Source of the DNA: Sulfuricella sp.
GTDB lineage: Bacteria > Pseudomonadota > Gammaproteobacteria > Burkholderiales > Sulfuricellaceae
NCBI GenBank assembly: GCA_023266195.1
Contig: JAHFRP010000003.1
Span: 224,101-288,100, forward strand
Length of the DNA stretch: 64,000 nucleotides
Direction of reading: 5' to 3'
Shown piece by piece: positions 1 to 64,000 of this stretch (the first letter of the stretch is position 1; each line of letters starts with the position of its first letter). The notes under the pieces were generated by a model. The model made no database searches, was not told the origin of the DNA, and saw only the letters and a list, made by a program, of their open reading frames with translations. Both the position numbers and the translations under genes were made by a program.

Positions 1-1158
1 TTCGGACGCAACACGGCGGCGGCGATTGCGCTTGGCGCCCTGAAAGTGGCAAATGATCATGGCGAAGCGGCGATCATGCTGGTGTTGCCGGCGGATCACC
101 TGATTGACGATCAGGACGCCTTTGCCGTCGCCGTAGCGCAGGCGTCCGACCTGGCCGGACAAGGTAAACTGGTGACCTTCGGCATCGTTCCCGAGTCGCC
201 GGAAACCGGCTTCGGCTACATCGAGGCAGACGGCCATGCCGTCAAGCGCTTTGTCGAAAAGCCCGCCTATGAAACTGCGGTGGAATATGTCGAATCGGGA
301 CGCTATCTGTGGAATTCCGGCATGTTCTGCTTCAAGGCCGAAACCGTGCTGGAACAGCTTAAACTCCATGCCCCCGCCATCCACCAGCAGGCGCTCGCGT
401 GCTGGGAAGCAACCTGCGGCAAAACTCCGGATGGCCAGTCGATGATGGAAATCGACCCGGGCAGCTTCGCTGCCATCCCGGAAAACTCCATCGACTACGC
501 CGTAATGGAAAAATCGGATGCCGTCATGGTCGTGCCCGGCCGCTTCGGCTGGAGCGATATCGGTTCGTGGAATGCCGTCTGCAACCTCGCCGCGCCGGAC
601 GAAGCAGGCAACCGGGTCATCGGCGAGGCGGTGCTGGTCGATGTCGGCAACACCTTCATCCAGAGCGAAGGGCGCATGGTTGCGGCGATCGGCCTCAACA
701 ACCTGCTCATTATCGACACCCCGGATGCCTTGCTGGTAGCCGATCGGGAGCGAGCCCAGGACGTCAGGAAGGTGGTGCAGCAGCTCAAGCTGATGGATCA
801 TGCCAGCCACAAATTGCACCGCACGGTAGCGCGCCCGTGGGGAACCTACACCGTGCTGGAAGAGGGCAAGAACTTCAAGATCAAGCGTATCGTCGTCAAG
901 CCCGGCGCTTCGCTGTCGCTGCAAATGCATTATCACCGCAGCGAGCACTGGGTCGTGGTGAGCGGCACAGCCAGCATCGTCAATAACGACAAGAGCATGC
1001 TGATCAGGACAAACGAATCCACCTATATTCCCGCAGGCCACAAGCATCGCCTGGAAAACCCCGGCATAACGGATCTGGTGATGATCGAGGTACAAAGCGG
1101 CGAATATCTCGGCGAGGACGACATCGTGCGGTTTGACGATGCGTATGGGAGAACATAG
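1..1158 (+). CDS. manC: Mannose-1-phosphate guanylyltransferase / mannose-6-phosphate isomerase (5' partial)
   Basis: The frame is open from base 1, so the N-terminus lies outside the window; 385 residues are visible against roughly 470-480 for the family. It begins in the nucleotidyltransferase domain with GRNTAAAIALGAL, followed by LPADH and FVEKP (sugar-nucleotide binding). The last ~115 residues are the cupin isomerase domain, with RPWGTYTVLEEG and the metal-site region HYHRSEHWVVVSG. The enzyme forms GDP-mannose in the cytoplasm, the substrate of the Gmd encoded 0.9 kb downstream, so it opens the GDP-sugar branch of this polysaccharide cluster. A GTG at base 46 is an internal codon, not the start. 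Confidence 0.93.
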   Translation, partial: FGRNTAAAIALGALKVANDHGEAAIMLVLPADHLIDDQDAFAVAVAQASDLAGQGKLVTFGIVPESPETGFGYIEADGHAVKRFVEKPAYETAVEYVESGRYLWNSGMFCFKAETVLEQLKLHAPAIHQQALACWEATCGKTPDGQSMMEIDPGSFAAIPENSIDYAVMEKSDAVMVVPGRFGWSDIGSWNAVCNLAAPDEAGNRVIGEAVLVDVGNTFIQSEGRMVAAIGLNNLLIIDTPDALLVADRERAQDVRKVVQQLKLMDHASHKLHRTVARPWGTYTVLEEGKNFKIKRIVVKPGASLSLQMHYHRSEHWVVVSGTASIVNNDKSMLIRTNESTYIPAGHKHRLENPGITDLVMIEVQSGEYLGEDDIVRFDDAYGRT

Positions 1159-1209
1159 GAGCGAAATGGCGACAGCTGAATACATTAATGATTCCGTTAG
1201 GAATTGTCG

Positions 1210-1521
1210 ATGCGCGTAACCCCGCAGCAAGCTGAGACAGTCAGGATGCTCGCACACCGCCACTTCGGCGAAGATGCCGTGGTATGGCTGTTTGGCTCGC
1301 GCGTTGACGACGGCAAGAAAGGTGGCGACTACGATTTTCTAATCGAGACATCGCTTGATCAGCCCGATGTAATTATTGCGCGCAAAATCGCGCTGATCGT
1401 GGAGCTTCAATCGTCCCTGCCCTTCGAGGATGAAAAAATAGATATGATTGTGAAACGGCGGAGCTCCGGTTTTGAAATGCCGATTTATGCTGTGGCCATG
1501 GAAGAGGGGGTGAGGCTGTGA
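1210..1521 (+). CDS. MNT-domain nucleotidyltransferase, antitoxin of a MNT/HEPN pair
   Basis: This 103-residue protein has the minimal nucleotidyltransferase signature GSRVDDGKKGGDYD (GS-x9-DxD) near residues 28-41. The ATG at 1210 is preferred to the TTG at 1204 because AGGA at 1199-1202 sits 7 bases before it. Its stop overlaps the GTG start of the HEPN gene (GTGA), showing translational coupling. In characterised MntA/HepT systems the MNT protein AMPylates a tyrosine of the HEPN toxin and silences it; that role is inferred here from family and arrangement. The pair is inserted between manC and gmd and has no evident part in sugar synthesis. Confidence 0.85.
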   Translation: MRVTPQQAETVRMLAHRHFGEDAVVWLFGSRVDDGKKGGDYDFLIETSLDQPDVIIARKIALIVELQSSLPFEDEKIDMIVKRRSSGFEMPIYAVAMEEGVRL

Positions 1522-2009
1522 CGCCCGGGCAATTGATGCGCATCTATCTCAGCGAGTGCCGCCTGCATGTGGAGGTGTTGGCGGAAGCGTTGGCGGAGAC
1601 ACGGCAATGGCTGCCATTTACCCCGGATTCCGTGCAGCACATCGAGAAGGTGCAACTCCGGATTCTGGATCAGGTGGCCTACCGTTTCACCAAATTGCAG
1701 GACACCATGGGCCAGAAAGTTTTGCCGACCATTCTCGATCTGGCACAGGAGCCAATTGCGCCCGATGCAACCTTTGCGGAAAAGCTGAACTGGCTGGAGC
1801 GGATGGGAGCATTGCCTTCGGCGGAAGAATGGAAAAGGCTCCGCGTCGCACGCAATGCAATTGCACACGAATACCCCGACGATCCCGAGTTGCGGGCGAG
1901 CGCCATCAACCGCTTCATCGATGGTGCAATGCGGCTGAATGCCCTTTATGAATTTGTTCACAAGTATTTGCTGGAGCACTTCCCAAGCGTGGGAAGCACG
2001 CCCGAATGA
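1518..2009 (+). CDS. HEPN-domain toxin (HepT-like)
   Basis: This 163-residue, mostly helical protein carries the HEPN RNase signature R-x4-H as RNAIAHEY, near residue 112. The conserved H is followed by EY; in HepT proteins the tyrosine just after the motif is the residue AMPylated by the MNT partner. The GTG start overlaps the antitoxin stop by four bases. HEPN toxins of this class cut RNA. It lies directly before gmd: the gmd start is 18 bases past its stop, so read-through into the sugar genes is likely. Confidence 0.82.
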
Positions 2010-2026
2010 CTAGCTATGGAAGCCCC

Positions 2027-3112
2027 ATGAAAAAAGTTGCCCTAATTACCGGTATCACCGGCCAGGATGGCGCCTATCTGGCCGAATTCCTCTTGAGCAA
2101 AGGCTATGAGGTACACGGCATCAAGCGCCGCAGTTCCCTGTTCAACACTGCGCGCATCGACCATCTGTTCCATGACGTGCATGAGAAGGGCTTGCCATTC
2201 TTCCTGCACCACGGCGACATGACCGACTCCTCCAGCCTGACGCACATCATCCAGAAAGTGCAGCCGGATGAGATTTACAACCTTGCGGCCCAAAGTCATG
2301 TCGCGGTCTCCTTCGAAGAGCCGGAATACACGGCCAACTCGGACGCCTTGGGCGCGTTGCGCGTGTTGGAAGGCATCCGCATTTTAGGGTTGGAAAAGAA
2401 GACGCGCTTCTATCAGGCATCCACTTCCGAATTGTATGGTCTGGTCCAGGAAACGCCGCAGAAGGAGACCACGCCGTTCTATCCGCGCAGCCCTTACGCA
2501 GTAGCCAAACTTTACGCCTACTGGATCACCGTCAATTATCGCGAAGCCTATGGCATGTATGCCTGCAATGGCATCCTGTTCAACCATGAATCGCCTGTGC
2601 GCGGAGAAACTTTTGTTACGCGCAAAATTACCCGTGCCTTGTCGCGCATCAAGCTGGGCCTGCAGGATTGCCTGTATCTGGGCAATATGGACTCGCTACG
2701 CGACTGGGGACACGCCAAAGACTACGTCCAGATGCAATGGCTGATGCTGCAACAAGACAAGCCTGAAGACTTCGTCATCGCCACCGGCGTGCAATACAGC
2801 GTGCGCGACTTCGTCAATGCCGCCGCCAAGGAACTGGGGATGTCCGTCACATGGCGTGGCGAGGGTGTGGAAGAAAAAGGTTATGACGCCGCCGGGAAAT
2901 GTATCGTTGCGGTGGATCCGCGCTACTTTCGCCCCACCGAGGTGGAAACCCTGTTGGGCGACGCAACCAAGGCGAAGACCAAGCTCGGCTGGACACCAAA
3001 GATCAGCTTCGATGAATTAGTCGGCGAAATGGTGCGCGAAGATCTCAAAAGCGCCGAGCGCGATGAACTGGTGAAGCGACACGGCTACAGCGTATTCAAC
3101 TATCACGAATAA
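2027..3112 (+). CDS. gmd: GDP-mannose 4,6-dehydratase
   Basis: Short-chain dehydrogenase of 361 residues, the normal family length. It opens with the Rossmann motif [10 protein letters not shown], then has [24 protein letters not shown], the SELYG segment and the catalytic YAVAKLY (YxxxK). It converts GDP-D-mannose to GDP-4-keto-6-deoxy-D-mannose using bound NADP. The ATG at 2027 is chosen over an in-frame ATG at 2006 because the protein starts MKKVALITG as in homologues, with GGA upstream; 2006 overlaps the HEPN stop. Its product is the branch point for both neighbours downstream, the Fcl-like reductase and the ColD-like dehydratase. Confidence 0.96.
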
Positions 3113-3138
3113 ACTTTGCGCTTACCCCACGGATCAAA

Positions 3139-4071
3139 ATGAGCAAAATACGGATATTATTGACCGGCGGCGGAGGCATGGTCGGGCGGAACCTGCTCGA
3201 ACATCCGGCAATCGCTGAATTCGATGTGCTCGCCCCCCGTAGCGGCGAACTCGATCTGCGCGATTCCGGCGCCGTGCGAAGCTATCTGGGCAAGCACAGC
3301 CCCGACATGGTGATCCATGCAGCGGGCAAAGTCGGCGGCATCCAGGCCAACATGCGCGAACCGGTGCGGTTTTTGTTGGACAACCTCGACATGGGCCGCA
3401 ACATCGTCTGGGCGGCGCATGAAGCCGGCATCAAACAGCTGATCAACCTGGGCAGTTCCTGCATGTATCCGCGCAACCACTCCGAGCCGCTATGCGAAGA
3501 GATGGTGCTCAAGGGAGAACTGGAACCGACCAATGAGGGCTATGCGCTGGCCAAGGTGGTGACGGCCCGGCTGTGTGAATACATCATGCGCGAGGATGCC
3601 GGCCGCCAATACAAGACGCTGATCCCTTGCAACATCTACGGACGGCACGACAAATTCGATCCCACGCATTCGCACCTGATTCCGGCGATCATCCATAAAA
3701 TACATCAGGCCAAGCAAGCCGGGCAGGCATCAGTCGAGATGTGGGGCGATGGGAACGCACGCCGGGAATTCATGTACGCCGGCGATCTGGCGGATGCGCT
3801 GGTTCGCGCGATCAAGCAGTTCGACACTCTGCCGGCCTTGATGAACGTCGGCCTGGGACATGACCACAGCATCAACGAATATTATGGCGTGGTTGCGGAT
3901 GTATTGGGCTATGAGGGCGGTTTCACCCATGACCTGAGCAAACCCGTGGGCATGGCGCGCAAGTTGGTCAGCACCGAACGGCAGCAAGCATGGGGCTGGT
4001 CGGCACAGAGCGGTCTGCGCGAGGGGATCGAAAAGACTTATGGGTATTACCTGAAAGAATATTTGCAATGA
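3139..4071 (+). CDS. fcl: GDP-L-fucose synthase (or GDP-L-colitose synthase)
   Basis: NADPH-dependent epimerase/reductase of 310 residues in the Fcl/WcaG family. Visible motifs are the Rossmann TGGGGMVGRNL, AGKVGGIQANM, GSSCMYPR with the catalytic serine, and YALAK (YxxxK). Fcl makes GDP-L-fucose from the Gmd product. The closely related ColC makes GDP-L-colitose from the ColD product, and a ColD homologue starts on the ATGA overlapping this stop. Two fucosyltransferase-type genes in the region (GT10 and GT11) favour fucose; the neighbour favours colitose. One enzyme might serve both. The family call is firm, the exact substrate is not. Confidence 0.9.
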   Translation: MSKIRILLTGGGGMVGRNLLEHPAIAEFDVLAPRSGELDLRDSGAVRSYLGKHSPDMVIHAAGKVGGIQANMREPVRFLLDNLDMGRNIVWAAHEAGIKQLINLGSSCMYPRNHSEPLCEEMVLKGELEPTNEGYALAKVVTARLCEYIMREDAGRQYKTLIPCNIYGRHDKFDPTHSHLIPAIIHKIHQAKQAGQASVEMWGDGNARREFMYAGDLADALVRAIKQFDTLPALMNVGLGHDHSINEYYGVVADVLGYEGGFTHDLSKPVGMARKLVSTERQQAWGWSAQSGLREGIEKTYGYYLKEYLQ

Positions 4072-5234
4072 GTTTCAAATTTCCATTAGCCACCGCATCC
4101 TGGGGTCAGGAAGAACATGATGCCATGCAACGTGTCATCGCGTCCGGCATGTTCACCATGGGCGCCAATGTGCAGGCGTTCGAGAGCGACTTTGCCGCTT
4201 ATGCCGGCAGTCGGTATTGCGTGATGGTGAATTCCGGGTCGTCGGCCAACCTGCTGATGGTGGCGGCGCTGTTCTACACCAACAATCCGCTGTTGAAATT
4301 GAAACGCGGCGACGAAATAATCGTGCCGGCGGTATCGTGGAGCACGACCTACTATCCGCTCTATCAATATGGGCTGAAGATCAAATTCGTGGATGTCGAT
4401 CTGCACACGCTGAACTATGATCTGGACCAACTGGAAAAAGCGGTCACCGGCCAGACCAGGGCGATCATGGCGGTGAACCTGTTAGGCAATCCAAACGATT
4501 TCGGCCGCATCGCCAAGATCATCGATGGACGGAACATCGTGCTGATGGAAGACAACTGCGAATCCATGGGCGCCAAATACAATGGCAAGATGGCCGGAAC
4601 CTTCGGTGTAATGGGCAGCTTCAGCTCCTTCTTCAGCCACCATATCTCCACCATGGAAGGTGGAATGATCGTGACCGACGATGAAGAGCTGCACCACATC
4701 CTGTTGTCGCTTCGAGCCCACGGCTGGACGCGCAATCTGCCCAAACATAACCGCGTATGCAGCGAAAAGAGCGACGACCCCTTCGAGGAATCGTTCCGAT
4801 TCGTGCTGCCCGGCTACAACGTGCGCCCGCTCGAACTAGAGGGCGCGCTCGGCGTCGAGCAAGTAAAACGCCTGCCGAAGATGGTGGAGGAGCGGCGCAA
4901 GAACGGCAAGCTATTGCAGGAGACACTGGGTGCCCATCCGGACCTTCTCATCCAGAAGGAAATCGGCGAAAGCAGTTGGTTCGGTTTCAGCCTGGTGATC
5001 CGCCCCGGCAGCCCGCTCGCGCGCAGGGCGCTGGTAGCCCGGCTCAACGAATTGGGTTTCGACTGCCGCCCTATCGTGGCAGGCAATTTCGCCAAGAACG
5101 AAGTGGTCAAGTATTTCGATTCGGAGGTGCACGACACACTGACGAACGCAAACCACGTCGACCAGAATGGCGTGTTCGTGGGCAACCACCACTATCCAAT
5201 TCCGGAAGCATTTGCCGCGCTCGCCAAACTGTAA
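4068..5234 (+). CDS. colD: GDP-4-keto-6-deoxy-D-mannose 3-dehydratase (ColD-like)
   Basis: PLP enzyme of the DegT/DnrJ/EryC1 fold, 388 residues, the same length as E. coli ColD as I recall it. Where sugar aminotransferases have the PLP-binding lysine, this protein has SHHISTMEGG (His at residues 191-192), the mark of the 3-dehydratases ColD and RfbH. It also has [31 protein letters not shown] and LPGYNVRPLE, which match my memory of ColD closely. It removes the C3 hydroxyl to give GDP-4-keto-3,6-dideoxymannose, the colitose precursor. The ATG at 4068 overlaps the fcl stop (ATGA); an upstream in-frame start at 3990 lies inside fcl and is rejected. Confidence 0.88.
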   Translation: MSFKFPLATASWGQEEHDAMQRVIASGMFTMGANVQAFESDFAAYAGSRYCVMVNSGSSANLLMVAALFYTNNPLLKLKRGDEIIVPAVSWSTTYYPLYQYGLKIKFVDVDLHTLNYDLDQLEKAVTGQTRAIMAVNLLGNPNDFGRIAKIIDGRNIVLMEDNCESMGAKYNGKMAGTFGVMGSFSSFFSHHISTMEGGMIVTDDEELHHILLSLRAHGWTRNLPKHNRVCSEKSDDPFEESFRFVLPGYNVRPLELEGALGVEQVKRLPKMVEERRKNGKLLQETLGAHPDLLIQKEIGESSWFGFSLVIRPGSPLARRALVARLNELGFDCRPIVAGNFAKNEVVKYFDSEVHDTLTNANHVDQNGVFVGNHHYPIPEAFAALAKL

Positions 5235-5246
5235 GAAGGGACAACC

Positions 5247-6017
5247 ATGAAGGCCGTGATTCTTGCGGGGGGGATGGGAACGCGGATCAGCGAAGAAACC
5301 GCCCTTCGCCCCAAGCCCATGATCGAGATTGGCGGCAAGCCCGTCTTGTGGCACATCATGAAGATCTACGCCGCTCACGGCATCAACGATTTCATCGTCT
5401 GCTGCGGCCACAAGGGTTACGTCATCAAGGAATACTTCGCCAATTATTTCCTGCACATGTCTGACGTCACGTTCGACATGCAGCACAACCGGATGGCGGT
5501 GCACCAGAACAGCGCAGAACCGTGGAAAGTCACGCTGATCGATACCGGCGAGAGCACCATGACCGGCGGGCGGCTGAAACGGGTGCGGGACTATCTCGGC
5601 GATGAGGATTTCTGTTTTACTTATGGCGACGGAGTCAGCGATGTGAACATCACGTCGGCCATAGATTTTCATCGACAGCAAAAACGATTGGCCACGCTGA
5701 CCGGTGTGCAGCCGCCCGGCCGTTTCGGCGCCCTGAATCTGGAAGGCGATCGGGTGGCCAGCTTCGAAGAGAAGCCGCACGGCGACGGTGCATGGATCAA
5801 CGGCGGCTTCTTTGTCTTGTCGCCCGAAGTCATCGATCTGATCGCCGACGACAGCACCGTCTGGGAACACGGCCCGATGGAAAAATTGGCGCACGACGGC
5901 CAGCTTTCGGCTTATCTGCATTCCGGCTTCTGGCAACCGATGGATACGCTGCGCGATAAAAACCATTTGGAAGAATTGTGGCAATCCGGCAAGGCGCCGT
6001 GGAAGGTATGGCCGTGA
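5247..6017 (+). CDS. rfbF: Glucose-1-phosphate cytidylyltransferase
   Basis: A 256-residue nucleotidyltransferase with the signature [12 protein letters not shown], then [18 protein letters not shown] and [10 protein letters not shown]. It joins CTP and glucose-1-phosphate to make CDP-glucose, the first step of all CDP-3,6-dideoxyhexoses. A ribosome site GAAGGG lies 7-8 bases before the ATG. The next gene (rfbG) starts inside its last ten bases, and rfbG-rfbH follow in the canonical order, so the three act as one module. Confidence 0.95.
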
Positions 6018-7078
6018 ATCCCGCTTTCTGGCACGGCAAAAAGGTCTTTCTCACCGGGCACACCGGCTTCAAGGGAAGCTGGCTCAGCCTGTGGTTGCAA
6101 CAGCTCGGCGCAGAAGTGACGGGCTATGCGCTGGCGCCGCCGACCAATCCCAGCCTGTTCGAGGTAGCGAACGTCGCGCAAGGCATGAAGTCCATCCTCG
6201 GCGACATCCGCGATGGCGCGGCGCTGGCGAAGGCGATGCGCGAAGCTGCGCCGGACATCGTCGTCCACATGGCGGCACAGCCGCTGGTGCGCCGTTCCTA
6301 TGCCGATCCGGTCGAGACTTATTCCACCAACGTGATGGGCACGGTACATTTGCTGGAAGCGGTCCGCCAGGCGAAATCGGTGCGCGCCGTGGTCAACGTC
6401 ACCAGCGACAAGTGTTACGAGAACAGGGAATGGGTCTGGGGCTACCGCGAGAGCGAGCCCATGGGCGGCTTCGACCCCTACAGCAGCAGCAAGGGCTGCG
6501 CCGAACTGGTGGCCGCGGCGTACCGCAACTCGTTCTTCAATCCGGCAAAACACGGCGAACATCGGATCGCGCTCGCCTCGGTGCGTGCCGGCAACGTCAT
6601 CGGCGGCGGCGACTGGGCGGAGGATAGATTGATCCCCGACATCCTGCGCGCCATCGAAGAAGGCCGCCCCGTCGTGATCCGCAATCCGCACGCCATCCGC
6701 CCCTGGCAGCACGTGCTGGAACCGCTCGGCGGCTACTTGCGGCTCGCGCAAAAACTGGTTGAGGACGGCACCGCCTATGGCGAAGGCTGGAACTTCGGCC
6801 CCAACGACGAGGACGCCCAGCCGGTGCAATGGATCGTCGAACGGCTTACCCGGCAATGGGGGAACGACGCAAGCTGGCAGCTCGACCGGGCGGACCACCC
6901 GCACGAAGCGCATTACCTCAAGCTGGATTGCTCCAAGGCCAAGGCGCGCCTCGATTGGCAACCGCGCTGGAATCTGGCGCGTGCCCTGGAAATGATCGTC
7001 GCGTGGCAACGCGCCTACCTCGCGCAGCAAGACATGCGCGAAGTCACATTGGAACAGATCAAGAACTTCACCCCATGA
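6008..7078 (+). CDS. rfbG: CDP-glucose 4,6-dehydratase
   Basis: Short-chain dehydrogenase of 356 residues. The NAD-binding motif is [11 protein letters not shown] near residue 16, followed by [12 protein letters not shown], the VTSDKCYEN segment and [10 protein letters not shown] (YxxxK). It turns CDP-glucose into CDP-4-keto-6-deoxyglucose. The ATG at 6008 overlaps the end of rfbF by ten bases; a GTG at 6014 (GTGA overlap) is the only close alternative. An in-frame ATG at 5978 is too deep inside rfbF to be likely. Confidence 0.95.
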
Positions 7079-7086
7079 AAGAGAAC

Positions 7087-8409
7087 ATGAGCACGACCCC
7101 GAAAGAAGCGCTGCGCGCACAGATCGCCGACCTCGTCGGACAATATGCCGACCTCGCCTATGCGCCCACTGCATTCGAGGCCGGCAAGAACGCCGTGCCG
7201 CCCTCGGGCAAGGTGATCGGCGCGAAAGAACTGCAGAACATGGTGGAAGCCTCGCTCGATGGCTGGCTCACCACCGGGCGCTTCAACGACGCCTTCGAGA
7301 AACGCCTGGCCGAATTCCTCGGCGTGAAACATGCGCTCACCACCAACTCCGGTTCGTCGGCCAACCTGCTGGCCTTTTCCGCGCTCACCTCGCACAAGCT
7401 TGGCGCACGCGCCATTCTGCCGGGCGATGAAATCATCTCGGTGGCGGCGGGATTCCCGACGACGGTGAACCCGATCCTGCAATACGGCGCGGTTCCGGTA
7501 TTCGTGGACGTGCACCTGCCCACCTACAACATCGATCCGGCGAAGATCGAAGCGGCGATCGGCCCCAGGACCAAAGCCGTCATGCTGGCGCACACCCTGG
7601 GCAATCCCTACGACCTCGACACCGTCACCGCGCTCGCCAGGAAACACAACCTGTGGCTCATCGAAGATTGCTGCGATGCCCTCGGCTCCACCTACCAGGG
7701 CAAACTGGCCGGCACCTTCGGCGACATCGGCACCTTGAGTTTCTACCCGGCGCATCACATCACCATGGGTGAAGGGGGCGCCGTGTTCACCAGCAACGAT
7801 GAACTCAGGAAAATCATCGAATCGTTCCGTGACTGGGGGCGCGATTGTTATTGCGCACCAGGTTGCGACAACACCTGCGGCAAGCGCTTCGGCTGGAAAC
7901 TCGGCGACCTGCCGCAAGGCTACGACCACAAGTACACTTATTCGCACCTGGGCTACAACCTGAAAATCTCCGACATGCAGGCCGCCTGCGCCCTGGCGCA
8001 GATGGACCGCGTGGAAGAATTCATCGCCGCGCGCAAAGCGAATTTCGCCTACCTGAAAGCCGGCCTGAAAAATTGCGAAGAATTCCTGCTGCTGCCGGAA
8101 GCCACCGCGAACAGCGACCCCTCCTGGTTCGGCTTCCCCATCACCATCAAGCCGAATGCCGGCATCAACCGCGTCGATCTGCTGCAATACCTCGACCAGA
8201 AAAAAATCGGCACGCGCCTGCTGTTCGCCGGCAACCTGACACGCCAGCCCTACATGAAAGGCCGCAACTTCCGCATCGCCGGCGAGCTGACCAACACCGA
8301 CACGGTCATGAACGACACTTTCTGGATCGGCGTGTACCCGGGCCTGACCCAGGAGATGCTGGATTTTGTCATCGCCAAACTCGAAGCGTTCCTTGGCCTG
8401 AATTTCTGA
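7087..8409 (+). CDS. rfbH: CDP-6-deoxy-L-threo-D-glycero-4-hexulose-3-dehydrase (E1)
   Basis: The predicted 440-residue protein matches RfbH/AscC. It has the VPPSGKVIG and [12 protein letters not shown] blocks, the His pair in [12 protein letters not shown] replacing the PLP lysine, and the cysteine cluster [17 protein letters not shown] expected to hold the [2Fe-2S] centre. With an NADH-dependent reductase it removes the C3 hydroxyl of CDP-4-keto-6-deoxyglucose. That reductase (DdhD type) is not in this window. The start at 7087 gives the family-like N-terminus [10 protein letters not shown] and has AAAGAG upstream; an ATG at 7075 overlapping the rfbG stop (ATGA) adds four residues and is equally possible. 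Confidence 0.95.
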
Positions 8410-9446
8410 TGCCGATGCAGCGCACGCCCATCGTCGAAGAAGACATCCGCGCCGTCCTGGCGGCGTGCGACGACGAGCTGCGAGCGCTGTCCGGCAAAAC
8501 CCTGCTGCTTACCGGCGGCAGCGGCTTCGTCGGAAGCTATCTGGTCGAAAGCATCATCGCCTTCAACCGCGCCCACGACGGCGCGCCTTGTCGCCTGCTG
8601 CTGCCGACCCGCTCGCTCGCTGCAACCCGCTCGAAATGGCCGCATTTTTTCGATATCGAAGAAATGATCTGGTTCGAGTGGAATGGCCGCGACCTGGCGC
8701 CGCCCGACGATGAGTGCGACTACGCGATCCATGCCGCCTCGCCGGCCGACCCCGCGAACTATCTCCACGCCCCGATGCAAACGATGGAAGACATTGCCAA
8801 CGGAACCAGCGCCGTGCTGCGCTACGCCCGGCGGGCCGGCGTGCGCACTTTGCTGTATCTCAGCAGCGGCGCGGCGTATGGCCGGCAGGCGGCGGATGTG
8901 GACGCGCTTCAGGAGAGCGATCCATGCGCGCCGGATCTGGCCGAACATTCGTCCTGTTACGGCGAAGCGAAGCGCTATGCCGAGCTGCTGTGCCGGACAT
9001 CCGGCGTGCCCGCCGTGATTGCCCGGCTGTTTGCCTTCGTCGGCCCCTACCAGGATATCGACGGCAGTTTCGCTGTGCCGGATTTCATCCGGCAGGCCAT
9101 GCGTGACAAAACGATCCGCATCCACAGCGACGGCTCGGCGCTGCGAACCTATTGCTACGCGTCCGACCTGGCCATCGGCTTGTGGAAGCTGCTGCTCAAT
9201 GGCAAGCCGGACGACCTCTACAACGTGGGGGCAGACGCACCGCGCATTTCCATCCGCGAGCTCGCCGAAACAATCGCCGGGCAGGTCGGCGACGTTGAGG
9301 TCGTCGTCGAAGGAATGGCGGGAGCCGGGCCGCGCTCGCGTTATATCCCGAATACGGCCAAGTTCAAACAGTTCCATTCCGCTCGGATCGACCTAGCGGA
9401 CGGCCTGCGCAGGACGCTGGTTTCTTATCAACAGTCACGCCCTTAA
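8409..9446 (+). CDS. NAD-dependent epimerase/dehydratase family reductase (candidate terminal CDP-sugar ketoreductase)
   Basis: Extended short-chain dehydrogenase, 345 residues. The Rossmann motif TGGSGFVGSYL lies near residue 36 after a helical N-terminal extension. AIHAASPADPANY, LSSGAAYG and CYGEAKRYAE (YxxxK-like) follow, then RTYCYASDLA. Its start overlaps the rfbH stop (TGATG) and the YerE-like gene begins seven bases after it. This position, between the 3-dehydrase and the acetyl-transferring enzyme, makes it a candidate for the final reductase (YerF role). It could also be an abequose/paratose-type synthase or an unrelated epimerase; the sequence does not decide. Confidence 0.75.
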   Translation: MPMQRTPIVEEDIRAVLAACDDELRALSGKTLLLTGGSGFVGSYLVESIIAFNRAHDGAPCRLLLPTRSLAATRSKWPHFFDIEEMIWFEWNGRDLAPPDDECDYAIHAASPADPANYLHAPMQTMEDIANGTSAVLRYARRAGVRTLLYLSSGAAYGRQAADVDALQESDPCAPDLAEHSSCYGEAKRYAELLCRTSGVPAVIARLFAFVGPYQDIDGSFAVPDFIRQAMRDKTIRIHSDGSALRTYCYASDLAIGLWKLLLNGKPDDLYNVGADAPRISIRELAETIAGQVGDVEVVVEGMAGAGPRSRYIPNTAKFKQFHSARIDLADGLRRTLVSYQQSRP

Positions 9447-9452
9447 CGCACC

Positions 9453-11186
9453 GTGAAAGCCTCCGACGCCGTCGCCAAATTCCTCGCCGCGCACCAGGTC
9501 CACTATTGCTTCGAACTGGTGGGCGGGATGATCACGCACCTGTTGGACAGCCTTGCGCAAGACGGTCGCTTCAACATCATCTCCATGCATCACGAGCAAT
9601 CCGCCGCATTTGCGGCGGAGGGTGTCGCACGGCAGGCAATGGGCCGGCAGATCGCGGTGGCGATGGGCACCAGCGGCCCCGGCGCAACCAACCTGATTAC
9701 CGGCATCGGCAGTTGCTGGTTCGACTCCGTCCCCTGTCTGTTCATCACCGGGCAGGTGAACACCCACGAGCTGAAGGGCGTGCGCGCGGTACGGCAGCAG
9801 GGCTTCCAGGAACTCGACATCATCCCGATGGTGGCTTCGATCACCAAACATGCTGCGCAGGTAACCGACCCGGAGAAACTGCTGCCGGAACTGCATCGCG
9901 CCTTGTCGGCGGCGCTTTCCGGACGCCAGGGCCCGGCCCTGATCGACATCCCGAACGATGTGCAGCGCATGGATATTCCCGATGCGCTGGTCGAAGAATG
10001 GGTCCGCAAGCCCTTGCAGCCGGACGACTCGCCGCCGGTTGACGAGACCTGGCTTGCTGCTCTGTCCGAACTTTGCCGCGCCTCCCTCCGGCCGCTGATC
10101 TGCCTCGGCGGCGGCGCGCGCTGGGCACCCTCGATGGCGGCCTGGGTGGCGGCGCTGGAAGAAATGGGCATCCCCTATGTTTCGACGCTGATGGGCCACG
10201 AACGCATCGTCGCGGGCGCACATTACTTCAACATGGTCGGCAGCTACGGCAATCGCGAAGCCAACTGGGCGGTGCAGAATTGCGATCTGCTGATCGTGAT
10301 CGGCGCCCGCCTCGATGTGCGCCAGACCGGCGCAGACATCGACGACTTTGCACGCCACGCCAGGGTCGTGCAGATCGACATCGACCCCGCCCAGCTGAAC
10401 AACCGCATCCACGCCGATCTGTCGATCCGGAGCGATGCCGAGTCTTTTTTCCGCCGCTTCAGGATCGATGGCACCACTTTTTGCGCCCAATCCTCCGACT
10501 GGACGGCGCAGCTCGTTGCGCTGAAAACCCGTTCCGCCGCGGATGAATATGCGGATTGGGAAATCAGCCCCGGCACGTTGTTCGGGCTGCTCAACGAGGC
10601 GATGACGGGCAGGCCGGTGGATTATGTCTGCGATGTCGGCAATCACCAGATGTGGGCCGCACAAAGTCTGCGGCTGGAGAAGAATCAGGCGGCACACTAT
10701 AGCGGCGGCATGGGCGCGATGGGATTTGCCCTGCCTGCCGCGCTGGGAATCGCCCTCAGCGCCGGCCACAAAACCATCGTCATCACCGGCGACGGCAGCC
10801 TGCAGATCAACATCCAGGAACTGGACACTCTGCAGCGCCAGCAATTGGATGTCGCCGTCATCGTAATGAACAATCACTCGCTGGGAATGGTGAAGAATTT
10901 TCAGGACATGTATTTCGACGGCAGGAACCAGTCCACCAAGGAAGGGTACAGCTGCCCCTCCTTCACCGATCTGGCGCGAGCTTATGGGATCAGCAGCCTC
11001 TATGTTTCGAGCCGGGCCGAATTGGCCAAGGCCATCGAAGAGATCGCTCGGGCGACGGGGCCGGTCTTGCTGGAAGTGGCGATGCCCTACGCAACGGAAT
11101 GTCGCCCCCGCCTGGCCTTCGGCAAAAAGCTGGATGAGCAGTTTCCATACATCGAGCGATATATGATGGTCGCCTCGAAGAGATGA
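9453..11186 (+). CDS. Thiamine-diphosphate enzyme of the acetolactate-synthase family, YerE-like
   Basis: The 577-residue protein has the three-domain layout of ThDP enzymes. The catalytic Glu lies in HHEQSAAFAAEG near residue 50, then comes GTSGPGATNLITG, a central domain from about residue 190, and the ThDP/Mg motif GDGSLQINIQELDTL ending in VMNNHSLGM. General acetolactate synthases use pyruvate twice. The YerE branch instead transfers the acetyl unit of pyruvate to C4 of CDP-4-keto-3,6-dideoxyhexose to make a branched sugar (yersiniose). Placement after rfbFGH and a reductase strongly suggests the YerE role. No small regulatory subunit gene (ilvN) is adjacent, which argues against branched-chain amino-acid synthesis. 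GTG start. Confidence 0.8.
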   Translation: MKASDAVAKFLAAHQVHYCFELVGGMITHLLDSLAQDGRFNIISMHHEQSAAFAAEGVARQAMGRQIAVAMGTSGPGATNLITGIGSCWFDSVPCLFITGQVNTHELKGVRAVRQQGFQELDIIPMVASITKHAAQVTDPEKLLPELHRALSAALSGRQGPALIDIPNDVQRMDIPDALVEEWVRKPLQPDDSPPVDETWLAALSELCRASLRPLICLGGGARWAPSMAAWVAALEEMGIPYVSTLMGHERIVAGAHYFNMVGSYGNREANWAVQNCDLLIVIGARLDVRQTGADIDDFARHARVVQIDIDPAQLNNRIHADLSIRSDAESFFRRFRIDGTTFCAQSSDWTAQLVALKTRSAADEYADWEISPGTLFGLLNEAMTGRPVDYVCDVGNHQMWAAQSLRLEKNQAAHYSGGMGAMGFALPAALGIALSAGHKTIVITGDGSLQINIQELDTLQRQQLDVAVIVMNNHSLGMVKNFQDMYFDGRNQSTKEGYSCPSFTDLARAYGISSLYVSSRAELAKAIEEIARATGPVLLEVAMPYATECRPRLAFGKKLDEQFPYIERYMMVASKR

Positions 11187-11310
11187 AAAACCCATGTTAT
11201 TTATCGGTCATGGGAGCCATGATTCGGGCCGTGATCAATCGCCCGACCGGAAAAATCCTTTCCAGCTGGCATCCTGAATATTCACCTTCACCGAAGCGGA
11301 TTTCAGCCTG

Positions 11311-12054
11311 ATGCTCTCCGTCATCATCATCGCAAAGAATGAGGCCGGGGCAATCCGAAACTGCCTGGAATCGGTCGCCTGGGCCGACGAAATCGTGGTG
11401 CTGGACTCCGGCAGCAGCGACGAGACGGTAGCGATCTGCCGCGAATACGGCGCCATCGTGCAAATCACCGACTGGCCTGGTTTCGGCCCGCAAAAAAACC
11501 GGGCGCTGAATCTGGCGTCCAGCGACTGGATACTCTCACTGGATGCAGACGAGCGGATCACGCCGGAACTGCGCCGCGAAATCGAAACAGCCATGGCCAG
11601 CCCGGACAAATACAACGCATTCCGCATTCCGCGCAGTTCCAGTTACTGCGGCCGCTTCATGCGCCACGGCGGATGGTGGCCGGATTACGTGACCCGGCTG
11701 TTCCGCAGGGGTTCGGCGCATTTCACCGACGACCTGGTGCATGAACGGCTTGAGGTGATAGGGGCAACGGGAACGCTGAGCCAGCCTTTGCTGCATATCG
11801 CGTTCACCGACCTGGAAGAAGTGCTGGACAAGGTCAATCGCTATTCCAGCGCCGGCGCCGCCATGCAACACGCCCGCGGCAGGAAGGCATCCCTCGGGAG
11901 TGCCGTCCTGCACGGCTTGTGGAGTTTCCTGCGCACTTATGTGCTGCGCGGCGGCTTCCTTGATGGCCGGGAAGGATTCATGCTGGCGGTATCCAATGCC
12001 GAGGGCACTTATTATCGTTATCTCAAGTTGATGTTGCTGGCAGATCGCAAATAA
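11311..12054 (+). CDS. Glycosyltransferase family 2, WaaE/KdtX-like
   Basis: GT-A fold protein of 247 residues. It opens LSVIIIAKNEAGAI, has the nucleotide-site Asp in VVLDSGSSDET and the metal motif LDADER near residue 78. Two-thirds along it has GGWWPDYVTRLFRRG and HERLEV, typical of the WaaE/KdtX group that adds a glucose to the lipopolysaccharide core. It is separated by 124 bases from the sugar-synthesis run, in which I see nothing beyond leader sequence. The stop overlaps the next start (TAATG). Confidence 0.85.
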   Translation: MLSVIIIAKNEAGAIRNCLESVAWADEIVVLDSGSSDETVAICREYGAIVQITDWPGFGPQKNRALNLASSDWILSLDADERITPELRREIETAMASPDKYNAFRIPRSSSYCGRFMRHGGWWPDYVTRLFRRGSAHFTDDLVHERLEVIGATGTLSQPLLHIAFTDLEEVLDKVNRYSSAGAAMQHARGRKASLGSAVLHGLWSFLRTYVLRGGFLDGREGFMLAVSNAEGTYYRYLKLMLLADRK

Positions 12055-12866
12055 TGCACATCGCCGTCGTAATCACCACCTATAACCGCCCTGATGCCCT
12101 GGCGGCGGTATTGGACGGCTTTCTTGCGCAGACCGACCCGGGCTTCGAGATCATCGTCGCAGATGACGGTTCGACGGATGAAACCCGCCAGGTCATCGAG
12201 AACTACCGGAGTCGCGCCCCCTTTCCCCTCCGGCACGCCTGGCAGGAGGACCAGGGGTTTCGTGCCGCCGCCGCACGAAATCTGGCCGTTGCAGCCACTA
12301 TGGCGGACTACGTGATATTTACCGACGGCGACTGCATCCCCCCCGCGGATTTCATTGCCCGTCACCGCGCCTTGGCCGAACCGGGCTGGTTTGTTTCGGG
12401 AAACCGGGTGCTGCTGTCGGAAAATTTTACCCGGCGGGTATTGCAGGAACTATTGCCTGTTCACCAGAGGAGGGCGATTGCATGGCTTGGTGCGCGCTGG
12501 CGCGGGGAAATCAACCGCTGGCTACCGACCTTGCGTCTTCCGATTCCGGGCAGCCTGCGCCGTTCGCAGCCGGATCGCTGGAAAGGCGCCAAGACCTGCA
12601 ACCTGGCCGTGTGGCGCCATGATTTGATCAAAATCAACGGCCTGGACGAAGCTTATTCCGGCTGGGGGATGGAAGATTCCGACCTGGTCGTGCGCTTGCT
12701 CCATGCCGGAGTGCGCCACAAGAACGGTCGCTTCGCCGTGCCCGTGCTGCATCTGTGGCATAAGGAATACGACCGGGGCGCGCTGCCGGAGAACATTGCA
12801 AGGCTGGATGCCTTGCTGCATTCCAGTCGAATCAGGGCCGTCCAGGGATTGGACCAGTACCTGTGA
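12054..12866 (+). CDS. Glycosyltransferase family 2
   Basis: The 270-residue GT-A protein opens VVITTYNRPDAL, with VADDGSTDET, the DxD-like metal motif FTDGDCIPP and a C-terminal acidic motif GWGMEDSDLVVRL, as in the galactosyltransferase-like C-domain group. It transfers an unidentified sugar during polysaccharide or core assembly on the cytoplasmic face. It is translationally coupled on both sides: TAATG with the preceding gene and GTGA with the following GT9 gene. Confidence 0.85.
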   Translation: MHIAVVITTYNRPDALAAVLDGFLAQTDPGFEIIVADDGSTDETRQVIENYRSRAPFPLRHAWQEDQGFRAAAARNLAVAATMADYVIFTDGDCIPPADFIARHRALAEPGWFVSGNRVLLSENFTRRVLQELLPVHQRRAIAWLGARWRGEINRWLPTLRLPIPGSLRRSQPDRWKGAKTCNLAVWRHDLIKINGLDEAYSGWGMEDSDLVVRLLHAGVRHKNGRFAVPVLHLWHKEYDRGALPENIARLDALLHSSRIRAVQGLDQYL

Positions 12867-13942
12867 CCGCTCCGCGCCGTATTCTGTTGATTGCCACGCG
12901 CCGCATCGGGGACGTGCTGCTCGCCACGCCCTTGATCCGCTCCCTGCGCCGAGCGTGGCCGGATGCAAGGCTGGACGTATTGGTATTCGACGGCACGCAG
13001 GGCATCCTCGCCAACAATCCCGACATCGACCGGATCATCACCGTTCCCGAGCGTCCGCGCCAGGGGAAACACCTTTCCTTGCTCGCCAAGCTGTGGCGGC
13101 GTTACGACCTGGCGCTATCCGCCTTGCCGGGCGACCGCCCCACTCTGTACGCCTGGCTCGCCGGCAAGCGGCGGGTCGGATTGCTCGTGCCGGCGGCCAA
13201 TCAGGCCTGGAAGCGTCGACTGCTGGATGCCTGGACTCCGTTCGACAACGACACCACGCATACGGTGCGAATGTACCTTGCCCTGGCCGACCTGCTGGGG
13301 ATAGAACGCCACAACGAAGTGGTCCTGGCATGGAGCGCAGCACAAGCGGATCGCGTTGCCATGCTGTTGCGGTCGGTCGGTCCGTACGCCGTGCTCCATG
13401 TTTACCCCAAGTTCGCCTACAAGACATGGCATCGGTCGGGTTGGGCCGAGCTTGCGCGCTGGCTCGAAAACCGGGGCACCCGGACGGTGCTTACCGGCTC
13501 CTCCGCACCGGACGAACTGGCCTATGTTGCGGATCTTTTGCCCGATTTGCCCGCCGGCACCATCAACCTGGCAGGCCGGCTGGATTTTGGCGAAGTGGCC
13601 TGCCTGCTGGCCGGCGCACGCATCTACGTCGGGCCGGATACGGCGGTAACCCATATCGCTGCCGCAGCGGGCGTACCGACAGTGGCATTGTTCGGGCCGT
13701 CCAACCCGGTAAAATGGGGGCCGTGGCCGCAAGGATTCGCCGGGTCGGGCAACCCTTATTCCCTCAAGGGAACCCAGCGGGCAGGAAACGTCGTGCTGAT
13801 GCAGGGAGAGGGCGAATGCGTGCCCTGTTTTCAGGAAGGCTGCCATCGTCACGTCAACAGCCTGAGCGATTGCCTGCAACAGCTCTCGCCTGATCGGGTC
13901 ATCGCGGCAGCGCATGAGCTGCTAGAAGAAAAACAACCATAG
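12863..13942 (+). CDS. Glycosyltransferase family 9 (heptosyltransferase-like)
   Basis: This 359-residue protein begins RRILLIATRRIGDVLLATPLIRSLR, the usual GT9 N-terminus (shown here across residues 4-28). It ends with the donor-binding block GPDTAVTHIAAAAG and LFGPSNPVKWGPW. GT9 enzymes such as WaaC, WaaF and WaaQ add heptose to the inner core. Cysteines in ECVPCFQEGCHRH near residues 312-324 match the C-terminal region of WaaQ-type members. The GTG start overlaps the previous stop. Which heptose is added cannot be told. Confidence 0.87.
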   Translation: MTAPRRILLIATRRIGDVLLATPLIRSLRRAWPDARLDVLVFDGTQGILANNPDIDRIITVPERPRQGKHLSLLAKLWRRYDLALSALPGDRPTLYAWLAGKRRVGLLVPAANQAWKRRLLDAWTPFDNDTTHTVRMYLALADLLGIERHNEVVLAWSAAQADRVAMLLRSVGPYAVLHVYPKFAYKTWHRSGWAELARWLENRGTRTVLTGSSAPDELAYVADLLPDLPAGTINLAGRLDFGEVACLLAGARIYVGPDTAVTHIAAAAGVPTVALFGPSNPVKWGPWPQGFAGSGNPYSLKGTQRAGNVVLMQGEGECVPCFQEGCHRHVNSLSDCLQQLSPDRVIAAAHELLEEKQP

Positions 13943-14019
13943 AGATATTTTTTGAATTCCTTATTTTTCATGCACGCATGCCCAGTCGATTGCCGACGCA
14001 AACCGAAAGGTGTTTCGGC

Positions 14020-15321
14020 ATGAACAAGACCGCCCGGCCTTGCCGCTGGCTGATCCTCTCGCACGGTTTCAACATGGATGGCCGCGCGGCCAGCCAGACC
14101 ATCACCGACAAGATTCCGCACCTGCGGGCGGCCGGCATCGTGGTGCAGGTGCTGAGCGCCATTACCGGCGAACGGGATCGGCATGTCGCCCATCGCCAGC
14201 TGCTGCCTTGGGGGCCGTCCGGGCTGCGCTTCGACTTTCGTCACTGGCTGGTACAGCGGGTGGGACGCGGCCTCGCCTACCGTCTGTTGACGCCGCTGGT
14301 TTCCCTGCTGCTCGGCCCGTTCACGCTGCTTGAAAAACTCGCGCTGGGCGTTTCCAGCCAATGGTCCTGGGCGCTGCCAGCCGCATTGGTCGGGATCTGG
14401 CGTGTCAGGACCGGTCAAGTCGACGTGCTCTATTCGACCGGCGGCGCATGGTCGGCCCACCTGGCAGGCTGGTGGATCCAGCGCATCACCGGCGTGCACT
14501 GGATCGCGGAGATCCACGACCCGATGGTGCCGCCCGGCCAGACCGCCCGACGCCCGTCGCGCGACGAACGCGCCCGCGCCTGGCTGGAAGGCAAAATCTG
14601 CTCAGACGCCGACTTCGTCTGGTGGTTCACCGAAGGTGCCTGGCAACATGCCCTGCAGCGACACCCGCAACTTGAAAATCGCGGCTTCGCCGTGCTGGCG
14701 GGTGCCGAGCCTCCCCAAGTAAGCGCGCAGCACGCTTACTCCAGCAAGCTGCGCATCGGCCACTTCGGTTCGCTCGCAGCGGGGCGTTCGCTCGCCCCGT
14801 TCCTGGCCGCGCTGGCGGCGTTCATCGAAGAAGTACCGACGGCCCGCAGCCGGATCGAGGTACACGTCTATGGCGCCCGACTCGATGGCGGCTCCGCCGA
14901 TGCCGTGCGCCGCCTGCGGCTGGACGACATGGTTTTCGTCCACGGACGCATCGAGCGCGATTCCCATACCGGCTTGAGTGGCCGCGAACAGATCATGCAG
15001 CGCATGCAAGCCAGCGACGTATTGCTGCTGCTCCACGGCGACAACGACGACTGCGCCGAATACATCCCGTCCAAGTTTTACGAATACCTCTGGACACGCC
15101 GGCCGATTTTCGCGATTACCCACCTCAACCCGCAGCTCGACGGACTGGTCGGCCAGCGGGCCGGATATCTGGCCCATACCGATGATCCGGCCGGGATTGT
15201 CGACGCCTTGCACCGGCTGTTGCGGGATTGGCAAAACCGGCAGTTGCCGGAAGACGTTCTACCTGCAATCACGGTCAAGTCGGCGGTGGATGAGATACTC
15301 GCCAGAGTCGGCTGTCGCTGA
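14020..15321 (+). CDS. Glycosyltransferase, GT4-like
   Basis: The 433-residue protein starts with WLILSHGFNMDGRAASQTITDK, a GT-B N-domain loop (positions 9-30). It has DVLYSTGGAWSAHLAG and WIAEIHDPM near the domain junction. The C-domain carries LRIGHFGSLAAGRS and IPSKFYEYLWTRRPIF, where Glu is the usual nucleotide-sugar contact. ATG 14020 is preferred to the in-frame ATG 13978 because GAAAGG stands 9 bases upstream of it. The sugar is unknown. It lies between a heptosyltransferase-like gene and a DUF6492 gene in the same run. Confidence 0.82.
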   Translation: MNKTARPCRWLILSHGFNMDGRAASQTITDKIPHLRAAGIVVQVLSAITGERDRHVAHRQLLPWGPSGLRFDFRHWLVQRVGRGLAYRLLTPLVSLLLGPFTLLEKLALGVSSQWSWALPAALVGIWRVRTGQVDVLYSTGGAWSAHLAGWWIQRITGVHWIAEIHDPMVPPGQTARRPSRDERARAWLEGKICSDADFVWWFTEGAWQHALQRHPQLENRGFAVLAGAEPPQVSAQHAYSSKLRIGHFGSLAAGRSLAPFLAALAAFIEEVPTARSRIEVHVYGARLDGGSADAVRRLRLDDMVFVHGRIERDSHTGLSGREQIMQRMQASDVLLLLHGDNDDCAEYIPSKFYEYLWTRRPIFAITHLNPQLDGLVGQRAGYLAHTDDPAGIVDALHRLLRDWQNRQLPEDVLPAITVKSAVDEILARVGCR

Positions 15322-15330
15322 AGGATGCAC

Positions 15331-16230
15331 ATGGTCCCTTTCCTGCTGTTCTGCAAGTCCTATGCGGGCGACCTCAAACGAGTCAAGCGCCTTTGGCTGA
15401 GCGTGCAGCGCTTCAACGTTGATCGCATCCCGTTTTACATCAGCGTGCCCGCGGCCGACCGCGCGTTGTTTGAGCAGACTATCGGCCAGCACCCCGGCCT
15501 GTTCTGGGTCAGCGACGAAGACATCGTGCGCGCGAATCCGATGGCGGACCCTGGCCAGTATCGGCTTTGGGACGGCCGGCTGTCGCAACAGGTGGTAAAA
15601 AGCGAGTTCTGGCGCCATGCCGGCTGCGAAAATTACCTGTGCCTGGATTCCGAGAGCGAATTCATCCGCGACTTCCGTCAATCCGATTTTCTCGACCCTC
15701 AGGGCGTGCCGTACACGGTCATGCATCAGTCCAAGGAGTTGCTTCAACTTGCGGCCAACAAGGGCATCGACAAAGTGCTGGACGACTTTCATCGCGACAG
15801 CGCCATGATGAAGTCGGTGTTCGGCCGCTCAGGGCCGGACTACGATTTCGGGCCGACACCGGTGATCTGGTCCGCCCGTGTCTGGCAGGATCTGGACGAA
15901 CACTACCTGCGGCCAAAAGGCATGACTCTCTGGGATGCCATCCGGGAGCGCCCCAGCGAGTTGCGCTGGTATGGCGAATCGCTGTTGCATTTCAGGAGCA
16001 TCCCCTTGCTGCCCGTCGAACCGCTCTTCCGCGTCTACCACTACAACTGGCAATGGCTTGCCCAGCGCCGCCTGCGGGAATCGGCTTCGACCCTGAGAAG
16101 CGTGTATCTGGGTGTGCTGTGCCAGTCGAGCTGGCAATATGAATGGGATTCCGGCACCCAGGCGAAGCGCAAGTCGTGGCCCTCGCGCATGGTGCGGGCC
16201 GCAAAAGCCTGGCTGGCCCGATTCCGATGA
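15331..16230 (+). CDS. DUF6492 family protein, putative glycosyltransferase
   Basis: The 299-residue protein has no signal peptide. It begins MVPFLLFCKSYAGDLKRVKRL and contains WRHAGCENYLCLDSESEFIRDF, in which DSES resembles a DxD-type metal site, and DFGPTPVIWSARVW. This fits the DUF6492 group found in polysaccharide loci and thought to be glycosyltransferases; I know of no biochemical proof. AAGG at 15321-15324 fits the ATG at 15331 (six bases) better than the ATG at 15325. The next gene starts in its stop codon. Confidence 0.7.
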   Translation: MVPFLLFCKSYAGDLKRVKRLWLSVQRFNVDRIPFYISVPAADRALFEQTIGQHPGLFWVSDEDIVRANPMADPGQYRLWDGRLSQQVVKSEFWRHAGCENYLCLDSESEFIRDFRQSDFLDPQGVPYTVMHQSKELLQLAANKGIDKVLDDFHRDSAMMKSVFGRSGPDYDFGPTPVIWSARVWQDLDEHYLRPKGMTLWDAIRERPSELRWYGESLLHFRSIPLLPVEPLFRVYHYNWQWLAQRRLRESASTLRSVYLGVLCQSSWQYEWDSGTQAKRKSWPSRMVRAAKAWLARFR

Positions 16231-17144
16231 ACACTTCCCCCTGGCTGGAGATTTTCGTACTCTGCCATAACCGGCCCGAGTCGGCGAAAAAGGCCATCCA
16301 GTCCATCCTGGATCAGCATGCCGGCGGCTTCCGGCTGATCGTCTCGGACAACTCCAGCGACGACCGCATGGCGGAGATGATGCGCGCGAACTTCCCGGCC
16401 GTTCAGCTCACCCGACGGCCATGCCTGCCTGCTCTGGAGCACTTTAACGCCTGCATCGCCGAGGCGCGCGCAGAGTATTTCTGCCTGTTCCACGACGACG
16501 ACGTGATGGGCCCGGACTTCGTCGGCGAAATGCGCATCGCCGCCGACCGGTTTCCCGATGCCGTGGCATTCGGAGCCAACGCCTGGGAGGTAGATCTGGC
16601 CAAAGGGTTACGGAAGCGCTGTTTCCAGGCCATTGGTCGGCACGTCGCAATCGACTCGGCCAGGACCTTGTTCCGGCGTTACTTCGGCCGCCATCAAACC
16701 GGCATCGCCCCGTTTCCTGGGTATGTTTACCGGACGGCCGTGGCGGGTCTCCAGCGCATCCCCACCGGCGGCGGCAAATATGCAGACGTCAGCTGGCTGC
16801 TGCGCCTGGCATCGCTCGGGTCGATCGTCTGGTGGACCAAGCCGTTGATGGAATACAACCTTCACGGCGAAAATGACGGCCTGCAGGAATCGCGCCGCGA
16901 CCGCCTGCGCTTTCTTGGTTTCATCAAGCGTTGCCGGCAGTGTGCGGGCCGGGCTGAACTGGGCGACTACCGCTATTTCATTTACAAGAAAATCGTCGCG
17001 GCGGATGGCGAAAACCCGCGCAAACAGGCGCGGATACGCCACCTACGTCGATTTCTCATGCACCAGCGGATGAGGCGGTTGCTGCGGCTGACCGACTATG
17101 CGGCGATGCTGCACAAAATTTCACTAAAAATCCGAGACCAGTGA
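16227..17144 (+). CDS. Glycosyltransferase family 2
   Basis: The 305-residue GT-A protein opens EIFVLCHNRPESAKKA, with VSDNSSDDRM and the metal motif LFHDDDVMGPDF near residue 92. The C-terminal third is very basic (arginine-rich), which suggests association with membrane phospholipid. Its ATG overlaps the DUF6492 stop (ATGA). The donor and acceptor cannot be read from sequence. It ends ten bases before the GT10 gene, so the two are probably cotranscribed. Confidence 0.82.
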   Translation: MNTSPWLEIFVLCHNRPESAKKAIQSILDQHAGGFRLIVSDNSSDDRMAEMMRANFPAVQLTRRPCLPALEHFNACIAEARAEYFCLFHDDDVMGPDFVGEMRIAADRFPDAVAFGANAWEVDLAKGLRKRCFQAIGRHVAIDSARTLFRRYFGRHQTGIAPFPGYVYRTAVAGLQRIPTGGGKYADVSWLLRLASLGSIVWWTKPLMEYNLHGENDGLQESRRDRLRFLGFIKRCRQCAGRAELGDYRYFIYKKIVAADGENPRKQARIRHLRRFLMHQRMRRLLRLTDYAAMLHKISLKIRDQ

Positions 17145-17154
17145 GAGGTACATA

Positions 17155-18171
17155 ATGATCATAGGCAGCATCTTCCAGGATGGCCACAGCCGAAACTCCC
17201 TTTTCTCGACAGAGGATTCGGTTCACCGCTACAACCCGACCTATACGCCCATTCTGCTGCGCAAGGAGTTTCTCGCTCTCGGTATCGAGATCAACACGCC
17301 GGACATGAATGACGGACGGCAGCTTGCTTTTGAACTGCACGTGGAAGGCCGGCCGCTGGCCGAGTCGGAAGTGCCCCGCTACCTGATCGCGACAGAGAAT
17401 CCCTTCATCAACCGGCTGAACGATGATCTTGAGTACTTCAAACGGTTCGCACAGGTCTTCACCTGGAACCAGAAATTTTTCGCCCTGGGCAACGTGACGC
17501 CGATCCTGTTTCCGAATCAATTGGTGTGGACGCCTTTCAAGCCGTATGCCGAGCGGGATCTCTTCGCCAGCCTGATCAACGCCAACAAGGGTTTCCCATA
17601 CGCGCTGGATACCGACCTCTATCAGGAACGTATCCGGGTCATCCGTTGGTACGAACAGCACGCGCCCAGTCAGTTCGCACTCTATGGCATGGGATGGAAT
17701 AAGCCGGCCAGGGGATTGGGTGTACTGAGCAAGCTCAGAAGACGAATCGACCGCATCAGGAGCCAGATATACGGCTATAAGCCCTTCCCGAGCTACCGCG
17801 GTGAAGTTCGCTTGAAGCGGGATGTATTGGCACGCAGCAAGTTTTCCTACTGCTACGAAAACGTCAGCGACCTGCCGAATTGGGTAACTGAAAAGATATT
17901 CGACAGTCTGCTGGCCGGTTGCGTACCGATCTATTGGGGCGCGAACAACGTGGCGGATCTGATTCCCACCGATTGTTTCATCGACCGCCGGAAGTTCGAC
18001 GACATGGATACTCTGCACCGGTTTCTCGAGTCCATCGATGAGGATCGATATGCACGTTACCAGGCGGCCATATACGATTTCCTGTCTAGCGAAGCGGCGC
18101 GGCGCTTCAGCTCCGAGCACTACGTCAAGACCATTACCGAGCGGATCGCGAGCGACCTCGGGAGGCGCTGA
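17155..18171 (+). CDS. Glycosyltransferase family 10 (alpha-1,3/1,4-fucosyltransferase-like)
   Basis: The 338-residue protein carries the GT10 donor motif as FSYCYENVSDLPNWVTEK followed by LLAGCVPIYWGANN (positions ~236-266). This is the region that binds GDP-fucose. A basic stretch (KLRRRIDRIRSQ) lies at residues ~193-204. GDP-fucose or GDP-colitose from the upstream gmd/fcl/colD genes is the likely donor. It is the last plus-strand gene of the cluster and faces the convergent SGNH gene. Its stop codon lies inside a 15-base sequence that recurs after the exonuclease III gene. Confidence 0.9.
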   Translation: MIIGSIFQDGHSRNSLFSTEDSVHRYNPTYTPILLRKEFLALGIEINTPDMNDGRQLAFELHVEGRPLAESEVPRYLIATENPFINRLNDDLEYFKRFAQVFTWNQKFFALGNVTPILFPNQLVWTPFKPYAERDLFASLINANKGFPYALDTDLYQERIRVIRWYEQHAPSQFALYGMGWNKPARGLGVLSKLRRRIDRIRSQIYGYKPFPSYRGEVRLKRDVLARSKFSYCYENVSDLPNWVTEKIFDSLLAGCVPIYWGANNVADLIPTDCFIDRRKFDDMDTLHRFLESIDEDRYARYQAAIYDFLSSEAARRFSSEHYVKTITERIASDLGRR

Positions 18172-18223
18172 TTTTGGCCGCTGGAGCCGCACCGGCCAGG
18201 CAAGTCGGTGCCTGGCGGCACTT

Positions 18224-19210
18224 CTAACGGTAGGTGCTTCGATAGATCAGATCGCCCAGAATCAGATAACCTGTCGTTGACGTATGCGTGTCATTTCCCT
18301 TGTATAAATCGATGGTTTTATCGTTGATCGCGTTACGGAAAACCTTTAGTACGTTCGGCGCGTGAAATCTCTGCTCGGCCTTGTCCCAAAACTGTTTTTC
18401 CGGATGCAGATAGACCGTGGATTTGTCCGGAACAACAGCCCATACCGTGGTAAAGCCACTCAGCCTGGCATTGATTTTTTCCATGTTCGCGAGGGTGGTT
18501 TCATCCAGGTCCTGCGTGCGATCCTTTTTATAAAACAGCACATCGTTACAGCGCGGATGGCTGAATAAATCGCAACCGCCCGGCAAGCGTTCCATTCTTA
18601 CTTCACTGGCGATATCCCAGCTCCTGAAATTGGGATCGTCACTCAATTGCTCATATTTCAGCACATTAAGCCTGGTCCGGATGCCTACCGATAATTGGCC
18701 GGAGCGTTCCGCGATACTGCGGTCGGGGCGAGTGACGGGGGGCATGGGATGGACAGCGGCGGACTGGTGGTATCTCATTTTTTCGCATCCGGCAGAGCGG
18801 GCCAGTCTGTCCTCAAAGTACGCTTCGACGCTTTCGATGACCACGTATTTCCCTTTGAATCCCATGCCCCGGACCCAGCCGCCGAAGTCTCCGCAAATAT
18901 TGGCAATGCTCTCCCAGTTTTCCGTTCTGACTTTCAATCCGCGCCCGGTAAACGCCGTTTGCCAGATCCTGGCATTCGAGAAGCTGTCCCCAATGACCAG
19001 GACATCCGCTTCTTGCCAACCGGCGGAATGCATCAGGTTTGGGTCTACTGCCGGCTGCGCTCTGGTCCACCCAAAAAGGGATTCCGGCAACATACCCATG
19101 CGCGTCAGGCTGCCCTCGAAATTCGCCAGCGGCAAATAACAGTACCCGACCAATCCATATAGGGCGATTATCGTGACGACTACAATGGAAAAGACCTTGG
19201 CTTGTTTCAT
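18224..19210 (-). CDS. SGNH-fold acetyltransferase partner protein (AlgX/AlgJ-like)
   Basis: A 328-residue protein with one N-terminal hydrophobic anchor (residues ~5-28), so mostly periplasmic. The nucleophile motif is VLVIGDSFSNA near residue 71 and the C-terminal catalytic Asp-His pair lies in NDTHTSTTGY, as in AlgJ/AlgX and DHHW-type proteins. It begins four bases after the stop of an AlgI-like MBOAT gene. In such pairs the MBOAT protein moves acetyl groups across the membrane and the SGNH protein places them on the polysaccharide. The acceptor here is inferred to be the product of this cluster. Confidence 0.78.
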   Translation of the reverse strand: MKQAKVFSIVVVTIIALYGLVGYCYLPLANFEGSLTRMGMLPESLFGWTRAQPAVDPNLMHSAGWQEADVLVIGDSFSNARIWQTAFTGRGLKVRTENWESIANICGDFGGWVRGMGFKGKYVVIESVEAYFEDRLARSAGCEKMRYHQSAAVHPMPPVTRPDRSIAERSGQLSVGIRTRLNVLKYEQLSDDPNFRSWDIASEVRMERLPGGCDLFSHPRCNDVLFYKKDRTQDLDETTLANMEKINARLSGFTTVWAVVPDKSTVYLHPEKQFWDKAEQRFHAPNVLKVFRNAINDKTIDLYKGNDTHTSTTGYLILGDLIYRSTYR

Positions 19211-19214
19211 GCAA

Positions 19215-20690
19215 TTAAAACTGGAAATAAAGGAACGGGCTGTAGCTGCCGAATTGATCGATGGCGCGCAGAAAAAAATACACCGTCACTGCCGCCTGAA
19301 CCAGAGAAAGCGCCAAATTGCGACTCGCGAATTTCAGGCTGGCGGAATTCGGCAGCAGCCAAACCCATGCCAGCGAAAAGAGCAGAAGTTCGGCAAGATC
19401 GCGGCCGGAAAGCGCGGTCATGAGCAGCAATTGGCCGTGGGCGACCTCGGCAAACGAAATCGGCTGGGCGGAAATTGCAAACATGGCCTTGAGCAATACC
19501 ACCGCCTGTGCCATCTCACTGGAACGGAAAACCACCCAGGCCACCACAACGGCGACAAAGGTCAAAGCTCCGCCGACTGCCCTCGAAGCGGAGAATGGAA
19601 CCCACCGCGACAACCTCTCCGGGATCAATTCCCGCCACAGGTGGTTTACCGCAAGGTAAAGGCCATGTATCGCGCCCCAAACCACAAACGTCCACCCCGC
19701 GCCATGCCAAAGTCCGCCAAGCAGCATCGTGGCGAACAAATTCAGATAGCGGCGCAGTTTGCCGTCACGGTTTCCGCCCAGGGGGATGTACAGGTAATCC
19801 CGCAAGAATCGCGACAAAGTCATGTGCCAGCGCCGCCAGAATTCAATGATGCTGGTTGCCTTGTAAGGCGAGGCGAAGTTGGCCGGCAACCGGATATTGA
19901 ACATGAGCGAGGCGCCCAATGCCATGTCGGTGTAGCCGGAAAAATCGAAATAGATTTGCATGGTGTAGGCCAGCGCCCCGGCCCACGCCTCGTAGGTAGT
20001 CGGCAGTGCGCCGCGTTGAACTCCCTCGAACACGGCGTTGGCGTAAGGCGCCAATGCATCGGCCAGCAGCGTTTTCTTGCACAACCCCAAGGTGAACAGC
20101 AGCAATCCGTTTGCGATGTTGTTCCAGTCCACCCGATAATTCCGGGCCAGCGCGAACTGGGGCATCATTTCCTTGTGATGCAACACCGGGCCGGCGATCA
20201 AATGCGGAAAATACGTGACGAACAGCAAGTAATGGATGAAATTGTATTCGCGCGCGATGCCGCGATGCACGTCCACCAGAAACGCAATCTGGGTGAACGT
20301 GAAGAACGAAATGCCCAGGGGCAGAATGATATCCAGTGCGGCAATATGACTACCGAAAAGCTGATTGGATGAGCCGATGAAAAAATTGGCATATTTGAAG
20401 TAGCCGAGCAGGACCAGATTGGCCGCAATGGCCGCGACCAGCGTAAGTCTTGCCTGCCTGCCCGCGTCAGCGGCGCGCCGCAAGCCAACCCAATAACCTG
20501 CGCCGTAATTGAATGCGATCGAGGCCAGCAACAGCAGCACGAAACGGGCGTCCCACACCGCATAGAAAGCGAGCGATGCCAGACCCAGCCACAACGCCGC
20601 CAAGCGGTGGCTGTGCCGCCCCAGGTAGAAGGTGCCGACAAGCACTATCGGCAGATACAAAAAAATGAAACTGTAGGAGTTAAAAAGCAT
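19215..20690 (-). CDS. MBOAT family O-acyltransferase (AlgI-like)
   Basis: Polytopic membrane protein of 491 residues with about ten hydrophobic segments. Family marks are MLFNSYSFIFLYLP at the start, YFPHLIAGPV, QIYFDFSGYTDMALG, FWRRWHMTLSRFLRDYLYIP and the catalytic His in GGLWHGAGWTF. The start at 20690 is chosen because homologues begin MLFNSY; an in-frame ATG at 20738 would add 16 non-conserved residues. It pairs with the downstream SGNH protein for O-acetylation of an exported glycan. Confidence 0.92.
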   Translation of the reverse strand: MLFNSYSFIFLYLPIVLVGTFYLGRHSHRLAALWLGLASLAFYAVWDARFVLLLLASIAFNYGAGYWVGLRRAADAGRQARLTLVAAIAANLVLLGYFKYANFFIGSSNQLFGSHIAALDIILPLGISFFTFTQIAFLVDVHRGIAREYNFIHYLLFVTYFPHLIAGPVLHHKEMMPQFALARNYRVDWNNIANGLLLFTLGLCKKTLLADALAPYANAVFEGVQRGALPTTYEAWAGALAYTMQIYFDFSGYTDMALGASLMFNIRLPANFASPYKATSIIEFWRRWHMTLSRFLRDYLYIPLGGNRDGKLRRYLNLFATMLLGGLWHGAGWTFVVWGAIHGLYLAVNHLWRELIPERLSRWVPFSASRAVGGALTFVAVVVAWVVFRSSEMAQAVVLLKAMFAISAQPISFAEVAHGQLLLMTALSGRDLAELLLFSLAWVWLLPNSASLKFASRNLALSLVQAAVTVYFFLRAIDQFGSYSPFLYFQF

Positions 20691-21033
20691 AAAACCCAAG
20701 ATCAGGAAAGGTTGCCGTTGGCTATAAATTGATGACAATCATCGCAAGCAGATGAATTTTTCGTTCGAAACGATCTTGGGGCATTTCCGCTTCCATCCAC
20801 CGCACTCCTACCGGGGATGAACTGACGCCCTTCTTGAAAAAATAGAGACTTTTGAAAATCGGATCCGGGCAAAAAATCGCGGGAATCCATTTTAACCACA
20901 GCGCCGGCGTGTTATGAACAGAGGCGGCCACTAAATGTTGAAGCCCCCCTCATTCCCGCGCAGGCGGGAATCCATTATCGACAAGACCCGCGGATTCCGG
21001 GTCAAGCCCGGAATAACGACATTCAATGCCGAA
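20691..21033. repeat. Intergenic stretch with dRS3-like inverted repeats
   Basis: No gene is visible in these 343 bases. The right part (20,943-21,019) holds two short hairpin units of a widespread intergenic repeat type. The first is the 20-base near-palindrome at 20,952-20,971 (ATTCCC...GGGAAT, the dRS3 pattern known from Neisseria). The second is formed by ATTCCGGG and CCCGGAAT around 20,994-21,014. The left part must hold the promoter of the MBOAT gene, but I could not pick a convincing one. Confidence 0.6.
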
Positions 21034-21864
21034 TCAATAGTACGAGTTCCAGCCTGGCTTAAGGTGCATATAAGAATTGACGGCGTTCCCTGGCGCCAAC
21101 CAGTTGGCCGGAACGAAGGTTTCCGCCGATAAATCCGTTTGCAGTATTGCCGCCGTGTAAGAAAACTGGGAGTTGGCGGTGACGAGTAATGCGGCAGTGC
21201 GCATCAGGCCATGGCAAAGATAGATATCATCCGATTTAAAGAAGTGGATTTGCGTATTTGGCAAGCCTTGCCGCCACTGGGCGGCATCCGGCGTGCCGTC
21301 GGATATGACGAAAATAGTCGCGGGAAGAGTGGCTCGTTGCCGCAGCAAAGCAATTACGTTGGCATCACCTATGATGTGCGACGCGACATTTAGATAATCG
21401 CCGCGTCGAAGATGCGCGACGCCAAAAGACCTGTCGCCGCCTGTAAGCGCATGGATTTGTTGCTGCGTTCGCTCATGAATTGGAAAGAGATATCCGTAGT
21501 CTTGTCGCGACAGAGCCTCGCGCAGGAGTGACATCCTTTTGGGGCGGCCATCGAAAAGGTATCTATCGGACAGCCTCTTTCTAGTTAGCCACTTGAGTGA
21601 CTTCAGAGCCCATTGTGCGCGGGCTGTAAGCCCGGTAAATTCATCGCGAGCGATATTGTAATAATCGAGCCCATATTCCCAAATACTTACTCCAGTTTGC
21701 GGAGTGCCTACTGTGGGTGGTTGATTGAAATATTCCATGTCGTAGATCACCTCGATGCCGGAGTCCCTAATATATTCTCCGGTAATCTTGGTAAGTATCT
21801 GCGCGCCAAGCCCGCCCTCCATTGGCAAAACATAGGTTTTTTTCAGTAATGGTGGCAAGCTCAT
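21034..21864 (-). CDS. Glycosyltransferase family 11 (alpha-1,2-fucosyltransferase-like)
   Basis: The 276-residue protein has the GT11 donor motif H-x-R-R-x-D as VAHLRRGDYLN near residue 151, and the later LVTANSQFSYTAA block. The N-terminus GGLGAQ matches the usual GGLGNQ with one change. The ATG at 21864 overlaps the hipA stop (ATGA), so translation is coupled to the toxin-antitoxin module. A longer in-frame ORF reaching 21969 only reflects overlap with hipA. It likely adds fucose, or colitose as E. coli WbgN does, to the surface polysaccharide. Confidence 0.87.
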   Translation of the reverse strand: MSLPPLLKKTYVLPMEGGLGAQILTKITGEYIRDSGIEVIYDMEYFNQPPTVGTPQTGVSIWEYGLDYYNIARDEFTGLTARAQWALKSLKWLTRKRLSDRYLFDGRPKRMSLLREALSRQDYGYLFPIHERTQQQIHALTGGDRSFGVAHLRRGDYLNVASHIIGDANVIALLRQRATLPATIFVISDGTPDAAQWRQGLPNTQIHFFKSDDIYLCHGLMRTAALLVTANSQFSYTAAILQTDLSAETFVPANWLAPGNAVNSYMHLKPGWNSYY

Positions 21865-23084
21865 CTTAGCAATCCGTCCGTTGTCCATAAATTGCCCCGC
21901 ATCACAAACTGAACTGCGGATTCGATATCCTGTGGCGGCACGCCTTCTTCCGCAAATATCCTCGGCCATAGCGATAGCGTTTCGGCAATAACGTCAATTT
22001 CCCGTTGGGCCGTGGCTTTCGAAAGTCCAAAACTTGCGCAGTCGGACAGGGCGTTCTCAATGGTGGATTCCATGCCGTTTTTGCCCACGCCCAGCTGCTG
22101 GTATCCGAGCCCCTGCAACTGCGGGGACACATCGAAGGCGGGCGCCAGATTCCAATGCCTGCCATCGAACAGGAAGCCATGATTTTTCTCGTGATCGTCC
22201 GAATTGTCCAGCAGGATGTTGAATACCATCCGGCGGAAAAGTTGCAGGCAGTCCCGAACAGAATCATGAGCGTGCTTGCGGATGATTTCCGCGAGGGCGG
22301 GGTAGGAAAATTCGCTCCTGGCATAACCTTCGGCGATCAGCATGCTCCTGGCGCTCAGATAAGGGATTCGGCCGCCGCCGGGAAGTCGATCGAACCGCTT
22401 CACCAGCATCACGCGTCGCTTGCCGACAGAGATCAGGCGCGACACCGGGGTCACGATGCCGCACTTTCCGGCCAGCAACAGGGAGGCATGCTCCATCGCG
22501 CAAACCTCGAAGGTATCCGTGATCGAGGGGAACTTCGCAATCCAGGATTTCCCTTCGTCTTCCAGAATGGTTTTGGGACGCACCCCGCCGAGACTGGTTC
22601 CTTGTTTCAGTAGCCGGCGAAACTTTTCTTCCAGCGGTAAATTGGCCTCCAGGCAGCGCGCCGCCTCCAATAGATCCGCGAGTTGGTCGGCGTGGAAGGC
22701 GTGCGATCCGGCAAGCGGTTGATAGTGTTCCGGCGAATCGGAAAAGCCCAGCGCCCCGACGCGATCCTCCCCTGAGTACCAGAGATAGTCGATCTCGGAA
22801 CGGCGAGGCGGGTTGTCCTCCCGCTCTATCACCAGCCGGCCCCATTTGTCTGGGCCGGCATCATCGAAAACGGGGTGCAAGGCCTCGCCATCGGGCGGCA
22901 TGAATTCGCCCTTGCGCAAGGAGATGTCCGGCGACAAGGCAAAAGCATTCGGCAGTGTCAGGTAATCATCCAGATACCGGAACGACACTCTGCGGTTGCC
23001 GGGCAGAAGCGACAGGATTCCGCAGGGGCTCGGCCGCGCCGAGCCCGCGAGATAATTCCATACGTATAACGCTCGGCCCATCAT
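21861..23084 (-). CDS. hipA: HipA-family serine/threonine kinase toxin
   Basis: The 407-residue protein shows the HipA plan. There is an N-terminal HipA_N-type domain, a glycine-rich loop GTSLGGVRPK near residue 166, MLVKRFDR, the catalytic loop NILLDNSDDHEKNHGF near residue 290 and the Mg-binding LAPAFDVSP. HipA kinases phosphorylate translation factors such as GltX and induce dormancy. The HipB-like gene overlaps its start by four bases (ATGA). All kinase residues expected by eye are present, so it looks intact. It is the middle gene of a minus-strand trio ending in a fucosyltransferase. Confidence 0.92.
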   Translation of the reverse strand: MMGRALYVWNYLAGSARPSPCGILSLLPGNRRVSFRYLDDYLTLPNAFALSPDISLRKGEFMPPDGEALHPVFDDAGPDKWGRLVIEREDNPPRRSEIDYLWYSGEDRVGALGFSDSPEHYQPLAGSHAFHADQLADLLEAARCLEANLPLEEKFRRLLKQGTSLGGVRPKTILEDEGKSWIAKFPSITDTFEVCAMEHASLLLAGKCGIVTPVSRLISVGKRRVMLVKRFDRLPGGGRIPYLSARSMLIAEGYARSEFSYPALAEIIRKHAHDSVRDCLQLFRRMVFNILLDNSDDHEKNHGFLFDGRHWNLAPAFDVSPQLQGLGYQQLGVGKNGMESTIENALSDCASFGLSKATAQREIDVIAETLSLWPRIFAEEGVPPQDIESAVQFVMRGNLWTTDGLLR

Positions 23085-23398
23085 CGCCCGCTCCCTTTCG
23101 ACAGCCCGCGAATATCCAGCAGCAGGGCATCAGTGTCGGCCTGGGGATTCGCGATCTCGGCAAGGAACCGCTCCCGCCCAATCAACCAGAGCGCGGAAGC
23201 GTAAACCACGATGCTCACGGAGGGGTTCCCCGCCTCCATTTTTCTGAGTGTCGGCACGGACACCATCATTCTGGCGGAAAACGACACAAGGCTCTCTTTG
23301 CGCCTTTTTCGCGCGATACGAAGGTGTTCTCCCAGTTGTTTAATAACCTGCTCAACGGGTCTGGGAACGGCTGCGGCTACATTCGGCTTTCTTGGCAT
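23081..23398 (-). CDS. hipB: XRE-family HTH antitoxin (HipB-like)
   Basis: A 105-residue protein with a helix-turn-helix at residues ~22-58: LGEHLRIARKRRKESLVSF, ARMMVSVPTLRKMEAG. It precedes and overlaps hipA, the standard antitoxin position. HipB proteins bind both the toxin and the operon promoter, so autoregulation upstream of 23,398 is expected. The start sits next to an AT-rich stretch (23,401-23,455), a contrast with the GC-rich surroundings. Confidence 0.85.
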   Translation of the reverse strand: MPRKPNVAAAVPRPVEQVIKQLGEHLRIARKRRKESLVSFSARMMVSVPTLRKMEAGNPSVSIVVYASALWLIGRERFLAEIANPQADTDALLLDIRGLSKGSGR

Positions 23399-23759
23399 TA
23401 TGCAATAATAGTATTCTTTTACATCAAAAAAAGAAATTATTATTTCATTTTAATGCGGGCGGATGAGAAGTCACGGGATTTCGCGCATTACCAAAATCTA
23501 CGTAAGCTTGGGGGATGAGGGGGGAGGGCGTCGCGGCGAGCGTTGTCTATGCGCACATTCCCTCTCCCCAACCCTCTCCCGCCCGCGGGCGAGGGGGCTT
23601 AACATTCGGCATTTTTGTGTGGTGCTGAGTAGTTACCATCAAACCTCGATAATGGTGTCGCTGTAGCGCGCCACCACGCTAGCCAAGGCAGAAAGTCAAG
23701 AAACCCATTGACGTTGGCAGGCCCCAACACGCCTTTCATCATAATACCCATCGTCCTTT
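23399..23759. repeat. Gene-free stretch with a CCCTCTCCC-type palindromic repeat
   Basis: No coding gene is supported in these 361 bases between hipB and msbA. The left end is AT-rich and probably holds the hipBA promoter. At 23,560-23,598 there is a CCCTCTCCC...GGGCGAGGGG palindromic repeat of the same type as those near 28,124, 43,379 and 53,624. It may terminate msbA transcription, but no T-run follows. Confidence 0.55.
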
Positions 23760-25559
23760 CTACTCCTCGTCGCCGCCCTCGCGCGGTTGGCCAAATTGCA
23801 GATCCGGCGGATTTTGCAAACGCGAATTGATCATGTACAAATTGGCATAAATACCGTTCTTCGCCAACAACTCTGCATGATTGCCGATTTCAGCAATCTT
23901 CCCCTGCTGCATCACCACGATGCGATCCGCTTTTTCGATGGTGGACAGACGGTGTGCGATGACCAGCGAGGTGCGCCCTTGCATCAGCGTTTCCAGCGCG
24001 GCCTGGACATGGCGTTCCGATTCGGAGTCCAGCGCCGAGGTGGCCTCGTCCAGGATCAGGATCGAGGCATCCTTCAGGATGGCGCGGGCGATAGCCAACC
24101 GCTGGCGCTGGCCGCCGGAGAGGCGCACGCCGTTTTCGCCGATGTTGGTGAAAAGCCCTTGCGGCAACTGGCGGATGAACTCCATGGCGTGAGCGGCTTC
24201 CGCGGCGGCGGTGATTTGCGCTTCGCCGACCTCGCTTTCCTGCCCATACGCGATGTTTGCGGCGATGGTGTCGTTGAACAGCACCACATCCTGGCTGACC
24301 AGCGCAATGTTGCGGCGCAGGTCGGCAAGGCGCAGTTCTTCGATATCGATCCCGTCCAGCAGGATTTTCCCGGCAGTGGGGTGATAGAAACGCGGCAGCA
24401 GGTTGGCGAGCGTGGTCTTGCCGCTCCCCGACGCGCCCACCAGGGCCACGGTCTCCCCCGCGGCAACGGTCAGGCTGATACTATCCAATGCCTTGTTCTC
24501 GGCGTGAGGATAAGAAAAGCAAAGGCCGCGCAATTCGATTTCGCCCCTTGCCCGTGGCAGAGAAAGCGTGCCCTCATCCGGCTCGGAATCCTGATCGAGC
24601 AGGTCGAACACCACTTCCGCCGCCGCCAGCCCGCGTTGCAGGAATTCGTTGACTCCGGTGAGGCGCTTGATCGGGGCAAACAGCATCATCATGGCGGCGA
24701 TGAAGGAGATGAAAGCGCCGACGGTGGTCTCGTTGGAAGCCGACTGCAGGGTGGCGATGTAGATGATGATCGCCATCGCCACCGCCGACACCAGTTGCAC
24801 CGTCGGCACGTTGATGGCGGCGGCGCTGACCTGTTTCATGGCGTAGCGGCGCATGCGGTTGATGGCTTCGAAAAAGCGCTTCGCCTCGTATTCCTGCCCG
24901 CCGAAGATCTTCACCACCTTGTGGCCTTCGATGGTTTCCTCCAGCACGTGGGTCACATCGCCCATCGAGCGCTGCGTCTCCCGGCTCATCATCCGCAGCC
25001 GGCGGCTCACCAGGGCGACGATGAACACGACGATCGGCGCCACCAGCAAGGCTATCAGGCTGAGCTTCCAGTTAAGGTAGAACATCCAGCCCAGCAGGCC
25101 CGCAATGGTGAGGGAATCGCGCACCACCACGGTAATCACGTTGGTGCCGGCATCGGCCACCTGGGCGACGATATAGGCCACGTTGGAGATCAGGTTGCCG
25201 GAGGAATTGTCGTCGTAATAGCGGGTGGGCAGGGACACCAGCTTGCGGAACATCCGGTCGCGCAGATCCAGCACCAGCCGGGTGGATATCCAGTTGCTGG
25301 TATAGCTGCCGACGAAGCTGGCGATGCCGCGCACCAGAAACAGCAGAATGAGCAGCAGCGGCGCCAGCGTGATCCAGGTGCGGTCCTTGTTGACGAAGCT
25401 GCCGTCCAGCATGGGCTTGAACAGCGCGGGGAAAGCGGGCTCGGTGGCAGCCGTGACGACCAGGCTGAGCAGGGAGACGGCGAATACCTTCCAGTACGGC
25501 AGGACGTAGCCCAGCAGGCGAAAATAGAGTTCTTTGCTGCTGAGTTCCAGTTTGGCCAT
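23760..25559 (-). CDS. msbA: Lipid A export ABC transporter MsbA
   Basis: A fused ABC exporter of 599 residues. A six-helix membrane domain (to about residue 310) is followed by an ATPase domain with Walker A GASGSGKTTL, signature LSGGQRQRLAIARAI and Walker B ILILDEATSALD. MsbA flips lipid A-core across the inner membrane, and its place next to core and O-chain genes fits. The ATG at 25559 gives MAKLELSSKELYF; the longer in-frame ORF to 25646 adds 29 unlikely residues. No good ribosome site is visible upstream of either start. Confidence 0.9.
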   Translation of the reverse strand: MAKLELSSKELYFRLLGYVLPYWKVFAVSLLSLVVTAATEPAFPALFKPMLDGSFVNKDRTWITLAPLLLILLFLVRGIASFVGSYTSNWISTRLVLDLRDRMFRKLVSLPTRYYDDNSSGNLISNVAYIVAQVADAGTNVITVVVRDSLTIAGLLGWMFYLNWKLSLIALLVAPIVVFIVALVSRRLRMMSRETQRSMGDVTHVLEETIEGHKVVKIFGGQEYEAKRFFEAINRMRRYAMKQVSAAAINVPTVQLVSAVAMAIIIYIATLQSASNETTVGAFISFIAAMMMLFAPIKRLTGVNEFLQRGLAAAEVVFDLLDQDSEPDEGTLSLPRARGEIELRGLCFSYPHAENKALDSISLTVAAGETVALVGASGSGKTTLANLLPRFYHPTAGKILLDGIDIEELRLADLRRNIALVSQDVVLFNDTIAANIAYGQESEVGEAQITAAAEAAHAMEFIRQLPQGLFTNIGENGVRLSGGQRQRLAIARAILKDASILILDEATSALDSESERHVQAALETLMQGRTSLVIAHRLSTIEKADRIVVMQQGKIAEIGNHAELLAKNGIYANLYMINSRLQNPPDLQFGQPREGGDEE

Positions 25560-25705
25560 GTGAGGTGTTGAGGGAGGTAAATTCGATTTACGCGAACAAT
25601 AGCAAAGTTTTGCCACTTTCCCAATGGCCCTGTCAGTGATCGGCATAAAGGCGCGAGAATTTCAGGGCTGCGGCTAAAACATCATATGCTAGAATGCCCG
25701 CCTAA

Positions 25706-25890
25706 GTTTTAGGTGCCCGCACCGCCTTCCGGCGGACGGGTTAAACGGGAAACAGGTGCGCCGGATCATCGGCAAAGCCTGTGCTGCCCCCGCAACGGTA
25801 AGTGAGCGCGAACGCATCAATCATGCCACTGTGGCGCAAGCCATGGGAAGGCGATGCGTTTTTCACGAGCCCGGAGACCGGCCTGGAACC
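25706..25890 (+). promoter_or_regulatory. Cobalamin riboswitch
   Basis: The leader of btuB contains the conserved blocks of the adenosylcobalamin aptamer in order: AACAGGTGCGCC near 25,751, TGCTGCCCCCGCAACGGTAA near 25,781, the B12-box GCCACTG at 25,825-25,831, GGGAAGGCG near 25,845 and the closing AGCCCGGAGACCGGCCTGG near 25,868. Binding of cobalamin is expected to lower btuB expression and probably that of the genes behind it. The likely expression platform is the 14-base perfect inverted repeat at 25,896-25,909 and 25,943-25,956. Confidence 0.95.
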
Positions 25891-26014
25891 GCTACGGAAA
25901 TGCCGCGGGGTGACGGTTAAGCCAAATGGTCTCTGCGCCATTCCCGCGGCATTTCCATTGTTCTCGACTTTATAAGACATGCGGGGTTGCATGTCCCGAC
26001 AATGGAAAATCGCA

Positions 26015-27991
26015 ATGAATACCGCTTTCAAATATAGCCTGCTTTCTCTTGCCGTTTTGGCGCCAGCGGCTTCCGCCGAGGAAATCCCGCTTTATCGCGG
26101 CGACGAAATTATTGTTACCGCGACACGCTTCGACGCTGAGCCGCGCGTGCCGGCCAATATCAGTGTTATCACCCGCGAAGAAATCCGCAATTCGCCGGCC
26201 CTCGACTTGCCCGACCTCCTCAAAACCCGGGCAGGCGTCGACGTGCGCCCGCTGTATGGCCACCTGGGCATCGATGCCGCAGTGGATCTGCGCGGCTTTG
26301 GCGATACCGCCGTCAGCAATACCCTGATCCTCCTCGACGGCCAGCGGCTCAATCCCATCGATTCCGGAAACATCAGCTGGTCGACCATCCCATTGGGCAG
26401 TATTCAGCGCATCGAGATCCAGCGGGGCGCCGGCACCGTGCTCTACGGTGACCGGGCCAGTGGCGGCGTCGTCAATATCGTCACCGACAAGTCTGGCACG
26501 CCGCGCGCCTCCGTTTCGGCCAGCGCCGGCAGCTACGGCTACCGCGGCCTGGATGCCTCTGCCGCCGGTGGCAACGAAGCCGGCTATGCCAACATCTTCG
26601 CCCACACCGCCTCGTCCGACGGCTGGCGCCGCAATAGCCGGCAGGATCAGCAATCGGTTTCCGGTCGCGCCGGCCGCTACGTTGAAACTGGCGAGGTCGC
26701 CCTCGACTACGCTGCCTACAAGGAATCCTCAGGACTGCCGGGTTACCTGCTGCCCGCTGCCTACCAGTCCGATCCCCGCGCCGCGTCGACGCTCTTCGAC
26801 AGCCAGAGCCGTAGCGGGTACCGCCTGCGCCCCGGCGTCAAACTGCGTCTCTCCGATACGTTGATGCTGGAGGCGGAGGTGTCCGATGAACATGCGTCTC
26901 AGCACTGGAACACGGTTTCCTGGGGCAGTGTCTCCGACCGTGACAACCACACCCAGTCCCTGACGCCCCGCCTGCGCTGGCGCCACGGCCTCGAAGGGCT
27001 CGCCAGCGAGACCGTCGTCGGCCTGGACTACTACGACGGCAGGTTTGATTCGCGTTCTTCGGCGGCGCCCGTCCAATGGGCGGCACAGACCAGCAACGCC
27101 GTTTATTTCCAAAATTCCACCGCCCTGACCGATGCCTGGACAGCCACGCTCGGCGGGCGCAGCCAGCGTATGGATCAGAGAGTCCACCAGGACGCTTACG
27201 CATCCTGGTTCACGTCCGCCATGGACGGCAACAGCATACGCACCCGGAACGCCTACGACCTGGGAGCCAGCTACGACGGCCAGGGTTGGCGGGTATATGG
27301 CAAGACGGGCCGCACCTTTCGCTTTGCCAACGCCGACGAGCTGTTCCGCTATGATCCGCTCACCGGTAACCCCTTGTTTGCGGGTGATTTGCGGCCGCAG
27401 CAGGGCACTTTGCACGAGGTCGGCGGCAGCCTGAGCGCTGGCCCGGTCAAGTTGCGCGGCGCCCTCTATCGTTTGGACATGACGGACGAAATCGGCTATG
27501 ACAATTCTGTCGGCACCAACATCAATTTCGATCCGACGCGCCGCCAAGGCCTGGAATTCGAAATGGACTGGCGACTCAGCGAGCGGTTCAAGACGCGCCT
27601 CGCCTATACTTATACCGATGCCGAGTTCCGTAGCGGGCCTTATGCCGGCAAGCGCGTACCCCTTGTTTCCCGCGACAAGGTCAGCCTGCAATTGACTTGG
27701 GACGCAGGCGCCGCCGGCAGTTACAGCGCCGTGGCCAATGCCGCCGGCGGGCGCAGCTACAGCGGCGATTACACCAACTCACGCGGCAACCTCGCCGGCT
27801 ACACCACCCTCGACCTGCTCGGGGCTTGGAACCTGAAGCCCTGGAAGGTCACGGCACGGCTCCTCAATGCCTTCGATAAGCGCTATGCGGCCTTCGCCGG
27901 TTATGCGACCTACCTGACCCCCCCGAATTATTTCTACTACCCGGCGGATGGACGCACCTTCGCACTTACAGTCGGCTATGATTTTAAGTAA
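26015..27991 (+). CDS. btuB: TonB-dependent vitamin B12 receptor BtuB
   Basis: The 658-residue outer-membrane protein starts with a signal peptide (MNTAFKYSLLSLAVLAPAA, cleavage near SA-EE). A TonB box DEIIVTATRF follows, then a plug domain (INPI, GNISW, IQRGAGTVLYGDRASGG) and a 22-strand-type barrel ending in aromatic F-x-L-T-V-G-Y-D-F-K. The riboswitch upstream identifies the ligand as a cobamide. The ATG at 26015 gives the signal peptide, while an in-frame ATG at 25979 does not. The gene heads the cob operon. Confidence 0.93.
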   Translation: MNTAFKYSLLSLAVLAPAASAEEIPLYRGDEIIVTATRFDAEPRVPANISVITREEIRNSPALDLPDLLKTRAGVDVRPLYGHLGIDAAVDLRGFGDTAVSNTLILLDGQRLNPIDSGNISWSTIPLGSIQRIEIQRGAGTVLYGDRASGGVVNIVTDKSGTPRASVSASAGSYGYRGLDASAAGGNEAGYANIFAHTASSDGWRRNSRQDQQSVSGRAGRYVETGEVALDYAAYKESSGLPGYLLPAAYQSDPRAASTLFDSQSRSGYRLRPGVKLRLSDTLMLEAEVSDEHASQHWNTVSWGSVSDRDNHTQSLTPRLRWRHGLEGLASETVVGLDYYDGRFDSRSSAAPVQWAAQTSNAVYFQNSTALTDAWTATLGGRSQRMDQRVHQDAYASWFTSAMDGNSIRTRNAYDLGASYDGQGWRVYGKTGRTFRFANADELFRYDPLTGNPLFAGDLRPQQGTLHEVGGSLSAGPVKLRGALYRLDMTDEIGYDNSVGTNINFDPTRRQGLEFEMDWRLSERFKTRLAYTYTDAEFRSGPYAGKRVPLVSRDKVSLQLTWDAGAAGSYSAVANAAGGRSYSGDYTNSRGNLAGYTTLDLLGAWNLKPWKVTARLLNAFDKRYAAFAGYATYLTPPNYFYYPADGRTFALTVGYDFK

Positions 27992-28246
27992 CTCTGTTAC
28001 GGGAGCCGCTGTTGCGCCTTGGGCGCATCGGGCGCTCCTGTATTATCGAGCCGCCAGATAAGGAGTCCGTCATGTCGTCTTTGTCCTGCCGTCGGTCAAT
28101 GCGCTCCTCTTCCGCGGGTGGCCACCCTCACCCCAACCCTCTCCCGCGAGGGCTGCCCTCTTCTCAATCCTCTCCCGCAAGCGGGAGAGGAGGCAAACGA
28201 GAAAGGCGCTTGTTCCGATTGGGGGCAATGGTGAGGGGCGTCGGTT
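27992..28246. repeat. CCCTCTCCC-type intergenic repeat between btuB and cobO
   Basis: The 255-base gap has no supported gene. At 28,124-28,190 there are two palindromic units (CTCTCCCGCGAGGG and CCTCTCCCGCAAGCGGGAGAGG), the second able to form an 8-9 bp hairpin. They belong to the same family as the repeats near 23,560, 43,379 and 53,624. A ribosome site GAGGGG at 28,233-28,238 serves cobO. The hairpins may attenuate transcription from btuB into the salvage genes. Confidence 0.55.
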
Positions 28247-28840
28247 TTGATCGATAGCCGCCACCATGCCCGCATGCAGCGCAGGAAGGCCGTGGTGGAC
28301 GCCGGCATCGCCTGCGCTACGGTCGAGCGCGGCCTGCTGCTGGTGCTCACCGGCAACGGCAAGGGCAAATCCTCCTCCGCCTTCGGCATGGTCGCCCGTG
28401 CCTTGGGTCACGGCATGAAGGTGGGCGTGGCGCAGTTCATCAAGAGTCGCTCCGATACGGGCGAGGAAGCTTTCTTCAGCCGCCAGCCCGGCGTGGAATG
28501 GCATGTGCTCGGCGAAGGTTTCACCTGGGAAACCCAGAGTCGCGAACAGGATATCGCCACCGCCCGACGCGGCTGGGAGGTCGCGCAACGCATGCTGGCC
28601 GACCCGGCTATCGACCTGGTGGTGCTGGATGAGCTCACCTATCTGCTGAAAGACGGCTACCTCGACCAGGTTGCCGTGCTCGCCGCCATCGCCGCTCGCC
28701 CGCCCATGCAGCATATCGTCGTCACCGGCCGGGGCGCTACGCCGGCGCTGGTCGAGCTGGCCGACACCGTGTCCGAAATCGCCGATATAAAACATGCCTA
28801 TCGCGCGGGAGTCAAGGCGCAGAAGGGTGTGGATTTGTGA
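28247..28840 (+). CDS. cobO: Cob(I)yrinic acid a,c-diamide adenosyltransferase
   Basis: The 197-residue CobO/BtuR/CobA-family ATP:corrinoid adenosyltransferase has the P-loop VLTGNGKGKSSSAFG near residue 33, then FIKSRSDTGEEAFF, DLVVLDELTYLL and VTGRGATPALVELAD. It adds the adenosyl group to cob(I)alamin or precursors. The TTG at 28247 is taken as start because GAGGGG lies eight bases upstream and residues before the first ATG (28274) align with the conserved helical N-terminus. The stop overlaps cobU. Confidence 0.92.
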   Translation: MIDSRHHARMQRRKAVVDAGIACATVERGLLLVLTGNGKGKSSSAFGMVARALGHGMKVGVAQFIKSRSDTGEEAFFSRQPGVEWHVLGEGFTWETQSREQDIATARRGWEVAQRMLADPAIDLVVLDELTYLLKDGYLDQVAVLAAIAARPPMQHIVVTGRGATPALVELADTVSEIADIKHAYRAGVKAQKGVDL

Positions 28841-29352
28841 AAGAGCTGATCCTCGGCGGCGCCCGCTCGGGCAAGAGCGCCCTGGCGGAACGCCTTGCCC
28901 GCGAGAGCGAGCTCGATATCGTCTACATTGCCACGGCAACGGCGGGGGACGAGGAAATGGCCGGGCGCATCGCTCATCACCGCGAACGCCGCCCCGCCGG
29001 TTGGAGTCTGCTGGAGGAGCCGCGGCGGCTCGCGGCGGCGCTCCGGGAAGCGGCTGCGCCTGATCGTTGTCTGCTGGTGGATTGCCTGACCCTGTGGCTG
29101 AACAACGTAATCAGCGACGAAGCCTTGTTCCGGCGGGAGCGAGCGGCGCTGCTGGAAACCCTGCCCGGCTTGCCCGGCCGGGTGATCCTGGTGAGCAACG
29201 AAGTCGGCATGGGAATCGTCCCGTTGGGAGAGCTGACGCGTAAATATTGCGACGAGGCGGGCCGCCTGCATCAGGATTTGGCGCAATTGTGCGATCGGGT
29301 TGTTTTTGTGGCGGCAGGACTACCGTTATTCTTGAAAGGAAATACTTTATGA
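28837..29352 (+). CDS. cobU: Bifunctional adenosylcobinamide kinase / guanylyltransferase
   Basis: A 171-residue P-loop protein: LILGGARSGKSALAE at the N-terminus, YIATATAGDEEMAGRI, the guanylylation-site region IAHHRERRPAGW with the conserved His, VDCLTLWLNN and VSNEVGMGIVP. It phosphorylates adenosylcobinamide and adds GMP to give adenosyl-GDP-cobinamide. The GTG start overlaps the cobO stop; its own stop overlaps cobT (ATGA). Confidence 0.95.
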   Translation: MKELILGGARSGKSALAERLARESELDIVYIATATAGDEEMAGRIAHHRERRPAGWSLLEEPRRLAAALREAAAPDRCLLVDCLTLWLNNVISDEALFRRERAALLETLPGLPGRVILVSNEVGMGIVPLGELTRKYCDEAGRLHQDLAQLCDRVVFVAAGLPLFLKGNTL

Positions 29353-30398
29353 ATTTTGCATGGCTGAAGAATCCCGCTCGGGCACTGAATGGCGCCGCGC
29401 TGGAAGCGGCGCAAACGCGCCAGATGCAGCTTACCAAGCCGCCCGGCTCCCTGGGCGATCTCGAAGGAATCGCCATCCGCCTTGCCGGCATGCAGAGCAC
29501 CCAGCAGCCAGCCCTGGACCAGGTGCGCATTGCGGTGTTCGCCGCCGATCACGGCATCGCGGCGGAAGGCGTTTCGGCCTTTCCGCAGGCCGTCACCGGG
29601 CAGATGATCCTCAACTTCGCCCGTGGCGGCGCCGCAATCAGCGTACTGGCGCGCAATCTGGGTGCAAGCCTGGAAGTGGTCGACGTGGGCAGCATCGGGA
29701 ACAACGAAGCCATGACCGGCGTGGTGGTGCAAAAAGCGGCCAAGGGCGCCGCCAATTTTCGCCGCCAGCCGGCAATGACCGAAGTGCAGCTGGTTGCAGC
29801 CATGCAGGCAGGTCGCGACGCGGTGGAGCGGGCACGGCAAGACGGCGCACAACTTTTCATCGGCGGCGAGATGGGCATTGCCAACACCTCCGCCGCCACC
29901 GCCTTGGCCTGCGCCCTGCTGGGGCGCTCCGCCGGCGAAATCGCCGGGCCGGGCACCGGGCTGGATGCGGCCGGCGTGGCGCGCAAGGCGCAGATTATCG
30001 ACGAGTCGCTGGCGCTGCACCGTGCGGCCATGACGTCTCCGCTGGAAGCGTTGCGCCATGTCGGCGGCTTCGAGATCGCGGCGTTGGCCGCCGCCTACAT
30101 CGCCTGTGCCCAGGCAGGCCTGCCGGTACTGGTGGATGGTTTCATCGCCAGCTCGGCAGCGCTGGTGGCCATGAAAATCCGGCCGGATGCGGCGAACTGG
30201 TGGTTCTACGGCCACGCCTCGGCCGAGCCGGGCTATGTTCATTTGATGCGGGCGCTCGATGCCAAACCGTTGGTGAACCTGGGTATGCGCCTGGGCGAAG
30301 GCAGCGGCGCGGCGGTGGCGCTGCCGATTCTGCGGCTTGCCGCCGCCCTGCACGGACAAATGGCCACCTTCGGCGATGCCGGCGTGTCGGAAGGCTGA
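29349..30398 (+). CDS. cobT: Nicotinate-nucleotide-dimethylbenzimidazole phosphoribosyltransferase
   Basis: Standard length, 349 residues. Signature blocks are KPPGSLGDLEG, FAADHGIAAEGVSAFPQ with the conserved His-Gly, GGAAISVLAR, GGEMGIANTSAATAL and the catalytic-base region near residue 315, NLGMRLGEGSGAA. It makes alpha-ribazole phosphate, the lower ligand. It is coupled to cobU (ATGA) and to cobC (TGATG). Confidence 0.96.
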   Translation: MNFAWLKNPARALNGAALEAAQTRQMQLTKPPGSLGDLEGIAIRLAGMQSTQQPALDQVRIAVFAADHGIAAEGVSAFPQAVTGQMILNFARGGAAISVLARNLGASLEVVDVGSIGNNEAMTGVVVQKAAKGAANFRRQPAMTEVQLVAAMQAGRDAVERARQDGAQLFIGGEMGIANTSAATALACALLGRSAGEIAGPGTGLDAAGVARKAQIIDESLALHRAAMTSPLEALRHVGGFEIAALAAAYIACAQAGLPVLVDGFIASSAALVAMKIRPDAANWWFYGHASAEPGYVHLMRALDAKPLVNLGMRLGEGSGAAVALPILRLAAALHGQMATFGDAGVSEG

Positions 30399-31015
30399 TG
30401 AGCGGCACCCCAATCACAACCACCGTCGATCTGATCCGCCATGGCGAGCCGGCGGGAGGCGTCAGGTTTCGCGGCCATACCGACGACCCCTTGAGCGAGT
30501 TGGGCTGGGCTCAGATGCGCGCGGCCATCCAAAAAGGGCGCCAGTGGGATGCCGTGATCAGCTCCCCGCTGCTGCGCTGCGCCGAGTTCGCTGCCGAGCT
30601 GGCCGTTGGCGCCGGCATTCCTCTGGAAACCGAGGCCCGCTTCGAGGAAATCGGCTTCGGCGACTGGGAAGGCCGCGCCCCCGAAGAATTGATGCAAACC
30701 GATGCCGGTTGCCTCGACCGCCTGTGGCGCGATCCGGCAGGCTACACCCCGCCCGGCGGAGAGGGGTTGGCGGCTTTCGCCGCGCGGGTAACCGCGGGCT
30801 GGAACGAGCTTCTGTGCCGCCATGCCGGCGAAAGCATCCTGGTGGTGGCGCACGGCGGCGTGAATCGGGTGATCCTGTGCCACGCCCTGCAAATCCCCAT
30901 TCAAAACATGTTCCGGCTGGACGTGCCGTTTGCCGCGCTGAGCCGGGTTCGGGTTCTCGGCAACGGCGCCGAAGCCCTGCCGCAATTGCTGTTTCATAGC
31001 GGCCCTCCGCCATGA
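30398..31015 (+). CDS. cobC: Alpha-ribazole phosphatase (histidine phosphatase family)
   Basis: The 205-residue protein has the catalytic [12 protein letters not shown] near residue 10 (RHG), [33 protein letters not shown] and the second histidine in [11 protein letters not shown]. It removes phosphate from alpha-ribazole-5'-phosphate or from adenosylcobalamin phosphate. The operon position between cobT and cobS separates it from generic phosphoglycerate mutases. Confidence 0.9.
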
Positions 31016-31746
31016 AAGCGTTTTTGCTGGCCTTGCAGTTCCTCACCTGTCTCCCGCTTTCCCTGAAAGCCGAGCCGGGCCCGGCGGACTGGGGCCGGTC
31101 GGCGCTTGCCTATCCTGCAATCGGCCTCCTGATCGGCTTTCTGCTGGCGGGTTTGCAGCGGCTGACAGGACATGCCGATCCGCTGCTCCAGGCGGCATTG
31201 CTGACCGCAGCCTGGGCACTCGTCACCGGCGGCCTGCACCTGGACGGCCTGGCGGACAGCGCCGACGCCTGGGTGGGCGGCCACGGCGACCGCGCACGGA
31301 CCTTGGCGATCATGAAGGATCCGCGCAGCGGCCCGGCGGCAGTTTCGACAGTCGTGCTCACCTTGCTGCTGAAATTCGCCGCGCTGTTTGTGCTGGCCAA
31401 GGCAGACGCATGGCCAGCGCTGCTGCTCGCCCCGGTGCAGGGCCGGTCGACGCTGGTCGCGCTGCTACTGAGCACGCCTTACGTTCGGCCTGGGGGCATG
31501 GGGTCGGCGCTCGCGGTCCATCTGCCGCGGGCAGCTGCGGTGCTGGTGCTGCTCCTGGTCGCGGCAGTCGCTTTTGCCGCAGGCAACGCGGGTGCGCTGG
31601 CGCTGGCAGCGGCGGTCGCCGCGGGGCTGTTTTTGCGCTGGTTGACGATGCGCCGGCTCGGCGGCATGACCGGCGACACCCTGGGTGCCGCGGTCGAATT
31701 GACCGAGCTCGCGGTGCTCGTCGCTCTCGCCCTGGAACTGTCATGA
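31012..31746 (+). CDS. cobS: Adenosylcobinamide-GDP ribazoletransferase
   Basis: Integral membrane protein of 244 residues, with LQFLTCLPL at the N-terminus, the conserved [16 protein letters not shown] near residue 71, and [10 protein letters not shown]. It joins AdoGDP-cobinamide with alpha-ribazole (phosphate) at the inner membrane. The C-terminus [19 protein letters not shown] is also typical. The ATG overlaps the cobC stop and the stop overlaps cobQ. Confidence 0.95.
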
Positions 31747-33155
31747 GCGCCAGGACGCTGATGATCCAGGGCTGCACCTCGGATGCGGGCAAAAGCGCGC
31801 TGGTGACGGGCATATGCCGCGTGCTCTACCGCCACGGCCGGTGCGCCGCTCCGTTCAAGCCGCAGAACTTGGCGCTGAACAGCGCGGTGACGGCGGACGG
31901 CGGCGAGATTGGCCGCGCCCAGGCGGTGCAGACCCAGGCGTGCGGGCTGGAGCCGCATACCGACATGAACCCGGTGCTGCTCAAGCCCAACACCAACACC
32001 GACATCGGCGCCCAGGTGATCGTCCATGGCCGGGCAATCGGCAACATGGAGCCGATGCTTACCCCCGCTTCAAACCCCCGCTGCTGGATAGCGTGCCGGC
32101 TTCCTTCAGCCGGCTCAAGGCGGGCTTCGGGCGTATCGTCGCGAGGGGGCGGGCAGCCCGGCGAAGATCAACCTGCGCGAGCACGACATCGCCAACATGG
32201 GCTTCGCCGAGGCGGCGGACTGCCCGGTAATCCTGGTTGCCGACATCGACCGCGGCGGCATGTTCGCCCATCTGGTGGGGAAGCTGGAACTGCTGTCGCC
32301 TTCCGGACAGGCGCGGGTGCATGGCTTCGTCATCAATCGCTTTCGGAACGACACCGGGCTGCTGCGGCCGGGACTGGACTGGCTGGAACGGCGCACCGGC
32401 AAGCCGATATTCGGCGTGCTGCCGCAGTTGCACGGTCTGCATCTGGAGGCCGAGGACGGACTCGGGTCGCTGGTTCGAAGCCGGGGTGGGAACCCCTCTG
32501 CGGGTGATTGTGCCGCTGCTGCCGCACATCGGCAACCACAGCGATTTCGACCCGCCGCGCCTGCATCCGGATGTCTCGCTGCGCTTTGTTGCCGCCGGTG
32601 AGCCCATTCCCGCGACAGACCTCATTACCCTGCCAGGCAGCAAGAACGTGCGCGACGACCTCGCCTGGTTGCGGACCAACGGCTGGGAGCGCGCAATCCA
32701 ACGGCATTTACGCTATGGCGGCCGGCTTATCGCCATCTGCGGCGAATTCCAGATGCTGGGGCGGCGCATTCTTGCCCCCTTGGGCCTGGAATCCGGAGCG
32801 GGGAAAAGCGCCGGCCTCGGCCTGCTGGACATGGAGACGGAATTGAAAAAGGGCAAGCAGTCAGCGCTACGAAATTCACGCCGGGGCCAGCGCGAGTGCC
32901 GCCTTGCTCCAGCCCGCGATCCGGCTTGAGAGCGGTGATGATGGCGCGATCGCGCCAGATGGATATAGCCTCGGCACCTATGTGCATGGCCTGTTCGACC
33001 GGAAGGAGGTATGTGCTGCATTGCTGCGCTGGTCTGAGCTGGCGGAGCCATCGGTTCTGGATTACGAAGCCCTGCACGAAGCAGGAATCGAACGTATGGC
33101 GGATGCGATAGAGCAGCATCTCGATTGGCGCGAATTGGATCGAATTTTTACCTGA
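31743..33155 (+). pseudogene. cobQ: Cobyric acid synthase, broken by multiple frameshifts
   Basis: The pieces spell an almost whole CobQ but lie in different frames. [20 protein letters not shown] through GRAIGNME is in one frame to about 32,051. [15 protein letters not shown] to GRIV is in the next frame to about 32,141. [15 protein letters not shown] to LEAEDGLG runs to about 32,465. [18 protein letters not shown] to GLLDMETEL runs to about 32,850, and RYEIHAG to the end, including GTYVHGLFD, completes it. The first two breaks each fit loss of one base. The last lacks about 15 residues of the family sequence between the ETEL block and YEIHAG. CobQ amidates cobyrinic diamide in de novo synthesis; it is not needed to salvage cobinamide. 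Systematic sequencing error is the main alternative. Confidence 0.88.
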
Positions 33156-33203
33156 TATCCTTGAAAACTCTATTAAAACACTTTTAAAACGTACTGTTAC
33201 CAG

Positions 33204-33233
33204 TTGACTGGGCGGGATTTTTCCAATTATAGT
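33204..33233 (+). promoter_or_regulatory. Sigma-70-type promoter for the ZapB-like gene
   Basis: TTGACT at 33,204-33,209 and TATAGT at 33,228-33,233 are separated by 18 bases, a near-consensus housekeeping promoter. The expected transcription start, about seven bases on, falls at or next to the ATG at 33,240. There is no ribosome site before that ATG, so the message may be leaderless. Confidence 0.6.
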
Positions 33234-33239
33234 GTCAGC

Positions 33240-33440
33240 ATGGAAGCGGAACTCAAAGCTCTGGAACACAAAATCGAATTGTTCGTGCAGCTCAATCAGC
33301 GCCTGCGCGCCGAAAATTTGCAGCTGCGCCAGCAGATGGCGAATGTGCAGAACGAAAACAAGCACCTGTTCGACAAGATTCATGGTGCCCGTGGGCGGCT
33401 CGAAGCGCTGCTCGACCAGATTCCCGAGGAAGAAGCATGA
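33240..33440 (+). CDS. ZapB-like / TIGR02449-type coiled-coil cell division protein
   Basis: A 66-residue, all-helical coiled coil. Heptads run from residue 5 to about 50 (LEHKIELFVQLNQRL, LQLRQQMANVQNENKHLF) and it ends LLDQIPEEEA. Small proteins of this kind precede zapA in many gamma- and betaproteobacteria and resemble ZapB, the partner that links ZapA-FtsZ to MatP. The function is inferred from position and shape. ATG 33240 is preferred to the TTG at 33204, which is part of the promoter -35 box. Its stop overlaps zapA (ATGA). Confidence 0.8.
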   Translation: MEAELKALEHKIELFVQLNQRLRAENLQLRQQMANVQNENKHLFDKIHGARGRLEALLDQIPEEEA

Positions 33441-33748
33441 GCGCCGACGTCAAGGGTTTGGACGTAACCATCATGGGGCGCGAATTCCGCGTTGCCTGCC
33501 CGGAAGGCGAGCAGCAGGCGCTGCTCGAGTCGGTCGCCTACCTCGACCGGAAAATGCACGACATTCGCGACAAGGGCAAGGTCATCGGTGTCGAGCGTAT
33601 CGCCATCATGGCGGCATTGAATATCGCCCACGAATTCCTCTCCACCCGCCTCGCCGGCAGTTTTGACATCGGCGAATACAAGCGTAGAATGATTTCCATG
33701 CAGGCGCAGATCGAGCAGGCGATGGCCGATCAGGACGAGCTGTTCTAG
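33437..33748 (+). CDS. zapA: Cell division protein ZapA
   Basis: The 103-residue protein has the ZapA pattern: VTIMGREFRVACPEGEQQALLE at residues ~10-31, YLDRKMHDIRDKGKVIG, IAIMAALNIAHEFL, then a C-terminal coiled coil. ZapA bundles FtsZ filaments at midcell. It is followed by 6S RNA and ygfA, an order conserved across proteobacteria, which supports the call. Confidence 0.95.
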   Translation: MSADVKGLDVTIMGREFRVACPEGEQQALLESVAYLDRKMHDIRDKGKVIGVERIAIMAALNIAHEFLSTRLAGSFDIGEYKRRMISMQAQIEQAMADQDELF

Positions 33749-33777
33749 CCCTTCCTCCCCGCCGAACGGTTTTTCGA

Positions 33778-33955
33778 GTTGCTCCCTGCGGTGTTCGTCC
33801 AGGCCATATATTCTTTGACCGATTCGCATAGTCTGGTTGCGGCTGCTACGAGTGCTGTTGTGCGCGTCCCCACCGGATGTGCCTGATGCGCTCAGGCTGC
33901 GACCACCTTGAACCTCAGGTTCAAGATGCTGGTTTGGACGGCACTCGCGGGGGCT
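33778..33955 (+). ncRNA. ssrS: 6S RNA
   Basis: Between zapA and ygfA, the normal 6S locus, this ~178-base stretch has the expected long-hairpin design. The 5' arm CTCCCTGCGGTGTTCG (from 33,782) can pair with the 3' arm CGGCACTCGCGGGGGC (33,939-33,954). A central region has few pairs. The 3' half contains the hallmark CACCTTGAACCTCAGGTTCA (33,904-33,923). 6S RNA mimics an open promoter and binds sigma-70 RNA polymerase in stationary phase. The exact ends are estimates. Confidence 0.88.
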
Positions 33956-33961
33956 TTATCT

Positions 33962-34021
33962 TAGAGCCTGTTTCAGTCAATTTCATACTCCGCGAGGTAT
34001 GAAGTTGACTGAGAGGCTCTT
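33962..34021. repeat. Short palindromic element related to the MITE at 58,401
   Basis: An imperfect 60-base hairpin. The left arm AGAGCCTGTTTCAGTCAATT continues TTCATAC, and the right arm is GTATGAAGTTGACTGAGAGG followed by CTCT; an 8-base loop lies between. The arm ends (AGAGCCT, TTTCATAC, CCGCG) match the terminal repeats of the 182-base element at 58,401-58,582 in order. It sits just after 6S RNA and could double as its terminator. Confidence 0.6.
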
Positions 34022-34042
34022 AACCACCCATCCCGTTTCGCC

Positions 34043-34663
34043 ATGAACAAACGTGAACTGCGCGCCGTTCTGCGCCGGGCGCGCCGCAAGATCGCGCCCG
34101 CCCAGCGCCGGCATGCCGCCGACAGCCTGCGGCGGGTGGCCGTGGCCGAGGGCCTGCTGCTCAAGCCCGAGCGCGTCGGGTTCTACTCGGCGACCGCCGA
34201 GGAAATGAATTTGCTGCCCCTGCTCAACCAGACCCTGGGCCTGGGCAAATCGTGTTTCCTGCCCGTCGTGCCCCGCCGCTTCCAGCGCCGCCTCGGTTTC
34301 AGCCGGCTGACGCCCCTGCCGCGCTGGTATCTCAACCGCTTCGGCATCGACGAGCATTGGTCGCCACGCCCGGTGCGCGCCTGGCAATTGGATCTCCTGT
34401 TCGTCCCGCTGGTCGGCTTCGACGAAGCCTGCCATCGCCTCGGCATGGGCGGCGGCTTCTACGACGCCAGCCTGGCCTACCTGCGCCGCCGCAAGGCATG
34501 GCGCAAGCCGCTTCTGGTCGGCGTCGGCTACGAATGCCAGAAAGTCGCGCAAGTACCGGCCGACCCTTGGGACATGCATCTGGATGCGGTGATCACCGAA
34601 CGAAAAATCTATTGGTCGCGCTTTGCGAGTTTCACGCCAAAACAGGGGAAGGAAAATGCGTAG
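34043..34663 (+). CDS. ygfA: 5-formyltetrahydrofolate cyclo-ligase
   Basis: The 206-residue protein has the family's basic N-terminal substrate region (RRARRKIAPAQRR), GFYSATAEEMN, and the nucleotide-binding block HRLGMGGGFYDASLAYL near residue 133. It converts 5-formyl-THF to 5,10-methenyl-THF with ATP. It is the standard neighbour of 6S RNA. It overlaps the start of the EVE-domain gene by eight bases. Confidence 0.93.
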   Translation: MNKRELRAVLRRARRKIAPAQRRHAADSLRRVAVAEGLLLKPERVGFYSATAEEMNLLPLLNQTLGLGKSCFLPVVPRRFQRRLGFSRLTPLPRWYLNRFGIDEHWSPRPVRAWQLDLLFVPLVGFDEACHRLGMGGGFYDASLAYLRRRKAWRKPLLVGVGYECQKVAQVPADPWDMHLDAVITERKIYWSRFASFTPKQGKENA

Positions 34664-35111
34664 CTGGCTGATGAAGTCCGAACCGGGCGATTGCAGCATC
34701 GACGACCTCGCCGCCATGCCGGGCCAGACCGTGGCGTGGTACGGCGTGCGCAATTACCAGGCGCGCAATTTCATGCGCGACCAGATGAAAGTCGGCGATC
34801 AGGTGTTTTTCTATCATTCCAACTGTGCCGAACCGGGCATCGTCGGCTTGGCCGAAGTAAGCCGGCTGGCCTACCCCGACCACACCCAGTTCGACCCGAA
34901 CAACAAGTATTTCGACCCCAAGGCGACGCTGCAAACACCGCGCTGGTTCAACGTGGACGTGAAATTGGTCAGAAAAACCCGGCTGGCGAGCATCAAGGAA
35001 CTGCGCACTTATCCCGCGCTGGAACGCATGCGCGTGCTGCAAACCGGCAACCGGCTGTCGATTACGCCGGTCGATCCGCGCGAATGGGAATTCATTCTGG
35101 GAATCCTCTAA
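34656..35111 (+). CDS. EVE domain-containing protein
   Basis: A 151-residue single-domain protein opening RSWLMKSEPGD (the WLMKSEP motif of EVE domains), followed by VAWYGVRNYQARNFMRD, VFFYHSNCAEPGIVG and PRWFNVDVKLVRK. EVE is a PUA/YTH-like fold that binds modified bases in RNA or DNA. The housekeeping role of this stand-alone form is not established. The ATG at 34656 has GGGAAGG upstream. Confidence 0.92.
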   Translation: MRSWLMKSEPGDCSIDDLAAMPGQTVAWYGVRNYQARNFMRDQMKVGDQVFFYHSNCAEPGIVGLAEVSRLAYPDHTQFDPNNKYFDPKATLQTPRWFNVDVKLVRKTRLASIKELRTYPALERMRVLQTGNRLSITPVDPREWEFILGIL

Positions 35112-35906
35112 GTGGAATTCTGGCTGCTCTATCTCGCCGTCGGCGCCTTCGCCGGCTTTCTTGCCGGACTGCTGGGCGTGGGCGGCGGGCTGGTCATCGT
35201 GCCGGTGCTGGCCTTCATCTTCGCGGCGCAACACTTCCCGGCCGGGCTGATCATGCATCTCGCCCTCGGCACCTCGCTCGCCAGCATCATGTTCACCTCG
35301 GTTTCCAGCCTGCGCGCCCACCATGGCCACGGCGCGGTGAACTGGCGGGTGGTGCGCGGCATCGCGCCCGGCATCGTCGCCGGCACGCTGGCCGGTTCGG
35401 TGCTGGCGGCGCACCTTTCCACCTTATTCCTCAAGGTTTTCTTCGTCGTGTTCCTGTATTACGTCGCCGTCCAGATGGTGCTCAACATCAAGCCCGAACC
35501 CTCGCGCGACCTGCCGGGGACGGCAGGCATGTTCGGCGCGGGTAGCGTGATCGGCGCGGTGTCGAGCCTGGTGGGCATCGGCGGCGGCACCTTGTCCGTG
35601 CCGTTCATGACCTGGTGCAACGTCAGGCTGCACCAGGCGATCGGCACCTCAGCCGCGATCGGCTTTCCGATTGCGGCGGCCGGTGCGCTGGGCTACATCG
35701 CCAACGGCTGGGCGCTGGACGATCTGCCGCCGTACAGCCTGGGCTTTGTCTACCTGCCGGCGCTGGCCGGGCTGGTGGGGGCGAGCGTGCTGGTCGCGCC
35801 GTTCGGCGCGCGGCTGGCGCACCGCCTGCCGGTAGCCAAGCTGAAGACGGTTTTTGCCCTGCTGCTGTTCACGCTGGGCACGCGGATGCTGTCCAGCCTG
35901 CTTTAA
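35112..35906 (+). CDS. TauE/SafE family membrane permease
   Basis: A 264-residue protein with about eight membrane segments and two internally similar halves, each with a glycine-rich signature: GLLGVGGGLVIVP (residues ~21-33) and VGIGGGTLSVPFM (residues ~155-167). The family exports small anions such as sulfite or sulfoacetate; the substrate here is unknown. The GTG start directly follows the stop of the EVE gene. Confidence 0.88.
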   Translation: MEFWLLYLAVGAFAGFLAGLLGVGGGLVIVPVLAFIFAAQHFPAGLIMHLALGTSLASIMFTSVSSLRAHHGHGAVNWRVVRGIAPGIVAGTLAGSVLAAHLSTLFLKVFFVVFLYYVAVQMVLNIKPEPSRDLPGTAGMFGAGSVIGAVSSLVGIGGGTLSVPFMTWCNVRLHQAIGTSAAIGFPIAAAGALGYIANGWALDDLPPYSLGFVYLPALAGLVGASVLVAPFGARLAHRLPVAKLKTVFALLLFTLGTRMLSSLL

Positions 35907-36119
35907 AGAATATCGAACCGCAAAGGTCCAAAGCAAAACCGTCAGCTTTTCAGATTCACCATATCTTCTCCCCAACTGAACACGAATAGTTTTTTCCTTA
36001 AAACCTCAGTTCAAACCGCACAAAACACCGCAATAAAGCAGGGTACGAAACGTTTCCCCCTCTCTCCGAGATTTCAAATTTCCGTGGATGGGCGGCACAA
36101 TGGGCAGGTAGAAACCTCG

Positions 36120-37526
36120 GGCTCTTCACGGTTTTCCTACGGTAGTCAGGCGAGTTGGCGGTGATGCTATTGGCATGGCGTGATAAAGGAACGACGGTGT
36201 GTCCTCGGTGTTGAGCTGGAAGATCTTGAGCTTGAAGTGCGTCATGTCGCGGAAGCCGCGCGCTCGGCGGCGCAGCAGGGCGATCGACACGTTGCCGGCT
36301 TCCAGGCGAGAGGTGGTAATCGGATGATTGGCGTAGGCGCAAATGCCGGTGCGATGGGATTGCAAGGTCTTCACGAATTTGGCGAGTCCGGTGATCTTGG
36401 CCGCCTGGGCTATGCCGCACCAGTCATCAAGGCGAGCCGCCATCTCGGCGGGAGTGGAGTTGGGCAGCCACAGGCGCTGCAACTGTTCCTTGAGGGTGTA
36501 GAGCGCCGACAGCGGCTGGTTCTGCGCCAGCAATCGATCCAGCCGAGCCTGGTCGGTTTCCTTGAGGGTGGTGCGGTTCGACAGCAGCAGCCACAGGCTG
36601 CCCTTGATTGCCTGTTGCCCGGTCAGATCGCCCAGGGTTTTGGCGGCCTTGAACTCGGCGCGGCGGCAATCGCGGATCACCTTGTTGAACATCTGCATGA
36701 CGTGGAAGCGGTCGAAGACGATGGCGGCATTGGGCAGCGACTCGCGTACGGCGGCGATGTAAGCCGGCCCCATGTCGAGCGCGACGGCCTCGATGCCGCC
36801 AGCGCATTCCTCCGACAAGGCATCGAGAAATTCCAGCAGCACCGCCGACTCGCGCCCCTCCTTGACCCACAGGATGCGGCCGTAGTTCGCGCCGGGCGAG
36901 AGATCATAGACCAGGGTGAAATAGCTCTGACCCTTGGCGCGGGCCACCTCATCGGCGCCCAGGTAGCGAATCCCGGTCAGCGTCTGCGGCCGGGGGATCG
37001 GTATCGTCTCCGCCAGGTGCGCGCACTCGATGGCCTTCACCGAATCCCAGGACAGGCCGGTGTGGCGCGCCACCACGGAAATCGGCATGTGCCGGGCCAT
37101 GCCGGCAATCAGGCGGGCATAGCGCTTCGTCACACGTGCCTTGGGGTAAACGAAGGGCAGCGCCTCGACGCGCACGTGACCGGGCGACAGGAAGGTTTCG
37201 GCATATTCGATCTCGACTTCGCAGGGCCAGCCGCCGATGGGCACATCCCGCACTTTCCGGCGCAACAGTCGATTGACGTGCCCGCGCCGTCCCGTGCGGT
37301 GATCTACCGGCCGACGGCGCCGGTCGCGGTCGCAGACGATGCGCACCCGCCCGGCATCTTCGTTGAACACAACGTCCTTGATCACTTGCCCCTCAAGCCC
37401 CAAAATATTCGCCGGGATGACCGCTCCCATATGCTGTACCTACCCGAGTCCTGGAAAACCCGCGTGGATACACCATATCAGGGATGTCGGTCATCTCATT
37501 TCTCCGTAGGATTTACCGGAAGAGCC
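36120..37526 (-). mobile_element. ISL3-family insertion sequence, complete
   Basis: A 1,407-base element bounded by 23-base imperfect terminal inverted repeats at 36,120-36,142 and 37,504-37,526, both beginning GGCTCTTC inward and ending CCTACGG. It is flanked on both sides by the identical 8-base sequence AAACCTCG (36,112-36,119 and 37,527-37,534). Eight-base target duplications are the rule for ISL3. Intact ends, duplication and transposase suggest recent insertion. Confidence 0.93.
36126..37430 (-). CDS. ISL3 family transposase
   Basis: The 434-residue protein is the only gene of the element. It has an N-terminal zinc-ribbon-like region without a complete CxxC set visible, a helix-turn-helix (ISVVARHTGLSWDSVKAIE, residues ~115-133), and the DDE-type core: YLGADEVARAKGQSY, VALDMGPAYIAAV, FDRFHVMQMFN and a late TSRLEAGN with the Glu. 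No frameshift is seen, so it is probably active. The C-terminus lies inside the left terminal repeat. Confidence 0.92.
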   Translation of the reverse strand: MGAVIPANILGLEGQVIKDVVFNEDAGRVRIVCDRDRRRRPVDHRTGRRGHVNRLLRRKVRDVPIGGWPCEVEIEYAETFLSPGHVRVEALPFVYPKARVTKRYARLIAGMARHMPISVVARHTGLSWDSVKAIECAHLAETIPIPRPQTLTGIRYLGADEVARAKGQSYFTLVYDLSPGANYGRILWVKEGRESAVLLEFLDALSEECAGGIEAVALDMGPAYIAAVRESLPNAAIVFDRFHVMQMFNKVIRDCRRAEFKAAKTLGDLTGQQAIKGSLWLLLSNRTTLKETDQARLDRLLAQNQPLSALYTLKEQLQRLWLPNSTPAEMAARLDDWCGIAQAAKITGLAKFVKTLQSHRTGICAYANHPITTSRLEAGNVSIALLRRRARGFRDMTHFKLKIFQLNTEDTPSFLYHAMPIASPPTRLTTVGKP

Positions 37527-37570
37527 AAACCTCGGCGAGCATGGCCAGTGTTTAATTGCGTTAATTCGGG

Positions 37571-37871
37571 GTGGTTCCGCTGTCCGAGCGGATTATCCTT
37601 GATATGGAGAAGCGCGGGAGTTTTCCCGTCGCTTCGCCATCACGCCCCACCTGGTGGCCAGCCTGGGACTTGCGCGAAATTGAGACATGGATGGAAGACC
37701 GCAAGGCAGCCGCCCCAGTCGGCAGCGCCATCCCATACCGCATCAATGTAGCCGAGGCCAAGCTTGACGTGTCGCGCTCGACGATCTACCGGCTTGTCAA
37801 GGATGGACAGCTTGATCCGGAAGATCGGCAAGCGCTCCAGCAGAATCACTGCTGACAGCATCACGCGATGA
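37571..37871 (+). pseudogene. Decayed AlpA/excisionase-like DNA-binding protein
   Basis: The frame starting VVPLSERIILDMEKRGSFP and containing WDLREIETWMEDRKAA resembles AlpA-type phage regulators, with a few residues lost between. A second helix-turn-helix follows, INVAEAKLDVSRSTIYRLVKDGQ. The current frame then runs into DPEDRQALQQ. One frame over, the sequence continues as LIRKIGKRSSRITADSITR to a stop at 37,871, as in excisionase-type proteins. A one-base frame change therefore breaks the gene. It may be a relic of an integrative element, with the ISL3 copy inserted just upstream. Confidence 0.5.
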
Positions 37872-38022
37872 TCGAGCGGAACCGGGCTACTGGCTGATAC
37901 CATAGTGGCATTCGTGCAACGCGGAATTTTATGGCGCAGCGCCACGAAAGTGGGTAGCCAGGCGAGCCAAAGGAACACAAACACACGCGCAACTACTGAT
38001 AAAATAACGGATTTTATATCAC

Positions 38023-38790
38023 ATGAAGATTGCCACCTGGAACGTCAATTCCATTAAGGTTCGCCTGCCCCATGTGCTGGACTGGCTCGCAGCCCATCAG
38101 CCGGACGTTTTGTGCCTGCAGGAAACCAAGCTGGAGGACGCGAACTTCCCGACTGCGGAACTTGCCACAGCCGGCTACCAGGCCCAGTTCAGCGGGCAAA
38201 AGACCTACAACGGCGTTGCAATCCTGAGCAGGCTCGCCGGTACGGATACGGTCATGGCGATTCCCGGCTTTACCGATGTGCAGAAACGGGTACTCGCAAC
38301 GACCATAGCCGGCATGCGGATCGTCAACATCTACGTGCCCAACGGCCAGAGCGTGGATTCGGACAAGTTCCAGTACAAGCTCGCCTGGCTGCAGGCGCTG
38401 AAGACCTGGCTGACCGAGGAATTGACGCGCCATCCCAAGCTGGCGCTGCTGGGTGATTTCAACATTGCCCCGGAAGAGCGGGATGTCTACGATCCCCAAA
38501 CCTGGGAGGGACTGGTACTGTTCAGCCAGCCGGAGCGGGAGGCATTCCGGCAATTGCTGCGACTCGGCCTGACCGATAGTTTCCGCCTGTTCGACCAGCC
38601 GGAGAAGTCCTATTCCTGGTGGGATTACCGGATGAACGCCTTCCGCCGCAACATGGGCCTGAGGATAGACCACATCCTGTTGAGCGGGGCCCTCGCCCGG
38701 CCCTGCACCTCCTGCCGCATTGACGCGGCGCCTCGCAAGCAGGAGCGCCCCTCCGATCACGCCCCGGTGGTGGCGGAGATCGGCAACTAA
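38023..38790 (+). CDS. xth: Exodeoxyribonuclease III
   Basis: The 255-residue protein matches the ExoIII/AP endonuclease fold: ATWNVNSIKVR at the start, the catalytic Glu in LCLQETKLED, VNIYVPNGQ, the GDFNIAPEE active site near residue 148, and the C-terminal MRIDHILLS-like GLRIDHILLS and ERPSDHAPVV with the catalytic Asp-His. It repairs abasic sites. It is a single-gene unit here, between the IS/excisionase relic and a hairpin-rich gap. Confidence 0.95.
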   Translation: MKIATWNVNSIKVRLPHVLDWLAAHQPDVLCLQETKLEDANFPTAELATAGYQAQFSGQKTYNGVAILSRLAGTDTVMAIPGFTDVQKRVLATTIAGMRIVNIYVPNGQSVDSDKFQYKLAWLQALKTWLTEELTRHPKLALLGDFNIAPEERDVYDPQTWEGLVLFSQPEREAFRQLLRLGLTDSFRLFDQPEKSYSWWDYRMNAFRRNMGLRIDHILLSGALARPCTSCRIDAAPRKQERPSDHAPVVAEIGN

Positions 38791-38812
38791 GGGAGGCGCT
38801 GATTTGATCGAA

Positions 38813-38884
38813 TACCGCCATTCCGGCGTAGGCCGAAATCCAGAAGAATCGACAACCTGGGCCTCGGCCTACGCCGGGGTGACG
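38813..38884. repeat. Intergenic inverted repeat (CCGGCGTAGGCC type)
   Basis: A 14-base perfect inverted repeat, CCGGCGTAGGCCGA at 38,823-38,836 and its complement at 38,864-38,877, lies within a sequence of the common proteobacterial 'ATTCCGGCGTAGGCC...' intergenic repeat type. It follows the exonuclease III stop and a 15-base sequence GGGAGGCGCTGATTT (38,791-38,805) that also occurs at 18,160-18,174. Confidence 0.65.
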
Positions 38885-38934
38885 AATAAATCAATGTTTC
38901 CCTAATTCCCTCCAGTGGCCGGTCAATTTGAAAC

Positions 38935-39034
38935 CGGGGAATCCCCCTCTTTGAAAAAAGGGGGATTCCCCGTGACCGACGGCTAGCCGTCAAAGCGATT
39001 CCTGCGGTAGCGGGCGGGCTCGCGAGCCCGCCCG
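38935..39034. repeat. Cluster of three perfect palindromes
   Basis: Three palindromes stand in 100 bases. The first is a hairpin with 13-base arms (38,935-38,947 and 38,960-38,972) and an A/T-rich loop. The second is the 14-base GACGGCTAGCCGTC at 38,978-38,991. The third is a 24-base perfect palindrome at 39,011-39,034 (CGGGCGGGCTCG and its mirror). They separate the exonuclease III unit from the sigma-factor operon. The first may be a terminator, but its T-run is poor. Confidence 0.7.
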
Positions 39035-39101
39035 TTACCGTGCGCTTTCGCCCAATACCGTGCCATATGACACGCTAACGATTTGTTTTTAATAAACTTT
39101 A

Positions 39102-39130
39102 TTGCTAGCCGTCAAGAAAGTTTGTATATT
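39102..39130 (+). promoter_or_regulatory. Candidate promoter of the ECF sigma factor operon
   Basis: TTGCTA at 39,102-39,107 and TATATT at 39,125-39,130 are 17 bases apart, 40 bases before the chosen start codon. The spacer holds GCTAGCCGTCAA, which also occurs at 38,982-38,993 and might be a regulator site. No clear Fur box was recognised. Confidence 0.4.
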
Positions 39131-39169
39131 ACGGCTCCTGGGGCCGCTGTTCTGCCGGGAAGGTGGAAG

Positions 39170-39706
39170 ATGCCCGATGTCAGCCGCCGGGGCCGTATGT
39201 CCGAAATAAGAATACAGATCAACAGCATCTACAGGGAATACTACGACGAACTTTGCCGGTTCCTGTCCCATCGGCTGCGTAGCCGAGAGGAGGCGGCCGA
39301 GATCGCCCAGGAAGCCTTCACCCGCATGCTGGCGCTCGAAGACGGCTACCAGCTCCGCCATCCGCGCGGCTTTCTCTTCAGGACGGCGCTCAATCTGACG
39401 GTGGACTCTTTCAGGACGGACCGGCCGGGGGCGGAGCGAATGGACGGGGTTGACATGGCTGAGAACTTGCCTTCCGAAGCACCGGGACCGGAGTCGGTTG
39501 TCTACGCCCAGCAGCGGCTGGCGCTGTTGCGTGGAGCCATCGCCGAGCTCCCGCCCAAATGCCGGCACGCATTCATCAGGCACAAGTTCGAAAACCGGAG
39601 CTATGCCGAAATCGCCAGCGAGATGGGCATTTCGAAAAACATGGTGGAAAAGCACATCATCAAGGCCATCGCCTACTGCCGAGGGCGCCTGGAACGGGCA
39701 GACTGA
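39170..39706 (+). CDS. ECF-family RNA polymerase sigma factor (FecI-like)
   Basis: The 178-residue protein has region 2 (YYDELCRFLSHRLRSREEAAEIAQEAFTRML, residues ~19-49) and region 4 (LPPKCRHAFIRHKFENRSYAEIASEMGIS, with the HTH KNMVEKHIIKAI), in the style of FecI. FecI sigmas are released by a FecR signal and transcribe TonB-receptor genes. GGAAGG six bases upstream supports ATG 39170; an ATG at 39197 is the alternative. It is followed by fecR and an STN-domain receptor. Confidence 0.92.
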   Translation: MPDVSRRGRMSEIRIQINSIYREYYDELCRFLSHRLRSREEAAEIAQEAFTRMLALEDGYQLRHPRGFLFRTALNLTVDSFRTDRPGAERMDGVDMAENLPSEAPGPESVVYAQQRLALLRGAIAELPPKCRHAFIRHKFENRSYAEIASEMGISKNMVEKHIIKAIAYCRGRLERAD

Positions 39707-39785
39707 GCGATTCCCGGCGCCCCCCCTGCTTGACAACAAGCGCGAGTTGTCGGAAATTCGACGTCGGCTTGTGCCATTTCGCAAC

Positions 39786-40817
39786 ATGAAGGCAATGGGT
39801 TCCATGGCGGCGACGGACGATTTCGGTTTCCTGCAAGACCTCGCGACGAGGGAGCGCGCCGCGTACTGGTTTGCGCGGCTGCGCGCTGAGAACTGTTCCG
39901 ACAATGACAAGAAAGCATTCGAAGACTGGCTGTCAGAGAACGAGGCGCACCGCAGGGAATACGAGCAGTTCTGCCTGATGTGGGAAGAGCTGGACGGACT
40001 GAAGATCGCGCTTCCGCCAGCGATACAGACCGAGCGCACCCGGCCTCTGGGCTGGTTCCCCGCATTTGGGTGGAGGCACTGGGCCGCCGCCGTGCTGGTG
40101 GCGGCGGTCGGTATCGGCTGGCACGCCGCCCAGGGCCCGGCAGCGTATTCCTACGCTACCGCGAAGGGTGAGCAGAAAAGCGTCACGCTGCCGGATGGCT
40201 CGTTGGCGCAACTCAATACCGATACCCGGCTGACCGTGGAAATGTCGGCGGGCCTGCGACACGTGAAGGTGGAAAGGGGCGAAGCGCTGTTCACCGTAGC
40301 ACACGAGGAAGCGAGGCCGTTCGAGGTGCGGGCCGGCAGTGGCACCATTCGCGATATTGGCACCCGGTTCGACGTCTACCGAGACGGAGAGCGCGTTGTC
40401 GTGGCCGTGCTGGATGGCGAAGTCGAAATCACGCTGGGCGGGAAAGCCGACGATCCTGGCGTCAGCCGGGCTGTGCTCAAGGGGCAGCAAACCGCCTACT
40501 CCGACCGGAAGATATCCACCGTCAAGAGCGCCGACGAAAAAACAGTAACGGCCTGGCAGAATGGCAAACTGATTTTCGACGGCACCTCGCTTATGGACGT
40601 GGTTCGGGAACTGGGCCGGTATCACGACCGGAGGATCGTCATCGCCGACCCGAACCTGAACACCCTCAAGGTCAGCGGCGCATTCAATGCCTCCGACCTG
40701 GACGGCCTGCTTTGGGCGCTCCAGCAGGTGCTGCCAATCAAGGCGGAGCGCGCCGGCAACGCAACCGTCCTCTCCAGTCTCGACGAGCGGACCCCGCGCC
40801 GGCTCCAGACCTTCTGA
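39786..40817 (+). CDS. FecR-family anti-sigma factor / transmembrane signal protein
   Basis: The 343-residue protein has an N-terminal cytoplasmic domain with the paired pattern AAYWFARLRAENCSDNDKKAF...WLSENEAHRREYEQF (split here), one membrane segment (HWAAAVLVAAVGIGWHAA, residues ~97-114), and a periplasmic FecR domain (QKSVTLPDGSLAQLNTDT, VERGEALFTVAHEEARPFEV, IGTRFDVY). A C-terminal secretin/TonB-short-like domain (LSGAFN-type KVSGAFNASDL) follows. It passes the receptor signal to the sigma factor. The 79-base gap before it has no other gene. The start at 39786 is the longest; 39795 and 39804 are possible. Confidence 0.92.
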   Translation: MKAMGSMAATDDFGFLQDLATRERAAYWFARLRAENCSDNDKKAFEDWLSENEAHRREYEQFCLMWEELDGLKIALPPAIQTERTRPLGWFPAFGWRHWAAAVLVAAVGIGWHAAQGPAAYSYATAKGEQKSVTLPDGSLAQLNTDTRLTVEMSAGLRHVKVERGEALFTVAHEEARPFEVRAGSGTIRDIGTRFDVYRDGERVVVAVLDGEVEITLGGKADDPGVSRAVLKGQQTAYSDRKISTVKSADEKTVTAWQNGKLIFDGTSLMDVVRELGRYHDRRIVIADPNLNTLKVSGAFNASDLDGLLWALQQVLPIKAERAGNATVLSSLDERTPRRLQTF

Positions 40818-40970
40818 ACACAACCCTGTAACACCTCTCCAGGGGAAATCTCCCTTCCTCACTTCTTCCCGGTAAATATTTTTTTTGCCGGGACGTCAGG
40901 TTTCTTCTCCCGGATGCGTCTTATACAGGATAAGGGCACCTTTTTATCCACAACGCCCCAGGGAGAAAAA

Positions 40971-43376
40971 ATGAAAAAGAAGTCGAAAGGGGCGTTACGC
41001 CGGGCAACACGCAGGCTGATCCCGTCCTCCCGCACGCTCGGCATCTCCGCGCTGATGGCCGCGTCGCTGCTGGCAACGAATCCGGCCTTTGCCGACCCCG
41101 GCAAGGCGGCGGTGAATATCCCGCCCCAGGAGCTTTCCTCCGCGCTCAAGACCCTGGCCGGCCAGACCGATTCCCAACTGCTGTTTGCCACCGATGCCCT
41201 GCAAGGCATGCGCACCGAGGGCGTCAGCGGCAGTTACACGCCGGAGGAGGCGCTCAAGCGCCTGCTCAAGGGAACGAACCTGACTTATCGAACGACGGGC
41301 GCGAATACCTTTACCGTTCAGAGGGAGGACGAAAAAAAGCCAGAGGCCGTTGCCGGGGCACGGCGCTCCGAACTTCTGCCGGAAGTTGTGGTAACGGCCA
41401 CCAGGACCGAAAGACTGATCACCGAGGTTCCCGCCAGCGTTTCAGTCATCACGGCCAAGGATATTAAAAGCCAGCAAGTCGTGAAGGTTGAAGATTTACT
41501 GCGCAATGTGGAAGGCGTCGACGTCAAGTCAGAGGCCGGCGGGGGCGCCGGCATGGTCATGCTGCGCGGGATGGGCGGCAGCTATGCCGGCCAGACCACG
41601 CAGTTGCTGGTGGACGGCATGCCGGTGGAGCCGATGGTTCTTGCCCCCAAAGGAGCCGGGCTCGATTTCGCCGGCCTCGGTGAGATCGATCGCATCGAAG
41701 TGGTGCGCGGCCCCGCCTCCTCGCTCTACGGCCCGAATGCCGCCGGTGGCGTGATCAACGTCCTCACCAAACGCTGGACCGGAGAACCCGGCGGCGAAGC
41801 GGAGGTTGGCCTCGGCTCGCATAATGCGCAATCGGCGCGGGCAGTGGTAGGCGGGTCATCGGACAAGGTCGATTTCCGGCTTTCCGCCAGCAACTTTCAG
41901 ACCGACGGGTTCATTGCCGAACCGAAGCCCTATTTTTGGGGGCAACAGGATCTCGCAGGACGCGACTGGCGCGACCGCAAGTTCGGCGTCCAGCTCGGCC
42001 TCTATCCCGCGGAGAATCAGGCGATCACCTTCGGCGTCCGCAACTACGATATCGATTCCGCGTTTATCGGCGGCCGGCCCAATTACCGCTTTGGTCGAGA
42101 AGGCACCCTTTATGATCTCGGCTACAAGCTGGAGCTCGGAGCGCTCGGCGACCTGAAGTTCAAGTATCTGAGCGCGACCATCAAGGAAAACCTCAAATGG
42201 GATGGCCTGATGCTGGGAGACGGGACCGACTTTACCCGTTACATTACCGGGCAACGGGACGAATTTGCCGACACCTTCGAAGCTCAGGCCAATCTGCGCC
42301 TCACCCAGGGGAACCTCCTGACCCTCGGTCTTTCCCACACCGCCGGCAAGCAGAGAGAAACGGAGGATACGGCAGTGCCGCTGGCTTCCCCGCAGGGATG
42401 GGATTACTACGCCCGGAGCGATATCAGCACGAAAACCCGAATTGTCGGCCTGTATGCGCAGGACGAAATCCACGTTTCGGAAAACATGCTCCTGAATATC
42501 GGGGGCAGGTACGACCGTTACAGGCTCTACGACAACACGAGTTATTCCTGGGACAACTACGGCACCGATACCACCCGCCGGGACCCCGACTCGACTGACA
42601 GCGTCTTCAATCCCCGCCTCGGGTTGCGTTACAAGCTGGCGGAGCGCACATCCCTTTATGCGTCCTATGGCACGGCCTACCTGCCAGCCCTCAATGGGCT
42701 CCGCTACCGGAGCAATGCGACGTGCAACAGCCCAAACCTGAACGCCGAGCATTCCGCATCGACCGAAATCGGCCTTAACCATGAATGGGCCGGGCTGTCA
42801 GCCCGTGCGGCGCTTTTTCATACCGATTACCAGGACAAGATCGAGGCGCTGCAACGGGTAGGCTGCACTCAGTACGTGAACGTCTCGGCCGTAAAGGTGA
42901 ACGGTCTTGAGATCGCCTTGGAGGGCAAGACCGCATCGGCCTGGCGTCCGTATTTCAACTATACCTACAGCGACTCCAAGATCGACGGCAACCCTTCTCG
43001 CCCCGCTTCCGAGGGCAAGCGGCTCAATCTCGTCGCCAAACATAAACTCAGTCTTGGCGTCATCTACGCGCCTTCCGCGGACTGGATGGCGCGCCTTTCC
43101 GGCCGCTATGTCGGCGACAGGTACTTCGACGGAACGATGGAGAACAAGCCGGATGCCCTTGCCGCAGGCTATTTCGTCGCCGACCTGAAAGTCGGCAAAC
43201 GCATACCCCTAGGCGCGCTGGCGCGCGATGCGGAGCTGTCGTTAGCCGTCAACAACCTGTTTGACAAGGAATATGTCGAACAAAAGTGGCTCGTTCCGGT
43301 TGGAGCGGGCAAGGAAGCCTATCGCGCCTTTGGAGACGGTCGGAACTGGTGGCTTGGTCTCAATGTGCGCTTCTAG
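40971..43376 (+). CDS. TonB-dependent receptor with N-terminal STN signalling domain
   Basis: The 801-residue outer-membrane receptor has a long signal peptide ending near NPAFA. An STN domain (IPPQELSSALKTLAGQTD to NTFTVQ, residues ~47-112), a TonB box PEVVVTATRTE, a plug (VRGPASSLYGPNAAGG) and a barrel closing WWLGLNVRF follow. The STN domain is what contacts FecR, so this receptor both imports and senses its ligand. GGGAG lies eight bases before the ATG at 40971. The ligand is unknown. Because the peptide-maturation genes follow directly, the modified peptide or its metal complex is the leading candidate. Confidence 0.93.
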   Translation: MKKKSKGALRRATRRLIPSSRTLGISALMAASLLATNPAFADPGKAAVNIPPQELSSALKTLAGQTDSQLLFATDALQGMRTEGVSGSYTPEEALKRLLKGTNLTYRTTGANTFTVQREDEKKPEAVAGARRSELLPEVVVTATRTERLITEVPASVSVITAKDIKSQQVVKVEDLLRNVEGVDVKSEAGGGAGMVMLRGMGGSYAGQTTQLLVDGMPVEPMVLAPKGAGLDFAGLGEIDRIEVVRGPASSLYGPNAAGGVINVLTKRWTGEPGGEAEVGLGSHNAQSARAVVGGSSDKVDFRLSASNFQTDGFIAEPKPYFWGQQDLAGRDWRDRKFGVQLGLYPAENQAITFGVRNYDIDSAFIGGRPNYRFGREGTLYDLGYKLELGALGDLKFKYLSATIKENLKWDGLMLGDGTDFTRYITGQRDEFADTFEAQANLRLTQGNLLTLGLSHTAGKQRETEDTAVPLASPQGWDYYARSDISTKTRIVGLYAQDEIHVSENMLLNIGGRYDRYRLYDNTSYSWDNYGTDTTRRDPDSTDSVFNPRLGLRYKLAERTSLYASYGTAYLPALNGLRYRSNATCNSPNLNAEHSASTEIGLNHEWAGLSARAALFHTDYQDKIEALQRVGCTQYVNVSAVKVNGLEIALEGKTASAWRPYFNYTYSDSKIDGNPSRPASEGKRLNLVAKHKLSLGVIYAPSADWMARLSGRYVGDRYFDGTMENKPDALAAGYFVADLKVGKRIPLGALARDAELSLAVNNLFDKEYVEQKWLVPVGAGKEAYRAFGDGRNWWLGLNVRF

Positions 43377-43504
43377 TCTCCCCTCTCCCCTAGCCCTCTC
43401 CCTGCACCCGCAAGGAGTGTCCCCGCCGAGAGCGGCGGCAAAGCCGCTCGCTCTGGCGAGACGGGCGAGGGGGACGAGGTCTCGCTTCGCGAGTTTCACG
43501 CTAA
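43377..43504. repeat. CCCTCTCCC-type repeat with a 36-base shared tail
   Basis: Immediately after the receptor stop comes CTCCCCTCTCCCCTAGCCCT (from 43,377) and, at its right end, a 36-base tail at 43,469-43,504 (starting GGGGGACGAGGTCTCGCTTC). The tail is identical to 53,658-53,693 behind ntrC. It contains TCTCGCTTCGCGAG, able to form a small hairpin. It separates the receptor from the peptide gene and might limit read-through. Confidence 0.75.
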
Positions 43505-43561
43505 GGTCATGATTATTGCCCGGCCATTTCACAACGTAGTTATTACTCGAAAGGAAACACC

Positions 43562-43687
43562 ATGGAAATTGAAGAAATCGTTTTCGAATCTCTCGAAGGT
43601 TGCAACGAAGCGTTTGACGAAATGACCCTGTGCGCCTGCTGCGGCACCCAGGGCGGGCGGATGTGCGGTTGCGGGCCAAGGGTGTAG
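43562..43687 (+). CDS. Candidate RiPP precursor: 41-residue six-cysteine peptide
   Basis: A short gene with a strong ribosome site (AAGGA six bases before the ATG). The first ~22 residues are acidic and leader-like (MEIEEIVFESLEG with Cys14, then FDEM). The rest is a compact core with five cysteines, C24-A-C26-C27-G and, near the end, M34-C35-G-C37-G38-P-R-V, joined by TQGGR. There is no signal peptide. It lies 75 bases before three consecutive radical SAM/SPASM genes and an ABC exporter, the usual place for a ribosomally made, enzyme-modified peptide. I do not recognise the family. Thioether links from the cysteines are plausible but unproven. Confidence 0.82.
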   Translation: MEIEEIVFESLEGCNEAFDEMTLCACCGTQGGRMCGCGPRV

Positions 43688-43762
43688 GAACCTCAAGCAC
43701 CGATAGCAACAAGATGTAACCCAAAGAAATGGCGGGGCAACTTTTTTCAAAAAGGGCGCGGC

Positions 43763-45196
43763 ATGATAGAAGCAAGGGATTTCCACGTTTTTACCAAGGA
43801 CGGCCAGGCGTATCTGTTCCTGGCCCAGCCGGTCGCGGTGTTCAAGATCGACCAGGACACGCGCACGATACTGAAGCGGGCGGAGCGGGGCGAGCCCCTT
43901 TCGGGGGAGTTCGAGGAGCGGCGCTGGGAGGAGGCGCGCACCTTCATGGAAAACTATTGCCGCAAGGCGCCTGCCGCCAAGGTACTGCGCGCGCCGGAAG
44001 ATATCGGCGAAAAAGTCGCGGGGCTTTACCTGTTCATGTCCCAGGAGTGCAACCTGAAGTGTGCCTACTGCTACGGCGATGAGGGGGAATACGGCCAACG
44101 CGGCAGAATGAATGAGGCGACGCTGAACCGCACCTTCGATACATTCTTCAGCGGCGGCGAGGGCAAGCATTTCGTGACCTTCTTCGGCGGCGAGCCGCTG
44201 ATGAACTTCCGCACCATGAAGCGAACCGCCGAGTTGAGCGAGCGCTTCCGCGGGGAGGGCAAGGCGGACGTCTCCCTCGGCATCGTCACCAACGGCACTT
44301 TCCATAACGAGGAGATCGCGCAGTTTTTCCGCGACCACATCGACGATGTCACCTTCAGCCTGGACGGCCCGGAAGACCTCAACGACGGCCAGCGCACGAG
44401 CAAGTGCGGCGACAGCGTCTATTCCTCGGCGACCGAAAACATCCGCAAGTTCACGGTGGACGGGCGCTTCAACTGGGCGTTCCGCACCATCGTCACCCGC
44501 GCGGGCTACGACCGGGTGGCGGAAATCTACGACCACCTGGAATCCTTCAAACCGGGCGGCATCGGCGTGGTGAACGTGGATGTGCCGGAGGACAACCCGC
44601 TTTACCTCGACGACCACCAATACCGGCGCTTCATCGAGCAAATCGTCGAGATCAACCGCAAGGGGCTGCGCAGCTTCATCGAAGGCGACCAGCCGGTGGC
44701 CTTCGAATATCCCTTCTACATCCTGTTCTATTTCATTTCCCGCAGCCACGCCCTCTACCACTGCAACGCCGGCACCAACCTGCTGGCGGTGACCGCCGAG
44801 GGAGACGTTTATCCCTGTCACCGCTTCGTCGGCACGGATGAGTTCAAGATGGGCAACGTCGGCGATCCCGGCCTGCGGGAAAGCGAGCGCTACCGGGCGA
44901 TCCGGCAGCGTTTCGTCGATGCCACCGTGGACAACCGGGAAGGCTGCCGCGATTGCTGGGCGCGCTATCTCTGCGGCGGCTCCTGCGCCAAGTATTCCCA
45001 CGCCCGGTTCGGCGACATCGCCCCTCCGGTGGAGCGGCATTGCCTGTACATCAAGACGGTGATCGAGGAGATTCTGCCCGACATCGTCGCCATGGTGCAG
45101 TCGGCCGACACCCGGCAGGCGCTGATGGCCCGTCTGGGCACCGCGGTGTCCCGCCGCTACGGCAGCAAGGGAGTGGAAGCTGCCCGTGTTTCGTGA
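43763..45196 (+). CDS. Radical SAM/SPASM peptide maturase 1
   Basis: A 477-residue protein. Residues 1-~85 form a small domain resembling the N-terminal peptide-binding region of SCIFF-type maturases. The radical SAM cluster motif is CNLKCAYC (Cys96, 100, 103), followed by FFGGEPLMNF and TNGTF. The C-terminal SPASM domain has Cys334, Cys352 (VYPCHRF) and CRDCWARYLCGGSC (Cys395, 398, 404, 408), enough for two auxiliary [4Fe-4S] clusters. It is also reminiscent of QhpD, which makes Cys-to-Asp/Glu thioethers. The substrate is presumed to be the upstream peptide. The next gene overlaps its end. Confidence 0.92.
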   Translation: MIEARDFHVFTKDGQAYLFLAQPVAVFKIDQDTRTILKRAERGEPLSGEFEERRWEEARTFMENYCRKAPAAKVLRAPEDIGEKVAGLYLFMSQECNLKCAYCYGDEGEYGQRGRMNEATLNRTFDTFFSGGEGKHFVTFFGGEPLMNFRTMKRTAELSERFRGEGKADVSLGIVTNGTFHNEEIAQFFRDHIDDVTFSLDGPEDLNDGQRTSKCGDSVYSSATENIRKFTVDGRFNWAFRTIVTRAGYDRVAEIYDHLESFKPGGIGVVNVDVPEDNPLYLDDHQYRRFIEQIVEINRKGLRSFIEGDQPVAFEYPFYILFYFISRSHALYHCNAGTNLLAVTAEGDVYPCHRFVGTDEFKMGNVGDPGLRESERYRAIRQRFVDATVDNREGCRDCWARYLCGGSCAKYSHARFGDIAPPVERHCLYIKTVIEEILPDIVAMVQSADTRQALMARLGTAVSRRYGSKGVEAARVS

Positions 45197-46544
45197 TTTC
45201 CATTTGATCGAAGAGGACGGGACAGCGGTCCTGTTCTTCCCGACAAGCTACCGGCTGTTCCGGCTGCCTGCCGCGCGGGCGGACGGGGTGCGCGCCTATC
45301 TGCGCGGCAGCGGCCCCCTGCCGTCGGAGGTGGCGCCCGTCGTTCGGGAAGAGGAGGAGCGCGCCGCGGCCACGCCCGCGATCCGCAAGCCCTGGGGCGA
45401 GACCGACAGCCTCTGTCTCTACGTCGCCCACGATTGCAATCTCGATTGTGCCTACTGCTACAATGACCGCGGCCGCATCGCCAACCCCCGCATGATGATG
45501 GCGCCGGAAGTGGCCGAGGCCTCTTTCCGCCGCTTCTTCGTCGAGCCGGGCCGGCAATACGCCGTCGCTTTCTACGGCGGCGAGCCCCTGCTCAATTTCC
45601 GCACCGTCAGGAAGGCGGTGGAAATCGGCCGCCAGTTGGAGGCGGAGCGGGGGGTGAAGATTTCCTTCGGCGTCACCACCAACGGCACAGTGCTCAACCG
45701 GGAGATTCTCGCCTTTCTGGACGAACATTTCGCCTCGGTCACGGTGAGCCTGGACGGGCCGAAAGAGATCAACGACCGGTACCGGCGCGGCGCCGGAAGC
45801 GGCTCCTACGACCGGATCGTCGGCAACATCGGGCGGCTCCAGGCCCGCTGCAAGGCCAGGCTGACGATCAAGGGCACCCTCGGTGGCGACGCCGTCCCGT
45901 TTTACACCGAATCCCTCCGGCACCTGCGCGGCCTGGGCACGGCCGGCGCCATCCTGACGCCGGCCGGCACGCCGCCGGACAACCCCGCCGCCATCGGCAC
46001 CGGGCAGTTCGAAGACTTCGTCCGCCAGCATGAGGCGTTGAGCGCCGACGCGGTAGACCGCGCGCTGGAAGAAAACCCCACCGAGGAAGCCGTCAACGTT
46101 GTCGCCAACCTGCTCACCCGCCGCAAGCTTCGCCGCCACTGCAACGCCGGCCGGGATCTGGCGGTGACCGCCGATGGTTCCGTCTACGCTTGCCACGGCC
46201 TGGTGGGAGTGCCGCAGTTCTACATGGGCAAGGTGACCGAGACCGACAGCGAGGACTACCGCCGGGCGCGGTCTGTCTTTGCCGGCCTGGAGGTGGACAA
46301 CATCGGCGAATGCGCTACGTGCTGGGCACGGTATTTCTGCGGCGGCTCCTGCTATGCCCACGCTTATTTCGCCACTGGCAGCGTGTCCCGGCCCGATCCG
46401 CGCCATTGCCTGCTGACCAAGCGCTGCGCCGAGGCGGCGATCCGGCGCTTTCTCGCGGTGATGGGGCAGGCGGAAGCGCGACAGCGCTTGTACGCCAACG
46501 TCCGGAAATTCATCGGCACCGCCGGGGATGTTGCCCATGCTTAG
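45186..46544 (+). CDS. Radical SAM/SPASM peptide maturase 2
   Basis: The 452-residue protein is built like its upstream neighbour but clearly diverged. It has an N-terminal domain of ~75 residues, CNLDCAYC (Cys84, 88, 91), FYGGEPLLNF and VTTNGTVLN. Its SPASM region includes HCNAGRDLAVTADGSVYACH and CATCWARYFCGGSCYAHAYF. The GTG start overlaps the previous gene by eleven bases. Two similar maturases in tandem probably arose by duplication and may act on different cysteines, or as a complex. Confidence 0.92.
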   Translation: MFRDFHLIEEDGTAVLFFPTSYRLFRLPAARADGVRAYLRGSGPLPSEVAPVVREEEERAAATPAIRKPWGETDSLCLYVAHDCNLDCAYCYNDRGRIANPRMMMAPEVAEASFRRFFVEPGRQYAVAFYGGEPLLNFRTVRKAVEIGRQLEAERGVKISFGVTTNGTVLNREILAFLDEHFASVTVSLDGPKEINDRYRRGAGSGSYDRIVGNIGRLQARCKARLTIKGTLGGDAVPFYTESLRHLRGLGTAGAILTPAGTPPDNPAAIGTGQFEDFVRQHEALSADAVDRALEENPTEEAVNVVANLLTRRKLRRHCNAGRDLAVTADGSVYACHGLVGVPQFYMGKVTETDSEDYRRARSVFAGLEVDNIGECATCWARYFCGGSCYAHAYFATGSVSRPDPRHCLLTKRCAEAAIRRFLAVMGQAEARQRLYANVRKFIGTAGDVAHA

Positions 46545-47661
46545 GAATCTTTACCTGGTGATCGCCCAGGATTGCAATCTCGCCTGCAGCTACTGCTATG
46601 CCCAGGGCGGAGATTTCGGCCGGGGCGCCTCCCTGATGAAGCCGGAGACGATGCGCGCCGCCTTCGACCGGTTGTTGCCGCTGGCGGGCAAAACCCTGGC
46701 AGTTTCCTTCTTCGGCGGCGAGCCGTTGCTGAACTTCGAGCTGATGAAGGAGGCCGTGGCCTACGGGCGGCAGCTCGCGGCACAGCGGGATGTATCCCTG
46801 GTCTACTGTCTCACCACCAACGGCACCCTGCTCGACGACGAGCGGCTGGCGTTCCTCAAGGCACACCTGCGCCACATCGCCGTCAGCCTTGACGGGGGCG
46901 CCGCCGTCACCAACGCCGGCCGGCGGTTCAAGGATGGCGGCGGCGACGTCCACGGCACGGTGCTGGCGAATATCCGGCGCCTGCGGAAGGCGGGCATCCC
47001 CTTCGCCCTGCGGGGAACGGTGATGGAACAGCATGCCGCCGGCCTGGAAGATGCGGCACATCACCTCGACGGTCTCGGCGCCGTTTCCCTGCGCATCGCC
47101 CCGGCGGCCATGGCCACGGAATGGCGGGGCGAAGCCCTGCGCGCCTGGATGGCGGGCTACGGCCGGCTCAACCGCGCGTCCCTGGAAAGCATCCTGGCTG
47201 GGGAGGAGCCGGTGGTGGCGAATGAGCTTTGCAAGGTCGCCGCCCACCGGCTGCTCGGCGAGCGGCACCTTTATCCCTGCGCCGCGGGCGCGGGCGTCCT
47301 GGCGGTGGCGACGGACGGCAGCGTCTACCCCTGCGACCATTTCATCGGTGCTGACGCCTTCCGCATGGACAGCGTCCACGACCACGATTTTCCCAGCATG
47401 GCATTCCGCGAGGTCGCCGCGCGACTAAAGGACAATGCGGTGGATCGCCGCCCGAAGTGCGCCGGCTGCGACGTCCGCTACGACTGCGGCGGTGAATGCC
47501 CGGCCCAGTCGCTGCTGCGCCGCGGCGACATCGCCGAGCCGTCGGCCAGCCACTGCGCCTTGACCAAGAAAATCGCCAGGGAAACGGTGTCGCTCCTTGA
47601 CCATGCCGTGGCGGACGAGGCCAGGAAAGCGCGGTTGACGGCCTTTCTCGGGGACGGCTAA
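46537..47661 (+). CDS. Radical SAM/SPASM peptide maturase 3 (lacks the N-terminal domain)
   Basis: At 374 residues this is the shortest of the three. It starts almost at the cluster motif CNLACSYC (Cys13, 17, 20), so the ~80-residue N-terminal domain of the other two is absent. FFGGEPLLNFELM, LTTNGTLLDD, AVSLDGG and a SPASM domain with GVLAVATDGSVYPCDHF and CAGCDVRYDCGGECPAQ follow. GGGGA nine bases upstream favours ATG 46537 over ATG 46528. It overlaps the end of maturase 2. It may need the N-domain of a partner to hold the peptide. Confidence 0.9.
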   Translation: MLRNLYLVIAQDCNLACSYCYAQGGDFGRGASLMKPETMRAAFDRLLPLAGKTLAVSFFGGEPLLNFELMKEAVAYGRQLAAQRDVSLVYCLTTNGTLLDDERLAFLKAHLRHIAVSLDGGAAVTNAGRRFKDGGGDVHGTVLANIRRLRKAGIPFALRGTVMEQHAAGLEDAAHHLDGLGAVSLRIAPAAMATEWRGEALRAWMAGYGRLNRASLESILAGEEPVVANELCKVAAHRLLGERHLYPCAAGAGVLAVATDGSVYPCDHFIGADAFRMDSVHDHDFPSMAFREVAARLKDNAVDRRPKCAGCDVRYDCGGECPAQSLLRRGDIAEPSASHCALTKKIARETVSLLDHAVADEARKARLTAFLGDG

Positions 47662-47663
47662 CC

Positions 47664-48410
47664 GTGACTGCGGTGTTCGTCGACAACGTCGCGTTCGTCT
47701 ATCCATCCGGCGTAAAGGCGGTGGAAGGACTGTCGATGCGCGTCCGGCACGGGGAGGTATACGGACTGCTCGGCCTCAACGGGGCGGGCAAGACCTCGGT
47801 CATCAAGATGCTGGCGACGCTGCTGCGTCCGACCGCCGGCAACATCCGCATTCTCGGCCTGGACCCGCGGGAGAACCCGGCCGAGATCAAGCGGCGCATC
47901 GGCGTAGTGCCCCAGGAGAACAATCTCGACACCTATCTCGATGTGCGGCAGAACCTGATCTTCCATTGCCGCTATGCCGGCCTGGCAAAAACGGTCTATG
48001 CCCCGCGGGTGGATGAGTGGCTCGCTCTGCTCGGGCTGGAAGGGAAAGCGGCCGAATCGGTCTTGCGCCTGTCCGGCGGCACCAAGCGCAAGGCGATGCT
48101 GGCCAAGGCGTTTATCACCGGGCCCGAGCTGCTGATCCTGGACGAGCCCACCGCCGGGCTCGACCCCGATGTCCGTGCCCTGCTCTGGGACCGGGTCGGG
48201 GAATTCCGGCGCAACGGCGGCACGGTTTTTCTCTCCACCCACTATCTCGAAGAGGCGGAGCGGCTGTGCGACCGGGTCGGCATTCTCCATGGCGGCCGCC
48301 TGGTGGCGGAGGGGACGGCGGCGGAACTGGCGCACAAGGCCGGGCGAGACGCGACACAGCCGGGCGGGGTGGAGGCGGCGTTCAGGCGCGCGGTGGGAGG
48401 ATGCCAGTGA
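47664..48410 (+). CDS. ABC transporter ATP-binding protein (DrrA/NatA type)
   Basis: The 248-residue ATPase has Walker A GLNGAGKTSVIK, the Q-loop VVPQENNLDTYL, signature RLSGGTKRKAMLAKA and Walker B LLILDEPTAGLD, plus the H-loop STHYLEEAE. This class pairs with a separate ABC-2 permease, encoded immediately downstream. The GTG start is two bases after the maturase 3 stop. It most likely powers export of the matured peptide to the periplasm. Confidence 0.93.
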   Translation: MTAVFVDNVAFVYPSGVKAVEGLSMRVRHGEVYGLLGLNGAGKTSVIKMLATLLRPTAGNIRILGLDPRENPAEIKRRIGVVPQENNLDTYLDVRQNLIFHCRYAGLAKTVYAPRVDEWLALLGLEGKAAESVLRLSGGTKRKAMLAKAFITGPELLILDEPTAGLDPDVRALLWDRVGEFRRNGGTVFLSTHYLEEAERLCDRVGILHGGRLVAEGTAAELAHKAGRDATQPGGVEAAFRRAVGGCQ

Positions 48411-49165
48411 AATTTGTGCTCGCCCTGTTGCACCGGAACGCGACCGCGGACCTCGCCGCCGCCAAGCTCACCACCGTACGGATGCTGGTCCAGCCGGCAA
48501 TCTATCTTTTCGTGTTCGGCTATGTGGTGGGGGGGATGCTGCCCACCCAGGGCGGCGGTTATGCCGGAATCATGGCGCCGGGCATCGTCGCCATCTCCCT
48601 GATCACCGGCCCCTTCGTCAGCGTCGGCGGCGGCGTGATCTCGGGCTACTACTTTCGCACCATGGAGGAATGGCTGCTGGCGCCGGTTTCGCTGCGCGCC
48701 ATTCTGGCAGCGCTGGTGTTCGGCGGCCTCTGCTACGGACTCGCCGGCGGCGCCGTGGTGGCGGTGCTGGTGTGGGGGATTCTGGGGCTCGCGCCGCAGA
48801 ACGTCGGCTACATGGTTCTGACAGCCACGGCCGGCGCCCTGCTGTTCTCCCTTTTCACCCTGGTGCTGCTGCTGGTCCCCGAAACCCCCGACAAGGGGCA
48901 GGAGGTGTTCTCCTTCCTGATGATGCCGATGACCTTCTTCGGCTGCACCTTCTACTCCTATGACATGCTGGGCGCGCCCTTCAGCTACCTCGCCCTGCTG
49001 CTGCCCACCACCTACATCGCCGAAGGGCTGCGGGCAGCCTACAGCCCCGCTTCTCCCCACATGGAAGCAGGGGCGGTCCTGGCCGGGCTCTCGCTGGCGA
49101 CGGCGGTATTGATCCCCTTGGCCGACTGGGCGTTCCGAAGGCGGCTCAGGGATTTCACTTGGTGA
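48407..49165 (+). CDS. ABC-2 type transporter permease
   Basis: The 252-residue membrane protein has six hydrophobic segments and the ABC-2 signature region TMEEWLLAPVSLRAIL, FSFLMMPMTFFGCTFYSYD. The GTG at 48407 overlaps the ATPase stop (GTGA) and has GGGAGG six bases upstream. An ATG at 48401 touches that ribosome site and is less likely. It forms the membrane half of the exporter. There is no peptidase domain, so leader removal, if any, needs another protease; none is seen in this locus. Confidence 0.9.
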   Translation: MKFVLALLHRNATADLAAAKLTTVRMLVQPAIYLFVFGYVVGGMLPTQGGGYAGIMAPGIVAISLITGPFVSVGGGVISGYYFRTMEEWLLAPVSLRAILAALVFGGLCYGLAGGAVVAVLVWGILGLAPQNVGYMVLTATAGALLFSLFTLVLLLVPETPDKGQEVFSFLMMPMTFFGCTFYSYDMLGAPFSYLALLLPTTYIAEGLRAAYSPASPHMEAGAVLAGLSLATAVLIPLADWAFRRRLRDFTW

Positions 49166-49173
49166 GGGTGAGC

Positions 49174-51081
49174 ATGATCGCGGCGCCCCTGTGCGCCTGG
49201 GTGCTGATGTTGCCGCTCGCCGCGATGGCGGAGGCGGCAGGAAAGGAGGACACCAATATCACCGTCATCACAGCCCAGGATGTGGAAAGGGAAAAGCCCG
49301 CCGATCTGATCGAGCTGCTGCGCTCGAAGGTCGGCCTGGACGACAGCGGCGGCACGATCACGATGCGCGGCGTGCGCGGCGTGGCCATTTACGTCGATGG
49401 CTTCGCGTCGTCCCTGACGGATTTGAACCAGATCAAGCCGGACCAGGTGGAGCGTATCGAGATCCTGCGCGGAGCCGCGTCGGCGCGCTTCGGCGCCGAT
49501 GCCATGGGCGGCGCCATCGCCGTCGCCACGCGCAAGACCGGCGACAAACCCCGGTTCGAGTGGGTGCAGGGTCTCAACTCGGCCGGCAGCTGGTATACCA
49601 GGCTGAACGGAGAGGGTCTCGCAGCGCCGGCAAGCATCGGCATGACGGGGGAACGCCAGGTTGTCCACGGCCACAAGCGCGTGCCGTTCGCACCCTACCC
49701 CTCCCAGGTCTCGGTTGAGAACGAGCGAACGGAGAAAACCACGCGGGAAGCCAAAATCGGCGTCAAGAATGAAGCCGGGGAGGCGCAGCTCCAGCTCAAG
49801 CGCTTCGAGTCGCTGTCCTTCTACGGCCGGCCGAACTGGTGGGAAGATTATGGCGCGGACACGCTGCGTTTCACCTCTGCTTTCAAGGCTGCGCCGACCG
49901 CCGAATTGAACCTGTCGCTTGGCTATGAAACCTACCGGGACAAGGGACTGAAGGATCAGGGGACGGGGGCGGACGCGGCCGGGCTCGCGCCGAACCGCAC
50001 CCTGTTCAGCGACGGCGAGAAGCTGGAGATGGAAGTGGCGGCGGCGGCAAAAGGGAAAGCCGGCACGTTGCGCCTCGGCTTGCGCGGCAGCCGTAGCGCC
50101 GACGCCTACGAAACCCGCGATTATCAGAGCGGCGCGACGGATTTCCTGCTGCGCGCCAAGATGGCGAACACGGCGGCCTACTTGCTTTACGAGGCGACTC
50201 CGTGGAACGGCCTGGCCGCAGAGCTGAGCGGTCGGTACGACCACTATCGCTACTTCGACACCACCATCTTCAACAGCGGCTCCCTGGTGAAAAACACCAC
50301 CGGCGATGAGACCGCCAAGCACGCCTTCAACCCGAAGGCGAGCTTGCGCTGGGCCGCGGGAAACACCACGCTCAACGGTTCGGTAGGTACCGGTTTCGTC
50401 CCCCCCACCCCGGACCAGCTCTATTACTCGGACGTCGGGCCCGCCTCCCAATTCCTGGCAAATCCGGTTCTGAAACCCCAGCGCTCCCTGACCTGGGATC
50501 TGGGTGTCAGGAGGAAGCTTGGAGGAGGCGCCGAGGCGGGCATCACGCTCTTTCACACTCTATGGCGCGACAAGATCGGGGTGATGATCACCGATTACGG
50601 CATTCCCCTGAAACAGCAGTTCCAGAACATCGGCCAGGCCGAATCCAAGGGGTTGGAGCTGGAGCTTGGCCGGAAGAGCGAGTCCGGCTGGTCGGCCTTC
50701 TTCAACTACACCTACACGCGGACGCAAGTCGCGGAAAACCTGGCCAGTCCCGCCCTGGTCGGCAAGGAGCTGCCAGACATGCCGCGGCACAAGTTCAACC
50801 TCGGCCTGGGCTACGGGGGGCCGGGAGGGGCCACCGCCAAGGCGCTGTTGCGGTATGTCGGGACTTCGTTTGCGGACGAGAACAACACCATAACGGACAG
50901 CAAAGGTTATCGCTGGGAAAGGGAGTCCTATCACGTGGTCGATCTTTCCCTCACCAAACGCTTCAAGGGCGCCGATCTTACCGTCGCCGTGGACAACTTG
51001 TTCGACAAGAACTACATGTCGGGCTTTTTCTGGCGGGCCGAGGGAAGAGTCTGCCGGGCCGAGGTGGTGTTCAGATTCTGA
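49174..51081 (+). CDS. TonB-dependent receptor without STN domain
   Basis: The 635-residue protein has a signal peptide (MIAAPLCAWVLMLPLAAMAEA). It goes almost straight into the plug (ITVITAQDVEREKPADLIELL, MRGVRGVAIYVDGF, EILRGAASARFGADAMGG) and a barrel ending CRAEVVFRF. It has no STN domain, so unlike the receptor at 40,971 it should transport without signalling. The ATG at 49174 follows GAGGG by five bases. The gene begins eight bases after the permease stop, tying it to the peptide operon. Confidence 0.92.
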   Translation: MIAAPLCAWVLMLPLAAMAEAAGKEDTNITVITAQDVEREKPADLIELLRSKVGLDDSGGTITMRGVRGVAIYVDGFASSLTDLNQIKPDQVERIEILRGAASARFGADAMGGAIAVATRKTGDKPRFEWVQGLNSAGSWYTRLNGEGLAAPASIGMTGERQVVHGHKRVPFAPYPSQVSVENERTEKTTREAKIGVKNEAGEAQLQLKRFESLSFYGRPNWWEDYGADTLRFTSAFKAAPTAELNLSLGYETYRDKGLKDQGTGADAAGLAPNRTLFSDGEKLEMEVAAAAKGKAGTLRLGLRGSRSADAYETRDYQSGATDFLLRAKMANTAAYLLYEATPWNGLAAELSGRYDHYRYFDTTIFNSGSLVKNTTGDETAKHAFNPKASLRWAAGNTTLNGSVGTGFVPPTPDQLYYSDVGPASQFLANPVLKPQRSLTWDLGVRRKLGGGAEAGITLFHTLWRDKIGVMITDYGIPLKQQFQNIGQAESKGLELELGRKSESGWSAFFNYTYTRTQVAENLASPALVGKELPDMPRHKFNLGLGYGGPGGATAKALLRYVGTSFADENNTITDSKGYRWERESYHVVDLSLTKRFKGADLTVAVDNLFDKNYMSGFFWRAEGRVCRAEVVFRF

Positions 51082-51108
51082 GATGTGTTGAACCTGGAAA
51101 AAGCATTT

Positions 51109-51240
51109 AGCCACAGAGAACACAGAGTTCGCGGAGGAAAAACAAGGGGTTGCCGGCCTAACTGTTTTCACCCATCAGGTGAATGCGAAAATGCCCAAGA
51201 ATCCCGCTTCAACTCTGTGTTCTCTGTGATCTCTGTGGCT
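51109..51240. repeat. Inverted repeat of the 'CCACAGAGAACACAGAG' type
   Basis: AGCCACAGAGAACACAGAGT (51,109-51,128) is matched in reverse by ACTCTGTGTTCTCTGTG (51,212-51,228) and CTCTGTGGCT (51,231-51,240), with ~80 bases between. This is a widespread intergenic repeat in bacteria. It occupies the 200-base gap between the receptor and the propeller gene, so the latter may have its own promoter. Confidence 0.8.
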
Positions 51241-51281
51241 TGAATTGAGGTTTTAAGGTTGAATTGAGAGGAGGTAAAAAA

Positions 51282-52646
51282 ATGAAATTGCATGGATTGT
51301 CCTGGTTGTTGCTGGCGGGTTTGGTGGGGTTTGTCCCGGTGGAGGCGGAAGCCTGCCGCCCATTCGGCTCCTACACCTTCGTCGAGGATAAGGCTGGGGG
51401 TATCTGGTTCACCGAGGGGGACAACAACGCCATTTCACGTCTGGCACCGGATGGCACGGTCAAGGCATTCCGGCTGCCGACTCCCAATGCCGAGCCCTCT
51501 TCCCTGGCGCTCGACCGGCGCGGCAACGTCTGGTTCGTGGAGAGCGACGGCGCCAAGATCGGGCGGCTGGGGCGGGACGGCAAGATCGTCGAATATGCCA
51601 CGGCAGATGGCCACCCGGTGCTGGTGGCGGTGGACTCCAAAGGCGAGGGCTGGTTCACACAGATGGCCGGGGATCACGCGGCCGACCAGGGGGCGGAGCA
51701 TGCGGGCCACGGCCGGATGTGGGTATCGAAGGTAGGCCGGATCGCGGCGGGACGGGTGACCGGCTATCCTCTCGACGAGGGCTGGCCGACCTCCATCGCC
51801 ATCGACCGCAGCGACCGGGTATGGGTGACGGTGCTGGTGCGCGGCGACACCGATGGCCGGAACGACCCTCCGGTGGGCAAGCTGGTGCGGATTGGACGCG
51901 ACGGCCGCTGGACCCCGGTTTACCGCTGGGAGAACAGTTGTCCGAGCAATCTGCTGGCGCTGCCGGGAGGAGGTCTGATCATCTCCGACCATTGCCGCGG
52001 CGTCCTCGGGCGGGTGGATCGAGATGGGAAGTTGACGGAAACGGCTCTGCCGCCCAAAACCACGATCCAACAAATGTCCCTGGCCCGGGACGGCACCCTG
52101 TGGTTCACCACCGCGGAGGGCGGCAGGATCGGCCGCTTCACGCGCAAAGGAGAAATGACCTACGCCGACCGGCCGGAGAATGGCGACGAGGCCTTTGCCA
52201 TCTTGGCGACACGCAGCGGCGACGTGATTTTTTCCGAGTTTTACAACTACAACGTCAACCGGCTGACGAAGAATGGCGAGTTCGTCGAACATCTGGTCAA
52301 CCTGAACGAGCGGCACGACGGCAGGGAGGCGCGTGAGGGCGAGGTGTGTCTGGTCAAGTTTGCGGCGCGCATCGTCGACAAACAGGAGATGGATCGTCGG
52401 CGCGCCGAGGAAGTGCGCCAAGGGCGACTCAAGCCGACAGCGGACGGCGCGGAAAAGCTTGCAGCGCAGAAGTGCCTGAGTTGCCACGATGCCCGGCGCC
52501 TCCTGTTGTCGCGACGCAGCGACTGGTCGCCGAGCATCGGCCGCATGCAGGAATACATGCGGGTGCGCAATGTGCCGCAGTTGACCGATGGGGAAAAACA
52601 AATCCTGGCGCGATATTTCAACACCCATTACGGGCTCAGCCAGTAA
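51282..52646 (+). CDS. Secreted Vgb-like beta-propeller fused to a cytochrome c domain
   Basis: The 454-residue protein has a signal peptide (MKLHGLSWLLLAGLVGFVPVEAEA) and about six propeller repeats of the virginiamycin B lyase/SMP-30-like kind (GGIWFTEGDNNAISRLAPDG, GNVWFVESDGAKIGRLGRDG, GTLWFTTAEGGRIGRFTRKG). From residue ~385 a C-terminal domain carries the heme motif CLSCH and a later Met-rich helix (IGRMQEYMRVR). A periplasmic redox role is likely. It has a perfect AGGAGG ribosome site. The family name does not imply antibiotic breakdown. Linkage to the peptide genes suggests a function in processing, loading or using the peptide. Confidence 0.85.
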   Translation: MKLHGLSWLLLAGLVGFVPVEAEACRPFGSYTFVEDKAGGIWFTEGDNNAISRLAPDGTVKAFRLPTPNAEPSSLALDRRGNVWFVESDGAKIGRLGRDGKIVEYATADGHPVLVAVDSKGEGWFTQMAGDHAADQGAEHAGHGRMWVSKVGRIAAGRVTGYPLDEGWPTSIAIDRSDRVWVTVLVRGDTDGRNDPPVGKLVRIGRDGRWTPVYRWENSCPSNLLALPGGGLIISDHCRGVLGRVDRDGKLTETALPPKTTIQQMSLARDGTLWFTTAEGGRIGRFTRKGEMTYADRPENGDEAFAILATRSGDVIFSEFYNYNVNRLTKNGEFVEHLVNLNERHDGREAREGEVCLVKFAARIVDKQEMDRRRAEEVRQGRLKPTADGAEKLAAQKCLSCHDARRLLLSRRSDWSPSIGRMQEYMRVRNVPQLTDGEKQILARYFNTHYGLSQ

Positions 52647-52654
52647 AAAAGCGA

Positions 52655-53137
52655 TTATCGGGTGCCGCCGGGGCTGCCCCACAGCACCGGCCAGACCCTG
52701 GCGGCGAACATTGCCAGGGACAGCCACGCCAGAATCGCCCCCGCCACCACCAGGCCATGCCATCCGGCGAAATAGCCCGCAACGAAGCTCGCCGCCCCGG
52801 CGTGAACCAATCCCATCTGCAACCACGGCCAGGCGCCTTCGCGGATCGGGTTGCCGGTGAAGCGCGGCAGCATGTGGCCGCCAATCCCGTAGATCATCAT
52901 CAGCAGGAAGCCGAGGGTGAACAGGTGGAGGAACGCGGGGCGGGACGCGGAATCGCTGAGCAGGCTGCCGTTGATCGGCAGGCCCAGGCCGGCGAGCATC
53001 AGGTAAACCTGCGCGGCGACGATGAAGCAGCGGTTGTCGCGGGAGAAGGTCATGCCCATCTGCGCCATCGCGGCCTCGGCGCCGAGCCGCGCTTCGGCCG
53101 GGCCGCCGGCGGTAGGCTGCGGTGCCGCCGTGCTCAT
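52655..53137 (-). CDS. Membrane protein resembling NnrS / heme-copper oxidase subunit I
   Basis: The 160-residue protein has four to five membrane helices and conserved-looking histidines in FLHLFTLGFLLMMIYGIGGH and ML-PRF. The HxxxxG-x-MxxMxxGxxxHxLPRFxG pattern is shared with its upstream neighbour, so the two are a duplicated pair. This resembles NnrS and CcoN helices that bind heme. I cannot name a function with certainty. Its ATG overlaps the neighbour's stop (ATGA). Confidence 0.6.
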   Translation of the reverse strand: MSTAAPQPTAGGPAEARLGAEAAMAQMGMTFSRDNRCFIVAAQVYLMLAGLGLPINGSLLSDSASRPAFLHLFTLGFLLMMIYGIGGHMLPRFTGNPIREGAWPWLQMGLVHAGAASFVAGYFAGWHGLVVAGAILAWLSLAMFAARVWPVLWGSPGGTR

Positions 53138-53523
53138 TTTTTCCTGCCGACGACGGTAAGGATCATGTTGAGGCCGAACAGGACGATCGCGCCGTAACTG
53201 AGCACCCCGCCGGCCAACACCAGCGAGTCGCGCCAGCCGAGCCAGCCGGCGACCATCAGCGGCAGGCCGGCGTTGGCGAGATAAAGCTGCCAGTCGGCCA
53301 TGCGCTCGGAATACAGGGGGAAGCCGCCGAAACGGGGCAGCACGTGCAGGGCGATGCCGTAGACCATCATCAGGATGAAGCCGAGCAGCATGATGTGGCC
53401 GTGGGCGCGCGGCACGTTGCCGGGGAGCAGGCCGGGGTCGATCAGCCGGGTGATCGCGATCAGCCCGCCGAGCAGGCCGTAGACCAGGGCGATGGAAACG
53501 AACAGGCGGTTGCGCTTGTGCAT
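53134..53523 (-). CDS. Small membrane protein resembling heme-copper oxidase subunit I
   Basis: A 129-residue, four-helix membrane protein with AHGHIMLLGFILMMVYGIAL and HVLPRFGG, aligning with the same block in the downstream protein. The two histidines could bind heme. It is the first gene of the pair. A perfect 19-base hairpin lies 47 bases upstream of its start codon and could mark the end of ntrC transcripts coming from the same direction. Confidence 0.6.
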   Translation of the reverse strand: MHKRNRLFVSIALVYGLLGGLIAITRLIDPGLLPGNVPRAHGHIMLLGFILMMVYGIALHVLPRFGGFPLYSERMADWQLYLANAGLPLMVAGWLGWRDSLVLAGGVLSYGAIVLFGLNMILTVVGRKK

Positions 53524-53569
53524 GAATGAACGAGTCCCGAGTGCGGAGCGGAGATTATACTCCGGTGAA

Positions 53570-53622
53570 CGGTCATGGCGAATCGCCGCCCCGTATCATG
53601 AAACGGCGATTCGCCATGACCG
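53570..53622. repeat. Perfect 19-base inverted repeat between ntrC and the membrane-protein pair
   Basis: Arms at 53,570-53,588 (CGGTCATGGCGAATCGCCG) and 53,604-53,622 are exact complements around a 15-base loop. No T-run follows on either strand, so it is not a typical intrinsic terminator. It abuts the CCCTCTCCC-type repeat at 53,624. Confidence 0.85.
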
Positions 53623-53623
53623 T

Positions 53624-53693
53624 CCCTCTCCCCTAGCCCTCTCCCGCAAGCGGGCGCGGGGGACGAGGTCTCGCTTCGCGAGTTTCACGCTAA
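53624..53693. repeat. CCCTCTCCC-type repeat, second copy with the 36-base tail
   Basis: CCCTCTCCCCTAGCCCTCTC from 53,624 leads through a small CCCGCAAGCGGG hairpin into the 36-base tail at 53,658-53,693. The tail is base-for-base identical to 43,469-43,504. It lies just beyond the ntrC stop on the minus strand. Confidence 0.8.
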
Positions 53694-53716
53694 CCGCCGA
53701 GGAAACCCGCGCTGGA

Positions 53717-55120
53717 TCAGGCCTCGGCGCTGCCGGGTTCCAGCCCGAGTTCCTGGATCTTTCGCGTCAGCGTGTTGCGCCCCAGGCCGAGCAGGTGGGC
53801 GGCCTCGATGCGCCGCCCGCCGGTGTGTTTCAGGGCGCAGGTGATGAGAATTTTCTCGAAGTCGTTGGTCAGCCCGTCCATCACGCCTTGCTCGCCGCGG
53901 TTGAAGGCGGTTTCGGCTTCGCGCCCGAGCGCTTCCTGCCAGCTTCTTTCCGGGGAGGCGGCCGCCTGGTCGTCGCGCAAGTCCGGCGGCAGGTCGGCGA
54001 CTTCGATGTTTTGTCCCGGCGCCATTACCGTCAGCCAGTGGCAGACGTTCTCCAGCTGGCGCACGTTGCCGCTCCAGCTCAGGGTGGTGAAATAGCGCAT
54101 CGCGCCCTGCGACAGTTTTTTCGCCTCCACGCCCAGCTCCCGCGCGCTTCTTTGCAGGAAATACCTGGCCAGCAGCGGGATGTCCTCGCCGCGTTCGTGC
54201 AGAGGCGGCAACCGAAGACGGATGACATTGAGGCGATGGAACAAATCTTCGCGGAACAGGCCCTGTTTGACGCGCTGCTCCAGGTTCTGGTGGGTGGCGG
54301 CGATGACGCGCACGTTGACCTTGATCGGCTGGTGGCCGCCGACGCGGTAGAACTGGCCGTCCGACAGCACGCGCAGCAGGCGCGTCTGCAATTCCGGCGG
54401 CATGTCGCCGATTTCGTCGAGGAACAGCGTGCCGCCGTCGGCCTGCTCGAAACGGCCATGGCGCTGGGCTTGCGCCCCGGTGAACGCGCCGCGCTCGTGG
54501 CCGAACAGCTCGGATTCGAGCAAATCCTTCGGGATGGCCGCGGTGTTGAGTGCGATGAACGGCTTGTCCGCGCGCGGGCTGTGGCGGTGCAGGGCGCGAG
54601 CCACCAGCTCCTTGCCGGTACCCGATTCGCCGTTGATCAGCACGGTGACGTGGGACTGGCTCAAGCGCCCGATGGCGCGGAAAATTTCCTGCATCGCCGG
54701 CGCCTGGCCGAGAATTTCGGGCAGGGCTTCGGCGGTCTCCGGCTTGCCGGTCTGCCGCATGCTCTCTTCCAGCGCGCGCTGCACCAGGGTCACGGCATGA
54801 TCGACGTCGAACGGTTTGGGCAAATACTCGAACGCCCCGCCCTGGAAGGCGGAAACCGCGCTGTCGAGATCGGAATAGGCGGTCATGATGATCACCGGCA
54901 GGCCGGGCAGCCGCTCCTTCAGCTGCTGCAGGAGGTCCAGGCCGGATGTGCCGGGCATGCGGATGTCGCTCACCACCACCTGCGGCGTATCGGTTTCCAG
55001 CGCATCCAGTGCGTCCTGGGCGGAGGAGAAGGACCTGAACCCGATTTGTTCCCGCTGCAAGGCCTTTTCGAATACCCAGCGGATGGAATGGTCATCGTCG
55101 ATGATCCAGACGGCTTTCAT
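53717..55120 (-). CDS. glnG: Nitrogen regulation response regulator NtrC
   Basis: The 467-residue protein has a receiver domain with the phosphoacceptor in [11 protein letters not shown] sigma-54 AAA+ domain follows, with Walker [11 protein letters not shown], the GAFTGA loop, Walker [12 protein letters not shown] and the arginine region [15 protein letters not shown]. It ends in a Fis-type helix-turn-helix ([22 protein letters not shown]). When phosphorylated by NtrB it activates nitrogen genes, glnA first. GGAGGAA precedes the ATG at 55120, which overlaps the ntrB stop. Confidence 0.96.
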
Positions 55121-56199
55121 TTTTTTGTTCCTCCAATATCGGTAAGCGGCAGCAGCAGCGTAAAGCAGGTACGTCCGGGCTTGCTGTCGCATTCAATCAT
55201 GCCCTGGTGCTGGTTGATCAGGGTCTGCGCCAGGGTCAGCCCCATGCCGCTGCCGCCTTCGCGCCCCGAAACCAGCGGATAGAAGATTTTTTCGCGGATC
55301 GCCTCGGGGATGCCGGGGCCGTTGTCGATGATCTGCGCCATGATGGCCCGGCGGTAGCGTTTTTTGGCCAGCGTGACCTGGCGCGCGATGCGGGTGCGCA
55401 GGACGATTTCCCCTTTTCCCTGCATCGATTGCACCGCGTTGCGCACGATGTTGAGCACCGCCTGGATCAGCTGCTCCGGGTCGGCGACGAGGTCCGGCAG
55501 GCTGGTGTCGTAGTCGCGCCGGATGGCGATCCCCTGCGGCGTTTCCGCCAGGGTAAGGCTGCGCACCCGCTCCAGCACCTCGTGGATGTTGGTGGCGCGC
55601 AGGTGCGGCAGATGGCTGGGGGTGAGCAGCCGGTCCATCAGCTTCTGCAGGCGGTCGGCTTCCTGGATGATCACCTGGGTGTATTCGCGCAGGCCGGTGC
55701 GGGGAAGCTCATGTTCGAGCAGTTGCGCCGCGCCGCGCAGCCCGCCCAGCGGATTCTTGATTTCGTGGGCGAGATTGCGCAGCAGCTCGCGGTTGGCCTG
55801 CTGCTGCACCAGCATGCGTTCTTCCCGTGCGATTTTCAGCTGCTTGTCGATCTGGTGGAATTCCAGGATCAGGCTGATCGAATCTATTTCCACCGGCGTG
55901 ACGGTGCAGCTGACCGACAGCGGGTGGTCGGCGGGCGCCGCCAGGAGTATCTCGTGCTCGGTGAAGCTGGCATGGGTGAGCAGGGCCGCTTCGACGGCTT
56001 TGGGAAGCGTTCCGCTGTCGCCGAAAACCTGCTGCAGCGGCATGCCGATGACATGCTTGCGGCTGAGCTTGAACAGGTTTTCCGCCGAGGGGTTGAGATA
56101 GGCCACGCGCAGATCCTGATCGAGCAGGATCGTGGCGGTAGTCAGGTGTTCCAGTCCGGCAAAAGGGTTCGGCGTCACGTGGGGTTTTTCCCTGGTCAT
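55117..56199 (-). CDS. glnL: Nitrogen regulation sensor histidine kinase NtrB
   Basis: A 360-residue soluble kinase with no membrane segment. It has an N-terminal PAS domain (TATILLDQDLRVAYLNPSAE), the H-box NLAHEIKNPLGGLRGAA near residue 147, the N-box QAVLNIVRNAVQSM, and the G-boxes DNGPGIP and GGSGMGLTLA. It phosphorylates or dephosphorylates NtrC according to PII state. It is the first gene of the ntrBC pair, downstream of glnA and the DUF4124 gene. Confidence 0.96.
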   Translation of the reverse strand: MTREKPHVTPNPFAGLEHLTTATILLDQDLRVAYLNPSAENLFKLSRKHVIGMPLQQVFGDSGTLPKAVEAALLTHASFTEHEILLAAPADHPLSVSCTVTPVEIDSISLILEFHQIDKQLKIAREERMLVQQQANRELLRNLAHEIKNPLGGLRGAAQLLEHELPRTGLREYTQVIIQEADRLQKLMDRLLTPSHLPHLRATNIHEVLERVRSLTLAETPQGIAIRRDYDTSLPDLVADPEQLIQAVLNIVRNAVQSMQGKGEIVLRTRIARQVTLAKKRYRRAIMAQIIDNGPGIPEAIREKIFYPLVSGREGGSGMGLTLAQTLINQHQGMIECDSKPGRTCFTLLLPLTDIGGTKK

Positions 56200-56243
56200 T
56201 AGCTACCAGTGTAGCAAGAGTCGCGCCAGGGTTGGGAAGGGTT

Positions 56244-56696
56244 TCAACGCACTCCGGCCAGCTCCTTGTTCAGGGCGTCGATATTTTTTTCGTGCAACGC
56301 GACATTGTCCTTCAGCCCCTGTATCCGATCCAGGTATTTCTGGTAGTTGCGCTCGTCGCCCTGGCGCGTGGCTTCGCCTTCGGCCTGCGCTTTTTTCGCC
56401 TCTTCGAGCAGCTTCTGCTCCGCCGCCAGTTCCTGCTCCAGGATGTCGCGGCGCGTGCCGTCGCGTTTCTTCTGGGTTTCGCTGTCGACACGGGGGAAGC
56501 TCGCCGGCGAGGCGGCGGGCGGCTTCGGTTTGGGCATGGCGACCGTCGAAATCGGTTCGAGATTGAGTTTCTTGGCGCCCTTGAGCGGGGCGTTGGAGTA
56601 GGTTACCCGGCCGTTTTCATCGACCAGCTTGTAAATGTCGGCCAAGGCGGCTTGCGACAGGAACACGGAAAGCAAGATCAGCAGCGCGGTTCTCAT
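56244..56696 (-). CDS. DUF4124 domain-containing periplasmic protein
   Basis: The 150-residue protein has a signal peptide (MRTALLILLSVFLSQAALA) followed at once by the DUF4124 core IYKLVDENGRVTYSNAPLKG. A proline-rich linker and a long coiled coil (residues ~85-148) complete it. The function is unknown. The ATG at 56696 gives the signal peptide; the longer frame to 56753 does not. It sits between glnA and ntrB, as often in betaproteobacteria. Confidence 0.87.
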   Translation of the reverse strand: MRTALLILLSVFLSQAALADIYKLVDENGRVTYSNAPLKGAKKLNLEPISTVAMPKPKPPAASPASFPRVDSETQKKRDGTRRDILEQELAAEQKLLEEAKKAQAEGEATRQGDERNYQKYLDRIQGLKDNVALHEKNIDALNKELAGVR

Positions 56697-56784
56697 GAAT
56701 TTCACTCGAAGACGGTGGTTGCCCAGATTAAGGGATATGCAAAATTTTATCAACGGGCCGGCGTGTAACCGGTTGACTGAAATA

Positions 56785-56814
56785 AAAAAAGGGCGGGTTA
56801 CCCCGCCCTTTTTT
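56785..56814 (-). terminator. Intrinsic terminator of glnA
   Basis: On the minus strand, 19 bases past the glnA stop, AAAAAAGGGCGGGG pairs with CCCGCCCTTTTTTT around a short loop. The stem is seven G-C pairs flanked by A/T runs on both sides, so it could work in both directions. It separates glnA from the DUF4124-ntrBC genes, which then need their own promoter or read-through. Confidence 0.9.
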
Positions 56815-56832
56815 CCTTTGCCGCGCCAGATG

Positions 56833-58242
56833 TTACAGGCTGTAGTACATGGCGAATTCGACCGGGTGCGTGGTCATGCGGAACCGGGTGACTTCTTCCA
56901 TCTTCAGTTCGATGAAGGAATCGATCCAGTCGCTGGAGAACACGCCGCCACGGGTCAGGAACTCGCGATCCTTGTCCAGGTAGTCCAGCGCCTGATCGAG
57001 CGAGGAGCACACGGTCGGGATCAGGGCTTCTTCTTCCGGCGGCAGGTCGTACAGGTTCTTGTCCATCGCGTCGCCGGGGTGAATCTTGTTCTGGATGCCG
57101 TCGAGGCCGGCCATCAGCAGAGCGGCGAAGCACAGGTACGGGTTGGCCGAAGGATCCGGGAAGCGGGTTTCGATGCGGCGCCCCTTGGGGTTGGCGACGT
57201 GCGGGATGCGGATCGACGCGGAGCGGTTCTTGGCCGAGTAGGCCAGCATCACCGGGGCTTCGAAGCCGGGCACCAGGCGCTTGTAGGAGTTGGTGCCGGG
57301 GTTGGTGATGGCGTTCAGCGCGCGGGCATGCTTGATGATGCCGCCGATGTAGTACAGCGCGGTTTCGGACAGGCCGCCGTAGCCGTTGCCGGCGAACAGG
57401 TTTTGGCCGTCTTTCCAGATCGACTGGTGCACGTGCATGCCGGAGCCGTTGTCGCCGACGATCGGCTTGGGCATGAAGGTGGCGGTCTTGCCGTAGGCGT
57501 GGGCGACGTTCTGCACCACGTACTTAGTGATCTGGGTCCAGTCGGCGCGCTTCACCAGGGTGCTGAACTTGGTGCCGATTTCGCATTGGCCGGCGGTGGC
57601 GACTTCGTGGTGGTGCACTTCGACCGGCACGCCCATTTCTTCAAGGGCCAGGCACATGGCGGAGCGGATGTCCTGGAAGGAATCGACCGGGGGAACCGGG
57701 AAGTAGCCGCCCTTGACGCCGGGACGGTGGCCGATGTTGCCGCCTTCGAATTTCTCGGCGGAGGACCAGGCCGCTTCTTCGGACTCGATCTTCACCGAGG
57801 TGCCGGACATGTCGGCGTGCCAGGTGACGGAGTCGAAAATGAAGAATTCGGGTTCCGGGCCGAAGTAGGCGGTGTCGCCGACGCCGGTGGACTTCAGGTA
57901 GGCTTCGGCGCGCTTGGCGATGGAACGCGGGCAGCGGTCGTAGCCTTTGCCGTCGGCGGGCTCGATCACGTCGCAGGACATGATCAGGGTGGATTCGTCG
58001 AAGAAAGGATCGAGGTTGGCGGTTTCCGGGTCGGCCATCAGCAGCATGTCGGAAGCCTGGATGCCTTTCCAGCCGGCGATGGAGGAGCCGTCGAACGCGT
58101 GGCCGGTCTCGAACCAGTTTTCATCCACCACGTGGGAAGGAATGGAAACGTGCTGTTCCTTGCCGCGGGTGTCGGTAAAGCGCAGGTCAACGAATTTGAC
58201 TTCGTTGTCCTTGATCATTTTCAAAACGTCGGCTGCCGCCAT
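56833..58242 (-). CDS. glnA: Glutamine synthetase, type I
   Basis: The 469-residue protein is the dodecameric GSI-beta form. It has [21 protein letters not shown], the ATP-site [29 protein letters not shown], the Glu flap region and NRSASIRIP. The adenylylation site is the tyrosine in [10 protein letters not shown]. It makes glutamine from glutamate, ammonia and ATP. Its promoter region carries a sigma-54 site, consistent with control by the nearby ntrBC genes. Confidence 0.98.
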
Positions 58243-58325
58243 GTTTTTATCTCCTAACTATCTGAGCGTTTATAAAAAATACTTCAAATTTTGGTTTTGC
58301 TTCTGCTTGGCCAGTCAGTGTTTTT

Positions 58326-58342
58326 AGCATGAAACATGCCAA
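58326..58342 (-). promoter_or_regulatory. glnA: Sigma-54 (RpoN) promoter of glnA
   Basis: On the minus strand the sequence reads TTGGCATGTTTCATGCT, with GG at -24 and GC at -12 in correct spacing and 15 of 17 positions fitting the YTGGCACGNNNNTTGCW pattern. The start of transcription would be about 70 bases before the glnA ATG. An inverted repeat TTCTGCTTGGC...GCCAAGCAGAA (58,301-58,311 and 58,337-58,347) overlaps it. Confidence 0.7.
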
Positions 58343-58400
58343 GCAGAAACATAAAAAAACCATTGTGCCATAACTGATTAAAATTCGGCACCCCTATCTT

Positions 58401-58582
58401 AAGAGCCTATGCCAGTAGATTTCATACCCCGCGCCGAACCGGCCCTCCGGGTTGCGTCCGGAAAGCGCGTCTGCGTTGTTGCAAGGCTTGCCAATGGAAC
58501 AACCATTGGCCGCGCCTTGCGCCTAGCATCCATCGCTTTCCGGGCGCAACGCGGGGTATGAAATCTACTGGCATAGGCTCTT
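58401..58582. mobile_element. 182-base MITE-like palindromic element with 33-base perfect terminal repeats
   Basis: The ends at 58,401-58,433 (starting AAGAGCCTATGCCAGTAGAT) and 58,550-58,582 are perfect inverted copies. Inner segments also pair (TTGCGTCCGGAAAGCG near 58,452 with CGCTTTCCGGGCGCAA near 58,534; GCCAATGG with CCATTGGC in the centre), so the whole element folds into one long hairpin. There is no ORF of note and no clear target duplication. A shorter relative lies at 33,962. It borders the glnA regulatory region. Confidence 0.85.
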
Positions 58583-58608
58583 GGCGCGCCGAACTTGTGC
58601 GTAAATAA

Positions 58609-59778
58609 TTATAATGCACCATTCTGGTGCGCGCTGATCGCTACAAAATATTTGTCTTCATGCAGCATTCTGGGGATAGCTGTTTTGAGAGCTGCCATCT
58701 GGTCCGAGCCGGTTTTGGCGGGAAGGAAAATCTCGGCTTCCGCTTTGCCCTTCAGATAATGCAACACCACTTTTTCCGGGCGCGGCAATGTCTGCCCCAG
58801 TCGCTCTTCCAGGTGCCGGATCAATTCTTCCCGGCTGGGAAGGTGCTGGTTGATTTTTGCGGCTGAGTCGTCTTCCGGGTCGATGTGGACCATCACGTCT
58901 AGCGCGTGATGGTGCCTGACCACACGGGCGCGCGCGCTTTCGGCGATGTAATGCCCTTCCGACACGCTGATGCGGGGATTGACCAATACATGGGCGTCGA
59001 CCAAGGCGCGGTCGCCCATGCGCCGGGTACGCAATTCGTGCACGCCGTCCACGCCTGGCGTGGCGAGCAGGGTGGCACGGATCGCGTCCACTTCGGCTTT
59101 ATCCAGGCTGGTATCGATCAGCTCCGAAATCGCCTGGTAGCCCTGCATCCAGCCCATGCGCATGATCATCACCGCCACCAGCACCGCCGCGAGGATGTCC
59201 AGCGAGGTGAAGCCGAGCAGGTTGCCGCCGATGCCGGCCACCACCAGCAGCGACGAGGCGGCGTCCGAACGGGCGTGCCAGGCGTTGGCTTCGAGCATCT
59301 GCGAGCGCAGCTTGCGCGCGACGTGCAGCATGTAGCGGAACAGCCCCTCCTTGCCGGCCAGGGTGAGAATGGCGATCCACAGCGTGGCGGCGTGGACTTT
59401 TTGCAGCGTAGCGGGGTTTTGCAGGCGCCCCACCGCTCCCCAGAACAGCGCGCCGCCGACGGCGAGCAGAATCAGCCCGAGCGCCAGCGTGGTGGCGGTC
59501 TCAATGCGGGCGTGGCCGTAGGGGTGTTCCTCGTCCGCATCGCGCGCGCCGTGGCGGTTGGCGAACAACACCAGGAAATCGCACAGCAGGTCGGACAGGG
59601 AATGCAGGCCGTCCGCCACCAGCGCCTGGGATTTGCCGAACAGACCGACCACGATCTGCAGCACAGTCAGCAGGATGTTCACCGCAACGCTGATCCAGGT
59701 GACTTTTTGCGCGGCCAGGAAACGCTCGTTCCGTTCGGGATGGGTTTGGCCGGGCGGTTTGGAGGGGCGGAGGGTCAT
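58609..59778 (-). CDS. Cation diffusion facilitator family transporter
   Basis: The 389-residue protein has six membrane helices and the two CDF metal-site motifs HSLSDLLCD (residues ~59-67) and HARSDAASS (residues ~168-176), both HxxxD. A cytoplasmic C-terminal domain contains DVMVHIDPED. It exports a divalent metal (Zn, Fe, Mn or Co) by proton exchange; the metal is not readable. A ~90-residue extension after the usual CDF end (HLPSREELIRHLEERLG) is longer than in simple members. Confidence 0.9.
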   Translation of the reverse strand: MTLRPSKPPGQTHPERNERFLAAQKVTWISVAVNILLTVLQIVVGLFGKSQALVADGLHSLSDLLCDFLVLFANRHGARDADEEHPYGHARIETATTLALGLILLAVGGALFWGAVGRLQNPATLQKVHAATLWIAILTLAGKEGLFRYMLHVARKLRSQMLEANAWHARSDAASSLLVVAGIGGNLLGFTSLDILAAVLVAVMIMRMGWMQGYQAISELIDTSLDKAEVDAIRATLLATPGVDGVHELRTRRMGDRALVDAHVLVNPRISVSEGHYIAESARARVVRHHHALDVMVHIDPEDDSAAKINQHLPSREELIRHLEERLGQTLPRPEKVVLHYLKGKAEAEIFLPAKTGSDQMAALKTAIPRMLHEDKYFVAISAHQNGAL

Positions 59779-59883
59779 CGAATGAATTTCGGATTAAGAA
59801 GCAACGGGTTCGGCACGCCATGATACGCAAATTGGCGACTTTTTGCCTTATAATTCGGCGTCTTCCAAAAGTGTAAAGCATTC

Positions 59884-60702
59884 ATGACCGATCGCTACGC
59901 CGTCGTCGGCAACCCCATCGCCCACAGCAAGTCCCCGCTGATCCACGCCGAGTTTGCCCGCCAGACCGGGCAGAATATGGCGTATGCCGCGCTGCTGGCG
60001 CCGCTGGACGGGTTTGCCGCAACCGTGGGGACATTTCGCACGGAAGGCGGCAAAGGCCTCAACGTGACGGTGCCGTTCAAGCAGGAAGCCTGGCGGCTGG
60101 CTACCCGGCTGACCGACCGCGCACGCATGGCGGAGGCAGCGAACACCCTCAAATTCGAGCCCGACGGCGCGATCCTGGCCGACAACACCGACGGCGCCGG
60201 ACTGGTGCGCGACATCGGCGAGAACCTGGGCGCCGGCATCGAGGGCCGACGCGTGTTGCTGCTGGGCGCCGGCGGCGCCGCGCGCGGCGTGCTGCTGCCA
60301 TTGCTGCTGCGCGAGCCGGCGCAGCTCGCGATCGCCAACCGCACGCCGGAAAAAGCCGTGGCGCTCGAGCGCCATTTCGCCGCCCATGGCCCGGTCGAGG
60401 GCGGCGATTATGCGCGGCTGGCCGGGCGCCAGTTCGACATCGTCATCAACGCCACGTCCAGCAGCCTGAGCGATGCGCTTCCCCCGCTGCCGCCGGGCGT
60501 GTTCGCGCCGGGCGCCCTGGCCTACGACATGATGTACGGCAAGGGCCTCACTCCGTTCCTGCAATTCGCCCGCGGCAACGGCGCGGCGCGCCTCGCCGAC
60601 GGCCTCGGCATGCTGGTCGAGCAGGCGGCGGAATCGTTTTTCCTGTGGCGCGGCGTGCGGCCGCAAACGCGGCCGGTCATCGACATGCTCTTGCCATGCT
60701 GA
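59884..60702 (+). CDS. aroE: Shikimate dehydrogenase (NADP)
   Basis: The 272-residue protein has the shikimate-site NPIAHSKSPLIH at residues ~11-22, LNVTVPFKQEA with the catalytic Lys, NTDGAGLVRDI with the catalytic Asp, the NADP loop LLGAGGAARGVLLPL and IANRTPEKA. It reduces 3-dehydroshikimate in aromatic amino-acid synthesis. The stop overlaps the mtgA start, a common pairing in betaproteobacteria. Confidence 0.97.
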   Translation: MTDRYAVVGNPIAHSKSPLIHAEFARQTGQNMAYAALLAPLDGFAATVGTFRTEGGKGLNVTVPFKQEAWRLATRLTDRARMAEAANTLKFEPDGAILADNTDGAGLVRDIGENLGAGIEGRRVLLLGAGGAARGVLLPLLLREPAQLAIANRTPEKAVALERHFAAHGPVEGGDYARLAGRQFDIVINATSSSLSDALPPLPPGVFAPGALAYDMMYGKGLTPFLQFARGNGAARLADGLGMLVEQAAESFFLWRGVRPQTRPVIDMLLPC

Positions 60703-61394
60703 AAAGCCTTTGGCGCTGGCTATGGCGCGGCGCGGCATTGTGCGTGGCGATGGTGCTGTTGTACCAGCTGTGGCTGTTCGCCCATATCTGGTGGTGGGCG
60801 GATCACAATCCCTCCACCAGCGCCTTCATGGAACAGCGCTTGGCCATATTGCAAGACAAGAACCCCGATGCGGAACTGCATCACCAGTGGGTGCCCTACA
60901 ACCGGATTTCCAACAACCTCAAGCGCGCGCTGGTCGCGGCCGAGGACTCGAAATTCCTCGACCACGACGGCTTCGATTGGGAAGGCATCCAGAAGGCCTA
61001 CGAAAAGAACATGAAAAAAGGCAGGATTGTCGCCGGCGGCTCGACCATCAGCCAGCAGCTGGCGAAGAACCTGTTTCTTTCATCCAAGCGGGCATTCTGG
61101 CGCAAAGCCGAGGAAGCGGTGATCACGGTGATGCTGGAGCAGACGATGAGCAAGCGCCGCATTTTCGAAATCTACCTCAATGTCATCGAATGGGGCAACG
61201 GCGTGTTTGGCGCCGAAGCGGCTGCACGCCACTACTACGGGACGGCTGCGGCGAACCTGTCCGCCGAGCAGGCCGCCCGGCTGGCCTCGATGGTGCCCAA
61301 TCCGCGCTACTACGACAGCCACCGCAACGCGCGCGGCCTGGAGCGGAAGACGCCCATCATCCTGGCTCGGATGAGCCAGGTGCAGGCGCCCTGA
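60696..61394 (+). CDS. mtgA: Monofunctional biosynthetic peptidoglycan transglycosylase
   Basis: A 232-residue GT51 enzyme. A single N-terminal membrane anchor (residues ~8-32) precedes the catalytic domain, which has AAEDSKFLDHDGFDWEGI with the catalytic Glu, GGSTISQQLAKNLFL, the second Glu region EEAVITVMLEQTMSKRRIFE and YLNVIEWGNGVFGAE. It polymerises lipid II without a transpeptidase domain. The ATG at 60696 lies inside the aroE end. Confidence 0.96.
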   Translation: MLKSLWRWLWRGAALCVAMVLLYQLWLFAHIWWWADHNPSTSAFMEQRLAILQDKNPDAELHHQWVPYNRISNNLKRALVAAEDSKFLDHDGFDWEGIQKAYEKNMKKGRIVAGGSTISQQLAKNLFLSSKRAFWRKAEEAVITVMLEQTMSKRRIFEIYLNVIEWGNGVFGAEAAARHYYGTAAANLSAEQAARLASMVPNPRYYDSHRNARGLERKTPIILARMSQVQAP

Positions 61395-61724
61395 TCCGGC
61401 ACGTCGAAATTGACAGCCGCGGCCGGGGGCGATTAAAATCCGGGCGTTTTCATAATCAAGGGTTAATACCTTGGACAGTCATAGTTGTAATAATTTCGTG
61501 GCAAACTTTTTGTTCTAGCGGTTATCCCCCTCAACGCGCTTTTGCCTTGACGGATTTTCCGCTGGAAAACAGCGGAAAAATCGGGCTCAAGCGCGATCTC
61601 GCCGGCATAAGCCGGCGCTCTCGATCCAGCTCCCTTTTTCCAAACATATAGTCGGCGCCCGGTTATCGCGCAGCCAATCATGCGCGGTGCCGAACGCGGA
61701 AAGCCCATGGCCAGGGGGAACGGC
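61395..61724. other. Intergenic stretch with two hairpins, no gene
   Basis: The 330 bases between mtgA and mgtE carry no supported gene. A perfect 10-base hairpin TTTTCCGCTG-gaaaa-CAGCGGAAAA lies at 61,555-61,579. A second, CGCCGGC-ataa-GCCGGCG, lies at about 61,600-61,617. They could belong to an mgtE leader (Mg-sensing leaders are known for this family), but the sequence does not match the M-box as I remember it. Confidence 0.45.
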
Positions 61725-63167
61725 ATGTCCGAAGCAGAACAAACCAGGCAGCAGGAAAGCGTGCAGGAGAGCCTGCAACAGGTGATCGAGCTGCTGCACA
61801 AGCAAAACCTGGTGGAAACGCTGGTGCGCAAGCAGGCCATGCCGCGCCACGACCTGGTGGAAACGCTGGTACACAAGCAGAATCTGGCCGAGCTGCAAAA
61901 GAAGCTCGACCAGCTCCACCCCGCCGACGTCGCCTACATCCTCGAAGCCCTGCCGCTGCAGCAGCGCCTGCTGGTGTGGGATCTGGTCAAGGCAGAACGC
62001 GACGGCGACATCCTGCTGGAAGTATCCGACGCGGTGCGCGAATCGCTGATCGCCAGCATGGACAGCGACGAGCTCCTGGCCGCCGCCGAGCAGCTCGACA
62101 CCGACGAAATCGCCGATCTGGCGCCCGACCTGCCGCACGACGTGATGCAGGAGCTGCTCGAATCGCTCGACAGCCAGAACCGCGCCCATCTGCAATCGGC
62201 GATGTCCTATCCGGAAGACACGGTCGGCGCGTTGATGGATTTCGACATGGTCAGCATCCGCGACGACATCAGTCTGGAAGTGGTGCTGCGCTACCTGCGC
62301 CGGCTGGGCGAACTGCCCGGGCACACCGACAAACTGTTCGTGGTCGACCGCAACGACACCTTCAAGGGCGTGCTATCCCTCAAGCGGCTATTGATCCACG
62401 ATCCCGAGGCCAGTGTGGCGGCGGTGATGGCCGAGGATGCGGTGACCTTCCGCCCCGACGACGAAGCCAACGAAGCGGCATCGGCCTTCGAGCGCTACGA
62501 CCTGGTTTCCGCGCCGGTGGTGGACGGCGACAACAAGCTGGTCGGCCGCCTGACGGTGGACGTAATGATGGACTTCATCCGCGACGAGGCCGACAGCGAA
62601 AAGCTATCGATGGCCGGCTTGCGCGAAGAGGAAGACCTGTTCGCCACGGTATGGAAAAGTATCCAGAACCGCTGGACCTGGCTGGCGATCAACCTGGTGA
62701 CGGCGTTCATCGCTTCGCGCGTGATCGGCGTGTTCGAAGGCTCGATCGAGAAGATCGTGGCGCTGGCGGCGCTGATGCCGATCGTTGCCGGCATCGGCGG
62801 CAATTCGGGCAACCAGACCCTCACCATGATCGTGCGCGCCCTGGCGCTCGGGCAGATACGTAGCGGCAGCATCCGCAAGCTGTTCCTCAAGGAACTCGGC
62901 GTCAGCCTGATCAATGGACTGATCTGGGGCAGCATTATCGGCTTGATGGCCTATCTGCTCTACCGCAACGCCGCGCTGGGCGCGGTGATGACCAGCGCGA
63001 TGGTGCTCAACCTGCTGCTGGCGGCGCTGATGGGCGTGCTGATCCCGATGCTCATGCACAAGCTCGGGCGCGATCCGGCGGTCGGCTCCAGCGTGATGAT
63101 CACCGCCGTCACCGACAGCGGCGGCTTCTTCATCTTTCTCGGCCTGGCCACACTTTTCCTGCTCTAA
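61725..63167 (+). CDS. mgtE: Magnesium transporter MgtE
   Basis: The 480-residue protein has a cytoplasmic N-domain of superhelical repeats (LHPADVAYILEALPLQQRL and following), a CBS pair (MDFDMVSIRDDISLEVVL; VMAEDAVTFRPDDEANEAA) and five C-terminal membrane helices. The channel signature is PIVAGIGGNSGNQTLTMIVRALALG. It conducts Mg, gated by Mg binding to the N and CBS domains. GGGGGAA four bases upstream supports ATG 61725 over 61680. A 15-residue duplication (LVETLVRKQ/LVETLVHKQ) lies before the N-domain. Confidence 0.95.
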   Translation: MSEAEQTRQQESVQESLQQVIELLHKQNLVETLVRKQAMPRHDLVETLVHKQNLAELQKKLDQLHPADVAYILEALPLQQRLLVWDLVKAERDGDILLEVSDAVRESLIASMDSDELLAAAEQLDTDEIADLAPDLPHDVMQELLESLDSQNRAHLQSAMSYPEDTVGALMDFDMVSIRDDISLEVVLRYLRRLGELPGHTDKLFVVDRNDTFKGVLSLKRLLIHDPEASVAAVMAEDAVTFRPDDEANEAASAFERYDLVSAPVVDGDNKLVGRLTVDVMMDFIRDEADSEKLSMAGLREEEDLFATVWKSIQNRWTWLAINLVTAFIASRVIGVFEGSIEKIVALAALMPIVAGIGGNSGNQTLTMIVRALALGQIRSGSIRKLFLKELGVSLINGLIWGSIIGLMAYLLYRNAALGAVMTSAMVLNLLLAALMGVLIPMLMHKLGRDPAVGSSVMITAVTDSGGFFIFLGLATLFLL

Positions 63168-63227
63168 TTTAAAGGAGGCGGATGCGGCCGCCCCTTTCAC
63201 CGAGAATCTTGCCTCAACGGAGGTGCC

Positions 63228-63884
63228 ATGCCGTTCTCGCCATTTTATCTCGCTCTGCTCCTGGCGGTGCTCGGCATGCTGTTGGTCTTCGTCCAGGTCG
63301 GCGCGCTGACGCTGGTCTTCGACAAGCTCGGCCTGTCACCCGATTCCGCCATGCTGCTGCTGTCCACCTCGCTGTTCGGCAGCCTGATCAACCTGCCGCT
63401 ATTCAGCGTTAAGGCCGAAGGGCCGCCGCCTGCGCCGGAAGTGTTCCACAGCCTGCTTCGGCTGCCGCAGATGGAATTCAACGGTAAAACGGTAGTAGCC
63501 GTCAACGTCGGCGGCTGCCTGGTGCCGTTGGCTTTTTCGGCCTACCTGATGCTGCACAATCCGGTCAACCCGTTCACGGTGTTCGCTGCGGTGGGGGCGG
63601 TGGCGCTGATGTGCCGGCTGACGAGCCGGCCGGTGCCGGGAGTGGGCATCGGCATTCCTATCTTCATCGCGCCGATAACCGCGGCGATCGTCTCCCTGCT
63701 CATCGACCCGCAGCAAAGTGCGCCGCTCGCCTATATCAGCGGAACCTTGGGGGTGCTGATCGGCGCCGACCTGGCGCGCCTGGGCGACATCCGCAAAATG
63801 GGCACGCCGATCGCCTCGATCGGCGGAGCGGGCACGTTCGACGGGATTTTCCTGAGCGGCATCGTCGCCGTGTTGCTGACCTAG
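63228..63884 (+). CDS. DUF1614 domain-containing membrane protein
   Basis: A 218-residue protein with six to seven hydrophobic helices and the DUF1614 features LFGSLINLPLF, VAVNVGGCLVPLAFS and YISGTLGVLIGADLARLGDI ending in IGGAGTFDGIFLSG. The function is unknown. GGAGG five bases before the ATG is a strong ribosome site. It lies 60 bases after mgtE on the same strand, so co-transcription is possible. Confidence 0.9.
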   Translation: MPFSPFYLALLLAVLGMLLVFVQVGALTLVFDKLGLSPDSAMLLLSTSLFGSLINLPLFSVKAEGPPPAPEVFHSLLRLPQMEFNGKTVVAVNVGGCLVPLAFSAYLMLHNPVNPFTVFAAVGAVALMCRLTSRPVPGVGIGIPIFIAPITAAIVSLLIDPQQSAPLAYISGTLGVLIGADLARLGDIRKMGTPIASIGGAGTFDGIFLSGIVAVLLT

Positions 63885-63926
63885 CCTGAATTTTGCATAA
63901 AGCGGGCGGATTACACTGTAAGCATT

Positions 63927-63953
63927 TGATATAATTGCGGTTGTCTAGACAAC
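63927..63953 (+). promoter_or_regulatory. Extended -10 promoter overlapped by a palindromic operator
   Basis: TGATATAAT (63,927-63,935) is a perfect extended -10 element. Five bases later comes the 14-base palindrome GTTGTCTAGACAAC (63,940-63,953), which covers the expected transcription start. Operators of this NNTNTAGANANN-like shape are typical of GntR/HutC-type repressors. This suggests that the gene starting at 63,966 is repressed, perhaps by its own product. Confidence 0.55.
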
Positions 63954-63965
63954 AATTCGTAAAAA

Positions 63966-64000
63966 ATGCCTGCTGTTACCCGCCCGGACGTCCATTCTAC
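63966..64000 (+). CDS. Start of an unidentified gene (3' partial)
   Basis: An ATG at 63,966 opens a frame that stays open to the window end and gives MPAVTRPDVHS. It follows the promoter/operator at 63,927-63,953 and no stop interrupts it. Eleven codons are too few to name it. A self-regulating GntR-type repressor is a guess from the operator shape. The A-rich region before it lacks a strong ribosome site. Confidence 0.4.
   Translation, partial: MPAVTRPDVHS

What the first reader, a model, noticed from the sequence alone, without database searches (positions are those of the whole stretch)
39170..52646. A putative RiPP system with three radical SAM maturases inside a sigma/anti-sigma/TonB uptake circuit
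Seen: FecI-like sigma, FecR, STN-domain TonB receptor, 41-residue six-Cys peptide, three tandem radical SAM/SPASM genes, ABC-2 exporter, second TonB receptor, propeller-cytochrome, all on one strand over 13.5 kb. Known: methanobactin loci combine MbnI/R/T regulators and receptor with a Cys peptide, but use MbnB/MbnC rather than radical SAM enzymes. Inference: this locus makes, exports, senses and retrieves a modified peptide, possibly a metal carrier. I know of no described system with this exact set.
Basis: partly seen in the sequence, partly recalled or inferred. Interest (0 to 1): 0.95.

Follow-up and report, generated by a model that had tools for sequence, protein, structure and literature searches.

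The report
Radical-SAM peptide with sensing-and-retrieval circuit
An apparent relative of the bacterium Sulfuricella carries, in one stretch, genes for a tiny cysteine-rich peptide, three radical enzymes that likely modify it, an exporter that would likely secrete it, and receptors with a regulator that would likely sense it and take it back, probably as a metal carrier; the same gene set recurs in scattered bacteria, including relatives of known methane eaters.

Summary
The window (39197-52646, +) encodes an ECF sigma factor, FecR, an STN-type TonB receptor, a 41-aa six-Cys peptide, three radical SAM/SPASM maturases, an ABC-2 pair, a second TonB receptor and a propeller-cytochrome. The set travels together: in 15 of 15 loci where the stretch is held, a short Cys peptide sits between a TonB receptor and the maturase; the ABC pair and propeller-cytochrome follow in 14 of 14. 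Eight of the 15 have three maturases. Seven, six of them in the order of the methanotroph Methylobacter marinus, have one maturase and a peptide with 2-4 Cys. STN and sigma/FecR agree in 15 of 15 (13 both, 2 neither, in the DNA held). The peptide shows coding-type conservation. No title or abstract listed by ten open-licence searches describes the set.

Best reading: a ribosomal peptide, cross-linked by radical SAM enzymes, is exported, sensed by a FecIRA-type circuit and retrieved, most likely as a metallophore. Modification, export and metal binding are inferred. A Trp/Tyr-derived cofactor is unlikely for the three-maturase form. Boldest reading: the one-maturase form makes the unidentified copper compound of methanotrophs lacking methanobactin genes.

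The parts
39197..39706 (+). ECF sigma factor, FecI-like (169 aa)
   Evidence: Sigma70_r2 and r4_2; start chosen by L010 homologue
39795..40817 (+). FecR-type anti-sigma/transducer
   Evidence: FecR, DUF4880, FecR_C
40971..43376 (+). TBDR1: TonB-dependent receptor with STN signalling domain
   Evidence: STN, Plug, barrel
43562..43687 (+). Precursor peptide, 41 aa, six Cys
   Evidence: Homologues; alignments A1 and A5; third-codon-position excess
43763..45196 (+). rS1: radical SAM/SPASM maturase with an N-terminal domain like that of CteB
45186..46544 (+). rS2: radical SAM/SPASM maturase with N-terminal extension
   Evidence: Radical_SAM; seven SPASM-spaced Cys; own group on the tree
46537..47661 (+). 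rS3: radical SAM/SPASM maturase without the N-terminal domain
   Evidence: Radical_SAM + SPASM; family matches begin at residues 3-16 of the protein; own group on the tree
47664..48410 (+). ABC exporter ATPase, DrrA-like
   Evidence: ABC_tran; nearest NCBIfam drrA, below cut-off
48401..49165 (+). ABC-2 membrane subunit
   Evidence: ABC2_membrane
49174..51081 (+). TBDR2: TonB-dependent receptor without STN (start uncertain, 49159 or 49174)
   Evidence: Plug + barrel, no STN
51282..52646 (+). Propeller-cytochrome: virginiamycin-B-lyase-like beta-propeller with a signal-peptide-like start and a C-terminal CxxCH domain

Best explanation
The locus encodes a 41-aa Cys-rich peptide and three radical SAM/SPASM enzymes that likely cross-link it, after which it would likely be exported by the ABC-2 transporter, sensed outside by the STN receptor with FecR and the sigma factor, and retrieved by the TonB receptors, most likely as a metal carrier (metallophore). 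Shown: gene content and order, peptide conservation, intact radical SAM and SPASM Cys motifs, and co-occurrence across 17 loci (two of them fragments that do not reach the peptide). Inferred: (1) rS1 and rS2 bind the conserved N-terminal leader (E-[IVM]-x-[FI]) through their N-terminal domains, while rS3, which lacks that domain, acts on the already bound or cross-linked peptide; (2) they form thioether or other radical cross-links in the core, which in all four peptide types keeps a Cys, a Gly and a second Cys (preceded by Met in 14 of 15 loci), leaving donors that hold a metal; (3) a protease encoded elsewhere removes the leader, since none is among the 11 genes; (4) the loaded product binds TBDR1, whose STN domain signals through FecR to release the sigma factor, a positive loop that reports that the product has come back loaded; (5) TBDR2 (or TBDR1 where TBDR2 is absent) imports it; (6) the periplasmic propeller-cytochrome docks it and releases the metal by electron transfer. 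Copper is the best single guess for the metal in the methanotroph form; for the window it is open.
For: Peptide between TBDR1 and the first maturase in 15 of 15 loci with the stretch held. ABC pair and propeller-cytochrome in 14 of 14 loci with the downstream stretch held; TBDR2 in 13 of 14. STN in 13 of 15 TBDR1, and sigma plus FecR in the same 13; the two without STN (L014, L018) are the two without sigma/FecR in the DNA held. TBDR2 has no STN in 7 of 7 scanned, which fits a division into sensor and importer. Negative control: of 69 more distant radical SAM loci kept from the same scan, 0 hold a relative of TBDR1, TBDR2, the ABC membrane subunit, the propeller-cytochrome or the peptide at 40 bits or more. 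The radical SAM and SPASM Cys are invariant in 25 aligned maturases. The rS1 model matches CteB, whose entry title names thioether bond formation, over residues 3-445. C26, G32 and C35 are invariant across the four peptide types. MbnB reaches its cut-off in 0 of 13 carrier genomes, so by that model no methanobactin pathway is seen in them.
Against: None of the 11 genes is metal-specific by Pfam (no P-type ATPase, metal chaperone or binding protein). No convincing Fur box: the best site in three upstream stretches has 7 of 19 mismatches. Thioether formation would use up Cys thiols that might hold a metal. No protease is in the set. I found no expression, mass or metal data for any member. M. 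album, the host with published copper-chelator work, is known here only through its maturase; its peptide was not seen, and other copper routes are described for it (CorA, passages of PMC3912023; an mbnT gene, passage of PMC12997803). Below-cut-off MbnB-like matches exist in 8 of 13 carriers. I found no metal-release homologue of the propeller-cytochrome. Several loci are close relatives, so the counts are not all independent.
Confidence: 0.6

Rival explanations
1. The peptide is a cross-linked, non-diffusing partner subunit of the propeller-cytochrome, as the gamma subunit is in quinohemoprotein amine dehydrogenase (QHNDH): made by radical SAM chemistry in the cytoplasm, exported to the periplasm, and assembled with a propeller and a heme domain into a redox enzyme whose substrate the TonB receptors import.
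For: rS1 scores against QhpD (TIGR03906, 188 bits). The C-terminal heme domain of the propeller-cytochrome matches the QHNDH alpha subunit in a profile search (1jju_A, E 1.6e-7) and PF09098 at E<=10 in 13 of 14 members, best 0.0015. An ABC exporter is also used for QhpC (passages of PMC7876137).
Against: Scores to QhpD are far below its cut-off (453 bits) and below those to other maturase models. The QHNDH match does not appear with the single heme-domain sequence (best E 0.65, unrelated). The quinone cofactor needs Trp (PMC7876137 passages): the last 28 residues lack Trp in 12 of 13 three-maturase-type peptides. The propeller matches Vgb lyases best. None of the 11 genes is annotated as a flavin monooxygenase or subtilisin-like protease as in the qhp operon. 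A FecIRA circuit normally senses external ligands.
Confidence: 0.15
2. The product is an antibacterial or signalling peptide; the ABC pair exports it, and the receptors give uptake into competitors, self-recognition or feedback.
For: Sactipeptides and ranthipeptides made by SPASM enzymes are often antibacterial or signals (recalled); DrrAB-like exporters also confer self-protection (recalled; ATPase nearest drrA).
Against: The core is strongly conserved: 17 invariant columns in 13 three-maturase-type peptides, unlike peptides in an arms race. No gene of the set is annotated as immunity; two TonB receptors, a FecIRA set and a propeller-cytochrome are hard to explain.
Confidence: 0.12
3. The product is a small diffusible redox cofactor (like PQQ or mycofactocin) that is excreted and recaptured by TonB receptors, with the propeller-cytochrome as its user.
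For: PQQ is imported by a TonB receptor, PqqU (abstract of PMC12124388 seen in the listing), and is peptide-derived through a radical SAM enzyme (recalled); a propeller-cytochrome lies in 14 of 14 loci whose downstream stretch is held.
Against: PQQ and mycofactocin need Tyr (recalled); the last 28 residues have no Tyr in 13 of 13 three-maturase-type peptides. In the one-maturase form Tyr is present in the L017/L020/L106 peptides, N-terminal to the Cys part, but absent in L107-L109 and L018. The conserved core residues are Cys and Gly.
Confidence: 0.08

Closest known systems
Methanobactin (mbn) operons of Methylosinus, group I
   Same: Small Cys peptide, TonB receptor with N-terminal signalling domain, FecR-like MbnR and ECF sigma MbnI in one locus (passages of PMC3621798)
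   Different: MbnB/MbnC rather than radical SAM, MATE exporter (same passages). Here radical SAM/SPASM, ABC-2 exporter, second receptor, propeller-cytochrome. MbnB over its cut-off in 0 of 13 carrier genomes
SCIFF/CteB and PapB-type thioether peptides, Nif11-like maturases
   Same: Nearest enzyme families by profile, CteB nearest by fold; Cys-rich small substrate
   Different: The window maturases score below the curated cut-off of every named peptide-maturase model in the rows shown (best 25 of 63-65 per protein); peptide matches no Pfam/NCBIfam model; TonB/FecIRA wiring
Quinohemoprotein amine dehydrogenase biogenesis (QhpC/QhpD)
   Same: Radical SAM maturation of a small Cys protein, ABC export, heme domain resemblance in a profile search
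   Different: Trp needed for the quinone is missing; no flavin monooxygenase or dedicated protease in the set; propeller resembles Vgb lyase; external-ligand sensing
FecIRA-type cell-surface signalling
   Same: ECF sigma, FecR, STN receptor; STN and sigma/FecR agree in 15 of 15 loci (13 both, 2 neither)
   Different: Ligand is probably the cell's own ribosomal peptide rather than ferric citrate (inference)

Membership tests
RiPP locus with radical SAM/SPASM maturases | Short translated precursor conserved next to the maturase | tested here: met
   15 of 15 loci with the stretch held; coding-type substitution pattern in the three-maturase type
RiPP locus with radical SAM/SPASM maturases | CxxxCxxC plus SPASM auxiliary-cluster Cys | tested here: met
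   All three window enzymes; invariant in 25 aligned
RiPP locus with radical SAM/SPASM maturases | Peptide chemically modified by the enzymes | not testable with these tools
   Needs mass spectrometry
Methanobactin | MbnB/MbnC maturation pair | tested here: not met
   MbnB model TIGR04159 over cut-off in 0 of 13 carrier genomes incl. the window's; below-cut-off matches in 8 of 13. MbnC was not searched
Methanobactin | FecIRA-type set with signalling receptor (group I only) | tested here: met
   Window; other loci; description in PMC3621798 passages
Methanobactin | Copper binding | not testable with these tools
   Needs an experiment
SCIFF / PapB thioether peptides | Maturase above the curated cut-off | tested here: not met
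   rS1-rS3 score 178-224 bits vs 425 (SCIFF) and 191-210 vs 340 (PapB)
SCIFF / PapB thioether peptides | Thioether bonds in the product | not testable with these tools
   Needs mass spectrometry/NMR
QHNDH (qhp operon) | QhpD above cut-off | tested here: not met
   165-188 bits vs 453
QHNDH (qhp operon) | Trp in the small subunit for the quinone cofactor | tested here: not met
   No Trp in the window peptide; 1 of 13 aligned three-maturase-type peptides has one, at its end
FecIRA-type surface signalling | ECF sigma + FecR + STN receptor together | tested here: met
   Window and 12 of 14 other loci; the 2 exceptions (L014, L018) lack STN, sigma and FecR in the DNA held
Virginiamycin B lyase | Catalytic His (His270, as named in the 2z2p title) in the propeller | tested here: inconclusive
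   Judged by conservation only: no propeller His is invariant or nearly invariant in 14 aligned members; the only such His is in the heme motif. No residue-by-residue superposition was made

The most novel reading that the evidence does not exclude
These loci define the first class of radical-SAM-made metallophores: ribosomal peptides cross-linked by SPASM enzymes, secreted, sensed and retrieved. The one-maturase form is the missing biosynthetic locus of the copper compound reported from Methylomicrobium album and other methanotrophs that have no methanobactin genes, and the propeller-cytochrome is its periplasmic metal-release enzyme.
Probability: 0.22. Interest if true: 0.92.

Novelty: new variant of a known kind. 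Interest (0 to 1): 0.8.

Why it matters
Ribosomal metallophores that are secreted and retrieved are known to me mainly from methanobactin (recalled). A second, chemically unrelated route based on radical SAM enzymes would show that this strategy arose more than once.

Tried and rejected
Trp/Tyr-derived cofactor: rejected as main reading because the three-maturase-type peptides lack Tyr (13 of 13) and nearly always Trp (12 of 13) in their last 28 residues. Virginiamycin lyase activity: no propeller His conserved in 14 members, an indirect test. QHNDH-like enzyme: kept as a rival; the heme-domain match holds for the profile but not for the single sequence. Recent triplication of the maturases: not supported; rS1, rS2, rS3 and the one-maturase group are each one group on the tree (rows under 350 aa and all of L016 and L020 were left out). 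Archaeal proteins P0083 and P0093 fall near rS1 and the one-maturase group with weak support (80/87), so the wider clade is not closed. Fur regulation: no convincing box. Plasmid-borne copies: none at E<=1e-50. A back-translated core pattern gave 2 of 398 genomes, own genome included; the second, G398, was not followed. Fold searches put CteB and Vgb lyase first; VIA-align looks only at Foldseek's own matches, so absence there says nothing. Papers: ten searches; two searches found no paper with all terms; the other listings are partly capped, and no listed title or abstract describes this gene set. Only open-licence full text was searched. Papers seen in passages: PMC3621798, PMC3912023, PMC12997803, PMC7876137, PMC13274458, PMC8262016; the last two gave nothing on this set.

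Full report
WHAT IS THERE. The window lies in a 3.12-Mb genome (contig C5) that shares its genus label with G001. G001's hit has the same contig number and coordinates as L010, a record titled Sulfuricella sp. STA_41, so the genome is most likely a Sulfuricella relative (inference). From 39197 to 52646 on the + strand lie, in order: ECF sigma, FecR, TBDR1 with STN, a 41-aa peptide, three radical SAM/SPASM enzymes (rS1, rS2, rS3), ABC ATPase, ABC-2 membrane subunit, TBDR2 without STN, and a propeller-cytochrome with a signal-peptide-like start. From rS1 to TBDR2 the genes overlap or nearly touch.

THE PEPTIDE. MEIEEIVFESLEGCNEAFDEMTLCACCGTQGGRMCGCGPRV. It has 12 database homologues. In 13 aligned members 17 columns are invariant, among them four Cys (26, 27, 35, 37) in CCG-x-QGG-x-x-CGCGP. 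The locus alignment adds variants: L015 reads CCS and lacks the Pro, L014 reads CRCGP; the four Cys stay. Across 8 loci, nucleotide differences by codon position are 212/173/560 summed over all 28 pairs, the mark of a translated, conserved peptide. No Pfam or NCBIfam model matches.

THE SET TRAVELS TOGETHER. One scan of a genome collection kept 80 of 331 loci. L010-L016 are close rS1 orthologues (60-92% identity); L017-L020 are more distant but carry the system. With loci from the genome search I compared 17 loci, duplicates of one genome counted once (L111 = L012; L096 = L016; others likewise): ten of three-maturase type (window, L010-L016, L110, and fragment L019) and seven of one-maturase type (L017, L018, L020, L106-L109). 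L016 and L019 start inside rS1, so 15 show the upstream part; of these, L014 ends inside rS3, so 14 show the downstream part. Peptide and TBDR1: 15 of 15. ABC pair: 14 of 14 (in L017 the membrane-subunit gene is in two pieces with another ORF between). Propeller-cytochrome: 14 of 14. TBDR2: 13 of 14 (not L011). Sigma plus FecR: 13 of 15 (not in the DNA held for L014 and L018, whose contigs run on beyond it); in L017 they lie on opposite flanks of the set. The downstream order differs: propeller-cytochrome last in three-maturase loci, directly after the maturase in one-maturase loci. L020 and L106 have identical peptides, as have L107 and L108, so these counts are not all independent.

AN INTERNAL CONTROL. 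TBDR1 has an STN domain in 13 of 15 loci, the same 13 that have sigma and FecR (window; others). TBDR2 has no STN in 7 of 7 scanned. This is what a sensor/importer division predicts. Negative control: the 69 further radical SAM loci kept from the same scan (L021-L089; 44 of at least 15 kb) hold 0 relatives of TBDR1, TBDR2, propeller-cytochrome, ABC membrane subunit, sigma or peptide at 40 bits or more against the window's proteins; 9 hold a related ABC ATPase and 1 a FecR.

ONE PEPTIDE FAMILY, FOUR FORMS. Three-maturase loci: 41 aa with 5-6 Cys in 8 of 8. One-maturase loci: 36 aa with MCSNPGPMCPPG (L017, L020, L106; 2 Cys); 35 aa with MCC-x-GPMCD-x-DC (L107-L109; 4 Cys); 42 aa as first listed, with CGGGGRMCPAGQC (L018; 3 Cys). 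Aligned together (12 sequences, identical copies left out), M1, E5, C26, G32 and C35 are invariant and L11 and M34 nearly so; three database homologues have Ile or Gln at 34. More maturases go with more Cys, which suggests a division of the cross-links among enzymes (inference).

DISTRIBUTION. Sporadic, own genome counted where drawn: 3 of 100 relatives, 2 of 22 in the family, 3 of 369 in the class, 6 of 121 in the order of G833, 1 of 398 in a phylum draw, the window's own genome. Queries and E-value limits differ between these calls. No plasmid match. Six of the seven one-maturase loci (not L018) are in genomes listed in the order of G833, the Methylobacter marinus genome; L020's record is titled Methyloversatilis, so either its title or its placement is off.

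MECHANISM. The most economical reading is a secreted, sensed and retrieved modified peptide, most likely a metallophore. Steps and rivals are set out above. The metal is unknown. The copper hint rests on the methanotroph hosts of the one-maturase form. MbnB is over its cut-off in 0 of 13 carrier genomes, with weaker matches in 8. PMC3621798 (passages) finds no mbn operon in M. album BG8 and others and says a chalkophore there would come from enzymes not closely resembling MbnB and MbnC; PMC3912023 (passages) says methanobactins of much lower copper affinity were isolated from M. album BG8 and M. capsulatus, and argues for CorA as a copper route; Kang-Yun et al. [quoted passage not shown] The maturase P0151 is named for Methylomicrobium album, strain not told; its neighbouring DNA was not seen. 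Its 77% relative in G930 (L109) lies beside a peptide and the full set.

STATUS. Real, conserved, not described in any listed title or abstract of the searches made; function inferred. New variant of a known kind: RiPP plus TonB retrieval is known from methanobactin, radical SAM RiPPs are known, and the union with a FecIRA circuit and a propeller-cytochrome was not found described.

Noticed in passing
window 36126-37430 (-): ISL3-family transposase about 1.8 kb upstream of the locus; would fit sporadic spread.
   Followed up: no
window 52655-53523 (-): Two small proteins directly after the locus with weak NnrS-like and COX1-like matches, below cut-off.
   Followed up: no
window 43462-43504 and 53651-53693: 43-bp repeat, 98% identical, once just upstream of the peptide gene and once just beyond the locus.
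   Followed up: no
L017:15677-18012: ABC membrane-subunit gene in two pieces with a 448-aa ORF on the other strand between them, possibly an insertion element; an ORF of the same length lies at 5169-6515.
   Followed up: no
L020:9995-11388: Maturase reading frame broken by a frameshift in this MAG; the close relative L106 is intact.
   Followed up: partly
G833:C1:1472429-1473019: Weak MbnB-like match (56 bits, cut-off 325) about 14 kb from the one-maturase locus of Methylobacter marinus.
   Followed up: no
P0130, P0133, P0134, P0137, P0138 (protein ids): Peptide homologues with N-terminal extensions; in P0130 the leader-like stretch is repeated. Start sites may be mis-called.
   Followed up: no
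P0083, P0093 (protein ids): Maturases named for Methanothrix and Methanotrichaceae, the first called a SCIFF maturase, group near rS1 and the one-maturase enzymes with weak support; an archaeal relative system may exist.
   Followed up: no
L019:144-4520: Deltaproteobacteria-titled fragment with rS2, rS3, propeller-cytochrome and the start of TBDR2 but no ABC genes between them.
   Followed up: partly
G398:C11:694647-694666 (L091): Only other genome in a 398-genome phylum draw with the back-translated core pattern; may be chance.
   Followed up: no
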